From: Olegusella massiliensis
Lineage (GTDB): Bacteria > Actinomycetota > Coriobacteriia > Coriobacteriales > Atopobiaceae
Direction of reading: 5' to 3'
DNA: 64,000 nucleotides
Assembly (NCBI RefSeq): GCF_900078545.1
Contig: NZ_FLLS01000002.1
Span: forward strand, 1,435,404 to 1,499,403
Shown: piece by piece, positions 1-64,000 of the stretch
Numbering within the stretch: position 1 is the first letter of the stretch
Layout: every line of letters starts with the position of its first letter
Made by a program: the position numbers and the translations under genes
The notes under the pieces: model-generated
Database searches by the model: none
Told to the model about the DNA's origin: nothing
The model's input: only the letters and a program-made list of their open reading frames with translations

Positions 1-547
1 TGAACCGCTCAAACTTTTGCGGCAGGAGGGTTGGGATCCTTTAATCTGTTGGACTAATCCCAATATTGCGCCCGTTGCCGAGCATGACTTACGTCTGCGC
101 ACCTTGCAGGCTTGGGCACATGATATTGCTCACGTAGATGTTATCGTAGCTGGGGATGACCGTGAGAGCTGGGAGCGCAAGGTGGCACCCGCGGGACTCA
201 AGCGTGAGCGTCGCTGCCGCGCTTGCTATGCACAGCGTCTCGAGGAAAGTTGTCGTGTGGCTGTTGCACAGGGCTTTGAGTACATCAGCACAACGCTGGT
301 AGTCTCGCCGTATCAGCTCTTTGAGGTCTGCCATGAGGTGCTGTTTGCGCTGGCGCATCGTTATGGTCTCACGCCAGTCTGGCGTGATTTTCGTCCGTAT
401 TATCCCGAAGCGACTATAGAGTCGCGTGAGCTCAATATGTATCGCCAAAACTATTGTGGTTGTCGTTTTTCGGCAGCAGAGGCCGCGCTTGACCGCCAAC
501 AGGCGCGTGATGTTCGCAAAGCTGCGCGTAAAAACCAGCTTGGCTAG
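1..547 (+). CDS. queH: Epoxyqueuosine reductase QueH, 5'-truncated by window edge
   Basis: QueH reduces epoxyqueuosine to queuosine in tRNA, the last step of queuosine synthesis, in the cytoplasm with metal cofactors (family knowledge). The frame is open from base 2 to a TAG at 545-547, so the true start and the N-terminal Cys-Cys segment lie outside the window. Visible family marks are a WTNPNI segment near the N-terminus, the RRCRACY motif with its C-x2-C pair, and YCGC near the C-terminus. These are the cysteines expected to hold the Fe-S cluster. A TTG at 17 could be mistaken for a start but is internal. queA and tgt lie within 6 kb on the same strand, so three queuosine genes share this neighbourhood. 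The family call is secure. Confidence 0.9.
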   Translation, partial: EPLKLLRQEGWDPLICWTNPNIAPVAEHDLRLRTLQAWAHDIAHVDVIVAGDDRESWERKVAPAGLKRERRCRACYAQRLEESCRVAVAQGFEYISTTLVVSPYQLFEVCHEVLFALAHRYGLTPVWRDFRPYYPEATIESRELNMYRQNYCGCRFSAAEAALDRQQARDVRKAARKNQLG

Positions 548-660
548 GGGGATTGATTTGGCTCGGGAGATTACCGCAGCCAGCCTGGCGTTTTGCTTTG
601 CTCGAGCTATCCCTGCGATGTGCCCCAAACTCCTAACGAATTCCTACATTGGAGGAACGT

Positions 661-2259
661 ATGAATAATGGCATGATGCTCCAAGGTTTTTCTTGGTATC
701 TTCCTGCAGACGGTCAACATTGGAAGCGTATGGCACGGCTTGCGCCGACGTTGGCACAGATGGGAATCACAGCGGTCTGGCTGCCGCCTGCGTATAAAGC
801 AGCTGAGGGTGGCGAGAGTGTGGGCTATAGCGTATATGACACCTGGGATTTGGGTGAGTTTGACCAGTGTGGCTCGGTACGTACTAAATATGGCACCAAA
901 AAAGAATATCTTGCGGCGATTGGAGCCCTGCAAAAGGCAGGCATTCAGGTGCTCGGTGACATCGTACTCAATCATCGTATGGGTGGTGAGGAGACTGAGC
1001 ATGTGCGTGCATTTGAGGTTGATGCTGCCGCACGTGAATCTGACCTGACCGAAGAAAAGACCATTTCTGCGTGGACCCGCTATCGTTTTCCTGGGCGTAA
1101 CGCTCAATACTCTGATTTTCAGTGGGATTGGACCTGTTTTCACGGTACGGATTGGGACGAGGACACGCATCAGACAGGCATCTTTCGCTTTGCCGGCAAG
1201 AAGTGGGACGAGGATGTTGACCATACTGAAAATGGCAACTTTGACTACCTCATGGGTAACGATGTTGATGTTAACAACCCTGCCGTTGAAGCAGAGCTGG
1301 TGCGCTGGGGTGAGTGGTATATAAAGACAACGGGTCTTGATGGTTTGCGCCTTGATGCGCTCAAGCACGTGTCAAAGTCTTTCTTCCGCCGCTGGATTGC
1401 TCATTTACGTGAAAAATGTGGCTGTGAACTTTTTACCGTAGGTGAGTATTGGTCGCCTGAACTAAGCGAACTCGAAGCATATTTGGGCGAAGACATGCCA
1501 ATGAGTCTCTTTGATGTACCGCTACACTACAAACTTTTTGGTGTGTCAAATAGCATGGGCACTATGGATTTAGCCCATCTTTTTGATGGTACCTTGGTAG
1601 CAAGTAACCCTGTACATGCAGTGACCTTTGTGGACAATCACGATACCCAGCCAGGCCAAGCCTTGGCATCTACGGTTGCGTCTTGGTTCAAACCAAGCGC
1701 CTACATGCTGATATTGCTGCGTGAAGCAGGTTATCCTTGTGTCTTTTATGGTGATCTTTTTGGTGCTGGAGCCGAGGCTAAGGCTGGCGAGGAGGGAGAA
1801 GACACGCCCGCGTTGCCTGTGGTACGTAATCTTCCCCTGCTCATGGAAATTCGTCAGCGTCATGCGTACGGCGCACAACATGACTATTTTGATGACAAAG
1901 ATCTCATTGGATGGACGCGCGAAGGCGATGATGAACATGCGGGTAGTGGCATTGCGGTGGTAATTACTGACGGAGAGGGCGGCACCAAGCACATGTATGT
2001 GGGCACCCAGCATGCGGGCAAAGATTTTGTCTGTGTCGTAGGCCAAGAAGATAAGATAGTAATTGATGAGGAAGGCTACGGTGACTTTAGCGCTGCTCCT
2101 GGTTCAGGTAGCGTTTACCTTGAGGCCAAATCTGCAGAGGCACTCAAGCATGATCGTATCCTGCGTCGTGCCGAGACCGAGCCTTCGATTGTGCCCACTT
2201 CACGCAAGGGTGCTCATCCTGTGCCTGCCAATTTCGCTCCCTGGCGTCGTCGGAAGTAG
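661..2259 (+). CDS. Cytoplasmic alpha-amylase, GH13 family
   Basis: This enzyme hydrolyses alpha-1,4 bonds of starch, glycogen or maltodextrins. No signal peptide is visible, so it probably acts in the cytoplasm on glycogen or imported oligosaccharides. The (beta/alpha)8 GH13 signatures are present: VLNHR early, LRLDAL with the nucleophile Asp232, VGEYW with the acid/base Glu262, and FVDNHDT with Asp328. The N-terminus GMMLQGFSW matches intracellular amylases of the AmyS type. I chose ATG 661 because GGAGG at 651-655 sits at normal spacing; a TTG at 649 lies ahead of that site. It stands alone between queH and queA. A branching enzyme gene (31902-33716) is the only other glycogen gene in the window. 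Substrate preference cannot be read from sequence. Confidence 0.93.
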   Translation: MNNGMMLQGFSWYLPADGQHWKRMARLAPTLAQMGITAVWLPPAYKAAEGGESVGYSVYDTWDLGEFDQCGSVRTKYGTKKEYLAAIGALQKAGIQVLGDIVLNHRMGGEETEHVRAFEVDAAARESDLTEEKTISAWTRYRFPGRNAQYSDFQWDWTCFHGTDWDEDTHQTGIFRFAGKKWDEDVDHTENGNFDYLMGNDVDVNNPAVEAELVRWGEWYIKTTGLDGLRLDALKHVSKSFFRRWIAHLREKCGCELFTVGEYWSPELSELEAYLGEDMPMSLFDVPLHYKLFGVSNSMGTMDLAHLFDGTLVASNPVHAVTFVDNHDTQPGQALASTVASWFKPSAYMLILLREAGYPCVFYGDLFGAGAEAKAGEEGEDTPALPVVRNLPLLMEIRQRHAYGAQHDYFDDKDLIGWTREGDDEHAGSGIAVVITDGEGGTKHMYVGTQHAGKDFVCVVGQEDKIVIDEEGYGDFSAAPGSGSVYLEAKSAEALKHDRILRRAETEPSIVPTSRKGAHPVPANFAPWRRRK

Positions 2260-2312
2260 GCTCGTGCTATTGTTGTCGCGGTCTTTTGTTTTGTTTGCAA
2301 GGAGCTATACAC

Positions 2313-3503
2313 ATGCCTATGCGCACTGATGATTTTGATTATGAATTGCCGCAAGAGTTGATTGCGCAAGCCCCTGTCGAGCCGCGTGATTCGTGTCGCC
2401 TGTTGGTATTGCACCGCGATGCGACCTCAGACGGACGTCCCGCGGGCAGTGTCGATGACCGTCACTTCTATGACATACTGGACTATCTCGAAGCTGGAGA
2501 TTTGCTTGTTATCAATAAGACGCGCGTGATGCCTGCGCGCCTTGTGGGACGCAAGCGCAAGACGGGTGGTGTTGCTGAAACACTGTTGCTGAAGCGCCGT
2601 GAAGATCAAGATCCGTTGGGTCACGTGTGGGAATGCCTGGTCAATCCAGGCAAGCGTCTCAAGCAGGGCGCTGTGGTGGAATATCGCGAAGGTGGCCTGC
2701 ATGCATCTGAGGCATCTCCTGTGGTACTTTCAGGCGAAATCCTTGATTTTGTTCCTGATAACAAGGGCGGACGTCTTATTCGTTTTACTCCTGCCGACGG
2801 TCTTACCCTAGACGAGGCTATACACAAAGCGGGTCATGTGCCTTTGCCCCCCTATATCACCAAGTATGAAGGTGATCCCGAAAAGTATCAGACGGTCTAT
2901 GCTATGCAAGAAGAGCACTCTGCTGCTGCTCCCACGGCAGGTCTACACTTTACATCTGAACTGCTTGATCGTATAAAAGCTGCAGGTATCGGTATTGTTG
3001 CGGTGGAACTAGAGGTGGGTATCGATACCTTCCGTTTGGTAACTGAAGATGATCCCAGCGAACATGTCATGCACACTGAGCGCTATCACCTTCCGCAGGA
3101 GGTGGTCGATGCGGTACATGCTACCAAAGCTGCCGGTCATCGCGTTATTGCAGTGGGAACAACAGCTGTCCGCTCGCTTGAAAGTGCCTGGGAAGCAAAG
3201 GCACCTGTAGCAGCGTGCCCCGTAACGGCGCGTCATTTTGAAGACGCTGATGACTCTGCAGCGATACTGGGCAAAGGTGACATTGTGGCGCGCAATAGCG
3301 CCACAACCAATCTGTACCTCATGCCTGGTTCTACCTATCACGTGGTAGATGGACTAATCACTAATTTCCACGTACCGCGTTCGACACTGGTGATGCTGGT
3401 TTCGGCATTTGCGACACGCGAACAGATTCTCTCGGCGTATCGGCATGCAGTTAACGAGAAGTACCGTTTCTTCTCCTTTGGAGACGCCATGTTTATCGAG
3501 TAA
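2313..3503 (+). CDS. queA: S-adenosylmethionine:tRNA ribosyltransferase-isomerase
   Basis: QueA transfers and isomerises the ribosyl part of S-adenosylmethionine onto 7-aminomethyl-7-deazaguanine in tRNA, making epoxyqueuosine. The protein begins MPMRTDDFDYELP and continues with LIAQAPVEPRDSCRLLVL. It also has INKTRVMPARL, AAPTAGLHF and TNFHVPRSTL, all typical of full-length QueA of about 340-400 residues. ATG 2313 is chosen because AAGGAG at 2299-2304 precedes it; an upstream in-frame ATG at 2286 lacks a ribosome site. The product is the substrate of QueH, whose gene lies upstream, and tgt lies downstream, so pathway context agrees. The intergenic space after the amylase is short, so co-transcription is possible. 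Confidence 0.96.
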   Translation: MPMRTDDFDYELPQELIAQAPVEPRDSCRLLVLHRDATSDGRPAGSVDDRHFYDILDYLEAGDLLVINKTRVMPARLVGRKRKTGGVAETLLLKRREDQDPLGHVWECLVNPGKRLKQGAVVEYREGGLHASEASPVVLSGEILDFVPDNKGGRLIRFTPADGLTLDEAIHKAGHVPLPPYITKYEGDPEKYQTVYAMQEEHSAAAPTAGLHFTSELLDRIKAAGIGIVAVELEVGIDTFRLVTEDDPSEHVMHTERYHLPQEVVDAVHATKAAGHRVIAVGTTAVRSLESAWEAKAPVAACPVTARHFEDADDSAAILGKGDIVARNSATTNLYLMPGSTYHVVDGLITNFHVPRSTLVMLVSAFATREQILSAYRHAVNEKYRFFSFGDAMFIE

Positions 3504-3544
3504 TCATCTCTTGTGTGCGTCAATATCATCGTGGTTATAGGTGC

Positions 3545-4837
3545 TTACTTAGAAAAGAAAAGCAGCCAAATTACAGCTACGATAATGATAACGAGCACAA
3601 TAGCGATACTGATGATCAATGCGCGCGAGCCACGAGTCTCGGTTCTGAGTATATGCTCTTTTTGGGCAAGAGAATCAGCCTCAGCATTCATTGCCGCTGC
3701 TTGTTCTTGCGAGTTTGCGATACGCTCGTGCAGCTCGGTAGTCACTTCAGGTGTGGAGTGGATATCGTTAGCCTCATCTAGCGCTGCTTGTGCAACATCT
3801 GCGCGCTCGCGAGCTTCAGTAGCATTGTCGTTTGCCTGTTCAAGATCGCTATCGCAGACCGCAATCTGCTTTTTGAGTGCCTCTTCGTCAGCCATGGCCT
3901 GTTTATAGAGCCCGTCATATTCTTCTTTACGGGCACCTGCCTCGGCCTTGGCCTCACTTGCCTGATGTTCCACCTCGGCCAAAATCTGCTTGCGCGAAGC
4001 GAGATAGGTCTGCGCTGTTTCAACGCGTTGATCGGCTTCAGCTGTTACGGTGGGAACCTTTTGTTTGGCAAGGTCAAGTGCTGCTTGTTCAGTAATGACT
4101 TGGTGCAGCAGACGGTCGGAGGTGCTTGGAGTGGTATTTTGGCTTTGCTTTGCACGGGTAAGCTCGTCTTGTGCGCGTTGTAAGCGATCGCGTGCGGTAT
4201 CAACTGCACGGTTTGCCGAGGCTATTGCTGCATCACGGTTGCGTACCGCATCTGCTTCTTGGGATTCGGCAGATTTAGCATCGCGGCGAGCCTCACCGAG
4301 GGCGCGTGATGCATCATCAGCGCGCGCTTTGGTGGTTTCCATGAGACCCCGGTAAGGACCCAGCTTTTCCTCATGTTTGGCTTTCATCGCCTCAAGTTGT
4401 TTTATGAGATCGCTACGAGTTGCACTCGCAAGGTCACCACGAGCATGCGCATCTTTCTCATCAGCACTTGCTTGTTCGAGATCGGCGGTATTACGGGCGA
4501 TGATTTGCTCAAAATTTTGCTCAATGGACAGACGGTGATTGAGCTCATCGGTGTCTTCCTCGATTTCAGCTTGAAGTTCGGCAAGACGTTGACGAGCTTC
4601 CTCGGTGCGCCTCGAGGCATGATGTACCTCACGTAAAGCAGTAATACCCGCGAGAAATGCATTTTCAGACAACGGTTTTTCATCGCTTTCAGCGGATAAT
4701 TCCCTCGTTGTTGGCTCATCAGTTGGAGCTGAGCCATAGGCAGCGGGATAGCTGTCAGGCATATCTGCTGAATGTAGTGTCTCAGGAGCGCTATCCTGTT
4801 CGTCTGTTTTTGTCTCATTTGCGAAGAAGAGCTTCAT
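3545..4837 (-). CDS. Coiled-coil protein with C-terminal membrane anchor
   Basis: I do not recognise a family. The 430-residue product has an acidic, low-complexity N-terminus (about 1-60). A very long Ala/Glu/Arg/Gln-rich stretch (about 60-400) with heptad-like spacing follows and is predicted to be coiled coil. The protein ends in one hydrophobic segment (about 406-428) with only a few residues after it. There is no signal peptide, so it would be tail-anchored with the coiled coil in the cytoplasm. AAGGGAA precedes the ATG at proper spacing. It converges on queA and diverges from ptsH. A scaffold, cell-shape or envelope-linked role is possible but not shown. The small protein at 34187-34492 has the same layout. 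Confidence 0.75.
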   Translation of the reverse strand: MKLFFANETKTDEQDSAPETLHSADMPDSYPAAYGSAPTDEPTTRELSAESDEKPLSENAFLAGITALREVHHASRRTEEARQRLAELQAEIEEDTDELNHRLSIEQNFEQIIARNTADLEQASADEKDAHARGDLASATRSDLIKQLEAMKAKHEEKLGPYRGLMETTKARADDASRALGEARRDAKSAESQEADAVRNRDAAIASANRAVDTARDRLQRAQDELTRAKQSQNTTPSTSDRLLHQVITEQAALDLAKQKVPTVTAEADQRVETAQTYLASRKQILAEVEHQASEAKAEAGARKEEYDGLYKQAMADEEALKKQIAVCDSDLEQANDNATEARERADVAQAALDEANDIHSTPEVTTELHERIANSQEQAAAMNAEADSLAQKEHILRTETRGSRALIISIAIVLVIIIVAVIWLLFFSK

Positions 4838-4949
4838 CGTGTTCCCTTTCGCTATATCTGCAAAGTGCTAAAAATTAGTATACGTGTTACTAGATAAATT
4901 TTATTCTGTCGTATCCGAAATTGGCTCGCCGATATTATGCCCTGATGTT

Positions 4950-4991
4950 TGCTAGAATGACATCAAGTCCAACGGCGAGAACGTTCTCGCC
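4950..4991 (+). promoter_or_regulatory. Extended -10 promoter and 18-bp palindrome ahead of ptsH
   Basis: TGCTAGAAT (TAGAAT at 4953-4958) matches an extended -10 element. Downstream at 4974-4991 lies a perfect 18-bp palindrome with half-site GGCGAGAAC and a central ACGT, just before the AAGGAG ribosome site of ptsH. A central CG dyad of this kind is common in LacI-family operators. It could equally fold as an RNA stem in the leader. No clear -35 element is seen. Confidence 0.5.
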
Positions 4992-5011
4992 TCTCATCTA
5001 AGGAGTCCAGT

Positions 5012-5284
5012 ATGGTTTCGAAGCAGACGACGATCACGAACGCTACTGGCCTGCACGCCCGCCCCGCATCCGTGTTCGTCAGCGAGGTCAAGAAGTACCA
5101 GTCCAAGATTACGATTCGTAACGTTGACAAGGACAGCGCTCCTGTTAAGGCTAACTCCATCATGATGGTTTTGGCTGCTGGCTTGGGTACCGGTACCACC
5201 GTTGAGCTTGCATGTGACGGTCCTGACGAGCAGGAAGCTCTCGACGCTCTGATTGCTCTTATCGACAGCGGCTTCGGCGAGTAG
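5012..5284 (+). CDS. ptsH: Phosphocarrier protein HPr
   Basis: HPr carries phosphate from enzyme I to the EIIA domains of the sugar phosphotransferase system in the cytoplasm. The 90-residue protein has the active-site motif TGLHARPA with His15. It also has a serine in KANSIM (Ser49) that aligns with the regulatory Ser46 of Gram-positive HPr, the target of HPr kinase. The start is supported by AAGGAG at about 4999-5004. No ptsI, EII or hprK gene is in the window, so the gene is monocistronic here. It is bracketed by a palindromic leader upstream and a strong terminator downstream. Codon use is biased to C-ending codons (AAC, TAC, ATC), which suggests high expression. Confidence 0.97.
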   Translation: MVSKQTTITNATGLHARPASVFVSEVKKYQSKITIRNVDKDSAPVKANSIMMVLAAGLGTGTTVELACDGPDEQEALDALIALIDSGFGE

Positions 5285-5323
5285 GCACATTTTGGCGCGC
5301 TTGCGCAGTTTGTGGCACATCAA

Positions 5324-5355
5324 AGCCCAGCACCAGTATGTGCTGGGCTTTTTGT
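5324..5355 (+). terminator. Rho-independent terminator after ptsH
   Basis: A 10-bp stem of AGCCCAGCAC and GTGCTGGGCT around a 6-base loop is followed directly by a T-run. It closes the ptsH transcript 32 bases before the tgt start region. Confidence 0.92.
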
Positions 5356-5378
5356 TGGTATTTTGTAGACAAGAATGA

Positions 5379-6515
<1,137 letters not shown>

Positions 6516-6690
6516 AAAGCAGCGCGATTGTTCTTAACTATTGTTTTCTTGTCAAAAAATAATGCAATAAATCAGCCGTTCGTAGCTCAATGTTGCTGTT
6601 CGAGGGGCTGCATTTGTCCTTGCGCCGTTTTATGTCTGCCAAGACTGGTAAAATGAGCTGGTTAAACTACTGGTAGTTCAGGAGATATAT

Positions 6691-8184
6691 ATGGCAAGCA
6701 AGAAGAACGGCTCAAAGTCCGCTTCGGGCTTTGACAGCTGGAGGCAGGCGACATCTGGCTCTACGACAAGCAATCAGCGTAACAAAGCTCGCAAAACGAG
6801 GCGTATGCCTGCGGTTTTACAGAGGCATATTGCAACACTTGTGCTTCTTGCGTGCCTGTGTGTTGTGTGTGTCTGGGGCTTTACACCTTTAAGTGAGCGC
6901 ATTACGCAGGGTCTTGATATCCGTGGTGGTGTGTCTGTTATTTTGACGGCCGCCAAACCGGATGGTTCTACTCCAACAGGCGACGAGATGTCCACAGCTA
7001 CCACTATCGTCCAAAATCGTGTGAACTCTTTGGGTGCCTCTGAAGCTACCGTACAAAAGCAAGGTTCCAACTCAATCTTGGTACAGATTCCTGGTGCGAC
7101 TGATGCCGATTCTGCAGTGCAGACTATCGGTAAGACAGGCAAGCTTGAATTCGTTCGTCTCGATGAGATTGGTGATGCTGATGCGCTTGCTCGTCTTGGG
7201 AGCAAAGATGCCAGCAACATCCAGCTCAAGCCAGGTACGTACAAGGCTTTTATGGATGGTTCGTCTATCACTTCGACTTCGGTAGCACAAGCAGGTCAAT
7301 CGGCTACTGGCGCCTATGCAGTTAATGTCAAGCTCAATTCTGATGCGGCAAAAACCTTTGCCAAGGTTACTCGTGAGCTTGCGCCTACCAATGGACGTAT
7401 TGCTATTGTGCTTGACGGCGTCATTAAGTCATCGCCTGCAGTGCAAGAAGAAATTGGTGGCGGTCAGGTTTCTATTACAGGTGGCTTTACTGCTGAGGAA
7501 GCTCGTTCACTCAAGACCATCCTTGATTCTGGTTCTCTTCCAGTAACGCTGACCTACTCAGAGAGCCGTGTTGTTGGTCCTACGTTGGGTCAAGATTCGC
7601 TCACACAGGGTGTAGTGGCAATTGCTGCGGGTGCTGCGATTGTTATCATCTACCTGTTTGTCTTCTACCAAGGGCTTGGCCTTTTGACCATGGGCTCACT
7701 TGGTATCTTTGCGCTGCTCTATCTAGGTTTACTGGCGTTGCTTTCGCATTTTGGAGCGTACTCATTAACGCTACCAGGACTTGCTGCAGTGGTGTTGACT
7801 ACCGGTTCTGCTGCGGACTCCTCGATTTTGGTTCTTGAGCGCTTCCGTGAAGAGATTCGTATGGGACGTACTGTACGACAAGCTTCGATGTCTGGTGTCA
7901 AGCATGGTATCGCTACCTCGCTCGATGCCGATGCTGTTACGTTGGTAACCGCCATTGCTCTTTTTGCTGTGGCAGTCGGTTCGGTTAAAGGCTTTGGTCT
8001 TACCTTGATGTTGGGTGTTGCCTGCGACTTGGTAACGATGTTTTGTTTTAAAGCGCCCGCACTTCGCCTGTTAGCAGCTTCTATCGAGAAGCATCCTAGG
8101 TTCTGGGGTGTTCGCGGCGATATGGAAGAGGGCGAGCGTGCACGTCATGGTCAGCCTTCGAAAGGGGGTGTGGCCCATGCGTAG
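6691..8184 (+). CDS. secD: Protein translocase subunit SecD
   Basis: SecD pairs with SecF and uses the proton motive force to help complete protein export through SecYEG. The 497-residue product has a basic N-terminal tail of about 45 residues, a first membrane segment near 48-65, then GLDIRGGVSV, the family signature. A periplasmic-side domain (about 70-295) follows, and a C-terminal bundle of five membrane segments from about 305. RBS AGGAG precedes the ATG. The secF start lies 8 bases inside the 3' end, so translation is probably coupled. An Arg/Lys-rich N-terminal tail of this length is longer than in E. coli SecD. No yajC is adjacent. Confidence 0.96.
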   Translation: MASKKNGSKSASGFDSWRQATSGSTTSNQRNKARKTRRMPAVLQRHIATLVLLACLCVVCVWGFTPLSERITQGLDIRGGVSVILTAAKPDGSTPTGDEMSTATTIVQNRVNSLGASEATVQKQGSNSILVQIPGATDADSAVQTIGKTGKLEFVRLDEIGDADALARLGSKDASNIQLKPGTYKAFMDGSSITSTSVAQAGQSATGAYAVNVKLNSDAAKTFAKVTRELAPTNGRIAIVLDGVIKSSPAVQEEIGGGQVSITGGFTAEEARSLKTILDSGSLPVTLTYSESRVVGPTLGQDSLTQGVVAIAAGAAIVIIYLFVFYQGLGLLTMGSLGIFALLYLGLLALLSHFGAYSLTLPGLAAVVLTTGSAADSSILVLERFREEIRMGRTVRQASMSGVKHGIATSLDADAVTLVTAIALFAVAVGSVKGFGLTLMLGVACDLVTMFCFKAPALRLLAASIEKHPRFWGVRGDMEEGERARHGQPSKGGVAHA

Positions 8185-9172
8185 CCACTTCGCGTCTGAG
8201 ATTAACTTTATGGGTCATCGCTTCCAGTTGTTGACCTTCTCGGGAATTTTGATAGTGCTATCAATCGTAGGCTTAATTGTTCGCGGCTTGGTCTTTGGTA
8301 TTGAGTTCCGCGGTGGTACTGAGATTGACTTCCAAAATACGGGCGATATTAGTATTGCTCAAATGCGCAGCGCACTTGAGGCAACAGGTGAGCAAAACCT
8401 TACTATTCAAACGGCGGTAACCGAGGGCGAGAAGGGCTTCCTTGTGCGCTCGGATGCGACCAATCCTACGGATGCAACGGCACATGCTGCGGCTGCTGCC
8501 GAGTCGCTCAAGCTGCCTAAGTCCTCCTATACGGTTACCACTATCGGTCCCGACTGGGGTGCTGATACGGTACGCTCCTCAAGCATTGCCTTTTTAGTGT
8601 CGCTGGTCGCCATCATTGCTTTTGTGTCCATCCGCTACGAATTTAAGATGTCTATTACAGCGGTGGCTTCTTTGGTGCATGACCTTGTCATTATTTTGGG
8701 TGTGTATGCGTGGACCCAGACACCCATTACCCCCAATGTGGTGGCTGCACTACTGACCGTTATGGGTTATTCGCTCTACGATACGGTTGTTGAGTTCAAC
8801 CGTATAAATGAGAACGCCAAGCGCGGTGGAGATGCAAACCACCGTACCTATTTCCAGATTACAAACTATTCGATTAACGAAGTGATTGTTCGCACCATCA
8901 ATACAACTATTACAACCATTGTGCCCATCATCGTAATGTATGCCATCGGTGGCACAACTCTGCGTGACTTTGCGTTTGCCATGCTTATTGGTGAATTGTT
9001 GGGTACCTACTCAAGCTTTGCTATCGCAAGCCCGCTGCTTGCGATTTGGAAGACTCACGAGCCTAAATGGCACAAGCTTGAAGAGCGCTATGGTGGCGCT
9101 GGGGCTGCAGTACGTATTGTCCAGCAGAATGAACGCGGAGCAGCTCACAGCTTTGCAAAGCGCGGGCTGTAG
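8177..9172 (+). CDS. secF: Protein translocase subunit SecF
   Basis: SecF is the membrane partner of SecD. The protein begins MRSHFASEINFMGHRF, with membrane segment 1 at about 17-38, then GIEFRGGTEIDF, the SecF signature. An exposed domain follows, then five membrane segments from about 135 that include TVMGYSLYDTVVEFNRINEN. ATG 8177 is preferred over upstream in-frame starts because it follows a GGGGG ribosome site and gives the family-typical N-terminus. It overlaps secD by 8 bases. The next gene starts 4 bases downstream, so secD, secF, the recJ fusion, rel and the MBL gene may form one long operon. Confidence 0.96.
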   Translation: MRSHFASEINFMGHRFQLLTFSGILIVLSIVGLIVRGLVFGIEFRGGTEIDFQNTGDISIAQMRSALEATGEQNLTIQTAVTEGEKGFLVRSDATNPTDATAHAAAAAESLKLPKSSYTVTTIGPDWGADTVRSSSIAFLVSLVAIIAFVSIRYEFKMSITAVASLVHDLVIILGVYAWTQTPITPNVVAALLTVMGYSLYDTVVEFNRINENAKRGGDANHRTYFQITNYSINEVIVRTINTTITTIVPIIVMYAIGGTTLRDFAFAMLIGELLGTYSSFAIASPLLAIWKTHEPKWHKLEERYGGAGAAVRIVQQNERGAAHSFAKRGL

Positions 9173-9175
9173 CCC

Positions 9176-12100
9176 ATGGGCGGCTTGGCGGGCAGCAGAT
9201 GCTGGCAGCTGCTGCAACAAGATAAAAAAGCAGAAGTCAGACTTATGTCTGAGTTGGGATTAGCACCTTTAGCAGCGCGTGTTTTGGCTGCTCGAGGTGT
9301 GAGTGACCCTGTTGAAGCACAAAGATTTTTGACTCCTTCTCTTGAACGTGACTGGTCCGATCCACTGTTGATTCCAGATATGGAAGAAGCGGTGCAGCGC
9401 ATCATGCGCGCCATCTCTGACGGTGAGTCAATCGCGGTTTTTGGTGACTTCGATGTGGATGGTATGTCGGCAGCAAGCGTTTTGGGCTTGGGCTTGCGTG
9501 CGCTTGGAGCACAGGTGCAAGCTTTTATTCCTGATCGCTTTACTGAAGGATATGGTCTTAGCAAAAATGCTTTGTTGCGCGTAGTTGAGGCATGTAAGCC
9601 TCAGTTGGTGGTAACTGTTGATAATGGCATTGCTTCGGCTGAAGAAGTAAAAGCTTTACTTGAGCACAATATTGATGTGGTGATTACCGATCATCACGAG
9701 CCTGCGGATTTGGTGCCAACGGGTGTTCCGGTGGTTGACCCCAAACTATCCGCTGACTGTCCGTCTCGAGATTTGGCGGGAGCAGGTGTTGCGCTCAAGC
9801 TCGTCTGTGAACTGGGTCGCCGATTGGGACAGCCACATTTGTGGCGCTCATTGACCGAGCTTGCCTGTCTGGGTACTGTTTCGGACATGATGGTGCTTCA
9901 GGGAGAAAATCGTGCCCTGGTGGCAGATGGTATTGAATGCATGCATCATTCTACGCGTCCCGGTTTGGCAGCATTGGCACAAATCGCCAAGGTAGACTTA
10001 TCGACGGTTGCTGCTGACGACCTGCCCTTCTCGATTATTCCGCGCCTTAATGCGGCAGGACGAATGGGTTCTACCGACATTGCTTTTAAGCTGCTTTTTA
10101 CCGACGATATTGAAGAAGCGAGTTTGCTTGCGGCTTCGCTGGAGCAGATCAATGAGGTTCGTCGCGAGACAGAATTTGCTATGTCCGAAGCGGCTCTCGC
10201 AGAAGCAGAACGTTGCTGGGATGGTGGCCGTGTTGTAGTAGTTGCAGGCGGAGACTGGCATGAGGGCGTCAAAGGTATTGTGGCCAGCCGTATCGTCAAT
10301 CACTATCACGTGCCAGCCATCGTATTTTCTTTGGTAGATGGCGAAGCACGTGGTTCGGGGCGTTCGGTTGGTACGGTTGATCTTTTTCATGCCGTTGAGC
10401 AGTGTGCTGATTTGACTATTCGTTTTGGTGGCCATGCAGGTGCTGTTGGTGTCACCGTTTCCGAAGACAAAATTGACGCTTTTCGCAAGCGGCTCTCTGC
10501 GGTACTCGCAAAACTTCCCCAGGAGCAATTTGAATATCGTAAAGAGGTCACGGCGCTTGTTGAGCTTTCTGAGCTCAATGTCGAGACGGTTGCCTCGCTT
10601 GAGGCACTGCAACCCTTTGGCCAGGGCAATAAAAAGCCCCTCTTTGCCGTGCGCGGTGTTTCGATGCGCGATCGCAAACGCTCGCGTAATGGCAAACATC
10701 TTTTGTTTATTGCAACAGATGGCTTTAATGAAGTTCCTGCTGTGATGTTTAATGCTCCCGAGTTGGAGCGTGCTGCTTCTACCGAAAGTATTGTTGATCT
10801 CGTATTTGAAACAAAAAATGAGACGTGGCAGGGTCGTACCAAAACCAAGCTGATGGTCAAAGATATTTTGTTTCGCGATCAACCAAGCCGCGGACCTGCG
10901 CCAGGCGAATCTCTCATACTTGAAGGATTTGATCCTCCAACGCCCAATCCTGCAGAGCATCGAGGCGAGTTGGCACAACTTGATTACGATGAGCTGACTG
11001 AGGTATTGGCAGCTGAGCTCATTGGCGAACACCAGCTCCTTCCTGCTCAGCGCGAAGCACTTGCCTGCTTGGCAAAAAAGCAATCGACGCTTGTGGTGAT
11101 GGCTACCGGTCGGGGAAAGTCACTTATCTTTCATGTGCATGCAGCGCGTGAAGCAGTTGCCTATCACAAGGCATCAGTTTTTGTTTATCCTTTGCGTGCT
11201 CTCGTTAACGATCAAGCTCGTCATCTTCAAGATGAGTTTGCACATATTGGTGTTGGTGTTCGCGTGCTTACGGGTGCGACACCCCAAGACAGGCGTGCAA
11301 CAGTTTGGTCGGAATTGGCAGATGGAAGTTGCGATATCGTCTTAACCACACCAGAGTTTTTGGCGATTCATACTGATCGCTTTGCGCAAATAGCGCGTAT
11401 CGGCTTTTTAGTGGTAGATGAGGCGCATCATGTGATGCAGGCCACATCAAATCGTCCCGCGTATGCAAAGTTCCCTGAAATTCGTCATGAATTAGCTCAT
11501 CCTACGGTGCTGGCTGTCACAGCTACTGCTCCACGAGAGGTTGCTTTGCAGATTCAAAATCTGTTAGGCATTAGCAGTGAAAACATCCTTATTGATAATG
11601 CTGTCCGTAAAAATCTCGAGTTGCTTGACTGTCGAGAGAAGCGTGACCGTGAGTTGGCTCTTGCCTCCCTTGTTGCAAAAGGGGAGAAGTGCATTATCTA
11701 TGTCAACTCGCGTGAGGAAAGCGTTTCTTTGGTACGCAAGCTCCGTCATATGACCGGCGAGCTAGCCGATCGCATTGCTTATTACAATGCAGGTCTTGAA
11801 CCGCGTGTTCGCGTCAAGGTTGAGCGGGCGTTTCGTGATGGACGGCTGTGTTGTATTGTCTCTACCAGTGCGTTTGGAGAGGGTGTCAATATTGGCGATG
11901 TGCGCCATGTCGTGCTCTACCAGTTGCCCTTTGGTCGCACTGAGTTCAATCAGATGAGTGGCCGTGTGGGTCGAGATGGACTCCCTGCTTATATTTGGCT
12001 GATGTTTTCTGCTCGAGATGCCTCGGTTAACGAGCGTCTCTTGGCTGCTGCTGCTCCCACGCGCGATGAGCTTAAAATGCTGTGGCGCGCGCTGCGTCTG

Positions 12101-12463
12101 CTGGAGCACACAAGTCACGACGACATTGTCCGTGTAAGTGATGAGGAGCTGGCAGCACAAGCTCGTCTGCAAGATGGGCGCTATGCGCTTGATGCGCAGG
12201 TTTCCGAGGCAGGAATTGCTGTTTTTGCTGAACTTGGTCTACTCCAACTAAGTAGTTACGGGCCCACGCGCGAAATTAAGCTTACAAGCAATCCACCGCG
12301 CATGAATTTGGCTCAGTCAGCCCGTTATGTTGAGGGCATCAGGGCTGCTGAGGACTTTGCAGAATTCCGCGAATGGGTTTTGCGTTGTGCACAAGCAGAG
12401 CTGCTTGATAGTATTAACAAACCAATTGTGCCAGGCTTTGGGCATGTAGTATGTGGTGGGTGA
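9176..12463 (+). CDS. recJ: RecJ exonuclease fused to a RecQ-like DEAH helicase
   Basis: The N-terminal half (about 25-570) is RecJ, a 5'-3' single-strand DNA exonuclease of the DHH family. It has DFDVDG at 91-96, VTVDNG, DHHEP at 172-176, a GSGRS-type DHHA1 segment and an OB-like domain (about 455-570). The C-terminal half (about 605-1000) is a superfamily 2 helicase. It has an unusual Walker A ATGRGKS (643-649), VYPLRALVNDQ, DEAHH (748-752), VTATAP, and a motif VI region reading QMSGRVGRDG. RecQ is the closest family by motif pattern. At 1095 residues it is about twice ordinary RecJ length. One frame runs unbroken across the join, so it is a real fusion and not two genes. It would couple unwinding to 5' resection in repair. 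Confidence 0.93.
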   Translation: MGGLAGSRCWQLLQQDKKAEVRLMSELGLAPLAARVLAARGVSDPVEAQRFLTPSLERDWSDPLLIPDMEEAVQRIMRAISDGESIAVFGDFDVDGMSAASVLGLGLRALGAQVQAFIPDRFTEGYGLSKNALLRVVEACKPQLVVTVDNGIASAEEVKALLEHNIDVVITDHHEPADLVPTGVPVVDPKLSADCPSRDLAGAGVALKLVCELGRRLGQPHLWRSLTELACLGTVSDMMVLQGENRALVADGIECMHHSTRPGLAALAQIAKVDLSTVAADDLPFSIIPRLNAAGRMGSTDIAFKLLFTDDIEEASLLAASLEQINEVRRETEFAMSEAALAEAERCWDGGRVVVVAGGDWHEGVKGIVASRIVNHYHVPAIVFSLVDGEARGSGRSVGTVDLFHAVEQCADLTIRFGGHAGAVGVTVSEDKIDAFRKRLSAVLAKLPQEQFEYRKEVTALVELSELNVETVASLEALQPFGQGNKKPLFAVRGVSMRDRKRSRNGKHLLFIATDGFNEVPAVMFNAPELERAASTESIVDLVFETKNETWQGRTKTKLMVKDILFRDQPSRGPAPGESLILEGFDPPTPNPAEHRGELAQLDYDELTEVLAAELIGEHQLLPAQREALACLAKKQSTLVVMATGRGKSLIFHVHAAREAVAYHKASVFVYPLRALVNDQARHLQDEFAHIGVGVRVLTGATPQDRRATVWSELADGSCDIVLTTPEFLAIHTDRFAQIARIGFLVVDEAHHVMQATSNRPAYAKFPEIRHELAHPTVLAVTATAPREVALQIQNLLGISSENILIDNAVRKNLELLDCREKRDRELALASLVAKGEKCIIYVNSREESVSLVRKLRHMTGELADRIAYYNAGLEPRVRVKVERAFRDGRLCCIVSTSAFGEGVNIGDVRHVVLYQLPFGRTEFNQMSGRVGRDGLPAYIWLMFSARDASVNERLLAAAAPTRDELKMLWRALRLLEHTSHDDIVRVSDEELAAQARLQDGRYALDAQVSEAGIAVFAELGLLQLSSYGPTREIKLTSNPPRMNLAQSARYVEGIRAAEDFAEFREWVLRCAQAELLDSINKPIVPGFGHVVCGG

Positions 12464-12467
12464 GAGT

Positions 12468-14828
12468 ATGGGAACGTTTCTAAAGCAGCAAAATGTTGAG
12501 GGTCGACGAAGTAATTCTGACATACCACAGGCGGACAACTGGCGCGTTTTGCAGGTAACTTGTGCAGATACCCTCGATGACGAAGCCAACAGGAGCGTTG
12601 AAGAGGCATACCGCTTTGCTGCTGAATTCCACCGCGATCAGCGACGTCGTTCGGGCGAGCCCTATATCAACCATCCTGTTGAGGTTGCCTTAATTTTGGC
12701 TCGTGATCTGCGCATGGATGCTGATTCAATCTGTGCGGCTTTGCTTCACGACACCGTTGAAGATACACCTGCAACCCTAGATGACGTGCGCAAACGTTTT
12801 GGTGACAATGTTGCCGAGATTGTCGATGGTGTTACCAAACTAACCTCTATTCACGTGTCTTCGATGGACGAAAAGCAAGCTCTCAACCTTCGCAAGATGT
12901 TCTTGGCAATGTCCAAAGATATTCGCGTTGTTATCGTCAAACTTGCCGACCGCCTACATAATATGCGCACGCTTGCAGCGATTCCACCTGACCGTCAGCA
13001 GTATAAGGCACACGAGACTATGGATGTCTATGCACCTTTAGCAGACCGTCTAGGTATTTCTTCGGTTAAATGGGAGCTCGAAGATCTGGCTTTTTTCTAC
13101 CTTGAGCCTGAGGAATATGCACGTGTGGCTCGTATGGTGCAGGATTCGCGTGCTCAGCGGGAAGAGGATACCAACGCTGCTATCAAGACGCTCGATGATG
13201 AGTTACGCCGTGCAGGTATGTCAGACTATCAAATTTTTGGTCGCCCGAAGCATTTGTGGTCTATTTATCAAAAGATGACGCGCAAAGGCAAGGAATTTTC
13301 TGATATTTATGATCTTATTGCTCTGCGCGTACTGACGCGCACCGTTGCGGATTGCTATTCGGCATTGGGTGCAGTTCACTCTCTTTGGCATCCACTACCT
13401 GGGCGTTTTAAGGACTATATTGCAACGCCCAAGCCCAACGGTTATCAGTCTCTCCACACGACGGTAGTCGGCCTTGATGCGCGCCCTATTGAAATTCAGA
13501 TTCGTACCTATCAGATGCATGAGCAGGCCGAATACGGTATTGCGGCGCATTGGCTCTACAAGCGCTCTGGCAATTCTCAAGGTAGATTTGATTCATCTGA
13601 CCGCGATATTGACTCGCAAATTAATTGGATTCGCAAGACGCTTGACTGGGCTGTCGAAGACGAAATCGGCGATCCACATGAGTTTTTGAACAATCTGCGT
13701 GTCGATCTTTTTGAGGACGAGATCTTTGTCTTTACGCCTAAAAGCGCAGTTATGAGTCTGAGGCGCGATTCAACGCCGCTTGACTTTGCCTATCAGGTAC
13801 ATACCGAGGTTGGCAATCACTGTGTTGGCGCCAAGGTCAACGGCTCAGTTGTGCCTCTGACCACCAAGCTGCAGAGTGGCGATCGCGTTGAAATTTTGAC
13901 TAACAAAAACTCCAAGCCGAGTCGCGACTGGATGAATATTGTGGCGACGCCTTCTGCGCGAGCCAAGATTCGTAAGTACTTTTCGACCCTCTCAAAAACA
14001 GATGATGCCGAGCGTGGTCGTGCTGATTTAGCTCGCGAGCTGCGCAAGCGTGGTTATGGTATTGCAACTAAGCGCACGACGAAGGCGCTTGAAGAAGTTT
14101 GTGGCATGCATGACTATCACGATGTCGACATGATGTTTGCAGCTATTGGCACAGGTAAAGTTTCACTGCGCTCTGTTGCCAACCATGTCCAAGAAGTGCT
14201 TGAGCGTGATACGCCCGAAAAGCAAGCAGAGGCAGCCGCTACCGCTCAGGCAAAGCGAGAGCGTGAAAAAGCTTTTTCCGACGATATTCCTTTTGCTAAA
14301 GCAAAACTCATGCGCAAGCGTGCACAATCTGACCGTAAGCGTCGTCATAACTGCGGTGTTGTGGTTAAAGGCGATCCAGATTTGCTTGTCCATTTGGCAC
14401 ATTGCTGCAATCCTGTTGCAGGCGACGATATTGTGGGCTTTATTACTCGTGGTCGTGGCGTTTCGGTACACCGTGCGGGTTGTCCCAATGTGAAGGGGCT
14501 CATGAACCACCCTGAGCGCATGATTGATGTGGAGTGGGATACCTCAGGAGCTACAGAGTTCCAAGTAGAAATTGTTGTTGAGGCTTCCGATCGCATGGGC
14601 CTGCTTAAGGATGTCACCATTGTTTTGGGTGATACGGGGGCAAATATTCTTTCTGCAGCAACACAGATTTCCTCGCAAGGTGTGGCGAGGCTTCGCTTCC
14701 TTTTGGCAATATCCGATGCGTCTTTGCTTGATACGGTGCTCGCTCATGTGAGTCGTGTGCCATCGGTATTTGACTGCCGGCGTATCATGCCGGGTGAAGG
14801 CGCTAACCAGATGAAGAAAAGGGCATAA
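12468..14828 (+). CDS. rel: Bifunctional (p)ppGpp synthetase/hydrolase
   Basis: Long RSH enzyme that makes and degrades the stringent-response alarmone (p)ppGpp. Domains in order: HD hydrolase (about 45-200) with the intact HDxxED motif H94-D95 and E98-D99; synthetase (about 240-370) with the RFKD motif at 313-316; TGS (about 405-465) starting VFTPKSAV; a zinc-finger-like region around HCCNPV; and a C-terminal ACT domain (about 695-775). The RxKD form, rather than ExDD, is the hallmark of bifunctional Rel/SpoT proteins. ATG 12468 comes four bases after the recJ stop; an upstream in-frame GTG at 12453 overlaps recJ and is less likely. The MBL gene follows two bases after its stop. Confidence 0.96.
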   Translation: MGTFLKQQNVEGRRSNSDIPQADNWRVLQVTCADTLDDEANRSVEEAYRFAAEFHRDQRRRSGEPYINHPVEVALILARDLRMDADSICAALLHDTVEDTPATLDDVRKRFGDNVAEIVDGVTKLTSIHVSSMDEKQALNLRKMFLAMSKDIRVVIVKLADRLHNMRTLAAIPPDRQQYKAHETMDVYAPLADRLGISSVKWELEDLAFFYLEPEEYARVARMVQDSRAQREEDTNAAIKTLDDELRRAGMSDYQIFGRPKHLWSIYQKMTRKGKEFSDIYDLIALRVLTRTVADCYSALGAVHSLWHPLPGRFKDYIATPKPNGYQSLHTTVVGLDARPIEIQIRTYQMHEQAEYGIAAHWLYKRSGNSQGRFDSSDRDIDSQINWIRKTLDWAVEDEIGDPHEFLNNLRVDLFEDEIFVFTPKSAVMSLRRDSTPLDFAYQVHTEVGNHCVGAKVNGSVVPLTTKLQSGDRVEILTNKNSKPSRDWMNIVATPSARAKIRKYFSTLSKTDDAERGRADLARELRKRGYGIATKRTTKALEEVCGMHDYHDVDMMFAAIGTGKVSLRSVANHVQEVLERDTPEKQAEAAATAQAKREREKAFSDDIPFAKAKLMRKRAQSDRKRRHNCGVVVKGDPDLLVHLAHCCNPVAGDDIVGFITRGRGVSVHRAGCPNVKGLMNHPERMIDVEWDTSGATEFQVEIVVEASDRMGLLKDVTIVLGDTGANILSAATQISSQGVARLRFLLAISDASLLDTVLAHVSRVPSVFDCRRIMPGEGANQMKKRA

Positions 14829-14830
14829 CT

Positions 14831-15610
14831 ATGTCTGAAGAAGAAAAGAAACGCGAAAGTTGTTGCGATGGTCATCATGAGGATGGTCACTGTTGTGGCG
14901 GTCATAGCCATGAGGACAGCTGCTGTTGCGGGCATCATCACCCTGCACCCAGTGATGGGGAAGATCAGGTTCGCATGTTTGTGGTGGGTCAGCTGCAGAC
15001 CAACTGCTATGCCTATATCTCACAAGGGGAGTGCCTTATTGTGGATCCTGGCGCATCAGGCGTAGGCATTGCCAAGCACTTAGAAGATGTACATATCAAA
15101 AATATTGTTGCGACCCATGGTCATGGTGATCATGTGGGCGGGGTCTTATCTCTTCAGCGTGTAACTGGTGCACGTTTCATGATGCACGAAGCTGATGTTG
15201 AACTTGCTTCACACGCAGGTGAGGAAAGTGAGCTAGGCCGTACATACGACAACAACGCTCCTGCTCCCAATCGGCTTTTGCATGAAGGGGATGTTATTGA
15301 GCTGGGCACAGCAAGCTTTCGTGTGATTGAAGCTCCAGGTCACACTCCTGGTGGCATTGTTTTGCTTGGTGAAGGTACAGCGCTTGGACTTGCATTTGTG
15401 GGTGATACCCTCTTTAAGGGCTCTTGCGGAAGGACCGACCTTGCAGGTGGTAATCGTGAGATTTTGATGCAAACCCTGGCACGTCTCAAAAAGCTTGTGC
15501 CCGCACACACAACCCTTTTGTGTGGACATGGGGACATGACAACGATGGAAGACGAACTTGCAAACAATCCTTGGTTGCAAGATACCGAGGTAAGCGACGG
15601 TATTCAGTAG
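14831..15610 (+). CDS. MBL-fold hydrolase with Cys/His-rich N-terminal tail
   Basis: A metallo-beta-lactamase fold hydrolase of the glyoxalase II-like group. The core (about 50-250) has NCYAY, VDPGA, the metal motif THGHGDH, APGHTPG, VGDTLF and LCGHG. The N-terminal 40 residues are unusual: three short clusters combine Cys-Cys pairs with Gly-His-His or His-x-His, ten Cys or more in total, with acidic spacers. This tail looks like a metal store or metal-delivery arm for the di-metal site, which is my inference. Substrate is unknown; hydroxyacylglutathione is unlikely unless the host makes a suitable thiol. The start is 2 bases from the rel stop, so it is translationally coupled to rel. Confidence 0.88.
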   Translation: MSEEEKKRESCCDGHHEDGHCCGGHSHEDSCCCGHHHPAPSDGEDQVRMFVVGQLQTNCYAYISQGECLIVDPGASGVGIAKHLEDVHIKNIVATHGHGDHVGGVLSLQRVTGARFMMHEADVELASHAGEESELGRTYDNNAPAPNRLLHEGDVIELGTASFRVIEAPGHTPGGIVLLGEGTALGLAFVGDTLFKGSCGRTDLAGGNREILMQTLARLKKLVPAHTTLLCGHGDMTTMEDELANNPWLQDTEVSDGIQ

Positions 15611-15732
15611 GCAGAAATGCGTAGCTTTGCTTATCTGATGTATGGTCTGGAGGCTTTCAACCAGTCCTAAGCAAAAAATTGTTTTATGAGACAAGCAAAA
15701 CGCTTAGTTTCTGATATAGTGTTTCCTGCTTT

Positions 15733-15819
<87 letters not shown>

Positions 15820-15830
15820 TAGAACGGACG

Positions 15831-15862
15831 ACGAGCAGACTTGAGGGTCTGCTCGTTTTTTT
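15831..15862 (+). terminator. Rho-independent terminator after tRNA-Leu
   Basis: Stem ACGAGCAGAC with GTCTGCTCGT around a 6-base loop, followed by a run of T. It ends the tRNA-Leu transcript. Confidence 0.92.
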
Positions 15863-15928
15863 GTGTTGCCATCTTGAATGGATACTTTTTCTCTGCGCGC
15901 CCACAACTTTGCCTGCCACAATTTTGCT

Positions 15929-16040
15929 AGATGGTTCATTTGTCGAACTGCGTACCGAAAGATGGTTCGTTTCTCGAATTAGGGGAAAATGTGACCTGCG
16001 GTTTTATGCGTGCCGACTTCGAACCTCGAACCAGCTGTGA
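15929..16040. repeat. Dispersed repeat A, copy 1
   Basis: About 112 bases that recur, with scattered substitutions, at 28850-28960 in the same orientation. The unit begins AGATGGTTC, repeats GATGGTTCGTTT about 33 bases on, has a shared GACCTGCG and GCCGACTTCGAA core, and ends with CGAACCA(G/T)CTGTG. The ends are partly inverted to each other, so it can fold back. Non-coding, possibly a miniature mobile or REP-like element. Confidence 0.75.
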
Positions 16041-16180
16041 TTTCCGCGCTCGAAACTTGAACCAGCTGTGATGCGCGTATTAGGCGATAGCTCGTATGTT
16101 AGTTTAAACATGTCCGTAGAAAACCACGTCACGGAAAGCCTCTGCAAAGTAGCAGTAGGCTAGGAAAACGCGTGTTCTTC

Positions 16181-16209
16181 TTGTGTGCTATAAAAAGCTG
16201 AGCTATAGT
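16181..16209 (+). promoter_or_regulatory. Likely promoter of infC-rpmI-rplT
   Basis: TTGTGT (16181-16186), a 17-base spacer, and TATAGT (16204-16209). Transcription would start near 16216, leaving a leader of about 185 bases that ends in the attenuator below. Confidence 0.55.
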
Positions 16210-16336
16210 ACTAAAGGTTACAAACGCAAAGCGGGATTTCCTGCGGGATATCCCCACCTGAGTGGCGCGAGAGCTGCTGCCGGGTCAGACGAAAAACATG
16301 CCAGCCATGTTGTTCTGCTAGGCGTAGCGGAAACGT

Positions 16337-16366
16337 CTCCCGGATGCTTTGCGACGGGAGTTTTTT
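16337..16366 (+). terminator. Leader attenuator upstream of infC
   Basis: CTCCCG and CGGGAG form a stem around a 12-base loop, followed by six T, only about 36 bases before the infC start. A terminator inside a leader suggests premature-termination control. Autogenous control of this operon by ribosomal protein L20 is known in Firmicutes; whether this leader binds L20 is inference. Confidence 0.75.
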
Positions 16367-16401
16367 GTTGGAGGGGAAAGTGACCCTCCTAAGAAGGGAA
16401 G

Positions 16402-16974
16402 GTGGAGACGCTGGCAAAGAAGGACGACCTTCGGGTCAACGGCGAAATCACGTCTCGTAGCTGCCGACTCATCGGAGTTGACGGTGCGCAGCTTGGTCTG
16501 TTTGATGTGAGAGATGCTACGCGTATTGCGCGTGAGCAACACCTCGACCTTGTGGAGATTGCACCTGGTGCAGAACCTCCTGTTTGTCGAGTAATGGACT
16601 ACAGCAAGTATAAGTACGAGCAGGACCGCAAGGCCAAGGCTGCACGCAAGAAGCAGGTCAAGGTCGAAGTCAAGGAAATGAAGTTCCGCCCCAAAATCGA
16701 CGTGGGTGACTTTGAGACCAAAAAGAAGCACGTCATTCGCTTCCTTAAGTCTGGAGCTCGCGTAAAGATTACCATCATGTTCCGTGGCCGCGAGATGGCT
16801 CATCCGGAGCAGGGCCTGCGTGTTCTCGAGCGTCTTGCAGAGGATCTCAAGTCCGTAGCAACGGTCGACCAGCAGCCCAAGATGGAGGGCCGCAACATGC
16901 ATATGCTCGTTTCGCCGATTAAGGGTGCATTTGATGCGAAGCCCGATGAGGCAGAGCTAGAAGAGAAGGAGTAA
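16402..16974 (+). CDS. infC: Translation initiation factor IF-3
   Basis: IF-3 binds the 30S subunit, prevents premature joining of 50S and checks start-codon pairing. The 190-residue protein has the N-domain opening RVNGEI, then [19 protein letters not shown] and [16 protein letters not shown]. The C-domain follows with [18 protein letters not shown] and [13 protein letters not shown]. The start is uncertain. GTG 16402 is the first in-frame codon with an AAGAAGG site ahead. A non-standard start a few codons later, as in E. coli infC, cannot be excluded. Five bases separate its stop from rpmI. The C-terminus ends in an acidic tail. Confidence 0.95.
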
Positions 16975-16978
16975 CAAC

Positions 16979-17173
16979 ATGCCCAAGATGAAGACGCACA
17001 AGGGGTCGGCAAAGCGTTTCCGCCGCACCGGCACTGGCAAAATTATGCGCGCAAAGGCTTTCAAGAGCCACATCCTGACCAAGAAATCTCAGAAACGTAT
17101 CCGCGGCTTCCGTAAAGAAGCAGTGCTTTCTGCTGCTGACGCTCAGGTTGTTTCCCAGCGTATGGGCAAGTAA
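16979..17173 (+). CDS. rpmI: 50S ribosomal protein L35
   Basis: L35 is a small basic protein of the large ribosomal subunit. The 64-residue product begins [14 protein letters not shown] and has [12 protein letters not shown] and [12 protein letters not shown], characteristic of the family. Full length. It sits in the conserved infC-rpmI-rplT order, with AAGGAG overlapping the infC stop region as ribosome site. Confidence 0.98.
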
Positions 17174-17229
17174 GCGCAACCGCGTATAAACGATAGCGAC
17201 TATTTTGTCGCAGCTAGGAGTTGATTAAT

Positions 17230-17595
17230 ATGGCACGTGTCAAGCGCGCGGTTGCAGGCCGCAAGAAGCGTCAGACGCTCGTCGAGCGCAGTAAGGGTTA
17301 CTACGGTGTTGGTTCTCGTACCTTCCGTGGTATGAAAGAGCAGGTTCAGCACTCTGGTCAATATGCATACCGCGATCGCCGCAACAAGAAGCGTGACATC
17401 CGTGGTTTGTGGATTCAGCGCATCAATGCTGCTGCCCGTCTGAATGATCTTTCCTACAGCAAGTTCATGCATGGTCTGAAGCTTGCTGGCGTCGAGCTGG
17501 ACCGCAAGGTTCTTGCTCAGGTTGCCTATGAGGACGAGGCTGCTTTTGCTTCTCTCGCCGAGGTCGCCAAGAAGGCACTCGCTGACGCTGAGTAG
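17230..17595 (+). CDS. rplT: 50S ribosomal protein L20
   Basis: L20 binds 23S rRNA early in large-subunit assembly and in several bacteria represses its own operon. The protein begins [15 protein letters not shown] and contains [30 protein letters not shown] and [11 protein letters not shown] chose ATG 17230 because AGGAG (17216-17220) lies nine bases ahead and it gives the conserved N-terminus; TTG 17221 adds three non-family residues. It is the last gene of the operon, with a strong terminator after it. The AT-rich CRISPR-Cas locus starts about 180 bases beyond. Confidence 0.98.
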
Positions 17596-17641
17596 CAGAT
17601 TCTGCACAAGTAGTTTTTCTTCACATATATTTTTATATTTG

Positions 17642-17674
17642 CCCTAGGCTGCTTTGTTGGCCTAGGGTTTTTTT
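17642..17674 (+). terminator. Rho-independent terminator after rplT
   Basis: CCCTAGGC and GCCTAGGG form an 8-bp stem around a 10-base loop, followed by seven T. It insulates the ribosomal operon from the cas genes. Confidence 0.93.
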
Positions 17675-17781
17675 AAAATCCATTGAAAATTAGACAGGTA
17701 TTTATCACTAGATTTAACTCTCCCTAGTGGGCTAGTTAACTTGAATGCCTGGTGCACTATTATTGTTACATATTGAATAGA

Positions 17782-17833
17782 ATTACAACGGTTGTATTTG
17801 ATAAAAGAGTTAGATTGTATATACAGTTGTAAT
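17782..17833 (+). promoter_or_regulatory. Likely cas operon promoter flanked by inverted repeats
   Basis: A possible promoter is TTGATA (17798-17803), a 16-base spacer and TATACA (17820-17825). It is enclosed by ATTACAAC (17782-17789) and its exact reverse complement GTTGTAAT (17826-17833), with a further GTTGTA at 17791-17796. The arrangement suggests an operator for a dimeric regulator. No regulator gene is adjacent. Confidence 0.5.
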
Positions 17834-17854
17834 CCGAGATGAGGAATGGCTGCA

Positions 17855-18616
17855 ATGCAAAACATCACAAAACTCCACTTAGCTATGCAGTTTCCAGAGA
17901 ATGTGAAGATAGGATCGCCATTAGCAAGTGGGTATGGACCTTTTCTCCAAGGTGTTCTCATGGAGCAAATAGATTCTTCATATGCGTCTTTTTTGCATAG
18001 TCAACCGTTCAATCCGTATAGTATCTACTGTGAACTTGATAGACAACATCAGGTACTCAACTGGAACATTTCGACCCTTACAACCGAAGCATCTGAGCAG
18101 ATTATCAATCCAGTTGTCAAGCTTGATGAAGTGTGTCTTCGTGGTACAAATGAAGTACTACCAATCATTGAGAAGACTGTCTCAACAATTACAACCAAAG
18201 AGATTACAGACCTCATTAATACTGCTAAAAATAAAAAAATAAAGGTGCGATTTGTTACTCCTACGGCATTCAAAAGTGGGGGTGAATATGTGATTATGCC
18301 TACAGTACGTCTGATATTCCAAAATTTGCTTATGCATTATACCCAAGTGTACGAAAGTGGGCATGAGGTCGATTCGGAGACACTGGCCTACATTGAAAAG
18401 AATGTTCGTATCACATCGTATGAATTGCGCACACAATATTTTTCACATGCCACAGATGGCGGAAGAAGAATACCCGCTTTTGTCGGCACTATAACCCTGA
18501 GCTTCAGGGGTCCATATATGCTTGTTGGGCTTGCAAATATGTTGTTGAAATTTGGTGAGTATGCAGGTATTGGAATCAAAACTTCAATGGGAATGGGAGG
18601 CATGCAATGCCTATAG
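17855..18616 (+). CDS. cas6: CRISPR endoribonuclease Cas6
   Basis: Cas6 cuts the CRISPR precursor transcript within each repeat and leaves an 8-base 5' handle on crRNAs. The protein (about 253 residues) has the RAMP-type arrangement. The C-terminus has an FxGxxxLxFxG-like stretch (FVGTITLSFRG) and a Gly-rich loop (GIGIKTSMGMGG), the Cas6 hallmark. The predicted target repeat carries a TCCCC/GGGGA hairpin ending just before the handle. ATG 17855 has GAGG ten bases ahead; ATG 17846 is also in frame but lies one base from that site. It overlaps cas10 by 10 bases and leads the operon. Confidence 0.9.
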   Translation: MQNITKLHLAMQFPENVKIGSPLASGYGPFLQGVLMEQIDSSYASFLHSQPFNPYSIYCELDRQHQVLNWNISTLTTEASEQIINPVVKLDEVCLRGTNEVLPIIEKTVSTITTKEITDLINTAKNKKIKVRFVTPTAFKSGGEYVIMPTVRLIFQNLLMHYTQVYESGHEVDSETLAYIEKNVRITSYELRTQYFSHATDGGRRIPAFVGTITLSFRGPYMLVGLANMLLKFGEYAGIGIKTSMGMGGMQCL

Positions 18617-20958
18617 AAGGCAGATCTCTTGACTGTGAGTTGGGAACATATGAGCAGATGATTGATGAACTGAGAATCCCGTTGATTTTTGGTGCTCTTT
18701 TGCATGATATTGGAAAAGTTATATATCGAGCTGGCTCTAATCAAGGCAACCATTCAAAACTGGGCGCAGATTTCCTTTTAGATGAGATAGCACCACAGAA
18801 CACAGACTACGATGGTATTTTTGGTAGGCAAATTATCGAGCAAGTGCGTTACCATCATGCAGATGCGCTTGTTAAAGCGAAAATCCCTGACGATTCCTTG
18901 GCATATATAACGTACTTCGCTGACAATATTTCTGCTGGTATGGATCGTAAAGAAGAAGGTTCAGAGAGTGGAGGTGCAGTTTTTGATAGAGCTGTAAAGC
19001 TTAGAAAAATTTTCAATATACTTAATGGACATCATGACGATAATACAATTGAGCATGAAGATTACAACAAAATCCGTGAGGATCTTAAGCGAAATCTTAT
19101 CCACATAGATATTAGCTGGCGACAAGTGAATTCTCTCATCAACTTGCTTGAGGCTACTGTTGATAAAATTCCTTCTTCTACAAAAATGTCACAGCTTGTA
19201 GATGTTTCCTTATTCGATCATCTGAAAACGACGGCAGGTATTTCAAGTTGTATTTTCGAATATCTTGCGGAACAGAACATCAAGAATTATCGCTCAGCGC
19301 TCTTTGATAAGGCGACATCTAAGACGTTTTATTCTAAGCCAATGTTTTTACTCTATTCCTGTGATATGAGTGGTATTCAGGACTTTATTTATACCATTAG
19401 TGGGTCTGGTGCTTTAAAGCAGTTACGTGCCAGAAGCCTCTATCTCGAGATGCTTCTTGAACATATAACGGACGAGTTACTTGCGCGTCTTGGGCTTAGT
19501 CGTGCCAATCTTCTTTACACAGGTGGAGGGCATGCTTATCTTTTACTGCCCAACACATTGAGGGTAAAGAAAACATTACAAGTATACAAAGAAAAATTGA
19601 ATGAGTGGTTTTTGAAGCAATATCGGACTGATCTTTATCTAGCGAATGCATGGGTTGAATGTAGCGGTGACGATCTTGCCAATAAGGACGAAAGTAGTGA
19701 ACGTTATCGCAATCTATATCGAAATCTCTCTAGCAAGCTTTCTGCACAGAAGGCATCACGATATTCAGCATCTACTATTCGAAGCCTTAATTTCTCGGAT
19801 AGAAAAGGTGACCACAGTCGCGAGTGTACTGAATGTCATCGCTCTGATTTAGATATAGAGAATGGAAAATGCCCTCTCTGTCTTGCGCTTGGGAGAATTT
19901 CTTCGCAACTCATAGCGAAGGATGTTTTTGTTGTCTCTAAAGTCATTGACGATAACACTGAACACAAATTTGCACTACCGCTACCGTTTGGTTATTCACT
20001 GTGTATGTACTCAAAGGATGAATATATAGAAAAGCAACCAACTGTTCGTCGTGTCTATACAAAAAATAGTTGGAATACTGGGATTGATTATGCGACGCAT
20101 ATTTGGATGGGTGACTACACGGCACCATATAACAAAGAATTGGGCATTGCCGATTATGCAAACAATGGAGCTACGTTTTCAAATGGTGATTCTACAAACG
20201 GGGAACTAGGAATTAAGCGCCTTGGCGTATTGAGGGCAGATGTAGATAATCTGGGGGCAACCTTCGTCAACGGACTTCCAGATGAAAAAGTTTCTCTTAG
20301 TCGAACATCTACTTTGAGTCGAGCACTTAGTTATTTTTTTAAATACCAGATTAATGAGGTTCTAAAAAGAGGGGACTATCGAGTACAAATTATCTATTCG
20401 GGTGGTGATGATTTATTTATTATTGGTAATTGGAGCGATATTATGCATGCCGCTACGGATATTCATGCTGCGCTTGATGAGTTTACAGGCAACGGTACAC
20501 TTACCATAAGTGCAGGTATAGGCATGTTCGACGCAAAATATCCTATTGCAAGCATGGCTGAAGAAACTGGTGCACTTGAGGATGCTGCAAAACTATACGT
20601 GCAACCAGATAATGGCAAAACAAAAAATGCAATTGCACTATGGTCTCAAGAATCTGTTTTCAGCTGGGAAGAATTCATTCAGGAAGTAGTTCCTTTAGAA
20701 GCAAAAATTCATACGTTCTTTGACGCAAATGAAAAAGGTAAAGCATTTATCTATAGTCTTGTAGCGTTGCTGCGCGATATCCGAAATCCTATTTCACTAC
20801 CAAGACTTGCCTATCTATTAGCTCGTAGTTTTGAAGATTATGCTGATGGCAAAGACAACAGTCGTGAGTTGTTTGATTTAGCAATGGACAAGACAAAATG
20901 CCGGTATTTGCTTGTTGCATTGGAATGGTATGTATATAGCGTTCGTGAGAAAGGATAG
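18607..20958 (+). CDS. cas10: Type III-A Cas10/Csm1 with HD and GGDD palm
   Basis: The large subunit of the Csm complex. When target RNA is bound, its HD domain cuts single-strand DNA and its Palm domain makes cyclic oligoadenylates (family knowledge). The 783-residue product has an HD motif His33-Asp34 (LLHDIGK). A first palm-like region follows (about 230-330). A zinc site has C407-x2-C410 and C422-x2-C425. The catalytic GGDD lies at 599-602 (YSGGDDLF), and a C-terminal helical domain (about 680-783) ends the protein. Both active sites look intact. csm2 follows after 3 bases. Codon use is AT-rich compared with rplT upstream, a sign of different origin. Confidence 0.95.
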   Translation: MPIEGRSLDCELGTYEQMIDELRIPLIFGALLHDIGKVIYRAGSNQGNHSKLGADFLLDEIAPQNTDYDGIFGRQIIEQVRYHHADALVKAKIPDDSLAYITYFADNISAGMDRKEEGSESGGAVFDRAVKLRKIFNILNGHHDDNTIEHEDYNKIREDLKRNLIHIDISWRQVNSLINLLEATVDKIPSSTKMSQLVDVSLFDHLKTTAGISSCIFEYLAEQNIKNYRSALFDKATSKTFYSKPMFLLYSCDMSGIQDFIYTISGSGALKQLRARSLYLEMLLEHITDELLARLGLSRANLLYTGGGHAYLLLPNTLRVKKTLQVYKEKLNEWFLKQYRTDLYLANAWVECSGDDLANKDESSERYRNLYRNLSSKLSAQKASRYSASTIRSLNFSDRKGDHSRECTECHRSDLDIENGKCPLCLALGRISSQLIAKDVFVVSKVIDDNTEHKFALPLPFGYSLCMYSKDEYIEKQPTVRRVYTKNSWNTGIDYATHIWMGDYTAPYNKELGIADYANNGATFSNGDSTNGELGIKRLGVLRADVDNLGATFVNGLPDEKVSLSRTSTLSRALSYFFKYQINEVLKRGDYRVQIIYSGGDDLFIIGNWSDIMHAATDIHAALDEFTGNGTLTISAGIGMFDAKYPIASMAEETGALEDAAKLYVQPDNGKTKNAIALWSQESVFSWEEFIQEVVPLEAKIHTFFDANEKGKAFIYSLVALLRDIRNPISLPRLAYLLARSFEDYADGKDNSRELFDLAMDKTKCRYLLVALEWYVYSVREKG

Positions 20959-20961
20959 GTA

Positions 20962-21366
20962 ATGACAGAAAAAAATCCGATTATATTGCTGAAATGCAAA
21001 AATGGTAATGCGCTCAACAGTAAGAACTTTGCTGATTTTGCCGAAAATCAAATAGCGCCAAATGGGACGCTTAAGTATTCAAGGCTAACCACATCAAAGC
21101 TTCGAAGTATCTACGGAATGATTACGAATATCTATTCAAAGATTAATACCTGCGATAGCTTCAAGGAGTATTTGTCAGATTTACAGCACCTCAAGGTTAA
21201 GATGGCGTATGAGTGCGGTCGAGATGATGTCGTTAAAGACTTTATCAAAGGTACATTTCTTTTGGCCGCGATCGACTATATCAAAGATTATGACCAGTTC
21301 ATTCTTTATTGCCGCTATGCGGAGAGTTTAGTTGCATATTTTAAATTTTATGGTGGAAAGGAATAG
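20962..21366 (+). CDS. csm2: Csm2, small helical subunit of the Csm complex
   Basis: Csm2 forms the inner filament (belly) of type III-A effector complexes and contacts the crRNA-target duplex. The 134-residue product is mostly helical. It contains KLRSIYGMI near the middle, a LKVKMAYECGR segment and a YFKFYGGKE C-terminus, consistent with Csm2 in size, pattern and position between cas10 and csm3. The family is poorly conserved, so the call leans on gene order. It starts 3 bases after cas10 and ends 5 bases before csm3. Confidence 0.87.
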   Translation: MTEKNPIILLKCKNGNALNSKNFADFAENQIAPNGTLKYSRLTTSKLRSIYGMITNIYSKINTCDSFKEYLSDLQHLKVKMAYECGRDDVVKDFIKGTFLLAAIDYIKDYDQFILYCRYAESLVAYFKFYGGKE

Positions 21367-21371
21367 CGGCT

Positions 21372-22043
21372 ATGAGTTATACCAAGATTAAAATTCAAGG
21401 GATTATTGAAGTAAAAACTGGCCTACATATTGGTGGAGATGATTCGTTCAGCGCAATTGGGGCAATCGATTCGCCTGTAGTACGCGATCCAGTTAGTCGG
21501 ATGCCAATTATTCCAGGTTCTACACTCAAGGGTAAATTACGCTCATTACTTGCGCGCGATAAAAATACTGTGCCAGCAAAGGGAACGCCAGGCTTTGAAA
21601 ATGATTGCGCTGAAATCAAGCGGTTGTTTGGATCGGCAGCAAAAGATAGTAATAGTGATGGTACGGGAATCCAAATGTCGCGCCTGCAATTCTCAGACTG
21701 TTTTCTTGTAAATAAGGAAGACGGGCCATCCAGTATTTTTGAAGTTAAATTCGAAAACACAATAGATCGTCTTACAAGTGTCGCGAATCCACGTCAAATA
21801 GAGCGAGTGGTAAGAGGAACAAAGTTTGGCATGGAAATTATCTACAACGTGGAAGATCCCGAATATCCCGAACAAGTTGTAGAGGACTTTGCCAATATTG
21901 CGATCGCTTTTAGACTCTTACAAAACGATTATCTAGGTGGTGGAGGCACACGTGGTAATGGCAGGATAGCCATTAAAGACCTTACTGCACAAGTAGTTAC
22001 AGGTGATACATCATTCCCCGTTCCTGAGCTAAAGCTGGATTAG
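21372..22043 (+). CDS. csm3: Csm3, backbone RAMP subunit with target-RNA nuclease site
   Basis: Csm3 is present in several copies along the crRNA and cuts bound target RNA at 6-base intervals. In the 223-residue product the catalytic aspartate is Asp33, in GAIDSPVVRDP, the same number as in studied Csm3 proteins. IIPGSTLKGKLRSLLAR follows, the conserved RAMP loop. Near the C-terminus a Gly-rich motif reads YLGGGGTRGNGR. Size and motifs are typical, and the nuclease site is intact. It lies 3 bases before csm4. Confidence 0.95.
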   Translation: MSYTKIKIQGIIEVKTGLHIGGDDSFSAIGAIDSPVVRDPVSRMPIIPGSTLKGKLRSLLARDKNTVPAKGTPGFENDCAEIKRLFGSAAKDSNSDGTGIQMSRLQFSDCFLVNKEDGPSSIFEVKFENTIDRLTSVANPRQIERVVRGTKFGMEIIYNVEDPEYPEQVVEDFANIAIAFRLLQNDYLGGGGTRGNGRIAIKDLTAQVVTGDTSFPVPELKLD

Positions 22044-22046
22044 TGT

Positions 22047-22976
22047 ATGGATACAAAAATTGTAAAGCTTAGTTTCGAGGCACCAGTGCATTTTGGCAAG
22101 GGACGTTTATCAGATGCCTCATATGTTTGCGATGCTGGAACTATTTTTAGTGCTCTTTATATAGAAGCACTAAAAATGGGGTGTGCTGATTCGTTGCTCA
22201 CTGCTGCCACTTCCGGAAATCTTACTATTAGTGATGCTTTTCCCTATATTGGCAAAACTCTATATTTACCAAAACCAATGGTGAGTTTTGTAGAAAGCGG
22301 AACACAGCAACAAAACCATGACTCTCGGGAAAAGAAAGCCCATAAGAAACTTGCGTATATTCCGGCTGTAAAGTATCAAGATTTTTTTACAGGTAGCCTT
22401 GACGCACTGCAAGAGATAGATACGTTCAACCGAGGCATAGGTTCCCATAGCCTAATGACCAAGGTAAATCTTACATATGAGCATAAAAAAGAGGCGGATC
22501 CCTACCATGTGGGCAGTTTCGTATTTGCAAATAATGCGGGAATCTACTTCATCATTAGAGGTTCTTATGATTTGGCACCGTTGTTAGAATCTTTGCAGTA
22601 TTCAGGCATTGGCGGAGAGCGTTCCAGTGGCTATGGACGCTTCAAATATGGATTCATTGATGATGATCCAATTGTCGCGGTGAGTGAGCAAATTTGTGAT
22701 GGGCAAAAATTTGTTCTTCTTTCCTCGGCAGCACCTCGAAACGATGAACTTGATGATGAACTTCTTAATGAAGCTCAGTATAAATTGGTAAGACGCGGTG
22801 GATTTATTCAGTCATCGTCACACCATTTGCTTCAACAGAAAAAACGAGACTTCTATGTTTTTGCGGCTGGCTCAATATTTGGTTGCAAATTTAGCGGTGA
22901 TGTATTTGATGTCAATAACACCGAAGGCGCTCATTCAGTCTATCGTTATGCTCGTGCATTATGGTTGGCGGTGTAG
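22047..22976 (+). CDS. csm4: Csm4, crRNA 5'-handle binding RAMP subunit
   Basis: Csm4 holds the 5' handle of the crRNA and joins Cas10 to the backbone. The 309-residue product has an N-terminal RAMP fold with APVHFGKGRLSD and a Gly-rich loop, GIGGERSSGYGRFKYG (about 190-205), typical of Csm4. Length is in the family range. It follows csm3 by 3 bases and precedes csm5 by 3 bases. No catalytic residues are expected. Confidence 0.92.
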   Translation: MDTKIVKLSFEAPVHFGKGRLSDASYVCDAGTIFSALYIEALKMGCADSLLTAATSGNLTISDAFPYIGKTLYLPKPMVSFVESGTQQQNHDSREKKAHKKLAYIPAVKYQDFFTGSLDALQEIDTFNRGIGSHSLMTKVNLTYEHKKEADPYHVGSFVFANNAGIYFIIRGSYDLAPLLESLQYSGIGGERSSGYGRFKYGFIDDDPIVAVSEQICDGQKFVLLSSAAPRNDELDDELLNEAQYKLVRRGGFIQSSSHHLLQQKKRDFYVFAAGSIFGCKFSGDVFDVNNTEGAHSVYRYARALWLAV

Positions 22977-22979
22977 TAC

Positions 22980-24386
22980 ATGGTCATGAAAAATTATCGA
23001 CTAACTCTTACAACAAAGGGCCCCGTGCATATTGGTAACGGAGATAGAATTGGCAAAAAAGATTATTTCCGTCACAACGGCAGGATTGCAGTCCTCGATG
23101 TACCTTCTTTTATTAGCTGCTTAAATGAGCGGCAATTGAAGGAATACTGTGATTTCCTTGAGACTAAATCAGCGCTGAATCTCGAAGACTTTCTGAGAAA
23201 CGATAAGTCATTACGGTTTGCTGCGGAAAAATCTATACAGTACTGTCTTGATATGGGATTCCCCGCCCGCCCCATTGATGTGCAATCCTTTGTAAAAGAT
23301 TCCGAGGGGCAGCCATACATCCCTGGGTCAAGTGTCAAAGGTATGTTGAGAACGGCATTACTTACAAATTTAATTTTGGAAAGTGATAGAAAAAAGCTTG
23401 AGTCCATATATTGGGAATGCCCCAATATAGCTAGCAATATTATTGAGGGGAAATTACTACGCAACTCGTTATCTGGTAGCAGTGTCACGAATGATGCAAC
23501 AAGCGATATCATGCGCTTTATTTCGATATCTGACTCTGATTCACTAAGTTTAGATTCCTTAGTGTTTGTAAAGCAATATGATGAGTTTGCAAAGACGGAT
23601 GGTGGCTGGCACAAACCTAATATTGGAAGGCGCATCGATAGGTCAGGAAATGAGCTAAATATCTATCGTGAGTGTTTGCGTCCAGGTACTGATATTAATT
23701 TTGTTTTGAATATAGATGACAGAATAAATGAATATATTCCTATAGTATCGCTTGACGTCGATAGACTCTTATCATTATTTGAGCGTCAAAATAGCCTTTA
23801 TCGCGAACGCTATTTAGACAAATTTGATATGAGCTTCGATACAACTGATGACCATCGCATTCATACTGTAGATAACAAACCAAAAAGATGTTGCTATGTG
23901 ATACAAGATGGTCCTTTTATGGGTCAGCAATGTAGAAATCGAGCTGTGGATGGAACTGATTACTGCAACAAGCATGTGGATAAGGCGGTAGAAAAAAGAG
24001 CGAATAGCAAATCAGTGACTTGCTATCTCGGCGGTGGGATTGGGTTTAATAGCAAAACAATAGCAGCAGCATTATTCAAGGACGAAAATAGATACTTAAA
24101 GGCTGTTTCACAGGAGCTCTATAGCCAGTTCCCGACCAAACTGGATACATCTGCTAGTTTTTTCCATAACAAAGAGCTTAGTCATCAGGTGAACAAAGCT
24201 GGATTTAAACCAAAACAATTTCAAGCTATTTATAGTAAGGGTCGCCTCAGAAAGGCAAAGAATGATCCTCGTCATTGGGAAGATGTTGAGCTTGGAGTTG
24301 CTCCTCATACTCTCAAACTTGGGATATTTGATGGTAAAAAATATCTTATGGGTAAATGTGAACTACGTATTGAGGAACAGCGATGA
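22980..24386 (+). CDS. csm5: Csm5, cap RAMP subunit with Cys3His insert
   Basis: Csm5 caps the 3' end of the crRNA filament and helps crRNA maturation. The 468-residue protein has the N-terminal RAMP signature GPVHIGNG, then YIPGSSVKGMLRTALL (about 111-126). The C-terminal RAMP region ends LKLGIFDGKKYLMGKC. It is longer than most Csm5 because of an insert near 300-340. The insert carries Cys304/Cys305, Cys318, Cys329 and His332, spaced C-x12-C-x10-C-x2-H with a GxxC and DYCNKH context. That pattern resembles small zinc-binding knuckles of the DUF5763 type. The insert adds a likely metal site and perhaps RNA contacts (inference). A later in-frame ATG at 22986 is also possible. It overlaps csm6 by 4 bases. 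Confidence 0.93.
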   Translation: MVMKNYRLTLTTKGPVHIGNGDRIGKKDYFRHNGRIAVLDVPSFISCLNERQLKEYCDFLETKSALNLEDFLRNDKSLRFAAEKSIQYCLDMGFPARPIDVQSFVKDSEGQPYIPGSSVKGMLRTALLTNLILESDRKKLESIYWECPNIASNIIEGKLLRNSLSGSSVTNDATSDIMRFISISDSDSLSLDSLVFVKQYDEFAKTDGGWHKPNIGRRIDRSGNELNIYRECLRPGTDINFVLNIDDRINEYIPIVSLDVDRLLSLFERQNSLYRERYLDKFDMSFDTTDDHRIHTVDNKPKRCCYVIQDGPFMGQQCRNRAVDGTDYCNKHVDKAVEKRANSKSVTCYLGGGIGFNSKTIAAALFKDENRYLKAVSQELYSQFPTKLDTSASFFHNKELSHQVNKAGFKPKQFQAIYSKGRLRKAKNDPRHWEDVELGVAPHTLKLGIFDGKKYLMGKCELRIEEQR

Positions 24387-25597
24387 AAAATTTATTCTCA
24401 CCTGTTGGAACAGCAGATCCTATCACCTTGCTTGGTGACGGCCCTCTGTTACATATTGTGCGTTGGTATAAGCCTGATAACATCACCTTGTTTCTTTCTC
24501 CAAAAATAATGAAATACCAGGAAAAAGATGCACGATATACGCGTGCAATAAAATTGCTTTGCGATAAAACAGGGCAGCGTATACCTGAAATTAAATTGGT
24601 CGTATCTGATAATAAAGAAGTGCACCGCTTTGACATTTACATCGAGGAGTTTCGTAAATGCCTTCGTGAGATAGCAAAAAAACATGATGACGAAATGATA
24701 CTTGCAAACGTCTCCTCAGGTACACCTGCTATGGAAGAAGCACTAGTTGCTCTTTCAGCAATTGGAGAGTTTGACATGGAATTATTGCAGGTTGCAACTC
24801 CGCGTAGAGATAGCAATAAGAAGGAAGATCGAGAAAACCCTGATGCATACGAACTAGAAGTATTATGGGAATTAAATCCCGATAATGAAGGCAGCGCCCC
24901 GTGTCGTATAGAGGAAACTCAACTTCCCAACCATAAAGACCGCTTGTTGAGAGTTAATATCGCAGAACTAATCAAAAGCTATGACTATACAGCTGCATTG
25001 AAACTGGCAAAGCAGCTCAACAAGGGGCAAAACATTTACGGAGATCTCAAAAATCTTGTTGAACAAATAAACCTGCGATGTGATGGTAATAAGCTGGTAA
25101 ACTATTTACGGGTTATGGAAGTGCGCCTTGAACAACAAAATTATGTTGAATTTTGTCGGTCGTTGACCCCTGCACTCTTTGAAACAGCGAAGAGAATACT
25201 CGCAGAATCTTTTGATATATCGCAGTTTCTTATCCCGGGTACCAATAAGCTTGATTTAGAAAAGGTACATAGAAACAGAGTAGTAGATCAAGTTATTGGC
25301 AGAGATTTACATGAAGGTTCTCCAAACCATCTTGCAAGTTGGCATTTGATTAAGTTATTTAAGCAGTACTGTGGAAATCAGAAGGCATCAGTTAAGCTTG
25401 ACAGACTCAGAGATTTTGAATCTGGCTGCAGAAATACTTTAGCGCATGAGATAACCAAAGTTGATAAAGCCACGTTCGAAAAAGATGGAAGAATGAAGTT
25501 AGATGAGGTAATGCGTTACTTATTTGAGCTTAATGATATTAAACCTGGGTGGTTTAGAAGAAGGAATGATGATCTTCTCGAATTGCTGCGGAAGTAG
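24383..25597 (+). CDS. csm6: Csm6, CARF-HEPN ribonuclease activated by cyclic oligoadenylate
   Basis: Csm6 is the standalone RNase of type III-A systems; its CARF domain senses cyclic oligoadenylate made by Cas10 and its HEPN domain then cuts RNA non-specifically. In this 404-residue product the CARF region (about 1-170) has SPVGTADPI at the start and NVSSGTPAMEEAL near 110, the ligand-binding loop. The HEPN motif is Arg350-x4-His355 (RNTLAH) near the C-terminus, intact. It overlaps the csm5 stop by 4 bases. The size of the cyclic oligoadenylate it senses cannot be told from sequence. No separate ring nuclease is in the locus, so self-limiting ligand cleavage by the CARF domain is plausible. 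Confidence 0.92.
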   Translation: MKNLFSPVGTADPITLLGDGPLLHIVRWYKPDNITLFLSPKIMKYQEKDARYTRAIKLLCDKTGQRIPEIKLVVSDNKEVHRFDIYIEEFRKCLREIAKKHDDEMILANVSSGTPAMEEALVALSAIGEFDMELLQVATPRRDSNKKEDRENPDAYELEVLWELNPDNEGSAPCRIEETQLPNHKDRLLRVNIAELIKSYDYTAALKLAKQLNKGQNIYGDLKNLVEQINLRCDGNKLVNYLRVMEVRLEQQNYVEFCRSLTPALFETAKRILAESFDISQFLIPGTNKLDLEKVHRNRVVDQVIGRDLHEGSPNHLASWHLIKLFKQYCGNQKASVKLDRLRDFESGCRNTLAHEITKVDKATFEKDGRMKLDEVMRYLFELNDIKPGWFRRRNDDLLELLRK

Positions 25598-25624
25598 TGG
25601 CTCTAACTGAGGAGGTAAGGAATC

Positions 25625-26635
25625 GTGCCCTATCTCTATTTAATGGAGAGTAACGCACAAGTCGGATTTGTGGATAATCAAATAACCATTAAAACAAGTG
25701 ATGGGGACAGGCCTCGTGCTATCCCAATCGCGTCTGTTGAGGGTATATGTGTGTTCGGACAGCCCCAACTTTCAACTCACCTTATTCGTGCATGCATATC
25801 GAAAAATATTTCGGTAGGATATTACTCGGAAGATGGGCGTTATTTTGGCAATATCAGTTCATCCCAGAATATCAATCCTGTGAGGCAAAAGCGGCAAGTT
25901 TATTTAACAGATAACAGAGATTTTTGCCTTGCGTGGTCCAAACGTATTATTTCTGCCAAGATTCAAAACAGCTTGATGCTGCTTACTTCAATGGATGGTG
26001 TATATAAGTTCAATGATGACGAACTTAATGGTATTAGACATTCACTCGAACAGATAGACCTTGCTGACAGTGTAGATATGGCTTTGGGTTTTGAGGGCAA
26101 TGCCGCTAAGTGTTATTATTCTTGTCTCTCAAAGCTTGTGACTAATGATGCATTTGCTTTCAAGGGAAGAAGTTCACGGCCGCCAAAAGACGCGTTTAAT
26201 TCGATGCTTTCATTTGGTTATACGCTTCTTTATCGCAATATTGCTGGTGCTATTGAACGGCATGGCCTTCATCCATATTTTGCCTTCATGCATAAGCTGC
26301 ATGCTGGGCACATTGCGCTGGCATCTGATTTGATAGAGGAGTATCGCGCACCACTGGTGGATCAAACAGTGCTTTCCTTGGTGAATAATGGAGAAGTTGA
26401 AATCGATGGGTTTTATACTAATGATGCTGGTTCAATTTATATGACGCGAGATACATCAAGAATACTCACCAATAAGATTTCTGATGTTATTACACAGACA
26501 CGTGTTTATCTTGCAGATTATGGAGATAGAAAAACTTATGGTTTTCAAGCAATGCTTGATAAGAAGATATCCAGTGTTGTAGCAGCTATAGAGTGTTGCG
26601 ATGTTGATCAATACCATCCTTTTGTGTGGAAATAG
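25625..26635 (+). CDS. cas1: CRISPR integrase Cas1
   Basis: Cas1 with Cas2 inserts new spacers at the leader end of the array. The 336-residue protein has an N-terminal beta domain (about 1-85). The C-terminal catalytic domain shows GFEGNAAKCYY with Glu157, HAGHIAL with His229, and SDLIEEYRAPLVD from about 234, the metal-binding trio region. The GTG start is chosen because GAGGAGGTAAGG stands just ahead, the strongest ribosome site in the locus. No reverse transcriptase domain is fused. cas2 follows by 7 bases. No cas4 is present. Confidence 0.95.
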   Translation: MPYLYLMESNAQVGFVDNQITIKTSDGDRPRAIPIASVEGICVFGQPQLSTHLIRACISKNISVGYYSEDGRYFGNISSSQNINPVRQKRQVYLTDNRDFCLAWSKRIISAKIQNSLMLLTSMDGVYKFNDDELNGIRHSLEQIDLADSVDMALGFEGNAAKCYYSCLSKLVTNDAFAFKGRSSRPPKDAFNSMLSFGYTLLYRNIAGAIERHGLHPYFAFMHKLHAGHIALASDLIEEYRAPLVDQTVLSLVNNGEVEIDGFYTNDAGSIYMTRDTSRILTNKISDVITQTRVYLADYGDRKTYGFQAMLDKKISSVVAAIECCDVDQYHPFVWK

Positions 26636-26642
26636 GAGATAA

Positions 26643-27002
26643 GTGGCTGTGAGCATTTGTAAGGAGTCACATAGTTCTCCCGGGAGACAGCAAGGAGCAT
26701 CACCTTCAACTAATAAATATTATGTGCTCATTCTTTTTGATATTTCGGATCCTAAAAAGGGACGTCAGCTTGTTAAGCTCCTAAAAGGTTATGGAACAAG
26801 AATTCAGAAATCGGTGTTTGAAGCGCAAATTACTAAGTCTCAAGTGAAGGATCTAATTACACATATTCGTAATCTTATGTCATCAAAGAATCACTTCAAT
26901 CCTAATGACAATGTTAGAATATATGAGGTTGCGGGTCATTGTAACTTGACAGTTTTTGGTGATTATAATGAATGGATACTTGAAGAAAATATTTTTATAT
27001 AG
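26643..27002 (+). CDS. cas2: Cas2 with N-terminal extension
   Basis: Cas2 is the dimeric bridge of the Cas1-Cas2 spacer integration complex. The ferredoxin-like core begins at about residue 26 with YYVLILFDISD and continues with GRQLVKLLKGYGTRIQKSVFEAQ, then VRIYEVAG. About 25 polar residues precede the core. That is unusual and may be real or may reflect a later start. GTG 26643 and GTG 26649 both follow AGGAG at 26634-26638. No better start before the core is obvious, so I give the longest. It ends 61 bases before the first repeat. Confidence 0.9.
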   Translation: MAVSICKESHSSPGRQQGASPSTNKYYVLILFDISDPKKGRQLVKLLKGYGTRIQKSVFEAQITKSQVKDLITHIRNLMSSKNHFNPNDNVRIYEVAGHCNLTVFGDYNEWILEENIFI

Positions 27003-27063
27003 CAATTTTTCTATGAACCTGAAAACCTACAGTTTAACTGACATTTCGTCTATACTCTATACC
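27003..27063 (+). promoter_or_regulatory. Short AT-rich CRISPR leader
   Basis: The 61 bases between the cas2 stop and the first repeat are AT-rich, with TATACT at 27051-27056 as a possible -10. The degenerate last repeat at the far end supports this as the leader side. Array transcription could also read through from the cas operon. Confidence 0.6.
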
Positions 27064-28528
27064 GTTGATTGACTTAGATCCCCGAGAGGGGACGGAAACA
27101 ACCAATAGGCTAGAGCACCCGTGCGGGTAGCTATAGTTGATTGACTTAGATCCCCGAGAGGGGACGGAAACAAGCTGTGTAAGCTTCCAAAGCTGTGATG
27201 ATACGAGGTAGATGTTGATTGACTTAGATCCCCGAGAGGGGACGGAAACTTTGCCCCACACGTAGGGCAACCCGCGATATAATCGCGCCCAGTTGATTGA
27301 CTTAGATCCCCGAGAGGGGACGGAAACTTAAAAAGAGTTCTGGTATCGACTTGCGCGATTCAGTTGATTGACTTAGATCCCCGAGAGGGGACGGAAACTT
27401 CCCAAGCGATGGCGGCCGTGCTAACAATGGCCTCTTGTTGATTGACTTAGATCCCCGAGAGGGGACGGAAACTCGTCGATACGGTCCCCAAAAGTCTTTT
27501 CGATCTTTTCAGGTTGATTGACTTAGATCCCCGAGAGGGGACGGAAACAACAACTTTTCGCGTTCACTGTCGGTGAACCTACAACTAGTTGATTGACTTA
27601 GATCCCCGAGAGGGGACGGAAACTATGGTTAATCGACATCTCGTGGTGATATTTCTAATTCCACAGTTGATTGACTTAGATCCCCGAGAGGGGACGGAAA
27701 CTGTTTTGTTCGTGGTCGGCTATTTTCGGTCACTCGCGCTACAGTTGATTGACTTAGATCCCCGAGAGGGGACGGAAACTCGGACTTGAACGCTTCCTCT
27801 TCTACGCAGTCCTTGCACGTTGATTGACTTAGATCCCCGAGAGGGGACGGAAACGTGTTACCGTGCCAATCCCATTGCGATACGTTGGTTCCAGTTGATT
27901 GACTTAGATCCCCGAGAGGGGACGGAAACATGCACGTCAAAAATCACTTCATCAGTGATTAAGTAGGGTTGATTGACTTAGATCCCCGAGAGGGGACGGA
28001 AACTAGGGTATGGGGGGTCTTTTGTGCAGAAGGCCAAGCCCTAGTTGATTGACTTAGATCCCCGAGAGGGGACGGAAACACGTAAGTATCGAACGCGCTA
28101 AAAGCCGCGTTCGCTGTAGTGTTGATTGACTTAGATCCCCGAGAGGGGACGGAAACGTGTTACCGTGCCAATCCCATTGCGATACGTTGGTTCCAGTTGA
28201 TTGACTTAGATCCCCGAGAGGGGACGGAAACATGCACGTCAAAAATCACTTCATCAGTGATTAAGTAGGGTTGATTGACTTAGATCCCCGAGAGGGGACG
28301 GAAACTAGGGTATGGGGGGTCTTTTGTGCAGAAGGCCAAGCCCTAGTTGATTGACTTAGATCCCCGAGAGGGGACGGAAACACGTAAGTATCGAACGCGC
28401 TAAAAGCCGCGTTCGCTGTAGTGTTGATTGACTTAGATCCCCGAGAGGGGACGGAAACAATGTGTCTTCTGAAATGCCCGTGAACCTTGCTGTTGTTGAT
28501 TGACTTCGATCCCCGAGAGGGGACAAAC
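27064..28528 (+). CRISPR. CRISPR array, 20 repeats of 36 bases and 19 spacers
   Basis: The repeat starts GTTGATTGAC, has a TCCCC-GAGA-GGGGA hairpin in the middle and ends GGACGGAAAC. The 8-base handle would be ACGGAAAC. Repeats start at 27064, 27136, 27214, 27292, 27363, 27437, 27513, 27588, 27666, 27744, 27819, 27894, 27968, 28044, 28121, 28196, 28270, 28346, 28423 and 28495. Spacers are 35-42 bases. The first 19 repeats look identical. The last one (28495-28528) has an A-to-C change and lacks two G, marking the old end. Spacers 11-14 equal spacers 15-18, so 15 are unique. Repeat orientation matches the cas genes. Confidence 0.99.
27855..28458 (+). repeat. Perfect tandem duplication of four spacer-repeat units
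   Basis: Bases 27855-28156 (302 bases: spacers 11-14 with their repeats) are repeated without change at 28157-28458 (spacers 15-18). I compared all four spacer pairs and saw no difference. Unequal recombination between identical repeats explains it. The absence of changes suggests a recent event. Confidence 0.97.
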
Positions 28529-29591
28529 TTTTTGACTGATTTGGCTTGTTTATAGTTTTTGGCATTTAGGGAAAATGTATTTGATGATATTTTTTGTATA
28601 GGCCCTCGATATATTTCCAGATGTAACCTTAAGCTGTTAAAAAGCAGACTGCATGCAGCCTCTCAACACGCTACGAGTTACGGTGCAGCTGCAACATGAG
28701 AAAAGAGTTCGCGATTCATCAGTTTTATTGGAATTGGGTTCATAATGCATCATTGACCCAAAAATTATCAAGCATTTTTTGAAGCAAGAGGTGATTGAGG
28801 AGTCTTTCTTGCTTGAATAGATGCTCCAAGCTTCGACGCCTCAAACGATAGATGGTTCGTTTGTCGAACTGCTTACCGAAAGATGGTTCGTTTGTCGAAC
28901 TAGAGGAAAATCTGACCTGCGTTTTATGCTTGCCGACTTCGAAACGCGAACCATCTGTGGCGCGTGTCATCTGCCATCTGTGGTTTGTGTTCCACCGGCG
29001 CTCCAGTGGCTGCGTGCGTAAGCATATACGCCGAACACGCATTTTCCCCATGCTAAAAATAGGGACAAAAAATCGCCTCCCTGTGGCTACGTTGTGAACC
29101 CACCCATAATAGGTGGGTGCTCTCAGCGCCTTTTCCAGCTTCCTCAACAACGGAGGATTCCTGTACTGGAAACGCTATGCGAGCTCCCTCAAAAACGCTT
29201 GTCGGTTCACCCATTCTGTGCCACAGGGGGACGACACCTTTATTATCGTTGACCGTTGGAATAATTCCAGTCTTGACTTGCGTTGTGAGAGCGGGAAAAT
29301 TGAGAGTGCATTGCAAAAGCACTCTTAGGACATTTTGCTGCAATGACAAAGCAATATCTTCGGATAATAAAAACCCGCCATAAAGCAAAACTATTCATAA
29401 TGCAAAGCTATCGTGCAGCTGCTACAGCTCGCTGTCACGTAGTATACCGTCGCGTTTCTTTTTGATTTGCTTTCCTGCTTCCCATTTTTATGATTGTGTA
29501 GCTTTCAGTTACAATGCCTAGATGTATTTGATTGCGAATCCAACTTTGGGGTGCGGGCGTCCGTCCGGCAAAACCCTAGTGGGGAGGTGTC
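28529..29591. other. About 1 kb without a credible gene between CRISPR and the next CDS
   Basis: This stretch holds an AT-rich run after the last repeat and dispersed repeat copy A2 (28850-28960). A hairpin of ACCCACC and GGTGGGT lies at 29098-29118. About 250 bases (29119-29390) are open on both strands in several frames, but no frame has a ribosome site or a family I recognise. It may be a decayed element or a spacer between the acquired locus and the core genome. Confidence 0.6.
28850..28960. repeat. Dispersed repeat A, copy 2
   Basis: Second copy of the element at 15929-16040, same orientation. AGATGGTTCG recurs at 28881, GTCGAAC occurs twice, and the shared GACCTGCG and GCCGACTTCGAA core is present. 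The unit ends GCGAACCATCTGTGG, whose CGAACCATC is the reverse complement of the leading GATGGTTCG, so a fold-back is possible. Confidence 0.75.
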
Positions 29592-30803
29592 ATGGATGTC
29601 AGATGGGTGCCCTATGCGGCAGTTTTTCTCTCTGCCCTTGTCGCCTCGCTTGCAATGACACCTCTGGCAGGTCATATTGCGTGGAAAGTAAACGCCGTTG
29701 ACTACCCTGGCATCCGTCGTATCAACAAGCAACCCATTCCACGTATGGGAGGCATTGCAGTATTTGCGGCCATTGTAGTGGCTTTTCTGGTTCAGTACGT
29801 TGGAACGACGTATCTTGGCTGGGAAACCGTGCTTTCGCCATCGGTACATTTGGCAGGTATTAGCTATCAAGTGTTGGCGAGTGCCTTTGGCATCATTTTT
29901 CTCACGGGCATTTTAGATGACAAATTTCATCTTAAACCTTTGCAAAAACTTGCAGGTCAACTCCTTGCAGCAATTATTGCGGTATCGGGTGGCTTGATGA
30001 TAGGCTCGGTGGTTAACCCCTTTAGTGGTAGCTATTTTTATCTTGGTTGGGCGGCATATCCGGTTACGGTTTTTTATCTCGTTGCATATGTGAATATTTT
30101 TAACCTGATTGACGGTTTGGATGGTTTAGCCTCAGGCATCGCCTGTATTGCGGGCTTTACCATGTTTACGCTGGCGATGTTCGCGGGACGTCCCGATGCG
30201 GCAACCCTAGCAATTTCTCTGGTAGGAGCAACACTTGGTTTTTTGCGTTACAACTTCCATCCCGCGAGTATTTTCCTAGGTGATTCAGGTTCGTTGCTGT
30301 TGGGCTTTACGCTAGGAACGGTGTCTTTGCTTTCTGTTACCCGTATTGCTGGCTTTACTACGGTAATTGTGCCGCTGGTGATTGCAGGCATGCCCATTAT
30401 CGATACGTTTTCTGCGATTATTCGCCGCTTTAGAGCAGGTGTCAGTATTGGGCAGGCAGATCGTGGACATATCCAGCATCGTCTGCTCAATAGGGGTTTT
30501 GATCAGCGTCGTGCCGTGTTGACGATGTACGCTTGGACAGGTCTTTTGTGCATCGGCACGTTGATTATGACGCAGGTGAGTGTGGGTCCGCGTGTGGCGG
30601 TTTTTGGTGTGCTGGTGGTTGGTTCAGCAGCATTTGCTATGCATTTACGTCTATTTGAGCCCGTACTTCTTCATCATTACAACAAGAACACAGGGGAAGA
30701 CGAGCTCGTTGATCCCGACAATCCTGCCTTTGAGGATGAGAAGGAACGCTTTGTTAAGGAACACCATCTTGAGCGTTTGGACATCCGTCGTCGTTCTAAG
30801 TAG
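29592..30803 (+). CDS. Polyprenyl-phosphate N-acetylhexosamine-1-phosphate transferase (WecA/TagO family)
   Basis: A membrane enzyme that moves a sugar-1-phosphate, usually GlcNAc-1-P, from a UDP-sugar to undecaprenyl phosphate, starting wall teichoic acid or another wall polymer. The 403-residue product has about ten membrane segments. The family motifs are KQPIPRMGG, the Asp pair in GILDDKF, NIFNLIDGLDGLASG, FLGDSGSLLLGF and the cytoplasmic HIQHRLL histidine motif. The C-terminal 60 residues are hydrophilic and charged. GGAGG stands six bases before the ATG. WecA/TagO type is favoured over MraY by these motifs. Which polymer it starts is unknown, since no other polymer genes are near. Confidence 0.93.
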   Translation: MDVRWVPYAAVFLSALVASLAMTPLAGHIAWKVNAVDYPGIRRINKQPIPRMGGIAVFAAIVVAFLVQYVGTTYLGWETVLSPSVHLAGISYQVLASAFGIIFLTGILDDKFHLKPLQKLAGQLLAAIIAVSGGLMIGSVVNPFSGSYFYLGWAAYPVTVFYLVAYVNIFNLIDGLDGLASGIACIAGFTMFTLAMFAGRPDAATLAISLVGATLGFLRYNFHPASIFLGDSGSLLLGFTLGTVSLLSVTRIAGFTTVIVPLVIAGMPIIDTFSAIIRRFRAGVSIGQADRGHIQHRLLNRGFDQRRAVLTMYAWTGLLCIGTLIMTQVSVGPRVAVFGVLVVGSAAFAMHLRLFEPVLLHHYNKNTGEDELVDPDNPAFEDEKERFVKEHHLERLDIRRRSK

Positions 30804-30850
30804 CTGTCAAGCGTGACGCAGTAGGTGTTCAGGTTGGTGTAATAGCCGCC

Positions 30851-30866
30851 ACGTCAAACTTGACGT
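30851..30866. promoter_or_regulatory. Short palindrome between convergent genes
   Basis: ACGTCAA and TTGACGT face each other around AC in the 81-base gap between two convergent genes. It could be a small transcript-end structure or a protein site. No T-run follows on either strand. Confidence 0.3.
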
Positions 30867-30884
30867 AAGTTCCTACGTTGGATG

Positions 30885-31820
30885 CTATAGAGCAGGGCCT
30901 GCAGGACTGGTGACACCCGTAGCATCAAAGGCGGGAATAAAACTTTCGGAAACGGTACCCCCTTGCTGCCACCACAGGTGCTCAAAGCCCATCTCATCAG
31001 CATGGTCAAGCACAACTTCATATTCTTCGTCGATGACCGACCGCGCTAAATTGCCACCCGCTAATCGACAGGCTTTGTTGGGTGTATATTGATTCATCAC
31101 AGATAGATCGACCTCGTTGCCACAAAGTTCCCATACACGGTCAACTACTGCACAAGAATCATCTATATGACCAGGTAACACAAGGTGTCGCACAATGATG
31201 CCGCGTATCATACGACCATCCGGTTCTACGACACGCCCGCCTGCAGTCCGCAGGAGTTGCAGCATTTCACGTAGTGCTGCTTCGGCGACTTCAGGATAGT
31301 TGGCTGCTTTGGAGAGAGTTGCTAGTTTGGCTGAGGCGTATTTAAAGTCGGTAAGCCAGATATCAACAGTTCCCTGCATCGCGCGCACTGCTTCGACTGT
31401 CTCATACCCTGAGGTATTACAGACAATGGGCAAGCTAAGCCCAGCCTTTCGAGCCATGCGTACAGCCTCAAGGATATGTGGTCCGTAGTGTAAAGGAGTG
31501 ACAAGGTTAATATTGAGTGCACCTTGTGCCTGCAACTCAAGCATAATTTCTGCAAGGCGTTCAACCGTGATTTTGAGACCACAGCCTTCCTGTGAGATTT
31601 CGTGATTTTGGCAAAAAACGCAGCGCAGGGGGCAGCCGGTAAAGAAAATTGCACCAGAACCCGCCTCACCAGAAATGGGAGGTTCTTCCCAATAATGCAA
31701 AGCAGCACGGGCAATACGCAGCTCATCCGCGGCACCGCAAAAGCCGGCTTGCCCTTGGTTGCGCCGTGCGTGGCAATGACGCGGACACAGCTCGCAAATT
31801 TCGTAGGCACTCATATCCAT
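30885..31820 (-). CDS. Radical SAM protein of the PflA-like/AmmeMemoRadiSam-related group
   Basis: A radical SAM enzyme. The cluster motif C63-x3-C67-x2-C70 (GCPLRCVFC) binds the [4Fe-4S] cluster that splits S-adenosylmethionine. The N-terminus has Cys9, Cys12, Cys16 and Cys28 in CELCPRHC and FCG, an arrangement seen in pyruvate formate-lyase activase-like paralogues, perhaps a second cluster. After the SAM barrel come LVLPGHIDDS and MNQYTPN, typical of uncharacterised PflA-like proteins. No glycyl radical enzyme gene is adjacent, so the partner is unknown. It lies 81 bases before glgB on the same strand and may be its downstream partner in a transcript. Confidence 0.85.
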   Translation of the reverse strand: MDMSAYEICELCPRHCHARRNQGQAGFCGAADELRIARAALHYWEEPPISGEAGSGAIFFTGCPLRCVFCQNHEISQEGCGLKITVERLAEIMLELQAQGALNINLVTPLHYGPHILEAVRMARKAGLSLPIVCNTSGYETVEAVRAMQGTVDIWLTDFKYASAKLATLSKAANYPEVAEAALREMLQLLRTAGGRVVEPDGRMIRGIIVRHLVLPGHIDDSCAVVDRVWELCGNEVDLSVMNQYTPNKACRLAGGNLARSVIDEEYEVVLDHADEMGFEHLWWQQGGTVSESFIPAFDATGVTSPAGPAL

Positions 31821-31901
31821 GTGAAGCTTCTTTCCAAAGCAAAACCAAGCAAAACGGCACTACCGTCCTGCGTAAATCTTTCTTTTGGCGGTATCAAGTG
31901 C

Positions 31902-33716
31902 CTAGTCTAGGCGTAAAAGCACAGCTGAAAGCGGAGCTAGGTCAAGTGTCACACTACCTTCTTTTACCACATAGCTAAGCTTTGCATCTCGAGGACATGA
32001 ACCCCCGTAGATATCCCAGTCGCTGTTGATAAGCGGCGTAAGCTTTGTTGTGGCGTCAAGTTGTAATTGGTAGGCAGGCCATGGCTGGTCAGATAGATTG
32101 AGCACGCAGAGAATGCGCTCGCCATCCACTCCGCGTTCGCGGCGCTCAAAGGCATAGACCATATGCTGCGCATCATCTACCTGGCGCCATTGGAAGCCCG
32201 CCTGGACATAATCTTGATCCCAAAGGGCAGGATGTGTGAGATAGCAGTGATTGAGCTCGCGGCAGTAGCGTGCAAATGCTTGATGAACGGGATATTCAAG
32301 TAGCATCCAGTCCTGCTCACGTTTTTCATCCCACTCACGCAGCTGGCCAAATTCCGAACCCATAAAATTGAGCTCCTTGCCGGGGTGGGCAATCATATAA
32401 AGATAGAGCGTGCGAGCCTGAGGGAATTTCTTCTCGTAGTCACCATCCATCTTTTGAAGGATGGTAGCTTTACCGTGTACCACTTCGTCATGTGACAGGG
32501 GCATAAGATAGCGCTCACGGTGAAAATACATCATCGAGAAGGATAGCTTGTGGTAATTTTCGGGACGCCACGGCTGACCAGTCTGGAAAAGCTCAAGCGT
32601 ATCGTGCATCCAACCCATATCCCACTTGTAGTCAAAACCGAGTCCACCTTCCTCAACGGGTCGCGTGGTGCCATCAAAATCAGTGGAGTCCTCAGCAATC
32701 ATCAAGGCTCCAGGGTTGAGGCTACGCATACCCGAGGTAAAACGACGCACAAACTCAACGGCATTAGCATTGACGCCACGGGACTCATCACCCTGCCAAT
32801 AAATGATGCGACTTACCGCATCCAAGCGTAGGCCATCAAAGTGATAGGTAGCCAGCCAGAAGTTTGCCGCTGACTGCAAAAACGAGCAGGTTTCGCCACG
32901 TGAGTGCATGAAGTTATGGCTGCCCCATTCAGAGACGCCAACGGCTGCATGGGGATATTCAAACAGCGGCGTACCATCATAGTTGGCAAGACCATAAGCA
33001 TCAGTCGCAAAGTGCACAGGTACGAAGTCAAGAATAACGCCAATACCTGCGGTATGTAGGGCATCTACCAGCTGCATAAGCTGGGTGGGGGAGCCATAGC
33101 GGCTGGTTGCAGCAAAAAAACCCGTAGTTTGGTAGCCCCAGCTACCGTCAAAGGGATGCTCTGCCAAAGGCATAAATTCGACGTAGTTATAAGCGTTTTC
33201 TTTTAGATATGCGGGAAGAATTTCCGCGAGTTCAGAATAGCTGTACCAATCTGCAGGGTCATCAGACACCTGCTCACCTGAGTGCTTGCGCCAACTGCCA
33301 AGGTGCATCTCGTAGATATTGATGGGAGCGGTATAGCTGGCAGTTGTACCATTTTTTTTGCGCGTTGCCATCCACTTTTGGTCGTGCCATTGGTAACTTA
33401 AATCGCAGCTGATGCTGCGCCAATCAGGGCGGAGTTCCATTGCAAAGCCGTAAGGGTCGCAGTGATCTTGGTAGCTGCCGCCATGGTAGATGCGGTAGAC
33501 ATAGTGCTCCCCATAGCCAATACCTTCGGCCTCTACTTCCCAAAAATTGCCATCATAAATTTTATGCATGGGCCATTCGCCAGAATCGCCAATTACGACA
33601 ATGCCCTCAGCGCTTGGCGCAAACGTACGCCATACCATGCCTGTATCACTAAGGTGGGCCCCCAAAAAATCATGAGCAAAAAATTCGCGGCCTGCGTAAA
33701 AGTCCTGCTTATCCAT
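31902..33716 (-). CDS. glgB: 1,4-alpha-glucan branching enzyme
   Basis: GlgB makes alpha-1,6 branches in glycogen. The 604-residue GH13 protein has an N-terminal CBM48-like beta domain (about 20-110), then the barrel with IYEMHLGSW, the nucleophile Asp299 (GLRLDAVSR), acid/base Glu342 (IAEDS) and Asp410 (LSHDEVVHGK). A C-terminal beta domain ends the protein. It is shorter than E. coli GlgB and lacks an extra N-terminal module. AGGGAG lies ahead of the ATG. No glgA, glgC or glgP is nearby. Together with the amylase at 661-2259 it implies glycogen turnover. An isoamylase is excluded by the branching-enzyme motif HDEVVHGK. Confidence 0.95.
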   Translation of the reverse strand: MDKQDFYAGREFFAHDFLGAHLSDTGMVWRTFAPSAEGIVVIGDSGEWPMHKIYDGNFWEVEAEGIGYGEHYVYRIYHGGSYQDHCDPYGFAMELRPDWRSISCDLSYQWHDQKWMATRKKNGTTASYTAPINIYEMHLGSWRKHSGEQVSDDPADWYSYSELAEILPAYLKENAYNYVEFMPLAEHPFDGSWGYQTTGFFAATSRYGSPTQLMQLVDALHTAGIGVILDFVPVHFATDAYGLANYDGTPLFEYPHAAVGVSEWGSHNFMHSRGETCSFLQSAANFWLATYHFDGLRLDAVSRIIYWQGDESRGVNANAVEFVRRFTSGMRSLNPGALMIAEDSTDFDGTTRPVEEGGLGFDYKWDMGWMHDTLELFQTGQPWRPENYHKLSFSMMYFHRERYLMPLSHDEVVHGKATILQKMDGDYEKKFPQARTLYLYMIAHPGKELNFMGSEFGQLREWDEKREQDWMLLEYPVHQAFARYCRELNHCYLTHPALWDQDYVQAGFQWRQVDDAQHMVYAFERRERGVDGERILCVLNLSDQPWPAYQLQLDATTKLTPLINSDWDIYGGSCPRDAKLSYVVKEGSVTLDLAPLSAVLLRLD

Positions 33717-33920
33717 AGGTTCTCCCTGAGTGACAAAGGCAAGTATGCTACTAAATGTATAGTTTTTATAGCTGGACGTCTCACATTATGGCACGAAGTT
33801 GCCAAGCAAAGTAGTACGCTGCGTTTGCCGTATGGCTGTGATGATATGCCTTGCCTAAGCTGCGTATCGGTTGACATATGTTGTGCAAATTGCCACAATT
33901 ACCAACGCAGCATTTTAATC

Positions 33921-33996
33921 GGGGATGTAGCTCAGCTGGGAGAGCGCTGCCTTCGCAAGGCAGAGGCCGAGGGTTCGAATCCCTTCATCTCCACCA
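33921..33996 (+). tRNA. tRNA-Ala (CGC)
   Basis: Acceptor GGGGATG pairs with CATCTCC and includes the G3:U70 wobble that marks alanine tRNAs. The anticodon stem CTGCC/GGCAG holds loop TTCGCAA (anticodon CGC, GCG codons). The T loop is GTTCGAAT and CCA is encoded. Confidence 0.97.
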
Positions 33997-34013
33997 TTTG
34001 ATTTTGTGATATC

Positions 34014-34058
34014 GCCCCTGTTTACCTGCATTTTTGCAGGAGCAGGGGCGCTTCTTTT
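34014..34058 (+). terminator. Terminator after tRNA-Ala
   Basis: Two stacked stems: GCCCCTG with CAGGGGC outside and CCTGC with GCAGG inside. They are followed by CTTCTTTT. Confidence 0.85.
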
Positions 34059-34186
34059 GTGTCTGGCGGCTTAAACTCTTCTACCTAAAGTTCTATTTTG
34101 TCTCCAACGTAACAAAACGCTAGACTGGCGTGAGTAGATTATTACGAGGGCATAGATTACGAGCGCATAGAGCAAGGAGAACAATC

Positions 34187-34492
34187 ATGGCAGATGAACT
34201 CACAGAAGCAGAGCGCGCTGAGCTCGAGCAGCTTCGTGCAGAGAAAGCTGCCCAACAAGAGGCGGCACAGGCCGCTCGTGATCGTGCGGAACTGCAACGT
34301 CTCAAAGAGGAGCGTGCTCGCGCTGCTCGCGAGGCAGAGGCAATCAAGCGCGAAGCCGCTTTGCGCGAGCAGGGTCGCAAGTTCATGGAGCCCGACGAAG
34401 ACGATCTCAACATGCCAATGGGACAAAAAATCGTCCTTGCTGTTATTGCGTTGCTTGTCCTTATGATTGTGGTTTCGCATTTTCTGAAGTAG
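34187..34492 (+). CDS. Small tail-anchored coiled-coil protein
   Basis: Family not recognised. The 101-residue product begins with a charged Glu/Ala/Arg-rich helix (about 5-65) with coiled-coil periodicity. A short acidic linker (EPDEDDLN) follows, then one hydrophobic segment (about 80-98) and a three-residue tail. There is no signal sequence, so it should sit in the membrane by its C-terminus with the helix in the cytoplasm. AAGGAG precedes ATG 34187; an upstream in-frame start at 34130 has no ribosome site. The layout mirrors the 430-residue protein at 3545-4837. Its neighbours, pncB and argS, give no hint of function. Confidence 0.75.
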   Translation: MADELTEAERAELEQLRAEKAAQQEAAQAARDRAELQRLKEERARAAREAEAIKREAALREQGRKFMEPDEDDLNMPMGQKIVLAVIALLVLMIVVSHFLK

Positions 34493-34653
34493 TTCAGACT
34501 CTATGGCTGCTACATGCCTCGTTTTAGCTTTCGTGGCAAAGGCAGCTTGGGGGGGACCTGTTTTTTCGTCTCGTGGTACTCTGTAGTGCGAAGTGTTTGC
34601 GGGGACTACTCGTTGCCTCCCGTAGACAAAGTTTTTTCGGGGAGGAACATCAG

Positions 34654-36138
34654 ATGGCCTTAACCGACCGCACGACTCCGCAGGATGTCGCGCTTAATAC
34701 CGACCTTTACGAGCTAACCATGGCTCAGGGCTTTTGGGAGTCTGGCCTCAACCAGGGAGAAGCGTGTTTCAACGTCTTTTTCCGTGAGTGTCCCTTTGAC
34801 GGCGGATACGCTGTCTCCTGCGGTCAGGGCCAGATTGCTGAACTTGTAGAAAACTTTGTGTTTAATGAAGATGCGCTCGAATATCTTGCCGCTTTGCCCG
34901 CACCTGGTGGCGGGCTTCTTTTTAAGCAAGGCTTTATTGACTATCTGCGCGATTTCCGTATGCATGTTGACATTTGGGCCCCTCGTGAGGGTGATTTGAT
35001 TTTCCCGCGTGAGCCACTTGTGCGCGTGCAAGGTCCTGTGATTGATTGCCAGCTACTTGAGACCGCTTTGCTAAATCTTATAAACTTCCAGACCTTGGTA
35101 GCTACCAAGACCGCTCGTGTTGTTACGGCAGCTCAAGGTCATGCCGTCTCAGACTTTGGTCTACGTCGTGCTCAGGGTCCCGATGGGGGCCTTGCCGTTG
35201 CTCGTGCCTCTTATATTGGTGGCGCTTCGAGCACATCCAATGTCCTTGCCGGAAAAATTTACGATATACCTGTTTTTGGTACACACGCCCACAGTTGGGT
35301 TATGGCTTTCCCAACCGAGATCGAGGCCTTCCGTGCCTTTGCAAAATCCAGTCCTAAAAATTGTGTGCTTCTGCTCGATACCTACGATGTCCATCAAGGT
35401 ATCAAAAATGCTATCAAGGTTGCAAAAGAGATGGAAGCGGCAGGGGAGCGCTTGGCGGCTATCCGTATTGATTCGGGTGACCTTGCCAAACTCACTAAAG
35501 AAACTCGTGAAGCCTTTGATGAAGCGGGTTTGCCTTATGTAAAAATCAGCGCTTCTAACGACCTTGATGAATACACTATCCAGTCTCTTTTTGCACAGGG
35601 TGCGCCTATTGATTCTTTTGGTGTGGGTACCAAGCTTGCTACCTGCGATCCTCAGCCCTCGCTGGGTGGTGTCTATAAGCTATCGGCAGTACGCAATAGC
35701 AAAGAAGAGCCTTGGTTGCCTAAGATTAAGCTCTCCGAGCAGGCCTATAAACGTACTCTACCAGGCAGTATGCATGTCATTCGCTTTGTTGATGATGCGG
35801 GACGTCCCGTAGGCGATCAGATAGTGGATGATTCGGTAGCGGTGGGCAACAGCATGATTGCTGTGGATGTCAACGATCCTTTAACTACCTACGATTTTAC
35901 TGGTGCGACAGGTATCGAGTTGCTTGAGCAGATTGTCGATGATGGCAAACGCTGCAAAGAGCCCGACACTATTGCCGTTGCAAAAGAGCGCTGCCGTGAT
36001 TCGCTGATGAGACTTGATCCTGCCGTCAAACGCTTCCTCAATCCCCAGACCTATCCTGTGGGATTGGAGCCAGGACTTGACAAGTTGCGTCACGATTTGG
36101 CACGTACGGAGAGACGAGCTGCTTCTAAGACTCGCTAA
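34654..36138 (+). CDS. pncB: Nicotinate phosphoribosyltransferase
   Basis: Makes nicotinate mononucleotide from nicotinate and PRPP, feeding NAD salvage. The 494-residue product begins MALTDRTTPQDVALNTDLYELTMA. It has the phosphorylation-loop region FGTHAHSWV (the catalytic His segment), LLLDTYDV, AIRIDSGDL and FGVGTKLATC, which fit the longer Gram-positive type. ATG 34654 follows GGAGG (34641-34645); the frame extends upstream to a GTG at 34573 that lacks support. It is monocistronic by spacing, since argS lies 123 bases downstream. Confidence 0.95.
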   Translation: MALTDRTTPQDVALNTDLYELTMAQGFWESGLNQGEACFNVFFRECPFDGGYAVSCGQGQIAELVENFVFNEDALEYLAALPAPGGGLLFKQGFIDYLRDFRMHVDIWAPREGDLIFPREPLVRVQGPVIDCQLLETALLNLINFQTLVATKTARVVTAAQGHAVSDFGLRRAQGPDGGLAVARASYIGGASSTSNVLAGKIYDIPVFGTHAHSWVMAFPTEIEAFRAFAKSSPKNCVLLLDTYDVHQGIKNAIKVAKEMEAAGERLAAIRIDSGDLAKLTKETREAFDEAGLPYVKISASNDLDEYTIQSLFAQGAPIDSFGVGTKLATCDPQPSLGGVYKLSAVRNSKEEPWLPKIKLSEQAYKRTLPGSMHVIRFVDDAGRPVGDQIVDDSVAVGNSMIAVDVNDPLTTYDFTGATGIELLEQIVDDGKRCKEPDTIAVAKERCRDSLMRLDPAVKRFLNPQTYPVGLEPGLDKLRHDLARTERRAASKTR

Positions 36139-36261
36139 CGTGTAGCTTGTGTATCTCTTTGATAGTGCTCGATACAAGCAGTGGTTTTGCTAAACTTACT
36201 ATTTATGATGCGACAGCAGCTTGCTGACGCAGGATTTGACGTATGACCGAAGGAGTGCAGT

Positions 36262-38106
36262 ATGCCCGAAAAGATCGAGGAACTTATCAGGCAGGCGATT
36301 GCCGCTGCCCAACAGGCAGGCGACCTTGCAAGCTTCGAGTTGGAAGACTGCGGAGTCGAGCGACCGGCTGACGCTGACAATGGTGATTGGACCTCGACAG
36401 TTGCATTGCGCTCTGCTCGTCTTGCTCATGCAGCTCCCGCCAAAATTGCTGCCGCTATTGTGGCTCATATGCCCGAGGACAAGCAGATTTCTAAGGTTGA
36501 GGTTGCAGGTCCTGGCTTTATCAATTTCTATCTCAGCGCTGCTGCAAGCAACGATGTTTTCCGTCTAGTACGCGAAGCTGGTGCTGATTGGGGCAAATCT
36601 AATGTAGGTAATGGCCTCAAGCTGAATTATGAGTTTATTTCTGCCAACCCCACGGGTCCTTTGCATGTTGGCCATGGCCGTTGGGTAGCGCTTGGTGACT
36701 CAATGTGCAATATCTTTGATCACACCAACTTCAAGGTTGATCGTGAGTATTACATCAACGATCACGGTTCTCAGATGGATGTTTTTGGTAGCTCTGTTGC
36801 TACGCGTTATCTGCAACTTGTTGAGGTTATACGCAAGGACAATGTGGACGTTGCTACCGCTCATGCCACGCTTTTGGCAGATCGTGAAGCATATGTCGAC
36901 GACGAGATGGACGAGCATCCCGAGCAGCATCCCTACATGGATGCTTTTAACGAGGCTTTGGGCGGCAACTCCTACGGCGGTGACTACATCATTGACATCG
37001 CGCGCGAGTTTTATGAGGCTGATGGCGACAAGTGGTATGACGTTGCGCCTGAAGTGCGTACTGATGAGTTCCGTGAGCGCGCGTATCAGGCAATGCTTGC
37101 CCGCATCAAGGCTACCTGCCACCAAGCACGCTGCGATCTAGATTTGTGGTTCTCCGAGCGGACTCTCTATATCAAGGATGAGACGGGTACTTCTCCTGTT
37201 GATCGCGCCTTTGCAAAGCTTGACAAGAAGGGCTATCTCTACAAGACCGATGATGGTGCGTTGTGGTTTAAGTCTACTGCCTTTGGTGATGATAAGGACC
37301 GTGTTCTCATCAAGAGCAATGGCGAGTATACCTACTTTGCTTCTGACGTTGCCTATCACTGGGATAAGTTCCAGCGCGATGACTACTCCATTGATCTTTG
37401 GGGTGCCGATCACCACGGCTATATTGCCCGCGTCACTAATGTCTGCGACGCCTTAGGTTACCCCGGTCAATTTGAGGTTAACCTTGGTCAGTTTGTAAAC
37501 TTGCTGCGCAATGGTGAGCCTGTTCGTATGTCCAAGCGCCGCGGTACTATGGTCTCTTTCAAGGAGCTGCTTGATGAGGTTGGTACCGACGCTACCCGCT
37601 ATACGCTCGTTTCCAAAAGCTCAAATCAGACCATCGACTTTGATATCGAAGCCGCAAAAAAGCAGGAAGCTAGCAACCCTGTTTTCTACGTACAGTATGC
37701 CCATGCGCGCATCTGCTCTATTTTGCGTCGTGCTGCAGGGGTCAATGAGGATGAAGCTCGCGAGCTTGGCATGGATGTTGTTGCCAGCAAGGCCATTGGT
37801 GCAGACTATAATCTGTCGCTGCTTACCGAGCCCTCTGAGGCAGCTCTTGCTCGCAAGATTTCTGAGTTCCCTGAGCTTGTTGCTTCCTGTGCACGTGACC
37901 GTGCGCCCTTCCGTTTGACTCACTTCTGTGAGGAGCTTGCCGCTTCGTTCCACGGCTTCTACCAGCATTGTCAGGTACTGCCTAGTGAAGGCCGCCCCGT
38001 GGATGCCGAGCTTTCCCACGCACGTCTGGCTGCAATCGATGCCGTTCGTATTAACCTTGCGATTGCCCTCAAGCTGATTGGTGTTTCTGCTCCTGAGGTT
38101 ATGTAA
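36262..38106 (+). CDS. argS: Arginyl-tRNA synthetase
   Basis: Class I synthetase that charges tRNA-Arg. Domains: N-terminal Add-1-like domain (about 1-120); the catalytic Rossmann fold with the HIGH variant PTGPLHVGHGRW; a KMSK-type loop reading RMSKRRGTMV; and a helical anticodon-binding domain from about 480. The C-terminal VRINLAIALKLIGVSAPEVM is conserved in the family. The 614-residue length is slightly above average. AGGAGTG precedes the ATG. A strong terminator follows the stop. Confidence 0.97.
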   Translation: MPEKIEELIRQAIAAAQQAGDLASFELEDCGVERPADADNGDWTSTVALRSARLAHAAPAKIAAAIVAHMPEDKQISKVEVAGPGFINFYLSAAASNDVFRLVREAGADWGKSNVGNGLKLNYEFISANPTGPLHVGHGRWVALGDSMCNIFDHTNFKVDREYYINDHGSQMDVFGSSVATRYLQLVEVIRKDNVDVATAHATLLADREAYVDDEMDEHPEQHPYMDAFNEALGGNSYGGDYIIDIAREFYEADGDKWYDVAPEVRTDEFRERAYQAMLARIKATCHQARCDLDLWFSERTLYIKDETGTSPVDRAFAKLDKKGYLYKTDDGALWFKSTAFGDDKDRVLIKSNGEYTYFASDVAYHWDKFQRDDYSIDLWGADHHGYIARVTNVCDALGYPGQFEVNLGQFVNLLRNGEPVRMSKRRGTMVSFKELLDEVGTDATRYTLVSKSSNQTIDFDIEAAKKQEASNPVFYVQYAHARICSILRRAAGVNEDEARELGMDVVASKAIGADYNLSLLTEPSEAALARKISEFPELVASCARDRAPFRLTHFCEELAASFHGFYQHCQVLPSEGRPVDAELSHARLAAIDAVRINLAIALKLIGVSAPEVM

Positions 38107-38138
38107 GGCTGATTTTTAGCTGCAAAAAAGCACTAGGT

Positions 38139-38168
38139 AAGCCCGAGGTGTGTGCCTCGGGCTTTTTT
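38139..38168 (+). terminator. Rho-independent terminator after argS
   Basis: AAGCCCGAGG and CCTCGGGCTT form a 10-bp stem with loop TGTGTG, followed by a T-run. Confidence 0.94.
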
Positions 38169-38418
38169 ATCAACAAAACCATGAAGCTTACTGCCATGTG
38201 TTTTGCTTTGCTTAGTAGATGTCCATTCGAGACCCAGCTTTTTGCGCTGTGTGAATCTAACGTATTAGCAGTTCTTTACAAATATGTGAAAATTTTTATC
38301 TATATGAGTTCATATAAATTCTTTTCGCGTTAAAGTTCTAACAGGAGGAAGTGAAGTTTCAAGCTACCAATGGGGCATAATGGCTCATAGGGAGTGCTTT
38401 TACTGGAGGAGGTTTCTT

Positions 38419-39090
38419 GTGGAGGTACGTGAGTATTTGGCAATTCGCCGCGCCTACAACACCATCCGCCAGAGGTGCGATGCAGATCGGCGTCTCACCT
38501 TTTCTGAATTTGCAATTTTATGCAGACTTTCTCTCTTGCCTGAGGGCTTACGTACCTCGGATATTGCTGAATATCAGGGCTGCCTGCGCCCCACGATGAC
38601 ACACCGCACAAAGCACCTTGCCGATCTCGGTTTTATTATGCGTACACAGGGCAATACTGACTGTCGTAATGTTTTGTGTAACCTCAGTGATGACGGTGCA
38701 GAGATGGCCGCCAAGCTTTGCTCGCAAACACGCTCTGAACTCGCACATTTGCTGTCCAATCGTCCAACCACTGATCATGTGCGTAAGTATGTTGATGCCA
38801 TGGGCTCTATTGATGTAATGGCTCGCGACTTAGTATTGCTTGCACTCTACACACAACTCGATGGCCAGGCAACCATCGGTGCCATTGTCGATGCGCTGGG
38901 ATTTTTACAGCCTACGGTGTCGATGGCTGTTTCTGCTTTGGCTCGCGATGGCTTGCTTAATCGTGATGCATCTTTGCGTGGCAAATCCTCACATCCTGTC
39001 TCTTTGACCAAAGAAGGGCGTGCGGAAGCAAAGAGTCTCAATGATTGTATTGAGGCATTGACTCCTGTCCGTCGTGCTCGCAGACAGTAA
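38419..39090 (+). CDS. MarR-like regulator with two winged-helix domains
   Basis: A probable transcription regulator of 223 residues. It appears to contain two winged helix-turn-helix units. The first (about 20-110) has ILCRLSLLPEGLRTSDIAEY and LRPTMTHRTKHLADLGFI. The second (about 140-212) has LLALYTQLDGQATIGAIVDALG and LQPTVSMAVSALARDGLL, ending LTKEGRAEAKSL. A usual MarR has one such domain and dimerises; here a single chain could mimic the dimer (inference). I chose GTG 38419 because GGAGGAGG lies six bases ahead; ATG 38380 has no ribosome site. No obvious target operon adjoins it. rho follows 229 bases later. Confidence 0.78.
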   Translation: MEVREYLAIRRAYNTIRQRCDADRRLTFSEFAILCRLSLLPEGLRTSDIAEYQGCLRPTMTHRTKHLADLGFIMRTQGNTDCRNVLCNLSDDGAEMAAKLCSQTRSELAHLLSNRPTTDHVRKYVDAMGSIDVMARDLVLLALYTQLDGQATIGAIVDALGFLQPTVSMAVSALARDGLLNRDASLRGKSSHPVSLTKEGRAEAKSLNDCIEALTPVRRARRQ

Positions 39091-39319
39091 TTTTTACTTC
39101 TCAAAGGGATTCTCAAAAAAATATAGTATTCTTGCCAACATTGATATAGTTGATAATGTTATTATGTGACAAGTCCGCGCAAGCTTGCGCATTCAATCTT
39201 TTCTAGCAAGCACAATCAAAGTGGTTAGTACATCGACATGTATCACGTTGTAATGCAAAGCTGGGATACCCCTTTGAGATGGGCTGTTGTTGCAGAGCGC
39301 CCAGGAAGGTAGTACCTGC

Positions 39320-41356
39320 ATGGAAGAAAATATCGTTGCTGAAAAACTCGGTGAAGAAGCGTCCGTTACACAACAAAACAATGCTTCTCCTGAGTTAGGA
39401 TCTGGTGATACATCCGTCAGCACCGAAGAGACCCCCAAACCTCGGCGTAGACGTACACGTAAAGTAGCAGCTACAGCAGAGACGGGCCAAACTGCTTTAA
39501 GCCTGGATAGCGATGTGTCTGCTACCGAGCCAGCTACAAAACCTGTGAGGCGTCGCAGGAAGAAGGTCGTAGCTGAGGCAGAAGCAGATGTTCGGCCAGA
39601 AACGTCTGAAGAAGCCCCCGCGTCCAAGCCGCGTAAAAGGCGTACGCGTAGCAGTGCAAAGGTCAAGGTGGAAACTGCTGCTACCGAGACCCAGGGTGAA
39701 ACCCCCACAGAGGTAGCTTCTCCCGATGAGATTCATCCCACAGCTGCGCTTGCCGAGCACAATACAGACATTGCAGCTTCGCAAGCAAATGAAATACAGC
39801 TAGCTGATTTCCAGAGCGCCAGTCAAGCGACCAATTCTGAAACCGCTATCCAAGCTAGCAATTCTGACCAAGTCACCAATCCCGAGATGGTCCCTCAAGA
39901 AAATGGTGAGTCTTCAGAGTCAGCTGAAACAAATGAAGTTCATACTCCGCGTCGTCGCCATCGTGTAACTGCGCGTGATCGAGACTCTGAGGCGCGTCGT
40001 GATCGTACGGCAAATGTGGTAAATAATCGCAACCGTCGCAATAACCGTCGCAACAAAAATACTCCTGATCGCACTGTCGAGCCCTCTCTTACTCTCGAAA
40101 ATCTTTCTGAGATGAAGGTGGCAGAGCTTCGAGAAAAAGCCGCCGAGCTGGGTGTTGACTACGTTGGACGTCGTAAGAAGGAGCTTATCGAAGAGCTCTT
40201 TTCAGCGGCTGCTGCAGCAGAGGGCTTTTGCGACGTGGATGGCGTCGTACAGATGCAGGCGGAAGGCTATGCTTTTTTGCGCACAGGCAATTTTTCTGCA
40301 GGTGATCACGATGCTTTTATCCAACAACAAATTGTGCGTCAGTATGGCCTGCGCCCTGGTGATCGCATCAAGGGTATGGTGGGTCCTGCTCGCTCTAGCA
40401 GTAAATTCCCGCCACTGCTGCGTATTGACACCATTAATGGTAAAACACCTGAAGAGATTAAACGTCGCCCACGTTTCCGCGATTTGACGCCGATTTATCC
40501 CAATGAGCGTCTTGTTATGGAAATGGGCAAGGATTCTACTACAGGTCGCGCGATTGATTTGGTGGCTCCCATTGGTAAGGGCCAGCGTGGGTTGATTGTT
40601 TCGCCTCCTAAGGCCGGAAAGACTACCGTGCTCAAGCGTATCTGCCAGTCCATTGCAGTTAATAACCCCGAAGTTCATCTCTTTTGCTTGCTGGTTGACG
40701 AGCGCCCTGAGGAAGTTACCGATATGGAGCGTTCTATTCGCGGTACGGTTGTGGCATCTACCTTTGATATGCCTGCATCTAACCACACTGCGGTGGCCGA
40801 GATGGTTATCGACCATGCAAAGCGCCTGGTAGAGCTTGGTGAAGATGTGGTTGTGGTGCTCGATTCCATCACGCGTCTTGCTCGTGCCTACAATCTTGCC
40901 CAGCCTGCTAGTGGTCGTATTCTTTCTGGTGGTGTTGATTCTGCTGCGCTTTATCCGCCCAAGAAGTTCTTGGGTGCAGCGCGCAATATCGAAGGTGGCG
41001 GCTCCTTGACGATTCTCGCGTCTGCTCTCGTGGACACGGGCTCAAAGATGGATGAAGTTATCTTTGAGGAGTTCAAGGGTACAGGCAATATGGAACTCAA
41101 GCTCGATCGTGATCTTGCGGATCGTCGTATCTTCCCCGCAATCGATCCAGTGGCTTCGGGTACGCGTAATGAGGATTTGCTTATCGATGCGCAGATTCAG
41201 CCCTTTGTCTGGGGTATTCGTCGTATTCTTGCCAATATGAACAATACCGAGCGTGCAGCAACAGCACTGGTTAAGGGCCTTAAAGCTACCAACAATAACG
41301 AGGAGTTCTTGATTCGCTCTGCTAAAAAAGCTGCCCAGAGTGACTACCTGTCCTAG
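39320..41356 (+). CDS. rho: Transcription termination factor Rho with long disordered N-terminus
   Basis: Rho is a ring-shaped RNA helicase that ends transcription. The first 250 residues or so are low-complexity: Glu/Thr/Ala-rich with Arg/Lys clusters such as [15 protein letters not shown] and PRKRRTR, plus an Asn/Arg-rich patch ([10 protein letters not shown]). This type of insert is known in high-GC Gram-positive Rho proteins and adds RNA affinity. Then come the Rho-N domain ([14 protein letters not shown]), the cold-shock RNA domain, and the ATPase with Walker A at about 428-436 (SPPKAGKTT) and [18 protein letters not shown] 39320 fits an AGGAAGG site; an earlier ATG at 39287 is less likely. 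Confidence 0.96.
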
Positions 41357-41394
41357 TCTGTAGCAGTTTGTCATCGCTTGTCAAAATGGTCCAA

Positions 41395-41448
41395 AAGGCA
41401 TTCTTGCAATTACCATCAAAAAAGATTGCAGTTGCTAAAGAATGCCTT
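41395..41448 (+). terminator. Long two-part hairpin downstream of rho
   Basis: AAGGCATTCTT (41395-41405) pairs with AAGAATGCCTT (41438-41448). Inside it TGCAAT pairs with ATTGCA. No clean T-run follows, so it may be a 3'-end stabiliser or a processing site and not an intrinsic terminator. Confidence 0.55.
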
Positions 41449-41517
41449 GTTGGATGCTTTTCAAATGATGTATAGGCATCTATTTGCCCGCAGCCATATA
41501 TGTATATGTATAGCGCT

Positions 41518-41961
41518 TTATTCTGCGTTCTTATTACTTGAATTATTAGCTAATGTTCCATACAGCAAGCCAACAACCAGGCCGCCATGCTCTATTGCAT
41601 AGACAACTACATCGAAGGTAGATTGAGCCAAGGGACCCGAAAGCAATGGCTTTGCTTGACTAAAATTACTTTTCAATAGAAATAATGCGATATAGAGCAC
41701 TATTACGACAAGCCAAATGATGCCTTTGAGTATGTTTTTGTGCCTTGTGGCTAGCAGTGACGTTGCATGTAGTATTTTTGATGCAACAAACATTCCAAGA
41801 GCACAGGTAATTATCGGCAGCGCAAATAACATGCATATAAACGAAAACCTAAAATCATAATGTAGATATGCGAAATCTCTAAGAAAGATAATGTAGTATA
41901 CAGTATATATGCATGCAGCTGCCAAAATTATGCGAGGAAAATATTTTCGAATTGCTTCCAT
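41518..41961 (-). CDS. Small integral membrane protein, unknown family
   Basis: Not recognised. The product, about 147 residues, has four hydrophobic segments near 10-28, 40-62, 80-100 and 115-138, with short loops. ATG 41961 follows GGAG at a spacing of seven bases on the minus strand; ATG 41985 has no site. Codon use is AT-rich relative to rho. It stands alone, flanked by non-coding sequence. A single-gene acquisition is possible. There is no motif on which to propose a role. Confidence 0.6.
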   Translation of the reverse strand: MEAIRKYFPRIILAAACIYTVYYIIFLRDFAYLHYDFRFSFICMLFALPIITCALGMFVASKILHATSLLATRHKNILKGIIWLVVIVLYIALFLLKSNFSQAKPLLSGPLAQSTFDVVVYAIEHGGLVVGLLYGTLANNSSNKNAE

Positions 41962-42186
41962 ATTCCAACTCCAAATTTTTTGCATACTTAATTTTTAACT
42001 TCATCCAAACACATATGTCCAGTCCCTCGTTTCGAGACTCATGTATAGAGTAGTACTTGTTTATCTGCTTAGCTAAAACAGAAGCTAGCTTTTGTATCAA
42101 GAAGTATATTTAAGGCCGCAAATGGTAGTTTTTTGGATAAATATGTCCCAAATAACCAAGCTTAGCAAGTCACCTAGCACTTACAT

Positions 42187-42209
42187 CGTTGCAACCTCAG
42201 GTTGCAACG
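42187..42209. repeat. Palindromic repeat B, copy 1
   Basis: Arms CGTTGCAACC and GGTTGCAACG around TCA, a perfect 10-bp inverted repeat. The same 23 bases occur at 58509-58531, and a near copy at 42268-42290. Confidence 0.85.
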
Positions 42210-42267
42210 AAATTAATTTACCTGCTGAAATACATAAAACTGTAGCTAGTTGGCCTGTTAAGGAAAT

Positions 42268-42290
42268 CGTTGCAAGCTCAGGTTGCAACG
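42268..42290. repeat. Palindromic repeat B, copy 2 and adjacent half-site
   Basis: Same element with one base changed in the left arm (CGTTGCAAGC), extended by AT on both sides. A right half-site, GGTTGCAACGAT, follows at 42308-42319. The three sites lie within 135 bases. Confidence 0.8.
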
Positions 42291-42465
42291 ATTTGCGGGG
42301 TATAGAGGTTGCAACGATTTTTGAGCATATGGTAAGAAACGCTGCTAGTTTTTGCAGCAGAAGAGGCACTAATTTTTACCAATAAACAGCTTCATCCTTG
42401 CATTTCTTAAGATATGAATTATAGTTGCATCAGGTCTGGACTATTTTGTCGAGATAAAACGCGAC

Positions 42466-42572
42466 GGTACACGAAACTCAAACACAGCAAGCCGTTGCAA
42501 AAGCTGTACCAAGGCGCTTTTGCCTTAGCTTTCGTGTACCCCGCTGCACAGGTAAGCGAGCGGGGAGGAACC
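42466..42572 (+). promoter_or_regulatory. Riboswitch-like structured leader
   Basis: P1 is an 11-bp stem of GGTACACGAAA (42466-42476) with TTTCGTGTACC (42530-42540). It encloses two hairpins: ACAGC with GCTGT (42484-42507) and AAGGC with GCCTT (42511-42526). Next, CCCCGCT (42539-42545) can pair with AGCGGGG (42559-42565), the latter overlapping the GGGGAGG ribosome site of the gene at 42573. P1 and this sequestering stem compete for bases 42539-42540. The layout resembles a three-way-junction aptamer with a translational switch. I could not assign it to a known class. Confidence 0.5.
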
Positions 42573-43871
42573 ATGAAGTATACAACGCATTCGCCAGCTA
42601 TTGTGGCAGGTCTTCTTGGTGCTGCTACAACTTCGCTTGCGAGACCCGCTTATGCTATGGGCCGCTCTGCAGCGGCGCTCACGCTGCCCACTGTGCATGC
42701 GTCAGCCGATTTTTTGATGGGTATGGCAACAGGTGCTGTTGCTTGTGGCATCGTCGGCTTTGTTATTTTTGTCATATCTGAGCAGTTAGATAAGCGAGCA
42801 GAACAGCGCGCAAGCAAAGACTCTGTCTCAGCAGATGCAAGCTCTGGGTCTGTTGCAGGGGATACGTGTGCTGGTATGCCAGTTGTGCTGGATGCAGTTT
42901 CTGAAGCAGTACCAGATCAAGCAGATGAGCAGGCACAAGCTTCAGCAACAGTTGCTCCAAACGGCTCAGCTGATGGCCTAGGAGCGCACGTTGCTACCGA
43001 CTATGCAGATATTGCCGAAAATTACGTTGAGAAACTGAGCTGGAAACAGCGCATGGCTTCTCGCGCAGCAGGTGTCAAGGCTATGCTCACTCAGCGTCTA
43101 GGTCAGGACATGTTGCAGGATGTACCTGTGATTACGCGCGCCGATGGCAGTGTGGGTGATGTGGGTACCGACTGGTGGGACGCTGCTATGGCAGCAAATC
43201 TTCGTCGAGACAAGTTTGTGCTTGCAGCTGAAAAAGACTTTGATATTATGTCGGCTCATCATCATGTAACGCCAGCAACACCTGAGGTCCCCCAGCCTGC
43301 AAAACCGCATGTAAACCCCACGGTAGTGCCCAATATGCAGTCTGTTTCGCGCGCTGATCAGATTCGCTGTCGCATACCTGAAGTCGATTTGGGAATCTAT
43401 CCTGAACACCGCAATACTGCTTGTGTAGATAATACTGAAGACTTGTGGAATCAGGCCATGACGGCCATGGAAGCCCGTGATACCGAGCCTGCAACTGCAG
43501 CAGGTACCCCAAGTGATGAACTAGATCCTTCTACCTTGCATGCGCCCGATACGCCTACGGCAGTGCTGCCTTTCCGTCCTGTTGCCGGTCATCCCGAGGT
43601 GGTAGACAAGTCCAGCTACGTAGATTATCTGCTTCGTCAAGAAATTGAGAATAACAGCTCCGATGCTGTTAAGCGTAGCTCCCGCGATTATCTTCGCGTA
43701 CTTGAAGGCGGATCTATGTCTTCGGCACCAACCTTGTTTAATATTGCCCGCGCAGAACAAGCAAAGAGCAACTATGTACCCAAGCATATGGCAGGCGTTG
43801 CAAAAGATGCAGAAAATGAGGCGGTCAAGTCCCAAGAAGAAAGTGTTTACCGTTTTGCAAACGAGGCATAG
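42573..43871 (+). CDS. Exported or membrane-anchored protein of unknown function
   Basis: Not recognised. The 432-residue product has an N-terminal hydrophobic stretch ending in ARPAYA (about 10-28), which could be a signal peptide. A second membrane segment follows at about 48-70 (MGMATGAVACGIVGFVIFVI). The remainder is long, Ala/Val/Asp-rich and probably exposed or partly disordered (about 75-432). No catalytic motif is visible. If the first segment is cleaved, the second anchors the protein. ATG 42573 follows GGGGAGG; upstream in-frame codons lie inside the structured leader. The leader suggests it is made only under a particular condition. It may be lineage-specific. Confidence 0.65.
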   Translation: MKYTTHSPAIVAGLLGAATTSLARPAYAMGRSAAALTLPTVHASADFLMGMATGAVACGIVGFVIFVISEQLDKRAEQRASKDSVSADASSGSVAGDTCAGMPVVLDAVSEAVPDQADEQAQASATVAPNGSADGLGAHVATDYADIAENYVEKLSWKQRMASRAAGVKAMLTQRLGQDMLQDVPVITRADGSVGDVGTDWWDAAMAANLRRDKFVLAAEKDFDIMSAHHHVTPATPEVPQPAKPHVNPTVVPNMQSVSRADQIRCRIPEVDLGIYPEHRNTACVDNTEDLWNQAMTAMEARDTEPATAAGTPSDELDPSTLHAPDTPTAVLPFRPVAGHPEVVDKSSYVDYLLRQEIENNSSDAVKRSSRDYLRVLEGGSMSSAPTLFNIARAEQAKSNYVPKHMAGVAKDAENEAVKSQEESVYRFANEA

Positions 43872-44005
43872 ACCAGCAGTTTAGCTGTCCTATGGTAAAT
43901 TTAGGCGCTTATATTTCTAAATAAATATTTTTATGTTACAGACAAAAAAACTGATGCTATCTTGCATTGGGGTTGCATCATGTTGCCTCTAGAGTGTGGT
44001 AAGCC

Positions 44006-44038
44006 CAAATTGCGTAGGGAGGAGCCCTACGTAATTTG
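44006..44038 (+). promoter_or_regulatory. 14-bp leader hairpin with AGGAG in its loop, ahead of livK
   Basis: Left arm 44006-44019 (CAAATTGCGTAGGG) pairs fully with the right arm 44025-44038, including one G-U pair, around loop AGGAG. It sits 28 bases before livK, just upstream of the true AAGGAGG site. There is no T-run, so it is a leader structure and not a terminator. Confidence 0.65.
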
Positions 44039-44066
44039 AGAAAGTTCAACAGAAGGAGGACTGATT

Positions 44067-45296
44067 ATGAAGACGAATCTGACGCGCCGGAACTTTCTGG
44101 GCACCATTGGTATTGCTACTGCTGGTCTAGCTCTAGCTGGTTGCGGTAACTCTGGTAGCGCTGGCTCTGGGGATTCAGGCGAAAAGGCAAAGAGTCAAAT
44201 TGATGGACCCAAGAGTTCGTTTAAGGTTGGCGGTATCGGTCCTTTGACTGGTGCAGCTGCAATTTATGGCACTGCTACGGACTGGGGTGCGCAGGTTGCC
44301 GTAAACGAAATCAACAAAGCTGCCGGTGATGTGACCTTCTCCTATAACTGTCAGGATGATACACACGTTGCCGAGACTTCAGTCAATGCGTACAACAATC
44401 TCAAGGATTGGGGTCTTCAGATTCTTGTTGGTACTACGACCACCGCTCCTTGCGTGGCAGTTTCCGACAAGACAAACAAGGATAATATCTTTGAACTGAC
44501 GCCTTCCGCATCTTCTGTCGACGTTATTGGTGAGGGATCAAGTCGCAAGTCCAATGTATTCCAGATGTGCTTTACCGACCCCAACCAGGGCAAGATTTCT
44601 GCAGATATGGTTGCCCAAAAAAAGCTTGGCACCAAGATTGCCATTTTGCACGATCAGGGTGATACCTACTCCACTGGCTTGCACGATGGTTTTGTTGAGG
44701 AAGCAAAAAATAAAGGACTTTCGATTGTTGCTGACGAGTCTTTTGACTCCAACAACAATACTGACTTTACGTCTCAGTTGGGTAAGTTTAAGGATGCAGG
44801 TGCAGACGTTGTTGTCATGCCCTTCTATTATCAGCAGGGTGGCCTGGTGCTTCAGCAGGCAAAAGATAATGGCTACGAATTTACCTTTGTTGGCATGGAT
44901 GGTATGGACGGCATTTTGCAGCAAGATGGTTTTGACGCCAGCGTTGCCGAAGGCCTCTACCTCATTACGCCTTTCACTGCAGACACTGAAGACGAAAACA
45001 CGCAAAAGTTCGTCGATGCCTTCTCCAAACTCTCTGATGGTGTTAAGCCTAATCAGTTTGCTGCAGATGCCTATGACTGTGTTTTTGCAATTAAGCAGGC
45101 CATTGAGACATCTGGCGTTACGTCGGACATGTCTGCATCTGATATCTGCGATAAACTTGTTGCATGCTTTACGGCAAAAGACTTTAAGTTTAGCGGTCTG
45201 ACTGGTACCGATATGACTTGGAGTGAGGATGGTACCGTCTCCAAGATTCCTCAGTGCTATGTCATTAAGGATGGCAAATACCAGGTAGTTGCCTAA
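44067..45296 (+). CDS. livK: Branched-chain amino acid ABC transporter, substrate-binding lipoprotein
   Basis: The extracellular binding protein that delivers branched-chain or related amino acids to LivHM. It has a twin-arginine type signal (TRRNFLG, Arg7-Arg8), a hydrophobic stretch and a lipobox LAGC with Cys26 as the lipidation site. The mature part has the two-lobed type I periplasmic-binding fold: KVGGIGPLTGAAAIYG, AVNEIN, NLKDWGLQILVG and the lobe 2 segment YYQQGGLVLQQAKDNG. AAGGAGG precedes the ATG. livH follows after an 88-base gap with a strong hairpin. The exact substrate among Leu/Ile/Val or other solutes is not readable. Confidence 0.94.
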   Translation: MKTNLTRRNFLGTIGIATAGLALAGCGNSGSAGSGDSGEKAKSQIDGPKSSFKVGGIGPLTGAAAIYGTATDWGAQVAVNEINKAAGDVTFSYNCQDDTHVAETSVNAYNNLKDWGLQILVGTTTTAPCVAVSDKTNKDNIFELTPSASSVDVIGEGSSRKSNVFQMCFTDPNQGKISADMVAQKKLGTKIAILHDQGDTYSTGLHDGFVEEAKNKGLSIVADESFDSNNNTDFTSQLGKFKDAGADVVVMPFYYQQGGLVLQQAKDNGYEFTFVGMDGMDGILQQDGFDASVAEGLYLITPFTADTEDENTQKFVDAFSKLSDGVKPNQFAADAYDCVFAIKQAIETSGVTSDMSASDICDKLVACFTAKDFKFSGLTGTDMTWSEDGTVSKIPQCYVIKDGKYQVVA

Positions 45297-45320
45297 AGTC
45301 CGATATTGATTGCAAGGACA

Positions 45321-45350
45321 GGACGGAGGCGGCTATTGCCACCTCCGCCC
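45321..45350 (+). terminator. Intercistronic hairpin between livK and livH
   Basis: GGACGGAGGCGGC and GCCACCTCCGCCC fold around TATT with two mismatches; no T-run. Such a hairpin can protect the upstream binding-protein mRNA so that more LivK than LivHMGF is made. Confidence 0.7.
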
Positions 45351-45384
45351 TGCTGTTAGCTGCGAGGGAGAAGGGGCGCGTTAG

Positions 45385-46260
45385 ATGCAATTTTTGTCCA
45401 CCCTTATAAATGGACTGTCGCTTGGCAGTATTTATGCCGTTATTGCTCTGGGCTATACCATGGTCTATGGTATCGCGCGTATGCTGAACTTTGCACACGG
45501 CGACATTATTATGGTTGGAGCCTATATTTGCTTTTTTATGATGGGTTTGTTTGGACTGCCGCCACTGCTGGCAGTACTCATTTCCATTGTAGGCTGCACG
45601 CTACTTGGCATTGTTATCGAGCGTCTTGCGTACAAGCCGCTGCGCAGTGCTCCTTCGCTTGACGTGCTGATTACTGCTATTGGCGTATCTTATTTTTTGG
45701 AAAATGGCGCGCTGTTGCTCTTTGGTTCCAATCCTAAGGTGTTCAAGTCAGTCATACCTTTTGGCCCCTTGCAAATTGGCAGCCTTACTATCAAGTCCAC
45801 CGCACTGGTTTCCATTGTGGTCTGCGCTATTGTTGCTGTTGCGTTGACGCTCTTTACTCAACGGGGCAAAATGGGCAAAGCGATGCGTGCGGTTTCCGAA
45901 GATAAGGGTGCCGCTCAGCTTATGGGCATCAATGTGAATAAAACCATCTCGCTCACCTTTGCTATTGGCTCTGGCTTGGCTGCAGTAGCTGGCATTTTGC
46001 TGTGCTCGTCTTATCCTACGCTGTATTACATGACGGGTTCCATGCCTGGTATCAAGGCCTTTATTGCTGCCGTTATTGGTGGTATCGGCTCGATTCCCGG
46101 AGCGTTTTTGGGTGGCCTTATTTTGGGTGTTATCGAGATGTTTGCTCGTACCTACGTCTCTACTAAGTTTACTGACGCTATCGTTTTTGGTGTATTGATT
46201 ATTGTGCTGTTGGTTCGACCTGCTGGCCTTTTGGGCAAGCCTGTGAACGAGAAGGTGTAG
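45385..46260 (+). CDS. livH: Branched-chain amino acid ABC transporter permease LivH
   Basis: One of the two membrane subunits of the importer. The 291-residue product has about eight membrane segments. It begins FLSTLINGLSLGSIYAVIALGYTMVYGIARMLNFAHGD, a LivH signature (longer than is needed to identify it). It also has the cytoplasmic coupling helix region MRAVSEDKGAAQLMGINV and AFIAAVIGGIGSIPGAFLGG. livM follows after 4 bases. Confidence 0.95.
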   Translation: MQFLSTLINGLSLGSIYAVIALGYTMVYGIARMLNFAHGDIIMVGAYICFFMMGLFGLPPLLAVLISIVGCTLLGIVIERLAYKPLRSAPSLDVLITAIGVSYFLENGALLLFGSNPKVFKSVIPFGPLQIGSLTIKSTALVSIVVCAIVAVALTLFTQRGKMGKAMRAVSEDKGAAQLMGINVNKTISLTFAIGSGLAAVAGILLCSSYPTLYYMTGSMPGIKAFIAAVIGGIGSIPGAFLGGLILGVIEMFARTYVSTKFTDAIVFGVLIIVLLVRPAGLLGKPVNEKV

Positions 46261-46264
46261 CCCT

Positions 46265-47383
46265 ATGGAATACAAAATGTCGCGATCTTTGCGTTCAACT
46301 CTCACTACCTATGGTGTTGTCGTGCTGTTCTTTGTGGTCTGTGAGATTTTGATTGCAACGCATATCCTCTCTTATTCGCTCCAAGGTCAGCTGGTGCCCA
46401 TCTGTGCGTATGTCTGTATGGCAATTTCACTCAATCTTGTCGTGGGTATTTCTGGTGAGCTTTCGCTGGGACATGCAGGATTTATGAGTATCGGTGCCTT
46501 TTCTGGCGTAGTTGCGGCTGCTCTTGTGGGGGCCGTGGCAGCAAATGAGCCAGCAATTCTTGTCATCTCGATGCTTGTCGGTGGATTGCTTGCTGGTGTG
46601 ATGGGTTTTTTGATTTCTATTCCGGTTATGCGCCTACATGGCGACTATCTGGCCATTGTTACCCTAGCCTTTGGCGAGATTATCAAGAATATCTTGAACA
46701 ATCTTTATGTGGGGATGGACGAGAGTGGTTTGCATCTCAGCATGAATAGTGAAAGTTCCCTGCATATGTCTCAGGCAGGCAAAGTTTTGCTTGCAGGCCC
46801 TAAAGGTGCAGTTGGCGTTACTACGATTGCAAACTTTACTGTGGGTATCTTGTTGGTGCTATTTTGCCTTTTTGTAGCACTGAATCTCATTAATAGCCGT
46901 TCTGGTCGCGCCATTCTTGCTGTTCGTGACAATCGTATTGCAGCTGAAGCCTGTGGTATCAATTCGATGAAGTACCGTATGATGGCTTTCGTGGTTTCGG
47001 CAGTGCTTGCTGGTATGGCAGGTGCACTCTATGGTCTGAACTACTCGAGCTTTATCCCCAGCAAATTTGATTTCAACAATTCCATTATGGTGTTGGTGTT
47101 TGTTGTCTTGGGCGGTATTGGCAATATCCGTGGTGGCATGATTGCAGCAGCAGTGCTGACTGTGCTTCCCGAAGCCCTGCGTTTCCTGTCTACCTATCGC
47201 ATGCTGATTTACTCTATCGTGCTGATTGCCGTTATGCTTATCTCCAACAACGAGCAGGCACGTATGGTATTGCGTAGGTTCAAAAATAATTTCAAAAAGA
47301 GCCGCAAAAAGAAGGCTGCTCCTCAGGTAGCTGTTGCAGGGGCTGGTGCTGCGAGCGCAAAGGAGGATGGCGCCAATGACTAA
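46265..47383 (+). CDS. livM: Branched-chain amino acid ABC transporter permease LivM
   Basis: Second membrane subunit, 372 residues. It has NLVVGISGELSLGHAGFM near the start, GDYLAIVTLAFGEIIKNI, the coupling-loop LAVRDNRIAAEACGIN and LGGIGNIRGGMIAA. A Lys/Arg-rich cytoplasmic tail of about 50 residues ends the protein. The gene overlaps livG by 8 bases, so the two are translationally coupled. Confidence 0.95.
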   Translation: MEYKMSRSLRSTLTTYGVVVLFFVVCEILIATHILSYSLQGQLVPICAYVCMAISLNLVVGISGELSLGHAGFMSIGAFSGVVAAALVGAVAANEPAILVISMLVGGLLAGVMGFLISIPVMRLHGDYLAIVTLAFGEIIKNILNNLYVGMDESGLHLSMNSESSLHMSQAGKVLLAGPKGAVGVTTIANFTVGILLVLFCLFVALNLINSRSGRAILAVRDNRIAAEACGINSMKYRMMAFVVSAVLAGMAGALYGLNYSSFIPSKFDFNNSIMVLVFVVLGGIGNIRGGMIAAAVLTVLPEALRFLSTYRMLIYSIVLIAVMLISNNEQARMVLRRFKNNFKKSRKKKAAPQVAVAGAGAASAKEDGAND

Positions 47384-48296
47384 GGAAGAAAAGCAGGCTG
47401 TGTCGGCTCCTAAGGGCCAACGCTCTGGTATCAAAGCGCGTCGTGTTACCACCAAGATGGTACCTTTGCCTTCAACCTCTATTGTGCCCGAGCGCGACCT
47501 TGGTAAAGAGCCCATCCTTGAATGCCGTCATTTGGGCATTGATTTTGGCGGCCTGCATGCTGTTGAGGATTTTGATATTGCTGTAGGCCGTACTGAAATT
47601 GCGGGCCTTATTGGTCCTAACGGCGCAGGTAAAACGACCATCTTTAACTTGCTGACCAAGGTCTACCAGCCCACACGAGGTACGATTTTGTTGGATGGTC
47701 AAGATCTCAATAATATGAGTGTTCCTAAGGTCAATCAGGCGGGCATTGCTCGTACCTTCCAAAACATTCGCCTCTTTTCCAACCTATCGGTTGAGGATAA
47801 CGTGCGTATTGGTCTGCACAATCAGGTGAAGTGTTCAATGCTCAACGGCATCTTCCGTACCCCACAGTTTTTCAAGAGCGAAAAGGCCTTCCATAAGCGC
47901 GCCCTTGAACTGCTTGACGTGTTTGATATGGCCGATCTTGCTCAAGTCTCTGCGGGTTCTTTGCCCTATGGCGCTCAACGTCGTCTTGAGATAGTCCGCG
48001 CTCTTGCAACCGAGCCCAAGCTGTTGTTACTTGACGAGCCTGCGGCAGGCATGAATCCCTCCGAGACCTCTGACTTAATGGACAGTATTCTCAAGATTCG
48101 CGATGAGTTCCAGATTGCCATTATGTTGATTGAGCACGACATGGACCTTGTTATGGGCATCTGCGAAGGCATTGCTGTTTTGAACTACGGCAAGATTATT
48201 GCCAAAGGTACGCCCGACGAGATTCAAAACAATCCCGAGGTTATCGAGGCTTATCTGGGTTCTCAAGCCGATGCCTCTGCAGAGAAGGAGGCCTAA
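47376..48296 (+). CDS. livG: Branched-chain amino acid ABC transporter ATPase LivG
   Basis: One of two ATPase subunits. After a basic 45-residue N-terminal extension come Walker A GPNGAGKTT, the LivG-type insert and Q-loop region ARTFQNIRLFSNLSVEDNV, the signature LPYGAQRRLEIVRAL, Walker B LLLLDEPAAGMNP and the H-loop IEHDMDLVM. ATG 47376 has AGGAGG nine bases ahead; ATG 47367 touches that site. The signature LPYGAQRR in place of LSGGQ is usual in LivG. livF follows after 3 bases. Confidence 0.95.
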   Translation: MTKEEKQAVSAPKGQRSGIKARRVTTKMVPLPSTSIVPERDLGKEPILECRHLGIDFGGLHAVEDFDIAVGRTEIAGLIGPNGAGKTTIFNLLTKVYQPTRGTILLDGQDLNNMSVPKVNQAGIARTFQNIRLFSNLSVEDNVRIGLHNQVKCSMLNGIFRTPQFFKSEKAFHKRALELLDVFDMADLAQVSAGSLPYGAQRRLEIVRALATEPKLLLLDEPAAGMNPSETSDLMDSILKIRDEFQIAIMLIEHDMDLVMGICEGIAVLNYGKIIAKGTPDEIQNNPEVIEAYLGSQADASAEKEA

Positions 48297-48299
48297 GCT

Positions 48300-49007
48300 A
48301 TGGCATTGCTTTCCGTGCGAGATATGCATGTGTACTATGGCTCGATCCATGCCATCAAAGGTATCTCCTTTGACGTTGAGGAAGGTGAAGTTGTTACCCT
48401 GATTGGCGCTAATGGTGCAGGCAAATCCACGACACTCAAGACGGTTTCGGGTTTGATGGTGCCACGTGCGGGTGAGATTGAATTTGCAGGGGAGTCCATA
48501 GCTAGCGTTCCAGCAAATGATTTAGTGCCCAAGGGTTTGGCATTGTGTCCTGAGGGTAGGTCTCTTTTCCAGGCTATGAGCGTAGAAGAAAACCTCGAGA
48601 TGGGTGGCTATACGCGTCCCAAAAACGAAGTCGCCGACGATATGGAGCGCGTCTTTGCTCTTTTTCCACGTTTGAAAGAGCGTCGTCGTCAAATTGCCGG
48701 TACGCTTTCGGGTGGTGAGCAGCAGATGGTTGCCATGGGACGCGCCATGATGAGCCGTCCGCGCCTACTCATGCTCGACGAGCCTTCGATGGGTTTGGCA
48801 CCTATTCTCGTGCAGGAGATTTTCAATATTATTCGCCGTTTGCACGACGAGGGGACTACCGTGCTTTTGGTTGAGCAGAACGCTCAGATGGCACTTTCTG
48901 TTGCTGATCGTGCCTATGTTCTTGAGACAGGCCATATTGCGATGGATGGTCCTGCTTCTGAGCTTGCGGCAGACGACCGTGTGCGCAAAGCCTATCTGGG
49001 TGGTTAG
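48300..49007 (+). CDS. livF: Branched-chain amino acid ABC transporter ATPase LivF
   Basis: Second ATPase of the importer, 235 residues. Walker A GANGAGKST, the LivF hallmark LCPEGRSLFQAMSVEENL, signature LSGGEQQMVAMGRA, Walker B LMLDEPSMGLAP and H-loop VEQNAQMAL are all present. GAGAAGGAGG precedes the start. It is the last liv gene; a gap of 143 bases separates it from the next ABC gene. Confidence 0.96.
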   Translation: MALLSVRDMHVYYGSIHAIKGISFDVEEGEVVTLIGANGAGKSTTLKTVSGLMVPRAGEIEFAGESIASVPANDLVPKGLALCPEGRSLFQAMSVEENLEMGGYTRPKNEVADDMERVFALFPRLKERRRQIAGTLSGGEQQMVAMGRAMMSRPRLLMLDEPSMGLAPILVQEIFNIIRRLHDEGTTVLLVEQNAQMALSVADRAYVLETGHIAMDGPASELAADDRVRKAYLGG

Positions 49008-49150
49008 GCAAGCTGACGCTCTGTACTACTAGAGTTTAAGCAGACCGCTTAAGTTTGTTTGCGCAGCTCGGTTTTGTTTGCGCTGCTAGAGTTTGCAATA
49101 AATGGGTAGGATTTCCCTTGACAGACACTTTGTTGAGGGGAATTTTTTGT

Positions 49151-50971
49151 ATGTCACAACGCAAGCAGGGCAAACTTGACCCTACGACTACGCGTCGCAC
49201 CTTACAGCGCTTCTGGGATGTCACCAAGAAGATGCCTGGTGTCACGGCTCTTTCGGTGCTCTCTTCTGCAGGTTATATCGTGCTTCTAACCTTTATTAAC
49301 ACCTATGTGATGGGTTTGATAGTTGATCGCGTACAGCAAGGTCAGGTAGCGCCAGATCAGGTATGGCAGGTTTTCGGACCATATATTATTGCTTTGATAC
49401 TTGTTAATGCTGTGGGCCAGGTGCTTTCAAAGTTGCAAGATTACAGTGTCTATAAACTTGAAATCAATGGCAATTATCGGCTTTCACGCCTGTGTTTTGA
49501 TACGCTTTCCAATCAGTCGATGACGTTTCACAACGGGCGTTTTGGTGGAGCATTGGTGAGTCAGACGAGTCGTTTTACCTCGGGTTATACGGGGCTCGTT
49601 GATGTGGTGGTGTATTCGCTTATTCCAACAGTTGCGTCTATCATCTGCACTATCGTGATGCTTGCGCCACAGGTGCCTCTCTACGTGGCTATTCTCTTTA
49701 TTGCGCTTGTCATTTATGTCAGCATTGCTTACAAGCTTTATAAAAAAATTTTGCCACTCTCTGAAGCAAGCTCCTCTGCACAAAACCGCCTGTCTGGGGT
49801 GCTTTCTGACGCAGTAACCAATATTCTTGCCGTCAAAACAAGCGGTCGTGAGGACTATGAATACGAGCTTTTTGTTGCAGCTGATAGGGATGCACGTAAA
49901 GCTCAGACAGCAACCATGCACGCTATGCTTGCCCGCGGCTTTACTACCAGCGCCTTGATTACGGTCATCATGACCATTGCTTCGATTTTTGTAGCTGGCG
50001 GTAATGCTTGGTTTGGCATTTCTGCCGGTACTCTGGTGATGATTTTTACCTATACCTACAACCTCACCATGCGCGTGAACTACTTCAATTCGATGATGAC
50101 ACGCATCAATACTTCTTTGGGCGATGCGGCCGAAATGACACGGGTGCTCGATGAGCCGTTGCTGGTTGCAGACGATGAGGATGCACTCCCTCTCAAGGTG
50201 AGTCAGGGCGCCATCGACTTTAGCCATATTGGCTTTGCCTATCCTGATGCGCCAGCAAAAGAGAAGGTCTTTACAGACCTGTCACTGCATATTCCTGCAG
50301 GACAGCGCGTTGGCTTGGTGGGCCGTTCTGGCTCAGGAAAGACGACTTTGACCAAATTGTTGCTGCGACTAGATGATGTGCAGGAAGGTCAGGTGCTGAT
50401 AGATGGGCAAGACGTCTCTCATTGCACCCAGCAAAGTTTGCGCTCACAGCTTGCGTATGTACCTCAAGAACCCTTATTGTTTCACCGAAGTGTGAGGGAC
50501 AATATTGCTTATGGCAAGCCTGATGCAAGTGATGAAGAAATTCGTCAAGCTGCCGAACAGGCCAATGCGATGGAGTTTATTGAGCGTCTGCCTCAGGGTC
50601 TCGATACTATGGTGGGCGAGCGCGGAGCAAAACTTTCGGGCGGTCAACGTCAGCGTGTGGCTATAGCACGTGCAATTTTGGTTGATGCTCCTATCTTGGT
50701 GCTTGATGAGGCCACGTCTGCGCTGGACTCCGAGAGCGAGGCGTTGGTGCAAGGAGCGTTGGAAAACCTTATGCGCGGACGGAGCGCAATCGTTGTTGCC
50801 CACCGTTTGTCCACAGTTGCTGCCCTTGATCGCATAGTTGTGCTTGCTGACGGCAAAATTGTAGAAGACGGTACACACGCCGAGCTTATAGCCGCTGATG
50901 GCGAGTATGCTGGTTTGTGGTCACGACAGACGGGTGGTTTTCTCGAAGGAGATGGGGAGACAGGAGAGTAG
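49151..50971 (+). CDS. ABC exporter, fused membrane and ATPase domains
   Basis: A half-transporter of about 606 residues that would work as a dimer. The N-terminal membrane domain (about 1-320) has six predicted segments. The ATPase domain (about 360-600) has Walker A GRSGSGKTT, the Q-loop YVPQEP, signature KLSGGQRQRVAIARAIL, Walker B ILVLDEATSALDSES and H-loop VAHRLSTV. Substrate is unknown; lipid, peptide and drug exporters share this layout. ATG 49151 has GAGGGG ten bases ahead; an upstream in-frame start at 49055 is unsupported. The next gene begins 5 bases after its stop, so the pair is likely co-transcribed. Confidence 0.9.
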   Translation: MSQRKQGKLDPTTTRRTLQRFWDVTKKMPGVTALSVLSSAGYIVLLTFINTYVMGLIVDRVQQGQVAPDQVWQVFGPYIIALILVNAVGQVLSKLQDYSVYKLEINGNYRLSRLCFDTLSNQSMTFHNGRFGGALVSQTSRFTSGYTGLVDVVVYSLIPTVASIICTIVMLAPQVPLYVAILFIALVIYVSIAYKLYKKILPLSEASSSAQNRLSGVLSDAVTNILAVKTSGREDYEYELFVAADRDARKAQTATMHAMLARGFTTSALITVIMTIASIFVAGGNAWFGISAGTLVMIFTYTYNLTMRVNYFNSMMTRINTSLGDAAEMTRVLDEPLLVADDEDALPLKVSQGAIDFSHIGFAYPDAPAKEKVFTDLSLHIPAGQRVGLVGRSGSGKTTLTKLLLRLDDVQEGQVLIDGQDVSHCTQQSLRSQLAYVPQEPLLFHRSVRDNIAYGKPDASDEEIRQAAEQANAMEFIERLPQGLDTMVGERGAKLSGGQRQRVAIARAILVDAPILVLDEATSALDSESEALVQGALENLMRGRSAIVVAHRLSTVAALDRIVVLADGKIVEDGTHAELIAADGEYAGLWSRQTGGFLEGDGETGE

Positions 50972-50976
50972 GAGAA

Positions 50977-52287
50977 ATGATGACAACGCAGGCTTTGCCC
51001 GACTTTCTCGGTTTGCTCAAAAAAGAGGTCATACCCGCTCAGGGCTGCACCGAGCCTATTGCCGTTGCGTTTGCTGTATCGGTTGCATCTGAGCAGCTGA
51101 GCTGCGATCCTGCAGACATCAAAGAAATTCACTTGCTGCTTTCTGCCAACATCATCAAAAATGCCTTGGGTGTTGGCATCCCTGGTACTGGTGCTGTGGG
51201 TATTGAAATTGCTGCCGCATTGGGTGCGGTTGTGCGACGTTCTGCTGCGCACCTAGAAGTTCTGGCCAATTTTGCTCCCGAACAGTTGGAGCTTGCACGT
51301 CAGATGGTTGCCAAAAAACGTATTCAGATAGAGCAAAAAGCTACCGACGAGCAACTCTATATCGAGGCACAGCTCAAATCTGTGACAGGTGAGACAAGCC
51401 GTGCGGTTGTGGCGCGCGATCATACCAATGTGGTACGCATCGAGCACTACGGTAAGGTGATTTGCGATAAGCCTCTGAGCGTTAGTAGTGCTTCTGATGC
51501 GGGTACGGGTCTCACTATCAAGAATATCTATGACTTTGCTACAAGTGTTGATGCCGCCGATATTGCTTTTTTGCTCGACTGTGTTTCGTTGAATATGGCG
51601 GTGAGTAAAGAAGGCCTGTCGGGTGGCTATGGTCTACGTGTGGGCGAAAAGATTGCCTCAGGTACAAGTGGTGCGAGCTCAATGCTCCTTAACAATATTG
51701 CCCTGCGTATCATGGCAGCAACGGCTGCAGGCAGCGATGCGCGTATGGCTGGTTGTCAGCTCTCGGTCATGACAGTAGCAGGGTCAGGCAATCAAGGTAT
51801 TGCTTGTACGGTGCCGGTCATTGAACTGGCGCGTGAGTTGGGCTCCAGTGACGAGAAGCTATCGCGTGCGCTTGCGATTTCTGGGCTGGTGGTATGTCAT
51901 CTTAAGGAGTATATGGGCAGGTTATCTCCACTTTGTGGCTCGGGAATTGCTGGTGGTACAGGTGCTTGCTGTGGTATGACCTACTTGCAAGGTGGTACCG
52001 AATCTCAGCTTGAAGCAGCGGCTAACAATATGATTGCTATGCTTCAAGGTATGATTTGCGATGGTGCCAAGGCTACCTGCGCGCTCAAGATTGCGGCAGG
52101 TACCAACGCTGCGCTCCATTGCTCTGCTTTGGCTTTGGCGGATATTTCGCCTTCGAGCTTGGATGGCATTGTCTTTGATAATGTCGAGGATACTATTTGC
52201 AACATCGGTACCTTTGTGCGCGAAGGCATGCAGCATACCGATGAGACGATACTTTCCATTATGCTCAAGAAGCAACTTGGCAATTAG
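50977..52287 (+). CDS. L-cysteine desulfidase/L-serine dehydratase-like protein (UPF0597 family)
   Basis: Family members are Fe-S proteins that remove H2S from cysteine or ammonia from serine. The product, about 436 residues, opens LKKEVIPAQGCTEPIAVAFA, diagnostic for the family. It continues with NIIKNALGVGIPGTG and VMTVAGSGNQGIACTVPV, and ends with a Cys-rich CGSGIAGGTGACCGMTYLQGG and ICDGAKATCALKIA, the likely cluster ligands. Start ATG 50977 or 50980 follows AGGAG. It comes five bases after the ABC exporter, which hints at export of a thiol or amino acid, though this is only context. The reaction cannot be fixed from sequence. Confidence 0.87.
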   Translation: MMTTQALPDFLGLLKKEVIPAQGCTEPIAVAFAVSVASEQLSCDPADIKEIHLLLSANIIKNALGVGIPGTGAVGIEIAAALGAVVRRSAAHLEVLANFAPEQLELARQMVAKKRIQIEQKATDEQLYIEAQLKSVTGETSRAVVARDHTNVVRIEHYGKVICDKPLSVSSASDAGTGLTIKNIYDFATSVDAADIAFLLDCVSLNMAVSKEGLSGGYGLRVGEKIASGTSGASSMLLNNIALRIMAATAAGSDARMAGCQLSVMTVAGSGNQGIACTVPVIELARELGSSDEKLSRALAISGLVVCHLKEYMGRLSPLCGSGIAGGTGACCGMTYLQGGTESQLEAAANNMIAMLQGMICDGAKATCALKIAAGTNAALHCSALALADISPSSLDGIVFDNVEDTICNIGTFVREGMQHTDETILSIMLKKQLGN

Positions 52288-52290
52288 CCT

Positions 52291-52316
52291 GCTTGCCTGT
52301 CAGTGTGCAGGCAAGC
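52291..52316 (+). terminator. Hairpin between convergent genes
   Basis: GCTTGCCTG and CAGGCAAGC form a 9-bp stem with loop TCAGTGTG directly after the upstream stop. There is no clear T-run. It probably serves transcript ends from both sides. Confidence 0.5.
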
Positions 52317-52382
52317 ATCAATATAAGCTGCCTTGTGAGCCGTCCGCAGGGGCATACGGCAGTAGAAACGATGGCCTGTAGG

Positions 52383-53309
52383 CTAGCTCGCAAGAATTTC
52401 TAAACCGGTTTTGCAGGCTTGTAGAGTTTCGATTTGCAGGCCGCGACATGCTCCTTCTGCGGCAGAAACGCTTTCCATGGTGACAAGCGTGCGTCTGACT
52501 CCAGCAGCTTTCTGCTCGTTTTTGCAGATGGCAAGCATGGTTGCGCCTGAACCCGAAATGACAAAAGCTGAAGCTCCTGAACTCAGTGCTGCCGAGCGCA
52601 AGGCTTCGTAATCAGGAATCAAGCGCGCACGATAGGGCTCGTGCAGCTTATCATGTGCGCAGGCGGCAAGGAGCTCCGCATCGCCCGTCTCAAGTGCGCG
52701 TACCATAGCAACACAACGACCCGTCTGCCATACAGCGGTTGTGATGGGTACCTCCGCTGGCAGCACGCGCCGTGCCGCAGCGGTACGTACCTCGTAAGGC
52801 GGCACAATGGCAATAAAGCGTAGGTTATCAGCAACGTCAAAACGTTGAGTCCACACACGTCCTGCATTGCTAAAGGAGCAAACCAAGCCTCCCAAAACGG
52901 CAGGGGCAACATTGTCGGGATGTCCTTCTAACGAACTTGCCATCTGAATGATGCGCTCGCGATCTAAACTGACGCCCGACAGTGCATAGGCGGCAGCAAT
53001 ACCAGCCACAATACAAGCAGAACTCGAACCGAGGCCCCCCGCTAGAGGAATGGGGGAGTCGATAGTGATGTTGAGCAATTCTTCGATAATTCCGAGCTCA
53101 GAACAGGTATGGCAGTATGAGGTCCACACCAGATTATCGGCTCCACAAAAACGAGGTTCGCAACCTTTGATATGCAGCTGACCGTCGGTGCTAGGCACAA
53201 AGCTAAACGTCGCCATCATATCGAGTGCAAGGCCCAGGCAGTCAAAGCCAACACCCACATTGGCCGAAGTTGCAGGGACTTGGATTTTTAGCACGCGAGG
53301 TTCGCTCAT
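52383..53309 (-). CDS. thrB: Homoserine kinase
   Basis: GHMP kinase that phosphorylates homoserine for threonine synthesis. The 308-residue product has VPATSANVGVGFDCLGLAL at the start, the ATP loop PLAGGLGSSSACIVAG, and SGSGATMLAI in the C-terminal region. Its start overlaps the thrC stop by 4 bases (ATGA), so the two are translationally coupled. With hom, lysC and asd across the divergent promoter region it completes most of the aspartate-to-threonine route. Confidence 0.96.
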   Translation of the reverse strand: MSEPRVLKIQVPATSANVGVGFDCLGLALDMMATFSFVPSTDGQLHIKGCEPRFCGADNLVWTSYCHTCSELGIIEELLNITIDSPIPLAGGLGSSSACIVAGIAAAYALSGVSLDRERIIQMASSLEGHPDNVAPAVLGGLVCSFSNAGRVWTQRFDVADNLRFIAIVPPYEVRTAAARRVLPAEVPITTAVWQTGRCVAMVRALETGDAELLAACAHDKLHEPYRARLIPDYEALRSAALSSGASAFVISGSGATMLAICKNEQKAAGVRRTLVTMESVSAAEGACRGLQIETLQACKTGLEILAS

Positions 53310-54799
53310 AATAACAACCTTTCTGCCGTGTGCTCGATGTAGCTGTTCATCTGCTCGCGCTTACAGAGGTCAAGATGGCGTTCAGGTAGTTGTTTGAGTT
53401 CGAGTAGTTGGTGTGGCGCAGGCATGCCCGTAAATTTTTGTAAGGCTTGCATGCATTCAAACCCATCCAAGCCCTCGGTGCTTTGCCCCAGCGCCTCAAG
53501 AACGGAGGCAGAAAACTTATAGGGATTAGCGGTGGAAAGACAAACGCGAGGAATGCCTTTGCTTTGCGTTTGCTCGCGAAGTACATGCATAGCAACAGCA
53601 GTATGTGTATCCAAGAGTACCTGAGATTCTTCCCAAATATCACGTATGGTTGCTTGCGTCTGTTCATCTGTGGCGCGACCGCAGGCAAAAAGCTCGCGGA
53701 GGCGGCAAAGCAGAGCCTCGGGCAGCTCATAGGATCCCTCTTGCTCCAGGCGGTCCATGAGCTCAGATACGAGTTGGGTGTCTCCTTCAGATAGGTAATA
53801 AAGCAGACGCTCAAGGTTGGAGGATACAAGGATATCCATCGAAGGTGAGAGGCTTTTTTCAAAGGGACGCAGGCGGTTATAGCGACCGGTTGAGATGAAA
53901 TCAAAAAGCACATCGTTAATGTTGGACGCTACGATAAGACGCGATATGGGAAGCCCCAAAAGCTTGGCATAATAGCCCGCAAGTACATCACCAAAATTGC
54001 CCGTAGGCACACAGAACTCCACATCATCACCGAGCTGAATGACTGCCTTGTCAATGAGTTGCTTGTATGCTGAGAAGTAATAGACCACCTGAGGTACCAG
54101 GCGACCTATATTGATGGAGTTTGCGCTGGATAGGGCGATGTTTTTCTGGGATAAGCGCTCGGCAAGCTTGTGATCGGCAAAGATATGCTTGACTTCGGTC
54201 TGAGCATCATCAAAGTTGCCGTGTATTCCACAGACGGCCACGTTGCAACCACGCTGTGTAACCATTTGCAGGCGCTGTACATCGGATACGCCACCTTTGG
54301 GATAAAAGACGGCAACTCCTGTGCCAGCTACATCCGCAAAACCCTCAAGAGCTGCCTTGCCCGTATCTCCTGAGGTTGCTGTCACAATCATGATCTGCTT
54401 GTCATCCTGGGCATCTTTGCGTGCGACTGACATGAGCCGAGGTAGTATCTGCAGTGCTACATCTTTAAAGGCGCAGGTGGGACCATGCCAGAGTTCTAAC
54501 ATCCACACATCGCCTACAGGTACAAGCGGAGTAATGAGGGGCGTGTCAAAACGCTTGCCGTAAGCCGCCTCCACACAATCTGCAATTTCTTCTTTACTAA
54601 AATCGGGAAGCAACAAGCCCAACACACGACAAGCGAGGGCGTGATAGTCCTCAGTACATGCCGCCGCAAGGTCAATTTTGAGATTATTAAGGGAATCTGA
54701 GACATACAGACCCCCATCGGGAGCAATTCCGGCAAGAATAGCTTGCTTACTTGTTACAGAGGGCTCAATGGAGCGTGTGCTGTGATACAAACGTGCCAA
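53306..54799 (-). CDS. thrC: Threonine synthase
   Basis: PLP enzyme that converts phosphohomoserine to threonine. The 497-residue protein is the longer type, starting MARLYHSTRS, with LWHGPTCAFKDVALQ carrying the PLP lysine Lys112. It also has TATSGDTGKAALEGF, YPKGGVSDVQRLQM, CVPTGNFGDVLAGYYAK and an N-terminal lid region. It is the first gene of the leftward pair. Its start lies 101 bases from the hom start, so a shared divergent control region (54800-54900) is likely. Confidence 0.96.
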   Translation of the reverse strand: MARLYHSTRSIEPSVTSKQAILAGIAPDGGLYVSDSLNNLKIDLAAACTEDYHALACRVLGLLLPDFSKEEIADCVEAAYGKRFDTPLITPLVPVGDVWMLELWHGPTCAFKDVALQILPRLMSVARKDAQDDKQIMIVTATSGDTGKAALEGFADVAGTGVAVFYPKGGVSDVQRLQMVTQRGCNVAVCGIHGNFDDAQTEVKHIFADHKLAERLSQKNIALSSANSINIGRLVPQVVYYFSAYKQLIDKAVIQLGDDVEFCVPTGNFGDVLAGYYAKLLGLPISRLIVASNINDVLFDFISTGRYNRLRPFEKSLSPSMDILVSSNLERLLYYLSEGDTQLVSELMDRLEQEGSYELPEALLCRLRELFACGRATDEQTQATIRDIWEESQVLLDTHTAVAMHVLREQTQSKGIPRVCLSTANPYKFSASVLEALGQSTEGLDGFECMQALQKFTGMPAPHQLLELKQLPERHLDLCKREQMNSYIEHTAERLLL

Positions 54800-54900
54800 G
54801 ATGGGCTCCTAGCTCTTCGTGGGTCTGTGCCTTGTAGCTATCATAGAACTGCAAACATGCTTATGCGAAAGCGTAAACATAAACGAAAGATAGGATCGAG

Positions 54901-56049
54901 ATGAACATCGCTCTTTTAGGGTATGGCACCGTAGGTAAAGGTGTTGACAAGATTTGTAAAAATCTTCCCGATATCAGGGTAACGCGCATTCTTGAGCTAC
55001 CCAACCACCTCACTGATCCGCGCATGACCTCCAATTATGAGGAGATTTTGGCAGATGACAAGGTGGAGATGGTCTTGGAATGCATGGGTGGCATCGAGCC
55101 TGCGCATAGCTTTATCGCAGCCGCGCTCAAGGCGGGAAAACCTGTGGTGACTTCCAACAAAGCTGTTGTGGCTGCGCATTTAAAAGAGTTTGTGGAGCTG
55201 GCGCAAACTACAGGCGTGCCCCTCCTGTGCGAGGCTGCGGTAGGTGGTGGCGTGCCATGGTTATCCTCTATTCGCAATGCTCGTCGCGTTGATGAGATTT
55301 CTGCTGTATCAGGGATTATGAATGGCACAACCAATTATCTGCTGACTTCTCTTGAGGAGGGAGACGCCAGCTTTGATGAGGTGCTCGCCGAAGCGCAACG
55401 TTTAGGTTATGCAGAAGCAGATCCTTCCGCAGATATTGATGGTATTGATGTTCGCAATAAAATTATTATTTCTTGCCTGACCGCCTTTGATGCATTTTGT
55501 TCTGCCGAGCAGGTCTGCACGACAGGTATTCGTTCGCTCAAAAGCAGTGACGTGGCACTTTTTGCCGTCCATGGTCGTCGCGTCAAATTGATGGGTCGAG
55601 CAGTACGCAAAGGGCAGCGCTATGCCGCTGTTGTCGAGCCTGTAGCACTACCCCAGACGGCAACCGAGGCCAATGTTCCTGCTAACTTTAATATTCTTTC
55701 GCTTACTGGTACCACGGTAGGTGAACTCAAATTCTATGGTCAAGGAGCTGGCTCCTTGCCTACGGGCAACGCTATGGTGCAGGATATCCTCGACTACATG
55801 GCAGGGGAGCGTCCCAACTTTGCCCTTTGCGAAAAAATGAGTTTTGACGTAGATCTTCTGTTGGGCGATTATGTATTGCGCTGTGGTGGCGCAGCTACTA
55901 TGGCGGCAAAAGAAGGCTGGAAGGCCTATGGTGCCGATGCTTGGCTTATCAAAGATATCAACCCTGTTTGTGCAAGCGAGCTTTTGGCGAAGGCTCGCGA
56001 GATTGACCCCGAGGCGCTCATTTTTTTGCGCCCTAGGAAGGACGCCTAG
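54901..56049 (+). CDS. hom: Homoserine dehydrogenase without a regulatory ACT domain
   Basis: Reduces aspartate semialdehyde to homoserine with NAD(P)H. The 382-residue protein has the Rossmann start IALLGYGTVGKGV, a TSNKAVVAAH segment, GIMNGTTNYLLTSLEEG and the catalytic-site stretch EADPSADIDGIDVRNKI. Usual Gram-positive Hom is about 430 residues with a C-terminal ACT domain. Here the chain ends soon after the substrate domain, so threonine feedback may act elsewhere. It lies three bases before lysC on the plus strand. Confidence 0.95.
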   Translation: MNIALLGYGTVGKGVDKICKNLPDIRVTRILELPNHLTDPRMTSNYEEILADDKVEMVLECMGGIEPAHSFIAAALKAGKPVVTSNKAVVAAHLKEFVELAQTTGVPLLCEAAVGGGVPWLSSIRNARRVDEISAVSGIMNGTTNYLLTSLEEGDASFDEVLAEAQRLGYAEADPSADIDGIDVRNKIIISCLTAFDAFCSAEQVCTTGIRSLKSSDVALFAVHGRRVKLMGRAVRKGQRYAAVVEPVALPQTATEANVPANFNILSLTGTTVGELKFYGQGAGSLPTGNAMVQDILDYMAGERPNFALCEKMSFDVDLLLGDYVLRCGGAATMAAKEGWKAYGADAWLIKDINPVCASELLAKAREIDPEALIFLRPRKDA

Positions 56050-56052
56050 TTC

Positions 56053-57378
56053 ATGATTAAGGTTGCAAAATTTGGCGGGTCCTCGGTTGCAAGTGCCGAG
56101 CAGTTTCGCAAGGTAAAAAGCATTATCCAAGCTGATCCAGATCGCCGTTTTGTGGTGGTATCGGCAGCGGGTAAACGTTTTTCTGACGACAATAAAATCA
56201 CCGATTTGTTGCTACTTGCCAACGCCCATATCCAATACCATGTGGATGCTCAGCCGCTGCTCTCGCAAATTGAGCAACGCTTTGTTGAGATTGCAAAGGC
56301 GTTGGATCTCAGATATCCCGTTGCTGAGAAGTTCGAGGAGTTCTCCTCGGTGGTGACTTCTTTGTCGCCTGAATATATTGTGAGTCGCGGTGAATTTTTT
56401 ACCGGACAGCTGATGGCTGAGTATCTCGGGCTGCCTTTTGTAGACGCCTCGGACACCATTGTTTTTCATCATGATAATACGGTGGACTTTGAACGTACGG
56501 CCATGCGTGTAAAAGAAGCAGCTCAGCGCAATCCTCGTGGCTTTTTGCTGCCAGGTTTTTATGGTTGTACCGTTGATGGTACGGTCAAACTCTTTCAGCG
56601 TGGTGGTGGAGATATTACCGGTGCGGTACTTGCTCGCTGTCTCGAAGCAAACGTCTATGAAAACTGGACAGATGTGCCGGGCTTTTTGTCTGCCGATCCA
56701 CATGTTGTTGATATGCCGCGTGCAATTCATCGTATTACCTTTGATGAGATGCGCGAGCTTTCTTACATGGGCGCCTCGGTGCTGCAGGAAGATTCAATTT
56801 TTCCGGTGCGTGAGGCCAATATCCCCATCCAGATTAAAGACACCAACTCGCCCGACCGCAAAGGCACAATTATCCGTGAGACGGCCGAAGAACGCGAAGT
56901 CGAGCACCTCATTACGGGTATCGCCGGTCGCAAGGACTTTACCGCAGTACATATCCAAAAGACGCATATGTCCGACAAGGTGGGTATCGTGCGTTCTGCT
57001 TTATCAGTATTTGAGCGTTACGGCGTTTCGATAGAGCATTTGCCAACAGGTGTTGACTCCTTTGGCATTGTGGTGAATAGCGCCGATGTAAAGGACAAGA
57101 TTTACCCCATCATCACCGATCTGCGTCGTGAGGTGGCGCCTGATGACATTACGGTCACTGACAAATTAGCTTTGATTTCCATTGTGGGCCGCAATCTCCG
57201 TCGTCGCCCTGGCTCGTCAGGTCTTATCTTTGGCGTATTGGGCAAGGCAGGAATCAATATTCGTTTGATTACCCAAAGCTCACAGGAGATTTCGATTATT
57301 GTCGGTGTGGACAACGATGATTTTGAGCGTGCAATTCGCGTGATGTATGACGGCTTTGCTGCACACGAAAAAGTTTAG
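56053..57378 (+). CDS. lysC: Aspartate kinase
   Basis: Phosphorylates aspartate, the first step of the Lys/Thr/Met pathway. The 441-residue monofunctional enzyme starts KVAKFGGSSVA and has FVVVSAAGKR, SRGEFFTGQLMAEYLG, RGGGDITGAVLA and ENWTDVPGFLSADP. Two ACT domains follow, with VGIVRSALSVFERYGVSIEHL and LGKAGINIRLITQSSQEISI. The ACT pair predicts feedback control by lysine, threonine or both. Three bases separate it from hom and about 15 from asd. Confidence 0.96.
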   Translation: MIKVAKFGGSSVASAEQFRKVKSIIQADPDRRFVVVSAAGKRFSDDNKITDLLLLANAHIQYHVDAQPLLSQIEQRFVEIAKALDLRYPVAEKFEEFSSVVTSLSPEYIVSRGEFFTGQLMAEYLGLPFVDASDTIVFHHDNTVDFERTAMRVKEAAQRNPRGFLLPGFYGCTVDGTVKLFQRGGGDITGAVLARCLEANVYENWTDVPGFLSADPHVVDMPRAIHRITFDEMRELSYMGASVLQEDSIFPVREANIPIQIKDTNSPDRKGTIIRETAEEREVEHLITGIAGRKDFTAVHIQKTHMSDKVGIVRSALSVFERYGVSIEHLPTGVDSFGIVVNSADVKDKIYPIITDLRREVAPDDITVTDKLALISIVGRNLRRRPGSSGLIFGVLGKAGINIRLITQSSQEISIIVGVDNDDFERAIRVMYDGFAAHEKV

Positions 57379-57393
57379 GCGGGAGTTATGAGT

Positions 57394-58404
57394 ATGAGCG
57401 GAAAAACTGTTGCCATTCTGGGCGCCACAGGTGTTGTGGGTACACAGATGTTGAAGTGTTTGGAAGAGCGAGATTTTCCCGTTAGTCGTTTGGTGCCCCT
57501 TGCGAGTGCGCGTTCGGTGGGACGTACGGTAGTATTTCATGACAAGCAGATCCCAGCCGTTCTCGCGGCTCCTGAAGCCTTTGAGGGCGTCGATATTGTG
57601 CTGGGAGCTGCAGGTGATGATATCGCGCGCGAATTGCTGCCTGAGGCGGTAAAACGCGGTGCTGTGTGCGTTGATAATAGCCATGCTTTCCGTATGGATG
57701 CTGATGTGCCACTGGTTATCTCTGAGATTAATGCAGCAGATGCTAAAAACAACAAAGGTATTATCTCCAATCCCAACTGTGCCACGATTATTGGTCTTGT
57801 GCCTACCTGGCCTTTGCATCAGCAGGCGGGTCTCAAGCGCATGGTGGTCTCGACCTATCAAGCAGCATCTGGTGCGGGTATGCCCGGCTTGAAGGAGCTT
57901 GAGCGTGAGATGGAGGCGGTGGCCGCAGGTGAGCCTGTGGGCAATACTGCCCCGTTTGCACATCAGTTGGCGGCAAACCTTATTCCTCAGATTGGTTCTG
58001 AGAAGGAAGCAGGCTATACCAGCGAAGAGATGAAGATGCTCTACGAGGGCCGCAAGATTATGCACTTGCCTGAGTTACGCGTGAATTGTACCTGTGTGCG
58101 TGTCCCTGTTATGCGTTCGCATTCTGAGTCAATCACAGCAGAGTTCGAGCGTCCCATTTCGGTAGATGAAGCGCGCGAGATTTTGACAGCTGCGCCTGGT
58201 GTACGTGTGGTGGATGATTTGGCGGCTGCCAAATATCCTATGCCGCTTGAGACATCCGATCAGGACCTCATCTATGTGGGCCGTATTCGTCGTGATTTGT
58301 CGGCACCTGACGGTGTGAATGCATTGACGTATTGGGTTTGTGGCGATCAAATTCGCAAGGGTGCGGCCACTAATGCCGTGCAGATTGCCGAGCAGCTCTT
58401 GTAG
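57394..58404 (+). CDS. asd: Aspartate-semialdehyde dehydrogenase
   Basis: Reduces aspartyl phosphate to aspartate semialdehyde. The product, about 336 residues, has the NADP-binding ILGATGVVGTQML, SNPNCATI with catalytic Cys129, STYQAASGAG, and LRVNCTCVRVPVMRSHSES with the active-site His. ATG 57394 is preferred because GGGAG at 57381-57385 is eight bases away; ATG 57388, two residues earlier, sits too close. It is the last gene of hom-lysC-asd. Confidence 0.96.
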   Translation: MSGKTVAILGATGVVGTQMLKCLEERDFPVSRLVPLASARSVGRTVVFHDKQIPAVLAAPEAFEGVDIVLGAAGDDIARELLPEAVKRGAVCVDNSHAFRMDADVPLVISEINAADAKNNKGIISNPNCATIIGLVPTWPLHQQAGLKRMVVSTYQAASGAGMPGLKELEREMEAVAAGEPVGNTAPFAHQLAANLIPQIGSEKEAGYTSEEMKMLYEGRKIMHLPELRVNCTCVRVPVMRSHSESITAEFERPISVDEAREILTAAPGVRVVDDLAAAKYPMPLETSDQDLIYVGRIRRDLSAPDGVNALTYWVCGDQIRKGAATNAVQIAEQLL

Positions 58405-58508
58405 CTTTGGGCGTTGCGCTCTCAACTAGCTGCTGACCCCGCCACGCGAGCTCAATTTGGGTAGTTGTGTTCTAAACCAGCTGCCAACCTCCTCTCTGCG
58501 CGCTCAAC

Positions 58509-58531
58509 CGTTGCAACCTCAGGTTGCAACG
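58509..58531. repeat. Palindromic repeat B, copy 3
   Basis: Identical to the copy at 42187-42209: arms CGTTGCAACC and GGTTGCAACG around TCA. It lies about 105 bases after asd in the 217-base gap before the next gene. Confidence 0.85.
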
Positions 58532-58559
58532 ATTTGGAGGGCTTGATTAGGAATGCGTT

Positions 58560-58591
58560 GGGACTTTGCTGCAAAAATTTGCAAGGATCCC
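58560..58591 (-). terminator. Hairpin at the end of the leftward ABC operon
   Basis: GGGACTTTGC and GCAAGGATCCC form a roughly 10-bp stem with one bulge about 30 bases beyond the stop of the ATPase gene. No strong T-run follows, so it may rely on Rho or act as a stabiliser. Confidence 0.45.
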
Positions 58592-58621
58592 CTGGGTAGA
58601 GCACATGCCCCGCGCCTCCAT

Positions 58622-59512
58622 TTATTCTTTGGTGGGGGAGGCAAGAAACGCGCGGGTGCGAGGATCGCTCGGATAATCAAATACCTCCTTGGGCGTTCCT
58701 TCTTCTACAATGCGACCATCTAGCAGCAGACAGACACGATCGGAAGCAGCCCGCGCAAAACTCATCTCATGAGTAACAAGTCCGACGGCCATGCCTTCTT
58801 CTGCCAGAGAGCGAATCAGCTTGACCATATCATCGGTCAGGCGAGGATCTAGGGCAGAGGTTGCTTCGTCAAAGAAAATCACGCGAGGCTTCATGCAGAG
58901 TGCACGTGCAATTGCAACGCGCTGCTGCTGACCGCCCGAGAGCTGACAGGGAACCTTGTCTGTATGCTCAGTGAGATCGAGACGTTCAAGTAGCTTACAG
59001 GCCTGCTCTTTAACTTCTGCTGGATTACGTTTTTGCACTACCAGTGGTGCATCCATCACATTTTGCAGCACTGTCATGTGGGGGAAGAGGTTGTAGTCCT
59101 GAAACACAATGCCAAAGCGCATACGTGCGCGCTGCATAGCAGCTCTGTCATAGATGGCAGGTTGAATGTCGAGAGTATGCTCTCCTGCTTCGGGATTTGG
59201 GTCCTTCTTGGCACGAGAATCAAGCTCGGATCCGCGCGGCTTGCATACCACGATGCTGTCGTAGGATAGCTCGCCTGCGTCAAAACTATCCAGCAATGTC
59301 AGGCACCGCAGCAAGGTGGACTTACCTGCGCCCGATGGACCGATAATGGACAGTACTTCTCCGCGGTTAATCGTCAGAGAGATATCGTGCAGCACCTCGT
59401 GTTCGCCAAAGGACTTACGGGCGCCTCGCAAGTAGACGGCTGGTAGGCCGACGAGTGAGGAATAAGAAATATCGGGCGTGGGAAGCTTGCGTTGGGGCTT
59501 CTTTTTGAGCAT
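58622..59512 (-). CDS. Polar amino acid ABC transporter ATPase (GlnQ type)
   Basis: ATPase of an amino acid importer, about 296 residues. It has a 30-residue N-terminal extension, Walker A GPSGAGKST, FQDYNLFPHMTVLQNVM (Q-loop), signature QLSGGQQQRVAIARAL, Walker B VIFFDEATSALDP and H-loop VTHEMSFA, typical of the GlnQ/HisP group. An unusual insert of about 45 residues, rich in charged residues, lies between Walker A and the Q-loop (about 95-140). ATG 59512 has AAGGA ahead; an in-frame ATG at 59626 would overlap the permease gene and lacks support. Last gene of the leftward operon. Confidence 0.93.
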   Translation of the reverse strand: MLKKKPQRKLPTPDISYSSLVGLPAVYLRGARKSFGEHEVLHDISLTINRGEVLSIIGPSGAGKSTLLRCLTLLDSFDAGELSYDSIVVCKPRGSELDSRAKKDPNPEAGEHTLDIQPAIYDRAAMQRARMRFGIVFQDYNLFPHMTVLQNVMDAPLVVQKRNPAEVKEQACKLLERLDLTEHTDKVPCQLSGGQQQRVAIARALCMKPRVIFFDEATSALDPRLTDDMVKLIRSLAEEGMAVGLVTHEMSFARAASDRVCLLLDGRIVEEGTPKEVFDYPSDPRTRAFLASPTKE

Positions 59513-59606
59513 TGCGGATTCCTTAGCTTTGCTTGACGGATTGAGTAGGGAAAAACAGGACTTTGAAGTACGTAAGCAGGACTTATGTGAGGTAGCTGAA
59601 CTGAGC

Positions 59607-60260
59607 TTAGTCGTGATAGTAGGCAAGCTTTTTTTCGGCGCGGCGCAGCAGAGCTTCGATGATGAGACAGGTTATCCAATAAATTGCAGCTGCAATAACA
59701 AACGGTACCATCGTGTGCTCGCGAGCGACGAGAGCCTTGCCTGTGGTAAACATCTCGATGACACCAATGGAGAATGCCAGTGAGGTGTCTTTGACCAAAG
59801 TCACAATTTCATTTCCCATAGCAGGGAGGATACGTTTGACCACCTGAGGCAAGATGATGCGAAAGAAGGTCTGACTACGCGAATACCCCAAAGCTTTCGC
59901 TGCCTCATATTGGCCGCGCGGCATGCTCTGGATACCCGAGCGATAGATTTCTGCAAAATAGGCGGCATAGTTAATCAAAAAAGATGCAAGAACGGCCACC
60001 ATCATGTAACCGGGTCCCATGGTGATACCAAATACGTAATACGGAGCAAAAAAGACCGCGAACATCTGCAACATCAAAGGTGTGCCACGCATCAGGCTGA
60101 TATAGATGCTGATAAGCCATGCGAGCGGCTTGATGCGAGAGAGGCGTCCCAAGGCGACAGGGATGGCCAGAAGCGTTGCTCCTATCAAGGTGACAAAGAA
60201 AATCTCGAGACTGATGCCATAGCCCTCGATGAGTTTTTGGAACATGATAGAGACTTCCAT
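59607..60260 (-). CDS. Polar amino acid ABC transporter permease
   Basis: Membrane subunit, 217 residues, of the HisM/GlnP group. It has about five membrane segments, with SLMRGTPLMLQ near 60 and YFAEIYRSGIQSMPRGQYEAAKALGYS, the EAA coupling motif, then the RIILPQVVKRILPAMGNEIVTLVKDTSL continuation. It probably works as a homodimer, since only one permease gene is present. It sits between the binding protein and ATPase genes. A second in-frame ATG at 60245 is an alternative start. Confidence 0.94.
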   Translation of the reverse strand: MEVSIMFQKLIEGYGISLEIFFVTLIGATLLAIPVALGRLSRIKPLAWLISIYISLMRGTPLMLQMFAVFFAPYYVFGITMGPGYMMVAVLASFLINYAAYFAEIYRSGIQSMPRGQYEAAKALGYSRSQTFFRIILPQVVKRILPAMGNEIVTLVKDTSLAFSIGVIEMFTTGKALVAREHTMVPFVIAAAIYWITCLIIEALLRRAEKKLAYYHD

Positions 60261-60320
60261 ACTGCCATCCTGTCATACGGTTGATGTGCGAACTGTTTTC
60301 GAACTGCTTTCCCAAAAGCA

Positions 60321-60345
60321 GACCGCGACTGTGCGAGTCGCGGTC
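60321..60345 (-). terminator. Intercistronic hairpin between binding-protein and permease genes
   Basis: GACCGCGACT and AGTCGCGGTC, loop of five bases, followed on the minus strand by TGCTTTT. It could cut transcription partway so that the binding protein is made in excess. Confidence 0.7.
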
Positions 60346-60372
60346 TTAAAATCATAGCTTGTTGGTGGCACC

Positions 60373-61251
60373 TTATGCCTTTGGTAGACACCAGAGGTCA
60401 TAAGAAACACCCTGATTACTATACTTCTCACAAATCTTTTTGACGGTGCCGTCGACATCGAGCGCTTGGAGATCTGCTTGGATGGTAGCTGCGAGCTTCT
60501 TGCCTTCATCATTTTTTGCACAGCCGATCCCAAAGTGCTCGGAATTCAAAGATTCATCAAGAATGGTGAACTCTGAGCGGCCGTCGATATTAAAGACAGC
60601 GACGGGATAGTCAACAGCAATAGCGTCGTAGGTGCCCTGTTCAAGGGACATGAATGCGGTGTTGTACTCGCCGATGGTATCGAGTTTTCCAAAGCTCTTG
60701 CCAAGTTCTGCTTGGCTTCCGCCCTCGGAGAGCAGCTCGAGGGCGGCCGAGTCAGCTTGGGTGATAACACGCTTATCCTTGAGGTCGCCAAGCGCTTTGA
60801 TGTTTGAATCGGACTTTACAACGATGACCTGGCGGTTTTCCATATATGCGTCAGTAAATGAATAGTCCTTCTCGCGATTCTCGATGGTAAAGCCGTTCCA
60901 AATACAGCTAATCTGACCAGAGTTGAGCATGGCATCTTTTGCATCCCAGTTGATAGGGGTGGGTGTAAAGGTCCAACCTTCCTTTTTGCAGACGGCTTGT
61001 GCGAGATCGAGGTCAAAGCCCGTGTAGTTGCCATCTTTGTCAAGGTAGCCGTAGGGTGGGAAGGCGTCATCAAAGCCGACGATAAGCTCAAAACCCTTCT
61101 TTGTTGCCGAACCTGCACTACCCGCTGCTGATCCCGTGGGTGTAGGCTTGTTTCCACAAGCGGCAAGCATGCTGAGAATACCTGCGCTCGCAGCAAAACC
61201 ACTTGCCTTGATAAAAGACCTACGATTGATTTGCTTATCTTGGATGCTCAT
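60373..61251 (-). CDS. Polar amino acid ABC transporter, substrate-binding lipoprotein
   Basis: Binding protein of the SBP_bac_3 family, about 292 residues. The signal has a twin-arginine type motif (NRRSFIK, Arg10-Arg11), a hydrophobic stretch and lipobox LAAC with Cys32. The mature part has GFDDAFPPYGYLDKDGNYTGFD, the ligand-site opening of the family, then DLAQAVCKKEGW, a hinge with DLKDKRV and TQADSAA, and ALDVDGTVKKICEKYSNQ at the end. ATG 61251 follows GGGGA; an upstream in-frame ATG at 61299 is unsupported. It is the first gene of the operon, behind the tandem operator at 61300-61328. The amino acid bound is not determinable here. Confidence 0.93.
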   Translation of the reverse strand: MSIQDKQINRRSFIKASGFAASAGILSMLAACGNKPTPTGSAAGSAGSATKKGFELIVGFDDAFPPYGYLDKDGNYTGFDLDLAQAVCKKEGWTFTPTPINWDAKDAMLNSGQISCIWNGFTIENREKDYSFTDAYMENRQVIVVKSDSNIKALGDLKDKRVITQADSAALELLSEGGSQAELGKSFGKLDTIGEYNTAFMSLEQGTYDAIAVDYPVAVFNIDGRSEFTILDESLNSEHFGIGCAKNDEGKKLAATIQADLQALDVDGTVKKICEKYSNQGVSYDLWCLPKA

Positions 61252-61299
61252 CTTGATTCCCCCTGTCGCGTGAGCCGGACATCCTTTTCGTGCAGCCAC

Positions 61300-61328
61300 T
61301 TTAGTTAACTAAACTTTAGTATGCTAAA
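61300..61328 (-). promoter_or_regulatory. Tandem palindromic operator, two TTTAGNNNNCTAAA sites
   Basis: Two 14-base palindromes lie 15 bases apart: TTTAGTTAACTAAA (61300-61313) and TTTAGTATGCTAAA (61315-61328). They lie 49-77 bases upstream of the binding-protein start. Shared outer halves with variable centres point to a dimeric regulator bound twice. The first contains AGTTAACT, the core seen in E. coli TrpR operators, but that link is only a resemblance. Confidence 0.65.
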
Positions 61329-61502
61329 GTAAGGATAATGAGCGAGGCGCAAAGATGCAAGAAAAACTTTGTTACCATTTGAATTCGTAGTTTTTCGCAA
61401 GCGGGAGTACAAGCATTCTCTCCGCAAGATGGGTGATATAAAGCCAGATGGCAAGGCGAAAAAGCGTATGTCACTTTTCTGTCACTGCATGTTATTGGAT
61501 AA

Positions 61503-61531
61503 TAAAAAAGGTCAGAGCCAAAGCTCTGACC
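61503..61531 (-). terminator. Terminator of the tRNA-His/tRNA-Lys transcript
   Basis: On the minus strand GGTCAGAGC and GCTCTGACC form a stem followed by six T. It lies ten bases after tRNA-Lys. Confidence 0.93.
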
Positions 61532-61540
61532 TGCATATTC

Positions 61541-61617
61541 TGGTGCGCCGTCAGGGATTCGAACCCTGGACCTTGGGATTAAGAGTCCCCTGCTCTGGCC
61601 AGCTGAGCTAACAGCGC
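61541..61617 (-). tRNA. tRNA-Lys (CTT)
   Basis: On the minus strand acceptor GCGCTGT pairs ACGGCGC with one G-U pair. The anticodon loop is CTCTTAA (anticodon CTT), the T loop GTTCGAAT, and CCA is encoded. The outermost anticodon-stem pair is mismatched. Five bases separate it from tRNA-His. Confidence 0.95.
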
Positions 61618-61622
61618 AAAAA

Positions 61623-61700
61623 TGGGGTGGGTAGTGGGTCTCGAACCCACGACCTCCGGAGCCACGGTCCGGCGCTCTGGCCAACTGAGCTACACCCACC
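61623..61700 (-). tRNA. tRNA-His (GTG)
   Basis: On the minus strand the acceptor GTGGGTG is preceded by the extra G (-1) opposite C73 that marks histidine tRNAs. The anticodon loop is CCGTGGC (anticodon GTG), the T loop GTTCGAGA, and CCA is encoded. It is the first tRNA of the pair. Confidence 0.96.
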
Positions 61701-62107
61701 ATCTGCCCCGCACGACTTTCGTCGCGCTTCAGCGGAAGTTATTATTACCTAGCGCCAAAAGAAATGCAAGGACAATTTTGTCTTTTTTAAAAATAGCGCG
61801 AATTACTTTGATATTTTCTCATAGAAAAGCACGATTAACAGGAAAAATGTTATTCGATACAAGCGGAAGAAAAACGCATGACTTATTTGAATAAAAAATG
61901 TACTGTGTCAGTTTTATATTGAACATTATTCTGAACTTAAATCTTGAACTTTGAACTATTATGTTTTCAACGCTTTGAGAACAAAATTGAACTTTGAACT
62001 TTTGCATGAAGAGAGCTCGTATTTAAAGTTCACACGTAGTGTTTCTCTGCAAGATGGATTGAGACGAGCGGTAAAGACAGGTACCGTCAGGAATGAGCGG
62101 AGTAGAC
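61701..62107. other. Gene-free AT-rich gap
   Basis: About 400 bases with no credible frame. It should contain the tRNA promoter (leftward) and the promoter of the aminotransferase gene (rightward). TTGAACTTTGAACT-like words recur (61943-61957, 61986-62001), about 40 bases apart. I see no clear hairpin. Confidence 0.5.
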
Positions 62108-63730
62108 ATGGATAGCCAGGGTTTTCCTGAGCGTTTGGCCAAGATTATGGAGGAGCGTGACCTCAAGCAGGTTGATTTGTTGCATCTGGCCTCCGCATCG
62201 GGAGTAAAGCTCGGCAAAAGCCAGTTGAGCCAGTATGTTAGCGGCAAAACTATGCCACGCTCTGCCGCATTGAGCTCGTTAGCAGAGCTTTTGGGCGTTG
62301 AAGAAAACTGGCTTGCAGGTACCAATCAGCAGCAGACGGCTCGCGATCATGCAGCGGTAGCCCGAGCAGCCGATGACGAGCGGTCTGGTACGCGAGCTAC
62401 CACGGGCGCTACTGCGCCCCTCAAACCGGGTTTATCTGCGACCAAGCAGTCAAATGGTAGTCACAAGTTCAGCTCTACTTCACAGAAAAAAGTGTACCGG
62501 GAGGTTCATCCTATGCGCCATTTCAATAAATCTGCCAAGCTCGAAAACGTGTTGTACGACGTGCGTGGCCCTGTTGTTGATGAGGCAAACCGCATGGAAG
62601 AGGATGGCATGAACATCCTCAAGCTCAACATTGGAAACCCCGCCACGTTTGGTTTTCGTACTCCCGATGAGGTTGTTTTGGACATGGCAGCGCAATTGAC
62701 CCAGTGTGAGGGCTACTCAGCATCTAAGGGTCTCTTTTCGGCGCGCAAGGCAATTATGCAGTATTCGCAGGTCAAGAACCTACCAAACGTCACGATGCAC
62801 GATATCTATACTGGCAACGGTGTTTCTGAACTTATCAATTTGTCGATGTCGGCGCTGCTTGATGATGGTGACGAGATTTTGATTCCAAGCCCAGACTATC
62901 CGCTGTGGACTGCCTGCGCAACGCTTGCCGGTGGCAAGGTTGTACATTATCTATGTGACGAGCAGGCAGACTGGTATCCCGATATAGACGATATTCGTTC
63001 CAAGATTACGCCTGCTACCAAAGCCATTGTTATCATTAATCCCAATAATCCAACCGGCGCACTCTACCCACGTGAGGTGCTGCAAGAGATTGTAGATATC
63101 GCTCGTGAGCACCAGTTAATTATTTTTTCTGACGAGATTTACGATCGTCTTGTAATGGAAGGCGAGGGTGAGCACATCTCTATTGCCTCGCTCGCACCTG
63201 ACCTGTTTTGTGTGACTTTCTCAGGCCTCTCCAAGTCCCACATGATTGCTGGCTATCGCATTGGCTGGATGGTACTGTCTGGCAACAAACGCATTGCCCG
63301 TGACTATATTTTGGGCATCAACATGCTTTCAAACATGCGTCTGTGCTCTAATGTGCCCGCACAGTCTATTGTTCAGACGGCGCTGTGGGGTCATCAGTCG
63401 GTGCGCGACTATGTCCAGCCAGGCGGCCGTGTCTACGAGCAGCGCGAGTACGTATACAATGCGCTCAAAGATATTCCTGGTATCAGCGTGGTGAAGCCTA
63501 GGGCAGCCTTCTATATTTTCCCCAAGCTTGACCGTGAGCGCTTTAATATTACCGATGACCAGCAATTTGCCCTCGATTTGCTCCAAGACAAAAAAGTGCT
63601 CATTGTTCAGGGCACTGGTTTTAACTGGAGTGAACCCGATCACTTCCGCATCGTTTACCTGCCGCGTATCGAGACCCTCAAAGAAGCTGTTGACAAGCTG
63701 GCAGACTTCCTGAGCTATTATCGCCAGTAA
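62108..63730 (+). CDS. XRE helix-turn-helix domain fused to AlaA-type aminotransferase
   Basis: The N-terminal part (about 3-72) is an XRE/Cro-like helix-turn-helix with LAKIMEERDLKQVDLLHLA and LSQYVSGKTMPRSAALSSLAELLGV. A Ser/Thr/Gly-rich linker (about 75-135) follows. The rest (about 140-540) is a fold-type I aminotransferase very similar to E. coli AlaA (glutamate-pyruvate aminotransferase), with LNIGNPATFGFRTPDE, YTGNGVSELI, PDYPLWTA, INPNNPTGALY and FSGLSKSHMIAGYR holding the PLP lysine Lys376. ATG 62108 has GGAG five bases ahead; ATG 62093 is in frame but less well placed. It is unlike MocR/GabR proteins, which use a GntR-type domain. It may be an enzyme that also regulates, or a regulator sensing PLP or an amino acid. 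Confidence 0.92.
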   Translation: MDSQGFPERLAKIMEERDLKQVDLLHLASASGVKLGKSQLSQYVSGKTMPRSAALSSLAELLGVEENWLAGTNQQQTARDHAAVARAADDERSGTRATTGATAPLKPGLSATKQSNGSHKFSSTSQKKVYREVHPMRHFNKSAKLENVLYDVRGPVVDEANRMEEDGMNILKLNIGNPATFGFRTPDEVVLDMAAQLTQCEGYSASKGLFSARKAIMQYSQVKNLPNVTMHDIYTGNGVSELINLSMSALLDDGDEILIPSPDYPLWTACATLAGGKVVHYLCDEQADWYPDIDDIRSKITPATKAIVIINPNNPTGALYPREVLQEIVDIAREHQLIIFSDEIYDRLVMEGEGEHISIASLAPDLFCVTFSGLSKSHMIAGYRIGWMVLSGNKRIARDYILGINMLSNMRLCSNVPAQSIVQTALWGHQSVRDYVQPGGRVYEQREYVYNALKDIPGISVVKPRAAFYIFPKLDRERFNITDDQQFALDLLQDKKVLIVQGTGFNWSEPDHFRIVYLPRIETLKEAVDKLADFLSYYRQ

Positions 63731-63808
63731 GTTAGTGTGCTTGTGCGTAAGCAAAACCATGCCTGCGCACAAACAAAAATTTTGTTTGGTCGTACGTATC
63801 TGCCCATA

Positions 63809-64000
63809 CTAGTTTTGTGTGAGCAGATACCTAAGCTTTGCCACGAAGCGCTTGCGGTCTTCAGAAGTAAAAGGAGCGGGTCCTTTTGTTCGGCCTCCTG
63901 TACGGCGAACTTTCTTTTCTTCGTGACGTAGCATCAAGTCAAAATCGATAGTTTCTTTGTGATAGATGTAACCGCGTACTCCTATTGCAAGCGCGCCGCG
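63809..64000 (-). CDS. C-terminal end of an unidentified protein, cut by window edge
   Basis: On the minus strand a frame is open from the window end to a stop at 63809-63811, giving the last 63 residues of a protein. It reads LAIGVRGYIYHKETIDFDLM, then a basic segment RHEEKKVRRTGGRTKGPAPF, then SEDRKRFVAKLRYLLTQ. The basic, proline-containing tail could contact nucleic acid, but I do not recognise the family and give no function. It converges on the aminotransferase gene. Confidence 0.6.
   Translation of the reverse strand, partial: RGALAIGVRGYIYHKETIDFDLMLRHEEKKVRRTGGRTKGPAPFTSEDRKRFVAKLRYLLTQN

Follow-up and report, generated by a model that had tools for sequence, protein, structure and literature searches.

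A Csm5 protein of Coriobacteriales, an order of gut bacteria, carries a real, conserved, lineage-specific insert, a 29-residue Cys3His knuckle that closely resembles the tail at the C terminus of the host NusA. Its gene lies in the window, the whole 64,000-nucleotide stretch of DNA that was analyzed (G000:C2:1435404-1499403, within a genome of 1.8 Mb whose named relatives belong to Coriobacteriales and Coriobacteriaceae). The best explanation overall, to which we assign a probability of roughly 40%, is that Csm5 captured a knuckle of the host lineage and uses it as a tethered docking module. The surprising part is the likeness to the NusA tail, which the preliminary description of this DNA had missed.

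The forward strand of the window encodes a complete type III-A locus, with the gene order cas6-cas10-csm2-csm3-csm4-csm5-csm6-cas1-cas2 followed by a CRISPR array. The genes upstream of csm5 are cas6 (17846-18616; TIGR01877), cas10/csm1 (18607-20958; TIGR02578, 684 bits), csm2 (20962-21366; TIGR01870), csm3 (21372-22043; TIGR02582), and csm4 (22047-22976; TIGR01903). Those downstream are csm6 (24383-25597; TIGR02672, 376 bits), cas1 (25625-26635; TIGR00287), and cas2 (26643-27002; TIGR01573). The array (27063-28531) consists of 20 repeats of about 36 nt (GTTGATTGACTTAGATCCCCGAGAGGGGACGGAAAC), the last of which is degenerate. It includes a perfect 300-bp tandem duplication (27819-28118 and 28121-28420), in which four repeat-spacer units occur twice. 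The gene order of a related locus, L016, is the same as in the window. Another related locus, L017, encodes an unusually long Cas10 (1058 aa; 3386-6562) and an unusually long Csm4 (452 aa; 7643-9001), and has no Csm6 directly after Csm5.

The csm5 gene (22980-24386, forward strand) adjoins csm4 and encodes a protein of 468 aa that caps the RNA-targeting effector complex of type III-A CRISPR defense. The protein scores 87.3 bits against TIGR01899, above the curated cut-off of 38.3. Its predicted structure can be superimposed on that of Mycobacterium tuberculosis Csm5 (8x5d_N) with a Z score of 28.0 and an rmsd of 2.7 over 337 aligned residues. The family model, the fold, and the neighboring csm4 together confirm the earlier assignment of the protein as Csm5 of a type III-A operon. 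Three known Csm5 structures, from M. tuberculosis (8x5d), S. thermophilus (6ifk), and S. epidermidis (8do6), match the fold with Z scores of 23-28 and share with the window protein the operon position, a Gly-rich motif, and a C-terminal MGKC region. However, none of the known Csm5 proteins compared contains a Cys3His insert, and the window Csm5 is about 90-130 aa longer. One solved Csm5 in the PDB (9zs2_J) is also unusually long, with 559 aa, and its profile match is confined to the N-terminal region.

The knuckle is located in a flexible insert directly N-terminal of the Gly-rich YLGGGxGF motif. The insert begins with a variable linker (approximately residues 283-303; 23826-23888), in which residues 287-300 have pLDDT values below 50. 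The knuckle proper spans residues 304-332 (23889-23975) and is followed by a second linker and helix start (approximately residues 333-346; 23976-24017), where DSSP assigns a helix to residues 333-342 of the model. The Gly-rich RAMP motif YLGGGIGFNSKT (residues 349-360; 24024-24059) is common to ordinary Csm5 and is also conserved in clostridial Csm5 that lack a knuckle. Both linkers vary in length among homologs and are rich in Gly, Ser, and Asp in several of them.

The segment RCCYVIQDGPFMGQQCRNRAVDGTDYCNKH occurs in Csm5 as had been described, and the Cys3His cluster is present. The spacing originally given, C-x12-C, was wrong, because the count began from the wrong one of two adjacent cysteines. 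When all nine full-length Csm5 proteins of the knuckle type from the order are aligned, C304 is invariant. C305 was rejected as a ligand: its position varies among Q, A, R, and G. The first ligand is therefore C304 and the spacing is C304-x13-C318-x10-C329-x2-H332. One homolog (L010) has a shorter first spacing, C-x9-C.

The four ligands C304, C318, C329, and H332 are invariant in all nine proteins, which come from four families of Coriobacteriales, so that the residues proposed earlier as ligands, C305 apart, are indeed conserved in close homologs. The rest of the insert is poorly conserved. Only 6 of its 64 columns (residues 283-346) are invariant, compared with 83 of 404 elsewhere in Csm5, and pairwise identity falls from 49% in the remainder to 39% in the insert. 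The six invariant columns are the four ligands, D298, and G315, an enrichment in Cys and His with a hypergeometric p value of 7.6e-4. Conservation of the ligands exceeds chance expectation. The idea of a motif that is confined to one species or has decayed was also considered and was rejected, given the invariance across nine genomes. We are highly confident that the insert is a real metal-binding knuckle, and its metal is very probably zinc.

TIGR01899 matches proteins in 10 of 397 genomes of Coriobacteriales. The knuckle is present in nine of these and absent in one (L012, in genome G306), which represents a second kind of Csm5 within the order. L012 groups with Csm5 of Lactobacillales, which makes it a separate arrival of type III-A in the order. 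When the knuckle was excised and a tree of 74 Csm5 sequences calculated, the nine proteins that bear it grouped in a single clade with a support of 100/100, nested among Csm5 mostly from Bacillota. All collected Csm5 sequences were scanned for the pattern, and none of the other 65 proteins of the tree had the knuckle. The knuckle was thus probably gained once. The simplest history suggested by these sequences is that a Bacillota-like system entered the order and underwent one knuckle gain, with no loss in the sample.

Among 149 genomes spread over the class, Csm5 was found only in the window's genome. A plasmid search returned distant Csm5 only, and no Csm5 relatives were found in viral contigs. 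In the literature searched, we found no Csm5 with a zinc or knuckle insert. The earlier remark that no Csm5 with this insert had been described holds for that literature and for the other Csm5 examined.

The isolated segment of 45 aa was modeled with AlphaFold2 together with 42 natural knuckles. The three ligand-bearing blocks are predicted with pLDDT values of 92, 90, and 88. The bridge pairs 303-321 and 307-317 recur in the fragment model and in the full-length model. The register of the predicted hairpin, as read from the pairing, would place C304 beside C318, and H332 begins a helix in the model. The predicted knuckle is compact and, as far as can be judged, the models show no failure of the ligands to converge. 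The models show the knuckle as an autonomous predicted fold, while the linkers on either side are of low confidence in the full-length model.

This arrangement bears on the role of the insert. Small zinc knuckles commonly serve a structural role only, and the knuckle could be a zinc staple that merely stabilizes a long loop in the Csm5 of this lineage, where, its ligands aside, no part of the protein is less conserved than the insert. However, the variable, low-confidence linkers on both sides indicate that the core is not braced, and the knuckle resembles tethered tails of NusA, RpoC, and bL21, described below. We consider a purely structural role decidedly improbable. A compact knuckle on flexible linkers beside the Gly-rich motif fits a tethered interaction module better than a brace.

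The Csm5 knuckle profile matches exactly two proteins of the window's genome at E<=10, Csm5 itself and NusA (E = 2.3e-6). This NusA, identified by its Pfam domains, has 419 aa, is encoded upstream of infB, and carries the knuckle at its C-terminal tail (HRCEYVGPTGIQCRNMARPGARYCGIH). Here and in nearly all members of the order, the NusA knuckle follows an acidic linker; in this genome it is encoded outside the window (G000:C2:11295-11390, reverse strand; L116:1453-2712). It appears to be unremarked in the literature searched. Across the order, the profile finds matches in 363 of 397 genomes, and every non-Csm5 match inspected is NusA. Two genomes, G272 and G311, contain extra matches; those inspected are NusA, and G311 has two NusA-like copies. 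In the reciprocal search, a NusA profile recovers Csm5 at E = 5.2e-6. Of 99 genomes of the class, 96 have a match to the NusA-derived profile, as do 90 of 198 from the phylum. A control set comprised 48 genomes that encode ordinary Csm5 and belong almost entirely to other phyla; only four of these give a match at E<=0.01, and two reach E<1e-3.

The tail of NusA in Coriobacteriia and other Actinomycetota has the same ligands as Csm5 and the core C.Y[VI]...G..RCRN.A...S.[YF]C..H. The two knuckles differ in position and in spacing. The NusA knuckle constitutes a C-terminal tail with the spacing C-x9-C. The Csm5 knuckle is internal, 136 residues from the C terminus, and usually contains a four-residue GPxx insertion that expands the spacing to C-x13-C. 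In sister orders within the class, RpoC terminates in a tandem pair of knuckles (L187, L188, L193, L220, L221) and bL21 in a single one (L189, L190, L191, L198). Throughout a large bacterial class, NusA, RpoC, and bL21 have in common a knuckle that has drawn little notice. The residues C, G, C, C, and H are invariant in alignment A2, which comprises the Csm5 knuckles, and in alignment A3. Alignment A4 was gathered by pattern, unlike A2; its invariance exists by construction and is not counted.

The similarity to these proteins is graded. Csm5 knuckles score on average 39 bits with same-order NusA, 34 bits with NusA of other orders, 31 bits with RpoC, and 29 bits with bL21. The reverse profiles give the same ranking, with same-order NusA first, NusA of other orders second, and RpoC third. 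Csm5 and Coriobacteriales NusA also share the elements C.Y[VI] and RCRN.A, whereas RpoC and bL21 have CxA[VI]. The profile kinship with NusA is good evidence that the two knuckles have a common origin but falls short of proof, given that the module has only 29 residues and a compositional bias of the lineage could contribute. We regard it as probable that the Csm5 knuckle is homologous to the NusA type.

The alternative is convergence on an easily evolved C-G-C-G-[YF]-C-H knuckle, with the Csm5 insert derived from elsewhere, for example from a phage protein. The scatter of this knuckle type over unrelated families is consistent with such an origin. Several observations speak against it: Csm5 with the knuckle forms a clade restricted to a lineage in which NusA also ends in one, the element C-x-Y-[VI]...RCRN-x-A is common to the two proteins and differs from the CxA[VI] of RpoC and bL21, the profile scores are graded to match with same-order NusA highest, and only two proteins of the window's genome are matched at all. 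Convergence seems rather unlikely.

The families over which the type is scattered are diverse. Weak Pfam matches among 42 knuckles include TRM13 CCCH (39 of 42), DUF5763 (22 of 42), WRC (21 of 42), and GcrA (6 of 42). A model of halophile GvpO matches 34 of 42, and families of phage terminase small subunits and HNH proteins also appear. Elsewhere in the phylum, a short protein resembling a BMC shell protein begins with a similar knuckle (L200, L201). The occurrence of similar knuckles in BMC shell, terminase, HNH, and GvpO-type proteins indicates that the kind is generic, and a shared partner is not implied. DUF5763, TRM13 CCCH, WRC, and zf-C3Hc3H share the ligand pattern of the Csm5 knuckle, and the window Csm5 falls below the curated cut-offs of all four. 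The knuckle had been likened to DUF5763 (PF19067), a comparison that stands in part. Five of the nine Csm5 knuckles match that family weakly (best E value 8.9e-5) and the type does occur in unrelated proteins, but neither the window Csm5 nor its segment matches DUF5763 at E<=1. No paper on DUF5763 was found.

Searches of PDB sequences with the knuckle, by phmmer and by profile, returned no meaningful match. Only one structural neighbor exceeds a Z score of 2, the sigma-interacting domain of GcrA (5yix; Z 3.1 over 37 residues, Foldseek E value 9.7), solved in complex with domain 2 of sigma70. GcrA is known to bind sigma domain 2 through this domain (PMC7403470). Its likeness to the Csm5 knuckle is below significance, and neither the structural nor the Pfam match to GcrA is significant alone. 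GcrA proteins for a profile comparison were found in neither of the two genomes tried. Taken with NusA and RpoC, the GcrA matches make transcription-related docking the first role to test.

A scheme that would accommodate these observations is as follows. An ancestral Coriobacteriales Csm5, nested among Csm5 of Bacillota, would have gained a NusA-type knuckle once, inserted on flexible linkers in the loop directly before the Gly-rich motif. Descent of the knuckle from NusA itself is suggested by the sequence comparison and, for a module 29 residues long, is not provable. The knuckle would keep the end of the complex where Csm5 sits close to some partner that the NusA tail also reaches. This partner might be RNA or a protein of transcription or translation, and RpoC and bL21 might reach it with the same knuckle in the sister orders. 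Docking of this kind would let the RNA-guided complex meet nascent transcripts more readily. That the knuckle docks either on RNA or on some protein that belongs to the gene-expression machinery is, at somewhat less than even odds, what we tentatively propose.

The knuckle could instead be a plain RNA grip that binds the 3' end of the crRNA or the 5' end of the target RNA and alters affinity or crRNA length without a protein partner. It directly precedes the Gly-rich RAMP motif, the net charge of Csm5 knuckles ranges from 0 to +4 with a mean of +2, and NusA, RpoC, and bL21, which have the same knuckle, all act on RNA. The window's own knuckle, however, has a net charge of about zero, the NusA knuckles are situated in acidic tails, and long disordered linkers are more in keeping with a tether than with a fixed contact to RNA. 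A simple RNA grip is plausible but rather unlikely.

Recruitment of a trimming nuclease such as PNPase or RNase R, a role put forward in the preliminary description, has a precedent in S. epidermidis, where a flexible C-terminal segment of Csm5 (residues 310-320) binds and stimulates PNPase (PMC9762709). PNPase is also encoded in the window's genome. The S. epidermidis segment, IDR2, is likewise flexible and recruits a host protein, but it belongs to another loop and no knuckle has been described in it (PMC9762709). The S. epidermidis motif LGAGTGF lies just before residue 282, which places the PNPase-binding segment C-terminal of the Gly-rich motif, whereas the knuckle is N-terminal of it. 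In addition, a nuclease partner alone leaves the kinship with the tails of NusA, RpoC, and bL21 unexplained. We judge nuclease recruitment improbable. An effect on crRNA trimming or length, also raised in the preliminary description, likewise gained no support and is retained as a rival.

Within the docking proposal, the NusA-like module suggests, and does not prove, that the Csm complex docks on the gene-reading machinery of the host. One form of it, with the RNA polymerase elongation complex as the direct docking site, is unlikely. Equally unlikely in our estimate is the more specific proposal that the Csm complex of Coriobacteriales is physically coupled to transcription, with the NusA-tail copy in Csm5 occupying or sharing the NusA docking site on the elongation complex. 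A complex coupled in this way would ride with nascent transcripts, or be handed them, rather than diffuse to them. Two considerations weigh against the docking proposal as a whole. In type III complexes, Csm5 is at the end that is distal to RNA polymerase on a nascent transcript. The Csm complex of T. thermophilus is tethered to RNA polymerase only through the transcript and makes no direct contact with it (PMC6611850).

Type III CRISPR immunity requires that the target be transcribed, yet the T. thermophilus work is the only direct test of contact between Csm and RNA polymerase, and it found none. Its authors suggested that type III systems thus need no adaptation to the polymerase of each host (PMC6611850). 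If true, docking through the knuckle would represent the opposite case, a transferred immune complex that adapted to the gene-expression machinery of one host lineage. The knuckle would provide a mutable handle of 29 residues on such an adaptation.

Two other open reading frames on the forward strand of the window have unusual sequence features. The first (9176-12463) has 1095 aa and, judging by its sequence, looks like a fusion of a RecJ-type nuclease with a RecQ-like helicase. The second (14831-15610) encodes a putative hydrolase of the metallo-beta-lactamase fold with an N-terminal tail that is very rich in Cys and His (ESCCDGHHEDGHCCGGHSHEDSCCCGHHH).
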